Below are positions 1 to 31,118 of a stretch of 31,118 nucleotides of DNA, piece by piece (position 1 is the stretch's first letter; the number at the start of each line of letters is the position of its first letter). The translations under genes and the position numbers were made by a program. The notes below the pieces were generated by a model. The model made no database searches, was not told the DNA's origin, and saw only the letters and a program-made list of their open reading frames with translations. Origin of the DNA: Amanita rubescens (taxonomy: Eukaryota > Basidiomycota > Agaricomycetes > Agaricales > Amanitaceae); assembly GCA_015039365.1 (NCBI GenBank), contig WION01000583.1, positions 1 to 31,118 of the forward strand, in the 5' to 3' direction.

Positions 1-129
1 CGAACCTCTGCGTCAAGGAGACTATCGGTGAGCATTCGCTTTAACATTTTATTCTTTTTGACAGACCCGATGTGGTGCATAGGGGTTCGTAGTATTCATG
101 CATGCAGAAGCGAAGGAGCTTTTGAGTGA
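1..129 (+). pseudogene. 3' remnant of a sacsin-like/BTB gene (window edge)
   Basis: The first bases read NLCVKETI followed by a split codon and a donor (gtgagc at 28). The full-length sacsin-like gene in this window has SLCVKETI with a donor at the same point in its BTB domain, so the segment is homologous. A possible 37-nt intron (28-64) ends in CAG. The next frame is open to a TGA at 127-129 but does not resemble the BTB exon that should follow (DWIYVGEL...). It is therefore either a truncated copy with a new end or a decayed gene. Most of it lies outside the window, so the 5' part cannot be judged. Confidence 0.5.
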
Positions 130-532
130 GCTTGTAGGAAAAGAACCGGCGATGGAGTATCGTGCAATCACTGTATCTGAGCGGGTCGTCTAAGGATTAC
201 ATAATATACCCATCTCGCGATGTCAGACGCCATCGATATCTCGGTGTTGAAACTTGAGCTTCAAGAGGGTTTTTAGTACACGGTTTTAGCGAATCGTTAC
301 CTTCGCAAAGAGAACCTTTAAGCTCGCATAAGGTCATGCGATTACGAAGGGGTGCGCGGCTTCATCGTGATCACAGACCGCAAAACCACCGAGGGTTCCA
401 TTGCTTGGTTCCGGCGGCCAAGTCATAGTCATCAAGTTTGAAGAACTCCATGCAGGAATTGGTATTGAAATTGTTTTACTCAGTGCGCGGCCCGGGCCGC
501 ATTACAGGAGATTTGTGGGTTACAAAATAGAA
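130..532. other. Intergenic stretch, nothing recognised
   Basis: Between the sacsin remnant and the 3' end of the kinase-type CRN gene there is no reading frame with convincing splice sites or recognisable motifs on either strand. Composition is ordinary, with CpG present. It probably holds the 3' flank of the CRN gene. Confidence 0.4.
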
Positions 533-2719
533 TTAGAATGGTGGGAGATTATATATTTCCCTCAGTCCCTGCTCGGCGTTCAAAACACGGCGCTCCATCA
601 TCATCAGTCCAAGGTCCCTGAGAGCTGGAACCTGCACTCGTGCAGTGAATATAAGCCGCCCGACTGCCCATATGTCCACATCTGCACCATGATTATCTTC
701 ATATACCTTTGGTGAATGTTCACGCTGGCTCAAATGTGGTGCTGCTTTCGTCGGCGCAAAGGAAGCATCTTCCCAGTCAATCAGAAACCACTTGGAAGAG
801 TCTTCACGGCTTTGCATAATATTCGGCCAACGGATATCGCGATGAAACACTGGTGGATCAGCATGGGCTACCTGACCAGAGTGTTAGTTAATGACGTAGA
901 AGGAAATCGAGACTACTTTGAGAGCTTCGAGGATGCACACTACAGCATTTCGAACATCTAGAGGTGATTTAGGACCTTCATCAATGCCTCTTGGCCCCAG
1001 ATCGACGTATGAACCATGTACTTCATGCTGAATTTCAGCTTTCTTAAGCCGGTCCACGTTAGGAACACCCTTCGAAACTAGTGACGCATAGATCGCCATT
1101 AGGTGTTCGACGCGCTCTTTACCATTGTCCTCATCCCCTAATCTATACGTCTTGCGCACATTTGATAAAAAATATTCAATCGATTTACTGACCCTGAGTC
1201 TGAAGTCAATATACCGGATAGCAATAGAAGAAACATGTCCACCGGGACTGCAAATGCATGTCTCTATCTTTGTCTTCTCCAATTACCTGCTGAAGCCTTT
1301 TGAGAATCCCACACAACTTGATCATCCTTACAGCATTCTTGATTCGTTCACGTCGTGAAGAAAGATCAGCGGATATTAGATCCACGATCCGAAGGCTTTC
1401 GGCTGGTGGCTGGACTATAGCGGCGAGGACAACTTGCGTCCCAATAGCATAATAACCTAGACCCCGCGAAAAGGGATGATTGAAATCTTAATCAGGCACA
1501 AACGTCTACTAACCGAGAGTATAAGGTGCAGGATCATATACCCATCGCGTCTTGCGTTTGAGTTCATCTCGAGGATGCGCTCCCGCGAAGTAAATTCTCT
1601 TTTCTTCACCTCGGAATACGCAAACGTTGGAAAGTAGGAGACCAAAGCAAGGTCGCAACTTGTCAATTTCTGTACCCTGGTCCCGAATACAAGCAACACC
1701 CAAGGGTCGCTCGAGGATGTGTCGGATGTTTCTATCCCAAAACGAAATAAGCGACATTTCAGTACCGCTTGGGTCTACTGGATCCAGTGCAATTGCATGA
1801 TCAAACAGGGGTAGAATCCCAACAGCAGTTTCATCTTCGCTTTGCTTAAACAGAAGTTCAAGGTCTTCATCGCTGCAGACTTGGGCAGAATATTTTTCAT
1901 TGGACAAGTATCCCTTCCGCCGGTTGTACGATAACGGGATCTTCCAATCTGGATCAAGAGGCTTCTCAAAATATTCCTTTAGGTGCTGGAGATCCAGCGC
2001 CACTGGTTTTGTCCATAGACTGCTTAACTTTTGCGATATGTCAGCTATAGCGTGATTAGTACTTAGGTTTAAGGCCACATCAGAAGAGGACCAACTAGGG
2101 TCATCGCGTTTTCTTTTCAAAAGTGATACTGAAACAAGAATTAGGATGGCAAATTGTATAAAGGGAAAAGGTTTCGGTGAATTTCGGCAAACAAGAGCGC
2201 GAACGCAGTCCAAATCGTGGAGTTGGTAAAGGAAAAAAAAGTTTTCGGGCAGAATCTCATCAGCAACGTTCAGCTGCGGAGATTTACTTCCACTCACCGG
2301 TGGCCGGGGCCTTTACAATTATGTGAATTTCGTGTTTGGGAGGCGACATTGAAAAGATATCGAAGACGCTGTCCGTGGGGTCTAATTCGTCCGCAAATTC
2401 AGAAAGACCACCTTCCAGAGACCCGATACGTGCAGCCAAAGTCTTTTCTGGTTTCGCAGCGATAGGGTCCTTGGGCTGAGGAAAGCAATGTCATTTCACA
2501 TCGCAAGTTATCAATGGCGCTCACCTTCCACAATTCCAGAGTGTGAGGATCAACATCCTTTAAGGTACCATGTCTTGCCTCGCTTTGTATAACTTCCTTC
2601 AATTCGCTAACCACATAATCGCGCCCCACGGTAACTATTAAGACTTTATATTTGCCTTTTATAAGACAATTAAGCCGGAGAGAACCGTCCTGGTTCGGGA
2701 CCAGTGGGGAACCAAGCAT
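533..2719 (-). CDS. Crinkler (CRN) protein with C-terminal protein-kinase-like domain
   Basis: CRN proteins carry an N-terminal ubiquitin-like header joined to a variable effector domain. Exon 1 (2719-2525) encodes the header with SLRLNCLI and LELWK; exon 2 (2475-2298) continues it to a segment ending IHIIVKAPAT. Exon 3 (2128-1514) starts with a basic KRKRDD stretch and holds a long acidic/aromatic region. Exon 4 begins at 1456 (YYAIGTQVVLAAIV). A further exon ends at 917, and the last exon (871-533) carries the kinase core: FHRDIRWPNIM (HRD...N) and FLIDWEDA in place of DFG. Exons 1-4 join in frame through normal introns. The join near 1245 between exon 4 and the kinase part needs a one-base shift or an intron I could not find, so the gene may be damaged. 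An alternative upstream ATG lies at 2776. It is transcribed away from the second CRN gene, with about 400 bp between the start codons. Confidence 0.7.
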
Positions 2720-2770
2720 TCTGTCACTGTCGCTTGAAGGCAGAAAGGAGAGAACCGACAGGCTAGTCTG
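2290..2770 (-). repeat. Left arm of CRN inverted repeat
   Basis: The minus strand here is closely similar to the plus strand of about 3075-3560. Both encode the CRN header, share the 50-51 nt intron beginning gtgagcgcc after LELWK, and share the donor gtgagtggaag at the header's end. Similarity runs on into the following intron (the aactccacgatttgg stretch). The arms face away from each other across about 300 bp. Confidence 0.8.
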
Positions 2771-2802
2771 AGACATGTACTAGTAGGGGAGTTGTCAGAT
2801 GC

Positions 2803-2910
2803 TGTCGTGACGTTAAAATTACATAGAAAATATACCGCGGATACGATGGCGTATGTAGATTTGAAGTCATCCTGGTTAGACTTAGAGACAAAGTCGTCCT
2901 TACAACTGGC
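2803..2910 (+). pseudogene. Sacsin-like relic between the divergent CRN genes
   Basis: The frame here reads YVDLKSSW, and the full-length sacsin-like gene has YVDLKSSL at 20541-20564; the flanking bases (gcggatacga, gagacaaagt) also match. The relic runs antisense to the kinase-type CRN gene. A similar relic lies antisense to and upstream of the third CRN gene (28250-28322), and both keep the 13-mer gtcgtgacgttaa. It is too short to encode anything on its own and may form part of the promoter region. Confidence 0.6.
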
Positions 2911-3074
2911 AGGCCGCAAAACGAAGCAGTCCCACACTTCTGTCCGGTCAGACGAGTTTTGGAACGGTTATTGTACCGCCTGTATGTATTACGTTGTGGT
3001 TACGATGTAAAGTCAACCTGTCATCGACACACTTGACACGGCGCGCCTCCTATCGAAGTCCTACTGGTAGCCCA

Positions 3075-3560
3075 TGTCTCATCAGACTAGTTTGTCGGTT
3101 CTCTCCTTTCTGCCCTCAACAGCGACAGAATGCTTGGTACCCCACTGGTCCCGAACCAGGACGGCTCTCTCCGGCTTAATTGTCTTATCGAAGGCAAATA
3201 TAAAATCGTTCAAGTTACCGTGGAGCACAATTGGGTGGTTTTTAGCGACTTGAAGGAAGTTATACAAAGCGAGGCAAGACATGGTACCTTAAAGGATGTT
3301 GATCCTCACACTCTGGAATTGTGGAAGGTGAGCGCCATTGATGACTTGCGATGTGAAGTGACATTGCTTTTCTCAGCCCAAGGACCCTATCGCTACGGAG
3401 CCAGAAAAGACTTTGGCTGCACGTATCGGGTCCCTGGAAGGTGGTCTTTCGGAATTTACGGACAAATTAGACCCCATGGACAGCGTCTTCGATATCTTTT
3501 CAATGTCGCCTCCCAAACACGAAATCCACATAATTGTAAAGGTCCCGGCCACTGGTGAGT
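3075..3560 (+). repeat. Right arm of CRN inverted repeat
   Basis: This is the partner of 2290-2770 in opposite orientation, covering the upstream ATG region, the header exons and the header intron of the nuclease-type CRN gene. A small deletion near 3118 (tcaacagcgacag against tcaagcgacagtgacag in the other arm) shifts the upstream ATG out of frame, so the usable start is the ATG at 3130. Confidence 0.8.
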
Positions 3561-5556
3561 GGAAGTAAATCTCCGCAGCTGAACGTTGCTGATGAGATTC
3601 TGCCCGAAAACTTTTCCTTTACCAACTCCACGATTTGGACTACGTTCGTGCTCCTTCACCGACATTTCATGCCGTCTCATTCCCCCCTTTTCCTTACATG
3701 CTCCCTAGCATTTCTCACTGTCCGGTTGCCTCAACCACCCCTGACGTCCCATACTGGTTCAGACCCACCCGTAATTTCACGTGAGTGTATATATCTGATA
3801 TTATCTTCTCCATGTAGTTGATTTCCGGCATTTTACAGCAAACATCAGCCTCCGTAAACGGACAGTTGAAGGGTTGTATGATGCCATGATGGAGGAAAGG
3901 CTGATCTATGTACGTTTCGGCGTCTTGAGAAGTTTGATGCCGACGTCCGAGCAATCTTCATGCTAGGTTCGAGGGACTCCGGGGAGCGGCAAGTCAACTC
4001 TCATGGATCTACTGCATCAGCATATTCTACAGAAAGATCCCAATGCTTTTGTTTGTGTAACTCAGTCGTGGCCGCCGCGAAACTTCCCCTATTCAGTACC
4101 GTTCGATTCGTATGTTTGGCTTCAGGACACCATTCCCGATTTCCGCAACCGAAGGAGTCTTGCTTTCTTACTTATGGATGAAGCCCAGGAAACGTTCGGG
4201 GATAGCTGCCTTTGGCACTTTTTCTTGAAGGATATCATCGACAACCCACGTTGGTATCGCGTTGTCGTATTTTGCAGCTATGGCAGCATATCAACTCCTG
4301 CCGAGGGCACCCCTGGAGGGCGCCCGCAGTTCTCAGGAGAGCCGCTCGAATGACTCTATGGCCCAGGAAGGCCGTGGATGTGGAAGTAAATGGACTATTG
4401 CTCGATCGGGACGAATTCAACTTAACGAGGTTGTGTTACAGTTCAACAAAGAGCTAGCGATTGACCTAGACCTCTCGCAAAAAATCTTTGTTGACGGCTG
4501 GGCATGTTGGCGCTGTCTGTGAGCTCTTGAGGCTCATATTGGTCAAAGTGTGTTCTTTGTACAGTTTCGTATCTCCACTAACCCTGTCTCTAGATGAAAA
4601 CACACATACGAAGAGAAGGACCGCTCACGCTTGATATCTATTATGAAAATTTCTCTCTTGATTACATCATGCGTAATCTCGCTGGAGCCTTCACCCGAGG
4701 CCTACCTCACGACATGGAACTGTCGGGCCGTCCAGACGTCTCTAGGGTGTTCCGACGCTTGCTCGCATCCGGCAGAGTTCGGACGGGAAGCAGCGACATT
4801 GAAGCTATTGAATACTGCCATCGCAACGGATGGATCTACGCCGAAGAAGAACTCGAACCTGGATTCCAGCCTTACACGTTTGCGTCCCCTCTCCACCTTG
4901 CGGCACTTTCTTGGAGACTCCAAGCCGAGGATGATCTCCCCCATTTTAAAACCCCTTATGCGCTGTCCCTACAGGTCCTTGCGAGATTCAAGCCCTCGCA
5001 AATGGAGTTGCCAGCGATCCGCCGTGTCGATGGTGCCAGGTCCACTGACCTCAGACCACGGGAAGCTCAGTACCAAGACGAGTATTATCGCTCCCTCCTC
5101 GCCGTTACCCGTGGAAATGTTTGCATCTCCCCAGAGTTTGCGTCTGCACGGAGAGCAAAAGTTGCCGGGAGTATTGACTTCTTTATCCCTGGTGTGAAAT
5201 GGGGAATCGAAATCACTCGCGAGGGAGATTGTTTGAACGACCACGTTTCCCGTTTTACTAAAGCAGACGGTGCATATAGCAAGTGGCTGAAAGATGGTGA
5301 TATATCTGATTATATTCTTCTTGATTGTCGCACAACAATTCCCGAGGCCTCCTATCATTCGGGTACGATACTTTAATATTTGGAGATTGCTCACTACTTG
5401 CTAACCTTTTTCTTCTTCTTAGATATTCCTAATCTGTATCATGTTGTGTTTAACGAAAAGTATACAGAAGTTCGTGTGTTCAACAACGAGAGGGACCTAG
5501 TATGGGGACCAACAGCGTTACGAGAAAATCATAATGACCATGCCATGTTATTGTAG
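3130..5556 (+). pseudogene. CRN protein with P-loop NTPase and PD-(D/E)XK nuclease, frameshifted
   Basis: Exon 1 (3130-3327) and exon 2 (3377-3554) encode the ubiquitin-like CRN header (SLRLNCLIEGKYK ... LELWK|PKDP). Exon 3839-3909 (LRKRTVEGLYDAMM) splices in frame to the exon at 3967, giving the Walker A RGTPGSGKST, then LAFLLMDEAQ as Walker B. Near 4310, 4425 and 4495 the homologous frame jumps (AVLRRAARM; then EVVLQFN; then GHVGAVCELL) with no usable intron, which suggests small indels, one looking like a TTAAC insertion. The nuclease module follows: exon 4594-5362 with GSIDFFIPG and WGIEITREG (D...E-x-T) and exon 5423-5556 ending in TAG. NTPase plus REase is a known CRN architecture. Either the gene is decaying or the assembly holds errors. 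A small extra exon in the long second intron (for example 3764-3781) is possible. Confidence 0.7.
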
Positions 5557-5935
5557 AGTATTCGTAGTACTATTAATGATCGATCAGAGAACGCGTTCAC
5601 GCTCGTCTTCCCGAATCGCAAGGTTGGATAACTCTGACATCAAGAAATGGACAAGCTATAACGCTAGTGGTATCTTTCGGCTTTATGAGCGATCCGGTCA
5701 CCTTCTTCGGCGAGTCTAGTATCAGCACGCCAAACTCGTTGCGGCGCGGCGCCCCAATCGATAACGGGTTAGAAGAACGTTTTGGAAGCTCGAAATATCA
5801 GACAGCTCGGGGTGAAATTCAGTCACGATACACTTGTCATATATTGTCCAGTCAGAATACAAAATTGAACACAAAAATACAACGCTATTTACGCGCTTAG
5901 ACTTGGAGTTGGTCAGCGACAATATTCACCCAAAG
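5557..5935. other. Intergenic, nothing recognised
   Basis: This lies between the converging 3' ends of the nuclease-type CRN gene and the cupredoxin-like gene. No supported coding frame is seen. It probably contains both 3' untranslated regions. Confidence 0.4.
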
Positions 5936-6920
5936 TCAGACGCACTTACAACGCAAGCCGCCGCGGCGTTGGTTCTGGTTCCGTTGTTGCTGTTGCCGCT
6001 CCTGTTGTTGGCGCTCTTGTTGTTGGCGCTCTTGTTCTTGTTGCTCTTGTTGTTGTTGCTCCTGTCGCTGGTTCTGGTTCTGGTTCTGATTCTGGTTCTG
6101 GTTACGGTTCTGGTTCTGGTTGTTCTGGTTCTGGTTCTGGTTACGGTTCTGGTTCTGGTTCTGGTTGTTCTGGTTCTGGTTCTGGTTCTGATTCTGGTTG
6201 TTCTGGTTCTGGTTCTGGTTACGGTTCTGGTTCTGGTTGTTCTGGTTCTGATTCTGGTTGTTCTGGTTCTGGTTCTGGTTACGGTTCTGGTTCTGGTTGT
6301 TCTGATTCTGATTCTGGTTGTTCTGGTTCTGATTCTGGCGAGGCTGTTGGCGAGCGCGTTGTTGGAACTCTTGGAAACGTTGTTGGTTGATATTGACCGC
6401 AAATACCATTCCTGCAAGCGAATGAGTACATCGCAACTAAACACAAAGCCGACGACGTACCGTTTTGACAATCGTTATCCGCACCACTGTAGATGTAGAT
6501 GGGCTGATTGTCGTTCACCTGAATCTGGAACGTTGGATATTGTTGTTGGTTCTGGTTAACAGAAATCCTAATCGCGGACAAGTCGCGTTAATAGGTGGAC
6601 ACAACTCGCGTCACAAGACGTACTGTCCAGAGTTGAACCCATTGCGCGTGCAAGGTTGATCGAAGCTCGACTGCGTCACGGTATGAGTCCCAGGGAAGCT
6701 GAACAGACAGACATTAGCGAGGAAAACAAGCGGCTTAATCCACTTACAAGATGAACTGGATGATTTCCCCATTGCTCGCGTTCACAATCTGTGGCTGGAA
6801 AACTTGTTGATTGTTGGGGCCGACTTGGACGTTGATCGTCGGGGCCTGCCATTGGGTGGCTAACCCAAGGGGCAACGCAAGAATAAGCGCAAAGACGGTG
6901 GTGAAGGTACGAGAAAGCAT
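5936..6920 (-). CDS. Secreted cupredoxin-like protein with long Asn/Gln-rich tail
   Basis: Exon 1 (6920-6749) opens with a signal peptide (MLSRTFTTVFALILALPLGL) and runs into VGPNNQQVFQPQIVNASNGE. Exon 2 (6698-6624) gives GTHTVTQSSFDQPC. Exon 3 (6567-6462, donor gtacgt) gives FPTFQIQVNDNQPIYIY and NDCQNG. Exon 4 (6411-5936) gives GMVFAVN and then the tail. The order 'HTVTQS..F..PC', 'PTF.I.VND..PI', 'C..GMVFAVN' is typical of basidiomycete extracellular cupredoxin-fold proteins. Copper binding is uncertain because the usual His beside the late Cys is absent. The last 130 or so residues are QNQNQNN-type repeats, then QEQ/QER repeats, ending in a basic Cys pair. The phases of all three introns agree. 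The start is the ATG just before the hydrophobic stretch, downstream of a TATA box. Confidence 0.85.
5975..6350 (-). repeat. Imperfect 6-bp (Gln-Asn) coding repeat
   Basis: On the minus strand, cagaac/cagaat units alternate with cagaacaac, giving (QN)n, QNN and QNR. Towards 5975 they change to cag/gag/cgc-rich units giving Q, E and R. Unit boundaries follow codons, so length changes stay in frame. The opposite strand's long Leu/Val frame is an artefact of the repeat. Confidence 0.85.
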
Positions 6921-6957
6921 GTTGAGATGCTGAGTTCGGTCGACGCATCTACCCAGG

Positions 6958-6965
6958 TTTATATA
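6958..6965 (-). promoter_or_regulatory. TATA box of the cupredoxin-like gene
   Basis: TATATAAA on the minus strand lies 38 bases upstream of the ATG at 6920, in a suitable position for a core promoter. This is a motif match only. Confidence 0.55.
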
Positions 6966-7004
6966 CGTGTGCCATTGTATGTCTTTCGTGTTGGGTCTTT
7001 GCAC

Positions 7005-8480
7005 TGCGCGATGGAGTTTGACGCAATAGATCGCGCGCTGTCACGCTGTGTCACGCTCACCTCAGTCATGCGTTCAAACTTCAGATCTTCAGAGACGGTT
7101 CCCGGTGGAAGTTTACCTGCCAAGCACGTCTTCAATCCAATGGGAGCCGGATGAGTCGAAGTAAGTCATGTATCGCCAAGTTGGGTGCAGCTCAACAGCA
7201 TGCGTGTTTACCAAGGCTCAGAGACGTCTACGGCAACTCTGACTTGGATTTAATAGAGTAGGGAAATGGCAAATGACGCACAGACGATTCACCTGTCGCC
7301 ATGGCCGTATAGGCAAGCCAAGAATTTCGTAGATCTCAGATATTTACCACTGATCCGATCCACTCTGCAGACGCACTGTTCACACCTTCTGACTGCGTCC
7401 AATTTTACGCATCATAATTGGTTTGCCAGTCGCACTCGTCGAGTCTTCATGCCTTTCTGGCCATGAGCCAACTCAACGAAGACTATATCTATGCCAGGTG
7501 ATGAACGACAGGACATGACTCGTAACTTGTTCGCAAACAGGGCCGACCTCCACATCTATGCCAGAAGATAATCACCATTTACATACAAACAATTCCTCAA
7601 ATAACACGACGGAACAATCCAGAATTCGCTCGATCAAATCTCACTTCAGTCTTTCGATGCAACGATTGCGTGCTTATTGGCAGAAACCGTCTATTTGTAG
7701 AATATTTACCGCTACCGCAGTATCCTCCTGGCAAGCCCTGAACATTACAATGTGTGGTGCACGATTTTTGCCAATTACTAGGCAGCTGGCCTCTGATATC
7801 TGTGACCGTGATGGTGACCGTAACATGCGAGTCGGAAATTTTGAACGTGGCTACTTTCGTCGATCCCAGTTGCCGCTGGGCCCATGAAAGCTACGCTGAA
7901 TTCGGACCCTGACGCCGAAACTTTTCGCGGCACCAAAAGGATTCTCTTGCGATCCTTGGCCTTTCCCTCTGGATCAAGCCCTGAAACTGCAAGTACCGAA
8001 CTCCCCTCCTTTCAAGTTTGGCCCCTGCTAGCTGATATAGCCGTGAAGAAATATGATTTTCGACTCCGGCGTAAAGAAGACTGTCGTCTCACGCTTCGTT
8101 CGAAGGGTTTGTTATGACCAATCGCATTGTCTGCTGCGCTTGGTCTCAAGGTGGTTGGTGTTCACGAGCGTTTTCGAGACGGGTTACCGAAATCGTCGAG
8201 GTATTGCAGTTACATTCCAATCATATTCAAGTTTTGATTCGATACCAGTGCACGGAAGAACAGGAACATTTCGTACGCAGCCTTCAATGATGCCCCATGT
8301 ATGTACAACAAAAGTTAAAACATGGTTCTTTGTCCCGCAACTCCGTCCTATCCCCGTCACTGCGGCTGCGGAACATGAATCACTTTGTGTGATCTGGTCA
8401 GTCTTGTGATGACTTAGCCGTGTCAGTATTTGCTCTTCGCTCGGCAGAATATCATCGCGACTATTTGGTCTGTATTGACG
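7005..8480. other. Long intergenic region, no gene recognised
   Basis: Several frames of 60-140 codons exist on both strands, but none has a recognisable motif, good splice partners or a consistent codon pattern. CpG is frequent, as in the flanking genes. It may hold a decayed gene and the upstream regions of the cupredoxin-like and sacsin-like genes. Confidence 0.4.
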
Positions 8481-8489
8481 CATATACTG

Positions 8490-8653
8490 ACTCGAAAGTC
8501 GAATTCGTGTTGACGCCCTCTTGTCCAGCGTCTTTCTTCTGATGGCTTCTGTGACGAGAACAGCGATAAGGCTGCGGGGACGCAAAGAACCCAGTAGTAC
8601 CGCAAGCAAATATATATGTCAACCGCCTCTCTTCTATACCTTCAACCTGCACC
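8490..8653 (+). promoter_or_regulatory. Duplicated promoter/5' region of the first sacsin-like gene
   Basis: This stretch is similar to 18890-19054 upstream of the second sacsin-like gene. Shared blocks are ttgacgccctc, ccagcgtctttct, gatggct and accgcaag, then a TATA-like caaatatatatg (about 8607) and the leader caacctgcaccATG. The two genes were duplicated together with their promoters, and the retained blocks are candidate regulatory sites. Confidence 0.6.
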
Positions 8654-11127
8654 ATGAGTGACGCTTTCGGTGAGAGTGTCAGTCCCATCGCTGCGATCCG
8701 AGCAATCTTGCACGACTACCCCTTCTCTGCAAGCATCCTTCGAGAGTTGTTACAAAACTCGAGTGATGCAGGGGCTAAAATGCAGGTTTGTGCTGCGCCG
8801 CCGCTCATGAGGCATGTATTGAACAAAACCGCAGATATTTGTTCTTGACATGGGTAAAGACGGGAAAGACTCTGCGCTGATGGCGTACAACGATGCTCAG
8901 TTCCATGAAGAGGATTGGAGAGCAATCCAAACGATCCACCAATCGTCCAAGCTAGCAGATACGTCGTGAGTTTGGCATCTATTTCCGCAGCAAACCACTG
9001 TTGACCTCTCATTTAGCAAAATAGGCAAGTATGGCGTAGGATTTAGGGCCTGCTATCACGTACGATGGTCCATTTTTGCTCTTCGCCACTGACCCCAAAG
9101 TTTGCATAGGTCACCGATACACCCCAAATCCTTTCTGGGTCATCGTTTGCCACGCTTAATCCCATCCACTCTGGCGGCGAGATAATCGACTACGATAAAT
9201 TTAAAGAAAGGGACCATCGCCGAAATTTTGATTTTTTCTCTGACATCCTTCAGCCTTCTTCCATTCCCGGAACGGTCATCAGATTACCACTTCGGTCGTC
9301 ACCGAGTGGACTAAGCGAGCGCGTTGTACTCGCTCAGGAGCTTGATCAAATGATCAAGGATTACATCACTGAAGAGTTGAACATCACTCTTCTATTCCTC
9401 GGTACCCTCAGGACAATCGAAATATGGAAAGTTCATGACGCAAGCAAGACACGTCTAGCTACGTGGACCAAATCCGAGAGCGTAGTTGAACATTGGAGCG
9501 AAGAGTCTTCATTTTTCGTTTCCGACGTAATCCTTTCCAACGGCAACGATTGCTTTTCTTGGCGGATCATTCAGACTCGGAATGAAGAAGACGAGGCCAG
9601 GTCTCGCCTCGCGACTCTGGTTAGTGGCAAGACTATCGATCACATCTTTACAAAGCACAAGTTGAACCCTGATGTGCGCATTGCTTATCCTTTGTTCGCC
9701 GAAACATACACCTCCGGGCGCCTCTTTACATTCTTGCCGTTGCCGTCCAGGACAGATTTTCCTGTCCATATCCACTCGCTATTCGCGTTGACATCGTCAA
9801 GACAAAGCCTGCGCAATCGAAACGAAACCGGGATTGTACCTGGTTCAGACAATGAGTGCGCATATATTTTCTTTTCGTCGTGATTTGGGACTGAAAGCTC
9901 CTATGTAGCGTCTTGATTAAATGGAACTCTTTATTGTTTGATCACTATATTCCGCAAGCCTGGAGCCATCTCTTGAAAACCTTGGCTGAAGATGCTCTAC
10001 CCGGAGACATTTTCAGTGCTTGGCCTCCCCATTGCTCGTCGATAACATCCGGTGATGGCTTATACTGGGAAAACATTCTCCAGGCGACGTTACATTCTTC
10101 GGTTCAGTCCGGTTTAGCGATCTGGCCGAAAGTATCGGAGACGGATACGATAACTCATGTTGGTCTGAACTCTTCCCTAGTCATAGCCAAAGACCAGGTC
10201 AATTGGGATGTCCTCATCGCTCTGGCCCGCGTTGGTCTAACGCTGGTACAATTGCCACAAACCCATACGGAGCTCCTCGACGATTCTATCGCCAAGTTGA
10301 CTCCGCGTGTTGCGCGAGACCAAATCTTGCTTCGTAGCCTCCTCTCCGGGTTCAATGGTTTGTCCCGGGTTCAGCGGAGAATTCTATGCGAGTACTTCCT
10401 CTCGGGCAAGGACTTTAGCAGTATATATGGCCTTCCCCTTTTCCCTGTCCTGGACGAAACCTATATCTCCCTCGACAACAGGACAGCGACAACTCGGCGC
10501 TACATTGCCGTGACTAACGATGAAGTTAACGTATTCGGAGCGTCATCGGGCGATGCCATACCTCTTGATCAGCTGCAACCCGCGGTGGCAGCGTTGGTAC
10601 TGGAAATGGGCACGACTAAGGCCAATATTGATCTACTTCCCCCGACATCTGTCGTTGCCTATTTGTCAAGTGAAGCTGAACCTCGCAGCGAAGAGGATTC
10701 GTCGAAATTCTGGTCTTGGCTGAGTGAATGGTGTCACCGAGAGCAAGCGATGATGCTGCTCAAAGCCAGCTCTTCTCTTCGTCTTATACCGACATCAAAA
10801 GGACCGCAGCTTGTCTCGTCTCCCGTATTTCGGGCGCTAGGTGATCGCTTGTTTGAGAAGCTTGGACTTGCTTTCATCAGTTCTCTCCTTCCAAGCGGAG
10901 TGATCTACTTCCTGGGTAGGCACGGCGTCATCAGAGACACTCATGATGTGCAAGGCCTCTTGACGGCTATTTGTCAAGCGGTGTTGCAGGTGCATCTGTC
11001 TCTCTCGAGTCTCAATCTACTGAATACATCTTCGATAGTCATGATGGCACTGCAGGTTTTTGTCTCAACACTCTTCAATCACACCTCCAGACCATTCTCC
11101 GCTAACGATAAAGGACAACTTTGCTGA
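8654..11127 (+). CDS. Truncated sacsin-like HSP90-fold ATPase protein
   Basis: Exons are 8654-8785, 8835-8965, 9017-9059, 9110-9855 and 9909-11127, all in phase, giving about 756 residues. Exon 1 has FGESVSPIAAIRAILHDYPF and LRELLQNSSDAGA, the sacsin-type N-box of the HSP90/GHKL ATPase fold. Exon 2 has IFVLDMGKDGKDSALMAYND and exon 3 has KIGKYGVGFRACYH (the G2-like loop). Later regions include FTFLPLPSRTDFPVHIHSLF and LRLIPTSKGPQL. Exons 1, 3 and 4 have exactly the lengths found in the full-length paralogue at 19055-27354, and exon 2 differs by nine bases. Similarity stops abruptly at a CAG near 10989; a new 46-codon tail leads to TGA. An optional 69-nt in-frame intron (10990-11058) is possible there. 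The second ATPase module and the BTB domain are missing. Sacsin-family proteins are linked to chaperone activity; the role in fungi is unknown to me. Confidence 0.8.
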
Positions 11128-11941
11128 ACTATCGGGCCATTTAAGTCTTTACGAAGATGGAGGCTGACGTGTTTCCTTCGCTTATGATTTATCGATACTG
11201 CGACAGTTTGCGATGCGATGTTGCAGATGTTGGGAATAATGACTCCCACAAATCGTTTTCAAAGTGTTTGAGGCAACTGAAGTTGCTTGATTTACTTTGT
11301 GAGCGTAGATCGCGACGTCACTGTGGTGATTGCACGTTGTGGCATCGTGCAACTCTTTGTTTACATTGCTCGTTCGTTGGGCCGGGTTGCCGTTTCATGT
11401 AATCTTCACTTCCACTCCTTTGGACTCTCGAGAGGCGCTGTGGTTTGATCTTATTAGTTCGGTTACTTTTTTTTCTCGCATGCGCAGTGTCCTATTATCC
11501 AATTTTAAAAACCTGTCAGCATTATGCATACCTGGATGCTGCACGAGTGATTATTGCTGATTGCTTGCAAGCATGTGGTGTGTGTTATGTTGAATGGGCT
11601 GCAAATACTTGTGTTGAGATGTTAGTGCATATATTCTGTTGCGACACTAAGCAGATAAGCTTGATTTTCAAGGTTATCAACATTCAAGTTATTGGTTTGT
11701 TCCTGACCTCATTTGAAGCCTGCAACCAAATCATTCATGTCTATTCATGTCAGAGATGGTTGTAATGGCACGATGCATGTGATGGATACCAGAAAGAAGA
11801 AACTGTAATTGTGTAAATCAACTTTAGAAGCCACAAAGCATGTGGACAGGAGGGTAGCTGGGGCCAGCATCATGTGTATGTATGTTACATGCTACCCTGA
11901 ATTTAGATTGGATTCTGGAATTGTAAGTGAAGTACATACCA
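11128..11941. other. Intergenic; transition from CpG-normal to CpG-depleted DNA
   Basis: No gene is supported. CpG is normal to about 11500, sparse to 11772, then absent. The right part is presumably the 3' flank of the minus-strand GTPase gene. A short alternative ending of that gene is possible here: a donor gttatg at about 11952 and an acceptor ttccag about 50 bases on would add only three or four codons. Confidence 0.4.
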
Positions 11942-14900
11942 TCAAATGTAGATCATAACCTGTTTGTACAGAAATTCAGCCAATTCTTCATGACCACATT
12001 GCACAGACTCAGAAGTAATATGAGTCTTCAGTTTCTGCACATAGTCATGTTTCCTGAATTGTTTTAAAGCCTCCATGATTGATTGCAAATATGGCCTCTT
12101 TATCCAAAATGACAGCTTGGCAATGATGTTAATTGCTTGGAAGTATTAGCATAAGTGCAGCATAGTGAATAAGATGGAATTAAATTACCAACTACCACTT
12201 GGCATGCTGTAGGCTTATTGTGGTAATGTTAATACTTTTAAAAGGGGAAAGGGAAACTCATACAGTTGCTGAAAAATTCTCTGGTTGATCTCCAAACAGG
12301 GAGAAAAGTTCAGGCTGACTATTAGAAAGGAAACTTCCTAGCAAAATTGGACTTACACACTAGCATGCAAATTAATATCAAGATTCATATCTTCCACAAT
12401 CTTATCACTCACCTGCAGAGTCAGGATAGTCATAAGAATTAATAGAATGTTCCAGGAGACAATATGCCCACAATCTATAGGTAATAATAACATCAGGCCA
12501 AATCACAAAGAAAATGGACAAGCTGTGCTCTCACTTGCTGTATTCATATATTTGAGAATTGAAAGATTGAGACTTGGAGAAAAATGCAATGTCACTCACA
12601 GCCTGATAGTTATAGGAGAAGATGTGGGGAGGTAGGCTTTAAGAAAAATAGTGACACCCACTTGCTGTTGGTTACAAGAGAAAATGTAATGTGACTGGCT
12701 TTCAGAAGGATGTGCACTGCCACTCACTGCCTGTTGGTCATAGGTGGTGTGATAAGACTGCTGTTCAAAATATCACTTACTTCCTGAGTTCATTTGGCAA
12801 GGTAAAAAGACTTCCTTGGAGAAAATGTGCAATATGCAATGTTACCCACTTCCTGTTGATGAGAGATGTGGTGAGAATCTTTCAGGAAATTCAAATGTTA
12901 TTCACAATCTGTGAGTCATAGGAGAATATATGTATATATGTTGAGGCTACCTTTCAGAAATTGCAATGTGACTCACAAACTATTAGCCACAAGAATGTAT
13001 GATGAGCTGCAATTTAGAAATGTGTTTTGTCACTCACTTGCTGTAGGAGAATATGTGATGAGGTGATTGGCTTTTAGAAAATTACCATGTCACCCACTTG
13101 CTGTTGGTTATAGGAGAAGGAGAAGATACAATAAGACTGGCTTTGAAAAAGAATGATAACACTCACTCGCTGTTCATTGCATATGAAAAAGTAATGTGGC
13201 TTTTAAATTCAAGTATTGAAATATGTAATGTCAACTCACTTGCTGTTCATTACATGGTGGGATGAAACTGCTGGTCAGACTCAAATGTACAATGTACCTA
13301 CTTGCTGTTGATCATGGAAGAAGCTGTGATGAGGCTCCCTTGAGAAAGACTGTGACATCACTCACTATCTGTTCATCATGTAATGAGAGTAACTTTCAGA
13401 TAATGTACAATATTGCTCACTTGCTGCCAATTTTAAGAGAAAATGTGATGAGAGTGTCTCACATGGATGTAATGTTACTACTCACTCGCTGTTGATCAAA
13501 GATAAGAAAAGATATGATCAGATTGCATTGCGGAGGCTGTGGTATCACTCACTCTCTGTGGGTTATAGAATGCATTTGTGATTATACTGCATTCCAAAAA
13601 TGTGTAATACTAATCACATACTCTCTTTGGCCACAGAGAATGTGATGACATTGCCTTTCAGAAATATGTACAAATTACTCACTCGCTGTTAGTCATACAA
13701 GCAGATGTCATAAGACTGCCTTTCAGAAGAATGTGTAGAATTACCCACTTCCTGTTAGGAAATATGATGACATTGAAACACCATATGTACAACATAAGAT
13801 CACTTACTCGCTGCCATTTGTCATACAAGGTAATGTGATTGGATTCATTGGAGTGCATTTTGGAGAAATTACAATGCCACTCACTCTCTGTTGGTCATAG
13901 ATAACTGGCAGTATTGAACACTGAGTAATGTCACTCACTCCCTGTTGGTCATAAGGATGTAATGTCATTGTTTTAAAAACATTCAATTGCACTTACAAAC
14001 TGTTCACAGAGCATTTGGGCATGACATGTTCAAGTGGGTGAATTACAAAACAAGGAGTCATGTCACTCACTCTCTGTTGCTCATAAGATGTGGTTAAATC
14101 CAGATGATGGTGAATCTGAGTATCACTCACATACTATTGACCATAAAGTTGTGATGAGAATTGCAGAAAATGTGTGTCATTTACTTTCTGTTGACCATGA
14201 TGAACAAGTTATGATGAAATCTCAAGCATACTTACTTTTTGCTAATTGGATGGGATAAAACTGCCTGGAAAAGTGAATAACAGTCTCCTACATTCTGCAA
14301 GTTGTTAGTTCTCTGAAAAAATACAGTACCTCATAACTCACATCCTGTAGGTGTAAATGAGATTTGTAGAATTGGTTGGTTGACAATATCTCTCACTCTC
14401 TGTTGATGAAGAAGTGAGACTGCCCAACAGGCAATAACATAATGTCACACACATCCTTTTTTAGCAGTGAGACATGATGAACTACACGATGCTTAAATAT
14501 ATGTGTAGACTCACTGCCTGTTTGTCAAAGAATTATTATGTGATGAGACTTCTGGGCAGAAAAGGGTGCAATAAAGTTACTGACAAACTGCATGCAACAG
14601 AATGAGAGTGATAAGATATGTAGTCTGGCTCTTAAATCTCACAAACTTTGATCACAGCAAGAGGTGATGAGACCTTATAATGGGGGAAGAGTCATTTACT
14701 CACTTCCTGTTAAGAAGATGTGATAAGCCTATTGCAAAAAAAAAAAAAAAAAAAAAGCATGATCACTCACTCTCTAAATATAAGTACTATGTGATAAGTT
14801 TACCTGGCTGAAGACAGCAGTGCTACTTACTTCCTGTTGACCATGGGATAGAATGTCATGCATCTGCCTGGCAGAAAAAATGCAGTGCTACTGACACCCT

Positions 14901-17072
14901 GATTGTCAAAGGTGAGATATGATAAGACTGCCTGTTAAAAATAGCCTTACATCCTGGTGATTGTTAAGTAAGATCTAATGGACCATGCAATAGAACACAT
15001 GCAGGCATCACTCACTGCCTGTTATTATGGGATGAAAGTGATGAGTAAAGTTCAAAAACAGGAACTGCCACTCACTTCCTATATTAAATATCATTTAATG
15101 GTTTCTTTAGATAAAAGTACAATGCTACCAACTTTCTGTGTTCATAGTACAGATCAGATGCAGGAATATTGACAGTGTTGCTCACCTTCTGTAAGCAGGT
15201 GTGGCAGGGTGTGACTCTATGGTTGAAAGAAAGGATGCTGCACCACTCACTGCCTGTTGATTATAGGATGGAATGTGACAAGACTGCATATAAGGTAACT
15301 CTTCACCCACTTTCTATTGGTTATGCCATAAAGCATGAAAATGCCTTCCACATGTTGGAGTAAGATATCACTAACATCCTGTTGATCATGTGACAAAACT
15401 GTTGAGCAGCAGACTAAAGCATCACTCACAAACTGTTGCCATGAGAAAGATGCCAAACCATAACCAGTCCAATAGTAGTGACTATGTACTTACCCACTGT
15501 TGCCCATATCATCAGACTTGATCACAGAAAAGTGTGGTAATATAACTCACTTGTATCTCATCCTGTTGTTTAGCAGGCATATAGACATGGCTGATCAGAC
15601 CACAATAAAGGAAATGTAGTTTCACTTGCATCCTGCTGCATATTGTTGCAAGCATTGATTATTTCATATGCAATACCTACCTGTCTGGTCACCTGTCATT
15701 CAATTCAATTTTCTCTTCCTGATATGCAGTGTTAGAGAAATACACACACCCAAAAGTGTGGAAATTTTGTGAGAACCATGACAACAACATCATCCCATGA
15801 ACAATTGTCAGCCAAAACATGTCTGAAAACAGTCAAGTTTTTAAAGTAATACTTAGATCTGAATCATGTGATCCTCACTGAAGTGCAGATTTAACACAGA
15901 GATCAAGGTTATTCATCTGTGTTGAGACAAACAGTTGATGGATACTGTTATCATCTATTGCATCAGCTGTCTTCTGGGCTAATTCAGGACAGTTCTTCTC
16001 TGGTAGATCCAGATCTATGAAATTACTGTACATATCTCTGCTTCCAAAAAAGAGTTTTCCAATGCTCTTACCTTCTAATCTGACATATGCCTTGGGAGGA
16101 TATTTAGCATGCAATACTTTAGGAAGGTAAACTGTCTGAAAAATGCTTTCAGCTTTCTCCCTGGCCATCTTCCACTTATCATCATTCTCAATGTCTGGCA
16201 AGTTTGCATATTCATTGATGATTTGACCATCAAATTTGGTAAAGATGGTCACCAAAGGAACTGCAAAAAAGTCATTTAACAGTGAGTACAAGGTAAATTT
16301 TGCACATGTTTTAAATATTCAGAAAAGATAAAACCAATCATGATGTGCATGTATTTATAAACATTCTGAAAGATGAATCTCTTACCTTTGCCTCTCCCTT
16401 TATCAAAGAACTTGAGTTCTGCAGGTTGTATGGGACGAGGATCATCCATGGGTATGCAGTACCTGGAAGGGGCTTGCTGATCAGTCAGTTGTGTAAGATT
16501 GGAAATATGTACCAAATTGCATGCAACTGGTTTTTCAGTTCAGCTTCTGTGGATCTCTTTTCAATGAACTCCCAAGCAATCTCCAATTCCTCAATTGCAC
16601 CAGCCTCAAAACCCTGCGAGTCATGGAAGATAAAATTACTTCCAGGGTAAGTAATCTGATGTTCAATATTATGCAGGCCTCTCTATCATCATTGCATATC
16701 AAAAACTAAACTCCTACATTATCATTTTACCTACCTCAATTGATGGTATTAAATGAATGCTTGAACATGGAAGCTGGTCACCTGCAAGAAACCAAACATT
16801 TAGAGAATGGACAAAGTTCAGCTTGTCTTACCATTCATGTCATATATGATGGGCTCTGTTTCCTTGCCTACACCACAAACCTTCTCAAGGATGGTTGTCT
16901 TGCCAGCATTAGCCCTCCCTATGACAAGAACACGAAAATGTGTACATCTGTATCTTTCCCTGAGCACTACTATTTTTGCTCCACTGTCATTATCTAATAT
17001 GAACTGATGAGAATTTGACAAAGCCAGATAATTTTGCATACTCAGTGGAGGTGCATCAGCAGCATCTGCCAT
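11942..17072 (-). CDS. P-loop GTPase with a tail encoded by ~50 single-codon exons
   Basis: The N-terminal exons are 17072-16832, 16781-16735, 16682-16513, 16462-16386, 16260-15879, 15822-15750 and 15692-15681. They join in phase into 334 codons. Residues 52-60 are the Walker A GRANAGKTT, 117-120 the DSQG of G3, and 186-189 the TKFD of G4; IFTKFDGQIINEYANL and LFVSTQMNN are as in fungal G-domain proteins. From 15632 the gene passes through 53 tiny exons (separate entry), then 12314-12264 (51 nt, PELFSLFGDQPENFSAT), 12213-12189 (25 nt) and 12135-11942 (KRPYLQSIMEALKQFRKHDY ... stop TGA). Summed coding length is 1443 nt, divisible by three: about 480 residues over 63 exons. The ATG at 17072 is the first in frame. 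Ordinary splicing explains the first exons; joining of the tiny exons is inferred from signals and phase, not shown. The exons at 15750-15822 and 15681-15692 are less certain than the rest. The gene is nearly CpG-free, unlike all its neighbours. Confidence 0.7.
12413..12414 (-). other. Acceptor directly abutting donor (zero-length exon, ratchet-like site)
   Basis: The minus strand reads ctctgcAG followed immediately by GTGAGTG, where every other unit has three bases between AG and GT. The flanking intervals (59 and 53 nt) are normal introns. Either this is a recursive (ratchet) junction, or a CAG codon exon has lost its AG acceptor (TG remains), or the whole 12471-12360 is one 112-nt intron. 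All three readings keep the frame. A 19-codon open frame starting at this GTG (VSDKIVEDM..., stop at 12353) is a less likely alternative end. Confidence 0.5.
14736..14756 (+). repeat. Homopolymer of 21 A inside an array intron
   Basis: A run of 21 A on the plus strand (T on the coding strand) lies within the intron between the exons at 14773 and 14706. On the coding strand it forms a long pyrimidine tract upstream of the next acceptor. Confidence 0.9.
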
Positions 17073-17149
17073 CACTAGACACTAGTAATACTTTGTCCAA
17101 GTCTCCTAGAACACTAGAGGCTTTTATTGGTGGGGTAGCACAAAGTAGA

Positions 17150-18885
17150 CGGTGTTATAGCCGGGTTTGAGAGACCGATCAGCCCGGATGGCGTTAGATG
17201 GCAAAATAATGAATAGTACGAGGGCGTGAGGGCGCGGGATGGTCAGGGCGAGCGATAGAGATAACCGGTTATGACGGGAAGCCAGATCCGTGACCAAATA
17301 TTTGGATGTTCTATATTTGGGAAGACCAGACTCCCGCGCCCTTTGGGTCGTTGTCAACATAATGCAAATTTACGCAACGCATACGGAGCTCACGGAACTC
17401 CTAGAAAAAACAAATTGTCCATGCCAATTCTGCGTTATTCGGGCTTTCTCGCTTATTCCACTTTGTTGTCCCCCGAAGACAACAGAAGACGGGATTATCT
17501 CACGTCGAAGAAAGAATCGAAGGTGACGTTGACAAGTCTACCTTGTGCTTGTTATCGTCATGTATGCTATGAGCATGATGACGATTGAAGACGATGGTGA
17601 TGCCGATTTCATTTCATTTTACCTTTAAGACAAGCTGTTGATGTTGGATGCAGATCAGCAGCAATATAAAATTGCGCTCACCGAGACTCGTAAAGTAATT
17701 CACCTCTGTATGTCGATTCCTGCCTACGGCTTAGCAAAATAACGGGTCCAACGTTTTCGCTAGGAAGAAACAGGGCGCCGACCGTCCTTTCCATTTTGGT
17801 TTATTGACGTATCATTGCATTCCTTCTAGGACTGTTACGTCTCCGAGCTGTGTTAGCCCTATGATTGGTGGACTCGCATCGTTCCAGGTGAGGTTCCATG
17901 TTGCACTGTCCATTTAAGACCATGTTGATTCAACTAGGTTGGTGCGACGTCCTATTGAGGTGAAATGAATTAGATGCTCATGCGGTCCCTTCCTATTCAA
18001 TTGGCCCTGAAAAACGAAAACTCGTACGAGGAGCCAAATTCGACAGTAAATGATACACTTATCATCAATACGGATCGTTCCCAAGCGAGCGTCGCTTTTA
18101 ACTGGTGCTGGTTTCAACAAGGGATATGTGGACCTTCTAGTTTCAACGTCAATCGAACGGCAGCTCTGCAGATTATATATGACAACTCCTGTTTCTTCGT
18201 ATAGGTGAAGCGGAGTGACAAGTCATTAAGGACATGGACGAGGCGCTCCCGAATTAAATCGGATCACTGACCAATTCATTGATAAAACGGAACGCGAAAA
18301 GGACTTATTGCCCGCGAAGCCAATGTCGTTCGCTCATTACCCAAAGCTGTGGACGAACTAGCTATATTTTCAAATTGGATGACTTATTCGTGCTACACCA
18401 TGATCTAGGGCCAAACTCTGTCCCAAACTAAATGTATTTTTTGTCACTAAAAAACCGACATTTATTTACATGAGCCTGTTATTATGACATCATGTGCTTT
18501 AAGTAGCTCGGCCATAAATAAGACCCGACTTCCATCACACTCTCATTACCGGGGTCCATTGCCAATCCCAACCCGGGACGGCTGATAGATCGTAATACTT
18601 CGCGACGCTGTCCTGAACATGTCGCATGTATTTTCGGCGTTTACGCGGGAGATTAGGTTTGACATATCACATATCAGCAAGACACGTGCTGACCGCATGG
18701 CTAGAGATTCTGGCCCTGCTGGATCGACTTTACAGCTGGGCCGTGATGCGTCCTCGCCATGCGCGACGGAATGAGGGGTCTCTGTTATGCCATTCTTTTC
18801 GTGGTTTCAGTCCGGATGTTCATGGCGTCTGTTTGGCCTTATTGACGCGTTCTGGTCGGCAGAGTTAGCCTGAGCCTCAGTCCGC
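17150..18885. other. Intergenic region, nothing recognised
   Basis: Normal CpG content returns at 17150. The first 100 bp are the likely promoter of the minus-strand GTPase gene; CACCAATAAAAG on the minus strand near 17125 is a weak CCAAT/TATA-like element. A stretch near 17380 (acgcatacggagctc) faintly resembles sacsin-like sequence at 10260. No supported gene is seen. Confidence 0.4.
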
Positions 18886-18889
18886 ACTT

Positions 18890-19054
18890 GACTTGTTTTG
18901 AGGCTTTTGACGCCCTCCATTCCAGCGTCTTTCTCATGATGGCTAATAAGGCTTCTGTGTCAGCAAGGCTGTGGAAGGCAAAGACCCCGATAACACCGCA
19001 AGGCCTTCATCATATATTTGGAAACGGAATGTTTCTTGACAGGCAACCTGCACC
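18890..19054 (+). promoter_or_regulatory. Duplicated promoter/5' region of the full-length sacsin-like gene
   Basis: This matches 8490-8653 in order and spacing (ttgacgccctc, ccagcgtctttct, gatggct, gcttctgtg, accgcaag). A TATA-like catatatttgg lies at about 19011, and the leader caacctgcacc sits immediately before the ATG at 19055. Confidence 0.6.
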
Positions 19055-22000
19055 ATGAGCCGTAATTTCGGTGAAAGCGTCAGTCCCGTCGCTGCGATCC
19101 AAGCGATCCTACATGACTACCCCTTCTCTGCAAGCATCCTTCGAGAACTGTTGCAGAACTCGGATGATGCAAAGGCTACAAAGCAGGTTTGTGTTGCGTC
19201 ACTCAGAAAGCAGATGTTAACAAAGGCATAGATTTTTGTTCTCGACATGGGGAAAGACCCTGCGTTATTGGCGTACAATAATTCTCAGTTTCAAGAAGTA
19301 GATTGGGAAGCTATCCAAACCATCCATACGTCGGCCAAAAGAGCAGATACCTCGTGAATTTATCCATTTCCGCAATCAATCACTGCTGACATCTTTTTTA
19401 GTAAAATTGGAAAATACGGCGTAGGCTTTAGAGCTTGTTATCACGTACGTTGATCCATCTTGAGCCTCATTATGGACACTGAAGCGCATATAGATCACAG
19501 ATGGACCTCAAGTTCTTTCTGGGTCGTCCTTTGCCATTCTTGATCCCCTCCATTCTGGCGGCATGAAAATTAACTACAATGAATTCAAAAAATCAGACCA
19601 TCGCAAATGTTTTGATTTTTTCTCCAACATGTCTACATCTTCTTCTTTTGGCGGCACGGTCATCAGATTACCACTTCGGTCGAGGCCGAGCGAACTAAGC
19701 CAACGCGTCGTACTCGCACAAGAGCTGGATAAGATGATCAGCGATTACATCAACGAAGAATTGGACATTTCTCTTCTATTCCTCGACAACCTCAGGATCA
19801 TCGAAATTTGGAAAGTCCATGATGCAAGCAAGACGTGCTTAGCTACATGGAGCAAATCCGAGAGGAGGGCTGAACGTCAAAGCAAAGAATCTTCACTTTC
19901 CATTTACGACTCAGTCCTATCTGATGGTCATGCGAACTTCTCTTGGCGGATTATTCAGACCCAGAATGCGGAAGAAGAGGCCAAGTCTCGTCTCGCAGCG
20001 CAGGTTGGCGGCGACGCTGTAGATCTCATACTCAAAAAACACAAATTACGTCCTGACGTGCGCCTTGCTTATCCATTGGTCACCAACGAGCACATCTCTG
20101 GTCGGCTCTTTACCTTTTTGCCACTCCCATCTATCACGGATTTCCCTGTGCATATACATGCGCTATTCGCATTAACTTCTTCAAGACAGAGCTTGCGCAA
20201 CCCGAACGAGACTGGAACTGTAGCTGGATCCGACAACGAGTACGCATATGTCTCCATTTTGCCGCGATTGGGTGCTGAAGGCCTTCATTTAGTGTATTAA
20301 TCAAATGGAACAGTCTGCTATTCGATTACTATATCCCTCAAGCTTGGGGTCGCCTTTTGAAAACGTTGGCCGAAGACACTGTATGCAAGGATATTTTCAG
20401 TTCTTGGCCTCCGTACTGCTCGTCGATAACGTCTGGTGATGGCCTATACTGGCAAGATATTCTCCAGGCAACGTTGAAGTGTGCCATCCAGTCTGGTTTA
20501 ACGATATGGCCGAAAGTAACAGAGACGGATACGACCACATATGTCGACTTGAAGTCATCCCTTGTCGTAGCTAGAGACAAAGTTCATTCGGATGTGCTTA
20601 TCGCTTTGGCTCGGGTTGGTCTAACGTTGGTCCAAATGCCCGAAACCCATATGAAGTTCCTCGACGACTCTATAAGCAAGTTAACTCCACATGTCGCCCG
20701 GGACCAAATCGAGCGTCGTAGCTTGGGATTCAATAGTTTGTCTCAGAACCAAAGGAGGGTTTTATGCGAGTACTTTCTCTCTGAGAAGGACTTTAGCAGT
20801 ATATATGGCCTTCCCCTCTTCCCCACCCTGGATGGATCATATATATCCCTTGACAATAGGGACGCGACAAGTCGACGCTACATCGCCCTAACCACCGATG
20901 AAGTTGATGTGTTCAGAGCATCAGCGGGCCATGCTATATCTCTAGATGAGTTGCCACGCGAAGTGGCAGTGTTGGTACGGGAAAAAGGCACGACTCAGGC
21001 CAATATCGATCTGCTATCCCCACAGTCTGCCGTTGCTTACTTGTCAAGTGAACCACCACCGCTCAGCGATCAGCGATTGACGATGTTCTGGACGTGGTTG
21101 GAGAAATGGCAACAACGTGATCAAACAATGGCGCTCCTGAAATCCAGCACTGTGCTTCATCTCGTCCCGACGTCGAAAGGCCCACAGCTTGTCTCTTCTC
21201 CTGCGTTTCCGGCTCCAGGTGTTCCACTATTTGAGAAGCTAGGGCTTGCCTTTGTCAGCTCTGTACTTCCGAGTGCAGCAGTTCAATTTTTGAATAACCA
21301 CGGGGTCGTCAAAGACACTGATGATATGAACCATTTTTTGGCGGCTATCAATTTGGCGACATTGCAGACTCTCGGCGATTTCGAAGCAAAGTCGGTGTTC
21401 GACCATATCTCCACTTGTTACAGGTCACTTTCTAGTGATAACTTGACCAAGTTGAAGAAGCTACCCGTTTTCCCTGTCCTGGTTCCATGCGCAAACTTGG
21501 TCTCTCCTAGCTTAGCGCCAAGCACGAATGTGCAATCTCTGGTCAAATGCAATACCTCTGTAAAGTGGCGTACCATCGTCGGCCTTAGCGTCAAGGGAAT
21601 CTCGCCTATGTCCCTTATTCCTTTGATGGACAACATAAACTTCCTCGACAAGTCCTCCTTTAGCAATCCGTCATGTTCTCTATTGCAGGCACTACAACTA
21701 CCGCTCCTCAGCGACGAAGATATTTTGCTACTTGCCCTCGGTCAATTTTCTTCACAGCCAAAGTCTCTTCGAGCCCTATTCGTCTCCTACATCAGACAAA
21801 ATCACAGATGGACCAATAGCGTTACGTCAGTCCTTCGGAAGACACAGTTTATTCACTCGTCAGATGGTACCTTGCGATCGCCAATCGAAGTTATTGATCC
21901 CAACTCGAGGCTTAAAAGTCTTTTTCTCCCCGCTTCGAGCGGCTCGCTTATCCCGACCATGGAGGATGATTACGATCGCGAGATAATCGATGATCTTCGG

Positions 22001-25000
22001 GACCTTGAGATGATGAAGGCATCTTTGTCGTTAGATATAGTGCAAGAACGAATCTGGTACATCTCGGCAAATCACACGTCGCCTGAGGCGCTAGTCGTTG
22101 CTCGATCCTTGCTTTCGCTCATGAATGATCCAAGTTTCGTTTGTGCCAGTTTTCCTATCGACCGCTCCTTGCGCTGGTTACCGACGGAGGCTGGTCTTGT
22201 CAGCTTGAAAGAATGCATTGATTGGGGACGTCGTGATGCTGACCTGTTCGACGAAGTTCTCGCCACTCTTGACAAATCTTTTACAATTACACCCTCTTTC
22301 CGGGCTCTGCTAGGCTGGGATAAACCTCTGCCTTTGGATGTCCTTACGAAACAGTTGGGCCGTGTTCTTGGAAAACCAAATCCTGATACGCAATATCGCA
22401 AAATCAATGAGATTATAAGAGAACTTGCGACTCGCGAGCTCGGGGATGTAGACGTTAAAGCTGTACACGCAGCTACCGCTGGACGGCCTTGGGTACCCAC
22501 CAAATCTGGCACGCTCGCGCTGCCCCTCCGTGCCGTGTTCACAAGTGTAGTTGATTCGAGTTGCTTTCACGAAATTTGCTTCTCGAAGGCGCAAAAGCAA
22601 ATCTACATGTTCCTTGTGAAGATGGGATGCAACGAACGGTATGTTATTATTCTGACTAGGAACGGAGTCATTGACAATCGAGTCAGGCCTTCGGCGTCAG
22701 CGATTATCAGCGAACTTAATGCACTACGCAAAAACGCGGGAACGGATAGAAGCATTGTTCAGCAAGCGGTGCAATTATTGGAAATGTTACCTGATTCAAT
22801 AACAGACAAGGAACGTGGCTCTCTGTTAGTTCCAACAGACACGGGGGATCTCGTGTCGTTACGCACTGGCGTATGTTATTACAAAGGACCAGTCACTGGC
22901 GTAGACGATGGAAAGATCATCGCTCATCACCTTATCACTGAAAAACTTGCAAAGAAGATTGGGATCCAATACCTGGGCGTCGACGAAGCACTGAACGACA
23001 TCGACTTGGGCGGGAATCCTATCACGCTCATCCGTAACACTTTAAGGCAATATGATCCGAAACAGTTCTTTACTGAGTTTATCGCGAATGCATCCGACGC
23101 AGGTGCCAAGCGGTTCAGCGTCCTCGTAGACGATCATGAGGGTCCAACGGAGCATCTCCTCTCGGAGGAACTAGCAGTCTTTCAGAAGGCATCTCTGGTC
23201 ATATACAACGATGGGATCTTTTCTAAAAAAGATTTCAGAGGAATATTGCAGACTGGAATTGGCGGAAAGAGGGGCAGGACTGGCGTAATTGGCCACTTTG
23301 GATTAGGCGCACTTTCAATGTTTCACTTTACGGAGGTAAGATGCGGTTTGGCTGATCTTTCGCAGACTAACACTTCTTCTCTAGCTGGCTATGATTGTTT
23401 CGGGCGATCAAGTCCTTTTCATGAGTCCGTCAAAGCAAAACTTATCGTTCTGCGGGAAACACTCTGTTCTGCTTCCTTTGCAAAGCGTGAAAAAGTAATT
23501 GCTGTCCGGGAGATATTTTCTACGATTTTAATTTCTATTTCAGGCTATATCCAGATCATCTTAAGCCGTTGGTTGGATTGTTTGGGTTTGATCTTTCCTC
23601 CACTAAATCATATCAAGGGGTTAGCTTCGTTTCTTCAACGTCGTTCACTATGCTGACCATTTCCTAGACTCTATTTAGACTGCCGCTCAGGAACGAATCG
23701 CATTCAAGTCAAGATCCTGTTTCTACGACGCCTTGGAGCGTAACACTGGCCCAAGAGATGATTCTCACCGAGTTCGATAGAGTGGCGTACAAATCGCTTC
23801 TGTTCACTCGGCTGGGATGTATAGAGGTGCAAAAACGGCAGAACGGCAATATTGAACGTCTTCGCGCCATCAAAAGTGTCCGTGTACCAAACGATCCTAC
23901 CTCCGGTGATTCATTCAAATCTGAAACGGTGACTTTTGAATCGCCAAAACTGCAAGTGCCCAAATGGCTAGTCGTCACGATAGAGGTCAATGTCCCTGAA
24001 AAATTCAAGGCAGGGCTTGCAAAGAAATATGACATGCATCACCTTCTCCCGATATGCATTGCCGCAACGCTGGACAGTGACCAAGCTCAGAAATTGGAAT
24101 ATAATCTGTTCTGCACTTTACCGTTGCCCGTCACCACGCCTTTACTGGCCCACATCTCTGCTCCGCTGATCCTAGAACAGGATAGGCGAAATGTACGCAT
24201 CGACAGTGACCGAACCGAGATAGAATCCGAATATAACCAATGGTTATTGTCGTCAGAACTCCCTCGCTCATACCTTTGCTTGCTCGAGATGTTATTGCGG
24301 ATTCAAGGCACCAATATTGCGTGGTGGCCTGGGGCACACAACATCGATGTCAATTATCCGAGTCGGATTTTTATGAATGCTTTTTGGAGTTCCGAAATCC
24401 TTAAAGAGAGTTCGAGACGCGTTTTCGCAAGCAAATACAATCCTACATCCCTCCTGAGCCCAGATGAGGTTGTATTATACGCGAATAAGGCAAATGAATA
24501 CACGGCATGCAGCTTTACGCTCCCTAAAGTCCTATCTGCTATTCAACCCCCGAATATTGCGGAGCTCCCTGTTCAATTGTTCGATTACGCTAAAAAGGCG
24601 TTACGTATCGTCGATGGTCCGTTTCTCAAAACGCTTTTGGAGCATGCCGATCCGCCCAGCCTACGTTTGTCCGTGGACGAGATGAACAGTTTATTGTGGT
24701 ACCTATCGAAGAAGATACAGTTGGATGGCTTACCACTGATCTTGCTTGAGGATGGATCCTGTGCGAAGATCCGCTCGCAATTCACTCAAGCATATTATAT
24801 AGTAGGGGAAGAACAAAACGCTGCCTACCACCTCTTCCGACCCAATCGCCTCGTACACAGGAAGTTCACCGCATCTAAAGACCTTCTGAAAGTTGAAGTG
24901 AATGTATCACGTCTAGATAACGCTGGAGTAGCTGAACTTGTCGAAGATCATATTGGGCCTGATCATGAACGGTCTGGGGATGAAAAGTACCAAGCTTGGG

Positions 25001-27354
25001 TTGCCGCATTTTGGGACGCTAGGCTGAACGTCTCTCTGGAAAGCATTTCACATCTTCCACTAATTCGAACAATTCAGCCATCCAAATTCATCTCCATCAG
25101 TAGGATGAACGACCCTTCCGTTACTATTGTCGATGCGGAAAGGAGCACTGATGACTTTGACTATGCTATCCTGCAGAAACTTGGAATGACGATCGTTCTC
25201 AGAAGACGAATACCCGAAAAATCACCAGCTCTAGAGAAGAAGAAACAAGCACCATATAAAAGCTTCTTAGAATATGTGCAGAAAAACGAGGCGAAGGGGC
25301 TCGACGAGATCTCGAGTCTCAAATCGAACGATCGCGATGAGCTGGCCCGTTGGGTTCGGTTAAAGTTTTCTCAGACCCCTCAGAACTTGGCGGACATTGC
25401 CCGTAAGCTACCTGTGTGGCCTATTCGGCAGCGTTTCAAGAAGCCTCCTCACCTTGGTGCCCTGAAGGATGCCATTGTCCTTCCTGCCACTTTGCCATGC
25501 GACAATCTACTACCTTTTATAGATCGTCCAGTCATCAACTGGGACAAAGGTATGGAGGGCGTTATGAAAGACGAGTACAGCGCAAAGGCCGTCACCGAAC
25601 TTTTGCGTGTTTCACCTGGCTTTATTATTCGTTCTCCTACCGAACGAGCGGCGTACAAGCAATTCGTAAAGGCCTTTCTCAAGTTCAAGAGGGTCGAGGG
25701 GTATTCGCTATTAGTACCTAACGAAGAAGGGGTTTTAACTCCAGTCGAGAGCCTGTTCGAATGCCATGAACTCTTTTCAGCAGCCTTTAAGGCGTCCCCA
25801 GAACGTTTTCTTCCGGTCGACTTCCAAGACATAGCGGAGTTGTTGGGAGACTACGGTTTGAAACTGAGGAATCGTCTTGATCTTGCCATGTTCATAGAAT
25901 GTGCGAATGCATTTGATCAAGACAACGATGATGACGACGACGATGATAGCGGGTGCGAAGCTGATAACCACGACAAACGTAGGAGGAGCGAAGTATTATA
26001 TCGTTATTTCAACAACCTTTCCCTCTCTCCGAATGACGTTGGTCGCTGCCCTGAACTGGATGGACTCAAATTTATTCCGAGGGACTTTACCCGCAGGCCG
26101 GGCTATGAAGGGATGAACGTGAAGAGAAACAAGCAGGATGACATACTCTCACCCAGTAAAATCACGCTCACCGCATACGAACCTATATGTTGGAGCCAGA
26201 GGGGTTGTGTCGCAACTCAACCCAATCTAACTTTGCGCGGCACTTATCAGAGCTTGGGTAAACCAACTGGAAAAGAAGTTGCAAGTGTCATTTCTTTGTT
26301 CGATACCACAAATTCTCATTTGTTTATAAACAGGTGAAGCATCTCAAAGTTCTTGTTGAACTTGGCAAAAAGTACGGTCACCGTTCGGCGCTGCTCTCAG
26401 ACCTCAAAGCGACCTACAAGTGGCTGAACGAGAACGTAGACGAAATCCTCGCTGACATCAAGAACGAGAATCGGAGATCGATATTTCTCAATGTTGATAA
26501 CCCTGAATCTGATCCCTGGGCAGAGCAGTGGCATGCTGCTTCGAACCTTGTGAAGGATCTGCAAGACGTTGGAGATATGCACGACGTGAAAGGTTTTCTT
26601 CGGAATTACGACAATCTGTTAAAAGCTGCTGGCGTCAGGACGATCCAGAAAGTGAAGGCTGAGCCTGTAGCAGCCCAGGACAGGACGGTGTTTCACCGAA
26701 GCCGATTTCGTGAGATGCGTGAACGAGGATTTGAAGTCAATGTCACTTTTAAAGCCATGGACAATGAACACCAAATCGGTCGTGCACACAAAGCTTGGTT
26801 GAGCCTGAATAGCGAGTATTTTTGGCGCAAATTCGTTGTACTTCCAGACTTTCCGGGGGATGCTGGTAAACGCGCGCAAGTGCCAGTGGACGTGTCAGAT
26901 TGCTCGAGTCTTTGTGTTAAGGAAACCATCGGTAAGCATTGAGTCAAAGATTTCTTCTTCACTAAATTACCAACGCAGATTGGATTTACGTCGGCGAGCT
27001 ACCCGAGTCGATCAAGACTAATCCAAAGAGTGACGAAGAGTCAGAAACGAAACTTGATCTAGCCCTTGGCATGCTTAATCTCGCTCATCGTTGGGAGATC
27101 GCCGAGTTGCATCTCACTCTCCAAGATTTCATCATTAATGAGCAACATTTTATCAACCCGTACTCGGTTAGAGATGGTACGTATTCATTTTTTGGCCTGT
27201 TTGATGACGACTGAGGTTGGTAGTTCGCGAGCACGCAGAGAAGGCGAAGGCAAACAAGCTGTCAGAGGCTTGCAAAGAGTTTGAGGACAAGAATCAGGAA
27301 ATCATCGATGATGCACAGGAGCGTAAACATAACTCCAAAAAAGGTCGCCGTTGA
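19055..27354 (+). CDS. Sacsin-like protein, two HSP90-fold ATPase modules and C-terminal BTB/POZ
   Basis: Eleven exons: 19055-19186, 19232-19353, 19402-19444, 19494-20239, 20293-23335, 23385-23494, 23544-23619, 23668-26277, 26334-26931, 26979-27176 and 27224-27354. They sum to 7809 nt in consistent phase, about 2602 residues. Module 1 (residues 1-350) has LRELLQNSDDAKA, IFVLDMGKDPALLAYNN and KIGKYGVGFRACYHITD. Module 2 begins near residue 1240: FFTEFIANASDAGAKRF, SLVIYNDGIFSKKDFRGI and TGVIGHFGLGALSMFHFTE, then GTLFRLPLRN. An acidic DNDDDDDDDSG run sits near residue 2175. From about 2427 the sequence fits BTB/POZ: VNVTFKAMD, RAHKAWLSLNSEYFWRKF, DWIYVGELP and LNLAHRWEIAELHLTLQDF. The tail is basic (KHNSKKGRR). 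BTB domains usually dimerise or recruit cullin-3, so a chaperone-linked ubiquitin adaptor is a possible role, by inference. Several introns use gtttgt, gttagc or gttgca donors. Confidence 0.85.
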
Positions 27355-27494
27355 ATGTAGTCTCTATGTTATACCTTGTTTGTTCTTCATACTTGAAACT
27401 TCCCTTTCGTTTTGTCCCTGGCGTTGGCGCGAGTACGATATGCTCATTGTGAACCAGTCATAATAGGCTGCACGATTTGCGGCACTATGTAGTA

Positions 27495-28322
27495 CTACAT
27501 ATCCGGGTCATTCACTTCCGTAATGAAAGGCCATTTTTTCCCCATGTCTTCGGCTGCTACGCCGAGCGCCAGAATAAAGTAAGAAAAAGAAGAATGTATG
27601 GTAACACAAGACAGCAGAAACACATTTCCTACCAGCTGCAAACATGTAGCGCTCGCCAGTGCGGCAAAGGACAACTGAACCACCGTGCTCGGAGGCATAC
27701 AGCTGACAAAGGCCATGGCGAGTCCCAACTTCTCGAACGATGGAAGATCTGGCCCCCGAAACGCTAGAGATGAGGCAAGCTGCGGGCCTTTAGACGTCGG
27801 AATGAGACGAAGCATGGGGGTGCACCATTGCTAGATCACGGAGTTCCCATTTCTCCAACAATGACCAGATGTTTGCCAATCGCTCGTCGCTGAGGGGTTG
27901 GGGTTTACTTGACAAGTAAGCAACGACAGACAGCGGGGATGACAGATCGACATTGGCGTGAGTCGTGCCATTTTCCCGTACTAACGCCCTTGCAGCTGAT
28001 CAAGAGATATGGTGACTCCCGCTGATGTTCTGAACATATTAACTTGTTCAGTGGTAGGGCAATGTAGCGTAGAGTCTTCAAATGTGTGTCAAGGGGGAAG
28101 GGCATCTAGATTCTACGGTACTAAAGTCCTTGTCCGAGTCGGATAGGATCCTCCTTTGGTTCTGAGACAAGTCGTCGAATGCCTTGGTTACAGAATCATT
28201 GAGGAATTCGAGGCAATTGAACCAAGTCGAGCCAGGGTAATAAGGACGACAACCACGGCGACGGATGACTTCAAATCCGCTAGATATTTTCGGCCAGATG
28301 GCGCAAAAGTTAACGTCACGAC
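27495..28322 (-). pseudogene. Decayed sacsin-like fragment
   Basis: Read on the minus strand from 28322, pieces of the sacsin-like protein appear in order but in broken frames: DLKSSV; EFLNDSVTKAFDDLSQNQRR; DKDFST; THLKTLRYIALPLNK; then LRLIPTSKGPQLASSLAF and FEKLGLAMAFVS. These match about 20550-21270 of the intact gene, for example FLDDSISK, LSQNQRRVLCEYF, KDFSSIYG and VPTSKGPQLVSSPAF. Deletions and stops separate them. It is tail-to-tail with the intact gene and head-to-head with the third CRN gene. Confidence 0.75.
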
Positions 28323-28416
28323 TCGGGAGGCAATGTGGCAGACTATATGCGCACGCCTGGCACGTGGCAGTGCAACGACTCTTGCTGCAGCTCCACCCCG
28401 TTACATTGCAGTCCCG

Positions 28417-31118
28417 ATGCAGGACGGCTCTAGGCTCCGGCTTAATTGTCTTATCGAAGGCGAATATACAGTCTTTGTGGTTACCGTGGAGCACAATTGG
28501 GTGGTTTTTAGCGACTTGAAGAAAGTTATACAAAGCGAGCGAGCACTGGATATTTTAAAGGATGTTGGTCCTCACACTCTGGAATTGTGGAAGGTGAGCG
28601 CTTGAGCCCCATTGATGACTTGCGATGTGAAGTGACATTGCTTTTCTCAGCCCAAGAACCCTATCGCTGCGAAGCCAGAAGATACTTTGGCTGCACGTAT
28701 CGGGTCCCTGGAAGGTGGTCTTTCGGAATTTGCGCTCAAATTAGACCCCACGGACAGCGTCTTCGGTATCTTTTCAATGTCGCCTCCCAAAGACATCCAT
28801 ATAATTGTAAGGGTCCCGCGTATCAGTGAGTAAGAGTGGATTTCCTGCCCCTAAAACCTTTTCCGATTCTTGTTTCTGTGATCTCCCTTTTTTCTACCAC
28901 CCTCAATCCTGTCACGATTGCGAATCATACGTGCCACCCCCCATCTCCCGCCACATTCCACGGCTTTCATTTATTACCTACTGATGCACCGTTTCCCCGC
29001 TACCAATATTTTGCCGGTTCATCCCTTACTTTCCCTTTCTATGGTTTCTCTTCACCGTTCGCGTTCACCATGTTTTCTGCTCTTCTGATTCTACTCCTCA
29101 CCTTTATCACAAACAATCCAGTCCCTCTTACACGTCCCCCCCAAACTCCCGAATACCCTGCTAAGCGCCCCCGCCTGGAACAAAATGAAACGTTGTTCAC
29201 GCCTCCTAATATGACCATAACAGCATTGCTGCCTACCCAGGGTACGTCATGTATCTCTCACCTTGACTGTTTTGAGCATGTTCTTCGTTAGTGACACCCC
29301 CACGCCTTGGGGCAGACAATATCGAGAACGCAATGCTTGCTGCGTTCAAGCCCTTCACCCAGTACATCACCTACTTGGCGGAGGGGAAATTGGACGGATA
29401 TTTCAATTCCATTCAACCCGAGAAATTGGTCACAGATCTCAAAGTAGAGCTACCCACACAGCCAATGCTTCTTCTTCACGGCCTGGGCGAGAACACAAAC
29501 ATGGAGGCGGTTAAAAGTTTATTCATTTCTGATACAGTGTTTGTGGTTGTCGTTTTCATGGCGGGCGACTAATCCCAATTTCGCTTGGTACAGCCATCTA
29601 TTTGCTGTCTCTGGTGCTGGAAAAACTCGCCGCACACTCGAGGGGCTCTGCCACAACTGGGGATTTTATATTTCATGCCGAACGCATCGTAGAATTGGTT
29701 CCGGTGACTTTGTAATGGCGACTAAGATAATGACAAAGATGAGTAAGTGGGATCGTGACAAGAACGGGCAGAATACTACCAAGAACGTCGACGTTGCAAA
29801 CCGTGCCTTTGCAATGCTGATATGTGCCCGTGTCTTCGTTCTAAAGCACCTCTTGAAGCATCTGCCCCCCAACACGGACGACATGACAGCCCGACGGCGA
29901 TGGATCCTTGCTCAAGTCATGCCTCCCCTCCCTCCATTTGACGAAGTCGACATGTTTACCATAATCATTAACAGCCTCCGTGGTGCTGAAGAACAGGACA
30001 CGCTGCGTCTTGCCCGCACCATGTTGCAGGGCATGGAGCGTATAGGGAAGCTCTTCGCTGTGGTCGATGAAGCCCAAGTGGCTGCCGAGTATCTGAGTGA
30101 TTATTTTCGTTCTTTCACTACAGGCACTGATATGCGCCCTGTCCTGCATGCGTTCCACAAGTTCCTTTGGAGAACTAATATCTTTCAGGGGGTCATACTT
30201 GCTGGAACAGGGTTATCTATGGAGATGGTGACGAAAGCAATTTCGTCTGGAGCTGCAAGAAGCACGGGCTCACGCGTATCCCCAACTGTCTGCGTTGAGC
30301 TTGGGCGATTTGAGAAGGACGGGACAAGTCATGTTGACTATATCCGCAAGTATCTGTCTCCGCGCAGCATCTCCGATCGGCGGTTGGAGGATCGAATATT
30401 GTATTGGTTTTCTGGACGGTGAGTACGGCTTTGGACCATGTGAGACGTCACTGACAGTTATCCGCTAAAGTTACCGGTTTACAGCCTCCCTGATTGAACT
30501 TTTACTCTACACGCAACCGGGCTCACCGCACCGCATTCTTACTGCTTTTGCTAAGTCCATGACTCAGTTCACTATTACCGATGCGATTGATCTGGAGGAA
30601 GAAGAACCGCCCCTTACGAATAGTACCCGTGATAAGATAGAGACCTTTGAAGAGCTTAGCGCGGTTGACCGTCTCTTTGAGGGACGCGACCGTACGTGTA
30701 ATGTCTTATAGAACCACAGAGTTCCTGACACTCGATTCATAGAAGCGGAATTGATACAGTACCTGTTCCACGCTTTCATGCGGTGGAGAATTGGAAGTCA
30801 AACTACGTCGCTTCCCATCAAAGGCAATGTGCACGAGCTAATTGCATTGGGTATCGGTCACTTGCAGGAGGTTGAATCCTCTCGAACGTTGGACCCGAAA
30901 AAACATTATCCCGTCTATCTTTGCGAGCCATTGATCGTTTTATATCTCAGTTCAGTCTTCGATAGGCACCCCCATACGAAGAAAGAAGCATGGATTGCAG
31001 AAGCATTCCGTATCGCTCGCGATCCCCAGACGAGCGGATTTATATTCGAAGACGCTGTGCTTCTGGTGCTCTTGGAGAAGTTCGGAGGCAAATCTTGCGC
31101 TTTATCAGATGTCTTCAA
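28417..31118 (+). CDS. Crinkler (CRN) protein with P-loop ATPase domain (runs off window)
   Basis: Exons 28417-28593 and 28651-28825 encode the CRN header (RLRLNCLIEGEYTVF ... HTLELWK|PKNP). Exon 29122-29241 has a basic PAKRPRLEQ, a possible nuclear signal, as is common after CRN headers. Exon 29292-29538, then 29594-30418 with Walker A VSGAGKTRRTLEGLC, Walker B LFAVVDEAQ and a sensor-like ILAGTGLS. Exon 30471-30691 includes an EEEEPP acidic patch, and the exon from 30743 is open to the window edge. All junctions agree in phase. The header is close to those of the two CRN genes at 533-5556, while the effector half belongs to the AAA/STAND-like NTPase type and differs from both. The start ATG at 28417 matches the second methionine region of the other copies. 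CRN proteins are known as nucleus-acting effectors in pathogens; their job in free-living fungi is unclear. Confidence 0.8.

What the first reader, a model, noticed from the sequence alone, without database searches (positions are those of the whole stretch)
12357..15632. A gene segment built from single-codon exons: 51 three-base exons in one array
On the minus strand, acceptor AG and donor GT are separated by exactly three bases in 51 of 53 units; the other two exons are 6 and 12 nt. Units are 50-77 bp apart, each separation being a normal fungal intron length. Donor and acceptor bases vary as splice consensus does (GTGAGT, GTAAGT, GTGGGT, GTTAGT, one GC; CAG, TAG, AAG), yet AG and GT themselves hold. 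The enclosed triplets vary most and contain no stop. I know of no described gene in which dozens of successive codons each form their own exon. Splicing itself is inferred.
Basis: partly seen in the sequence, partly recalled or inferred. Interest (0 to 1): 0.98.

Follow-up and report, generated by a model that had tools for sequence, protein, structure and literature searches.

The report
Mushroom gene with one-codon exons
In a genome that very probably belongs to the blusher mushroom (Amanita rubescens), a GTPase gene holds part of its coding sequence as 51 three-base pieces, each bordered by splice signals and about 60 bases apart, that are likely spliced together one codon at a time; relatives' proteins, read from likely transcripts, match these codons in order, and the same layout stands beside dozens of sister gene copies.

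Summary
Observation confirmed: 53 units, 51 with exactly three bases between AG and GT (one GC). Interpretation largely supported. The array sits in an intact minus-strand GTPase gene model: 65 exons, 64 introns, 445 aa. The triplets are codons: in phase 0 they align with proteins encoded uninterrupted on ~1.5-kb JGI contigs, probably transcripts (vs P0002 score 79, 0 of 5000 shuffles as high). At a sister locus 42 of 50 single-codon residues equal P0013. In a 94%-identical copy, intron bodies differ at 172 of 2712 positions, codon bases at 1 of 171 (synonymous), AG/GT at none. Genome-wide, three-base spacing occurs 2614 times, 0-2 bases 31, 4-14 bases 78. All 41 loci decoded (36 distinct places) carry such exons; one array has 127. 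Against: no transcript through this very array was seen; P0001 (one residue off the C316 copy) enters the first one-codon exon, then retains an intron. Some blocks have near-identical introns but hypervariable codons, unexplained.

The parts
11942..17072 (-). Whole GTPase gene model: 65 exons, 64 introns, 1338-nt CDS, 445 aa, no internal stop
   Evidence: aligns globally with P0007 (255 of 436), P0011 (253 of 436) and P0013 (249 of 442)
15750..17072 (-). Eight conventional exons: 17072-17042, 16993-16832, 16781-16735, 16682-16513, 16462-16386, 16260-16072, 16014-15879, 15822-15750; GTPase domain ending FPHFW in phase 0
   Evidence: all junctions match P0001, which differs from this model at 3 of 300 residues
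15681..15692 (-). 12-nt exon VTRQ before the array
   Evidence: present in P0001
12357..15632 (-). Array: 53 small exons, 51 of one codon, coding 57 residues DDEIQWFDKAKKEADGEREFFADRDNQKKYRFGRRERRRRQIQQRQQFIEEAQAQIC
15551..15562 (-). 12-nt exon DEIQ inside the array
14236..14241 (-). 6-nt exon QK inside the array
15563..15629 (-). 67-nt intron with the only GC donor; retained and translated to a stop in P0001
12411..12414 (-). Direct AG|GT junction (zero-nt exon) inside the last, 112-nt array intron
   Evidence: Read in the sequence; intron length
11942..12314 (-). Three tail exons (12314-12264, 12213-12189, 12135-11942) coding the C-terminal helical part
   Evidence: match P0007, P0011, P0013 and P0028 tails

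Best explanation
The array is a coding stretch of an intact 65-exon GTPase gene model in which 51 codons each stand as a separate three-base exon, likely spliced together in order to give a probably flexible linker between the GTPase domain and a C-terminal helical part. Shown by calls: the model is open end to end, the triplets in phase 0 align with uninterrupted relatives' proteins, codons and splice borders are conserved between close copies while introns drift, and the layout recurs at all 36 distinct places decoded (the window among them). Inferred: introns are recognised one by one (intron definition) and probably removed stepwise, since each removal puts the growing exon directly against the next donor, as in recursive splicing but with one codon left behind at each step. 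Inferred: arrays grow, shrink and change by duplication and exchange of units of one codon plus one intron (about 65 bp) and of blocks of such units, so the linker changes by whole residues without a frameshift.
For: Exon table and controls. Intact model. Single-codon residues against six protein tails: 0 of 5000 shuffles as high for P0002, P0007, P0009, P0011 and P0013, 48 of 5000 for P0036. Sister array L055: 42 of 50 residues equal P0013, score 231 against shuffles 31.5+-6.2; L056: 30 of 53 equal P0002; the decoder was trained on the window only. C316 copy: bodies 172 of 2712, codon bases 1 of 171, AG and GT/GC 0; C25 copy: 21 of 2712, 0 of 171, 0. Genome-wide spacing 3: 2614 (reversed control 7); 0-2: 31 (control 5); 4-14: 78 (control 25). 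41 of 41 loci carry 10-23 three-base exons. P0001 equals the C316 product in 299 of 300 residues through the first one-codon exon. Near-perfect repeats of a 62-nt intron plus one codon; duplicated blocks.
Against: No transcript through this window's array is in hand; P0001 ends inside it by intron retention. That the JGI proteins are transcripts is inferred from short contigs without introns; their DNA was not read. Tails of P0037, P0028, P0057, P0076 and P0087 align no better than shuffles. In more distant gene pairs codons differ as much as or more than intron bodies, and codon changes in the close pairs were non-synonymous. Three of four young-block copies (L058, L059, L061) have exons of 0, 1, 2 or 4 bases and frames that do not close. 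Two of 41 loci end on a stop triplet, and in five the longer first exons hold stops. The decoder favours 3-nt exons; without that preference 50 of 55 (window), 50 of 55 (L055) and 53 of 59 (L056) exons are 3 nt. A protein with the C3 array peptide was not found.
Confidence: 0.9

Rival explanations
1. The array is a tandem DNA repeat whose unit merely looks like acceptor-triplet-donor; it lies in a large intron or behind the working end of the gene and the triplets are never translated.
For: Units are repeats with a common consensus, and young blocks are near-perfect 65-bp tandem repeats. Of 68 NCBI Amanita proteins among the best 120 hits, 40 lack the FPHFW-type motif that precedes the array, 27 end 0-52 residues after it, and one (P0028) jumps to the tail without array residues.
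Against: Matches of codon order to uninterrupted proteins, conservation of codon bases against drifting introns, no stop among the 51 window triplets or the 127 of the C3 array.
Confidence: 0.03
2. The array is coding by origin, but in most transcripts it is not completed: an intron early in the array is retained, a stop follows, and the main product is a truncated GTPase. The array would then act mainly as a brake on the full protein.
For: P0001 keeps the first array intron, the only one with a GC donor; P0009 keeps the intron after the last array codon. 46 of 52 array introns would stop or shift the frame if kept.
Against: P0007, P0011 and P0013 run through to the tail. Codons and tail are under constraint between the window and C316: 5 of 445 residues differ, none of the 57 array residues.
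Confidence: 0.12
3. On origin only: the arrays arise by repeated insertion of a mobile intron (introner-like) into an ordinary exon every few bases, rather than by duplication of codon-plus-intron units.
For: In L058, L059 and L060, 41 of 48, 27 of 36 and 20 of 28 near-consensus introns (3 differences or fewer, which lowers intron diversity by choice) equal the consensus while codon diversity per site is 66-71 times higher; in L061 16 of 41 and 20 times. A seven-unit duplication in L058 keeps its first six codons, so codon diversity seems older than the block copies. In L058 and L061 splits mostly fall between A/T and C/G (by eye).
Against: The three copies have flanks 95-99% identical but different unit numbers (48.6, 36.3, 29.6) and different codons, which insertion into one shared exon would not give. 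No uninterrupted source was found for two concatenated blocks, a weak negative because that search skips simple repeats.
Confidence: 0.3

Closest known systems
Schistosoma micro-exon genes (MEGs)
   Same: Many very small exons making up to 75% of a coding sequence, protein variants by alternative splicing (passages of PMC4015677 read).
   Different: Here the exon is one codon, 51-127 in an array, introns are about 60 nt and repeat-like, and the protein is a GTPase rather than a small, mostly secreted protein.
Aphid bicycle genes and megacycle gene
   Same: Fast-evolving genes with an average of about 17 exons, one gene with more than 100 microexons (passages of PMC9168663 read).
   Different: Their internal exons are almost all phase 2 and are not stated to be single codons; here the one-codon exons are phase 0 in the window.
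Isolated three-nucleotide exons (Ncam, troponin T, homothorax)
   Same: A single codon as an exon, included or skipped (passages of PMC8042270; start of abstract of PMC7392893).
   Different: One per gene in those cases; here dozens in succession.
Functional microexon of Trichoderma Xlr2
   Same: Microexon in a filamentous fungus; its abstract says functional ones had not been described there before (PMC11121469).
   Different: One regulatory microexon against a coding array.
Introners / introner-like elements
   Same: Families of near-identical introns multiplied in genomes, including fungi (passages of PMC9860276; start of abstract of PMC4457414).
   Different: They insert into many genes; here the introns sit head to tail every few bases beside one gene family. 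Amanita is not named in PMC9860276's main text.
Recursive splicing at ratchet points
   Same: Stepwise removal through juxtaposed acceptor and donor sites (start of abstract of PMC8605326); the window has one such junction at 12413/12412.
   Different: Here each step would leave a codon in the mRNA.

Membership tests
Basidiomycete G-domain GTPase family | Sequence relation to annotated fungal G-domain proteins over the GTPase part | tested here: met
   695 proteins at E <= 0.001, named hits from Amanita, Jaapia, Mycena and others; Pfam MMR_HSR1 E 0.00079 but 20 bits, under the cut-off of 21.9
Micro-exon gene (MEG-like architecture) | Multiple very small exons between conventional end exons | tested here: met
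Micro-exon gene (MEG-like architecture) | Alternative splicing of the small exons | not testable with these tools
   No reads; only single transcript-like proteins
Schistosoma MEG family | Mostly a signal peptide or membrane anchor, small proteins | tested here: inconclusive
   The protein is 445 aa with a GTPase domain from near its start; no signal-peptide predictor was run
Introner | Near-identical introns in many copies | tested here: met
   Young blocks
Introner | Insertion into exons of many unrelated genes | tested here: inconclusive
   Of the first 100 of 2614 places listed, by hand 98 lie downstream of a GTPase exon match (46 of them in the C3 array, 12-21 kb away) and 2 beside a GTPase relic; the other places were not examined
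Introner | Target-site duplication or terminal inverted repeats | not tested
   No such analysis was run
Recursive splicing | Splicing intermediates joined at successive junctions | not testable with these tools
   Needs nascent RNA; P0001 is one product that stops after the first one-codon exon

The most novel reading that the evidence does not exclude
These arrays are a codon-by-codon diversity generator: near-identical introns serve as spacers and recombination tracts, each unit carries one exchangeable codon, and a GTPase family rewrites its linker one residue at a time without frameshift. Because one-codon exons in phase 0 can be left out in any combination, skipping could also let one gene make a very large set of proteins. 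The young blocks, with introns mostly equal to one consensus but codons hypervariable and different between gene copies with 95-99% identical flanks, would be this machine caught in action.
Probability: 0.4. Interest if true: 0.98.

Novelty: categorically new. Interest (0 to 1): 0.96.

Why it matters
It would move the lower limit of exon structure: dozens to more than a hundred successive exons of one codon, implying that a fungal spliceosome can work with hardly any exon between introns. Gene models miss it: of 68 NCBI Amanita proteins examined, none carries array residues recognisably up to the tail (27 end within 52 residues of the motif before the array, 40 lack the motif, one jumps the array), so the C-terminal third of a large gene family is probably missing from databases. 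It gives a testable system for intron multiplication and for protein segments that change in steps of one residue. The ten paper searches made (open-licence PubMed Central only) listed no gene described as built this way.

Tried and rejected
Untranslated satellite: rejected. Other phases: shifts of -6 to +6 bases scored at most 42 against five tails, phase 0 scored 54-91. A natural-looking reading of the young blocks one base out of phase was set aside, since any string of units starting with C/G and ending with A/T reads that way (reasoned, not computed). Ongoing codon hypermutation alone is disfavoured: duplicated blocks keep their codons. Viral contigs: three contigs with one pattern match each and no relative of the gene, taken as chance and not examined. 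Uninterrupted source of two young blocks: none (weak). A protein with the C3 array peptide: none at E <= 1 among 45 candidates. Fold search: distant dynamin-like and immunity-related GTPases (best E 4.0e-05, TM 0.34/0.41), too weak to assign a function. Prokaryote genome scans and the second structure job were not used.

Limits of counts. The stop-codon expectation used triplets typed by hand; 101 were typed while the answer lists 100 places, so it is approximate and nothing rests on it. The C3 count (127 of 129) comes from a decoder limited to exons of 3, 6, 9 or 12 nt and allowing introns to 900 nt; four introns exceed 90 nt. Pattern and tblastn counts are lower bounds by the tool's own note, and exon-5 searches scored 150 candidates each. 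The 41 loci are the best-scoring ones returned, not a random sample; five repeat a place, leaving 36, with allelic copies among them.
Full report
What was checked. The minus strand between 15632 and 12357 holds 53 units of acceptor, short exon, donor; 51 exons are exactly three bases, one is 12 and one is 6. With a generic splice consensus a gap of three occurs 37 times in the array, mean 0.18 and maximum 4 in 1000 Markov shuffles, and not on the minus strand outside the array or on the plus strand. In the 51 three-base units AG and the donor G are invariant and the donor T is 50 of 51; the first two triplet positions carry 0.06 and 0.23 bits, the third 0.87 (A or T in 49 of 51). The last intron (112 nt) contains a direct AG|GT junction.

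Where it lies. The window is contig C529 of a held genome of 75,703,713 bases in 786 contigs. Contig lengths there (C1 1,667,397; C46 736,667; C168 392,203; C179 390,329; C737 186,105; C768 184,121; C10 154,969) equal those listed with Amanita rubescens F5887DRAFT proteins, so the species is very probably A. rubescens.

The gene. Upstream exons join in frame to a GTPase segment ending FPHFW in phase 0. P0001 showed two further introns, in exons 1 and 5. With the exon VTRQ, 53 array exons and three tail exons the model has 65 exons, 64 introns and a 1338-nt CDS whose only stop is at its end. It aligns globally with P0007 (58%), P0011 (58%) and P0013 (56%). MMR_HSR1 of Pfam falls just under its cut-off. 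In the C316 copy the same model is open too: 446 codons with one stop at the end, 5 residues different, none of them in the array.

The triplets are codons. P0002, P0007, P0009, P0011 and P0013 are JGI proteins encoded without interruption on contigs of 1446-1506 bases; for so intron-rich a family this points, by inference, to transcripts. P0002 has NEIKWFAEAKKQADGEREYF where the array gives DEIQWFDKAKKEADGEREFF. With three-base exons alone the window scores 79 against P0002 (shuffles 30.4+-5.7), 63 against P0007, 59 against P0013, 56 against P0011 and 54 against P0009, each with 0 of 5000 shuffles as high; against P0036 it scores 40, reached by 48 of 5000. Five other tails (P0037, P0028, P0057, P0076, P0087) do no better than shuffles. 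Shifting the reading by one to six bases destroys the match.

A closer pair. P0013's best genomic place has 91% identity over its exon 5. The array there (L055) gives 50 single-codon residues, 42 of 50 aligned identical to P0013 (score 231, shuffles 31.5+-6.2); L056 gives 30 of 53 against P0002. The decoder was trained on the window alone; without any preference for length it still gives 50 of 55, 50 of 55 and 53 of 59 exons of 3 nt for window, L055 and L056, while the opposite strand of L055 and L056 gives 6 and 8 scattered exons with scores 28 and 38 against 929 and 986. L055 has one four-base exon, and its tail exons look disturbed by eye, so that copy may be decaying; the comparison concerns codon order only.

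Constraint. Against C316 (94%) intron bodies differ at 172 of 2712 positions, codon bases at 1 of 171 (AGA to CGA, both arginine), and AG and GT/GC are unchanged at all 53 units; other donor and acceptor positions differ at 9 of 265 (acceptor -3 2, donor +3 1, +4 4, +5 0, +6 2). Against C25 (99.4%) the bodies differ at 21 of 2712 and codons and sites at none. In other close pairs, over 14 units, codon bases differ at 0-1 of 42 and bodies at 9-35 of 611-625; those few codon changes were non-synonymous, and in distant pairs codons differ as much as or more than bodies. So the constraint is shown for close copies, not for the family at large.

RNA-like evidence for this gene type. P0001 differs from the C316 product at 1 of 300 residues and from the window at 3 of 300. 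It reads FPHFW-VTRQ-D and then translates the next intron to a stop. So the introns around VTRQ were removed and the first one-codon exon was joined, while the intron with the only GC donor was kept. P0009 behaves alike at the far end: its IVRFHF equals read-through of the intron after the last array codon in L058 and L060 (L059 has NVRFHF). In the window, retention would stop or shift the frame for 46 of 52 array introns.

Genome-wide. AACAG-N3-GTGAGTGA occurs 2614 times (reversed control 7), N0-2 31 times (control 5), N4-14 78 times (control 25). A GTPase probe gives 227 matches, and exon-5 probes 150 each, the number scored, allelic copies included. All 41 loci decoded, at 36 distinct places with the window among them, carry 10-23 three-base exons in the stretch held, with longest unbroken runs of 6-23; W and F as successive one-codon exons appear in 26 of 41, and F-x-x-[AG]-K-[KR] in 29 of 41. 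Two loci end on a stop triplet, and in five (L014, L025, L026, L029, L050) a longer exon called by the decoder holds a stop, probably a mis-called border. The C3 array gives 129 exons, 127 of three bases, over 9.1 kb without a stop triplet; an open frame that I recognise from memory as copia-like lies between it and the GTPase match at C3:115093, so whether that array is still part of a working gene is open.

The young blocks. Three gene copies with flanks 95-99% identical carry 48.6, 36.3 and 29.6 copies of a 65-bp repeat: a 62-nt intron plus, mostly, one codon. Among units within three differences of the consensus, 41 of 48, 27 of 36 and 20 of 28 introns equal it, while codon diversity per site is 66-71 times higher, and the three peptides differ. 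L061 shows 16 of 41 and a ratio of 20, with exons of 0, 1, 2 and 4 bases. L058 also has exons of 2 and 4 bases, and L059 one or two of 4. A seven-unit duplication in L058 keeps its first six codons and a three-unit one in L060 keeps all three. Unit exchange between arrays, homogenisation of introns, or insertion of introns into an exon all remain possible; I lean to unit and block exchange.

Protein role. The AlphaFold model of P0013 (mean pLDDT 82.3) has a confident GTPase fold and a confident C-terminal helical part; of the segment between FPHYW (ends at 313) and the tail (from about 375), residues 322-336 and 338-359 are below 50, so this part is probably a flexible linker. Fold matches are distant dynamin-like and immunity-related GTPases. 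Function is unknown; a sensing role would be speculation.

Known things. One-codon exons are known singly and many-microexon genes in schistosomes and aphids. Ten searches of open-licence papers listed none with successive one-codon exons. I call the architecture categorically new because neither the unit (codon plus intron as a repeat) nor its density has a counterpart in what I saw, though it is kin to micro-exon genes.

Noticed in passing
L058 2402-5562, L059 1711-4073, L060 2410-4341: 65-bp tandem repeats with near-identical 62-nt introns and hypervariable codons that differ between three gene copies with 95-99% identical flanks.
   Followed up: partly
L061 (G000:C749:1500-7200): An array with exons of 0, 1, 2 and 4 bases among near-consensus introns; its frame does not close.
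   Followed up: partly
L057 1-2000 (G000:C3:124000-126000): An open frame recognised from memory as copia-like retrotransposon polyprotein lies just before the longest array.
   Followed up: no
L063 4891-4968 (G000:C1:763000-769500): A short GTPase relic (13 of 26 residues, E 3e-4) beside two stray array-type sites, perhaps a decayed family member.
   Followed up: partly
window 9110-11127 and 19494-26337 (+): Two related gene runs on the plus strand on either side of the GTPase gene (for example QVLSGSSFA, LIKWNSLLFD in both); they resemble sacsin-like proteins from memory only.
   Followed up: no
window 2399-2779 (-), 3091-3558 (+), 28147-28605 (+): Three frames share the stretch DPHTLELWKVSA or a close form (DVGPHTLELWKVSA in the third); reminiscent, from memory, of Crinkler-type headers.
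   Followed up: no
window 5936-6436 (-): A frame rich in Gln-Asn repeats over a 6-bp and 39-bp tandem repeat at 6068-6338.
   Followed up: no
window 12411-12414 (-): A zero-length exon (AG directly followed by GT) in the last array intron, which could be a recursive splice point.
   Followed up: no
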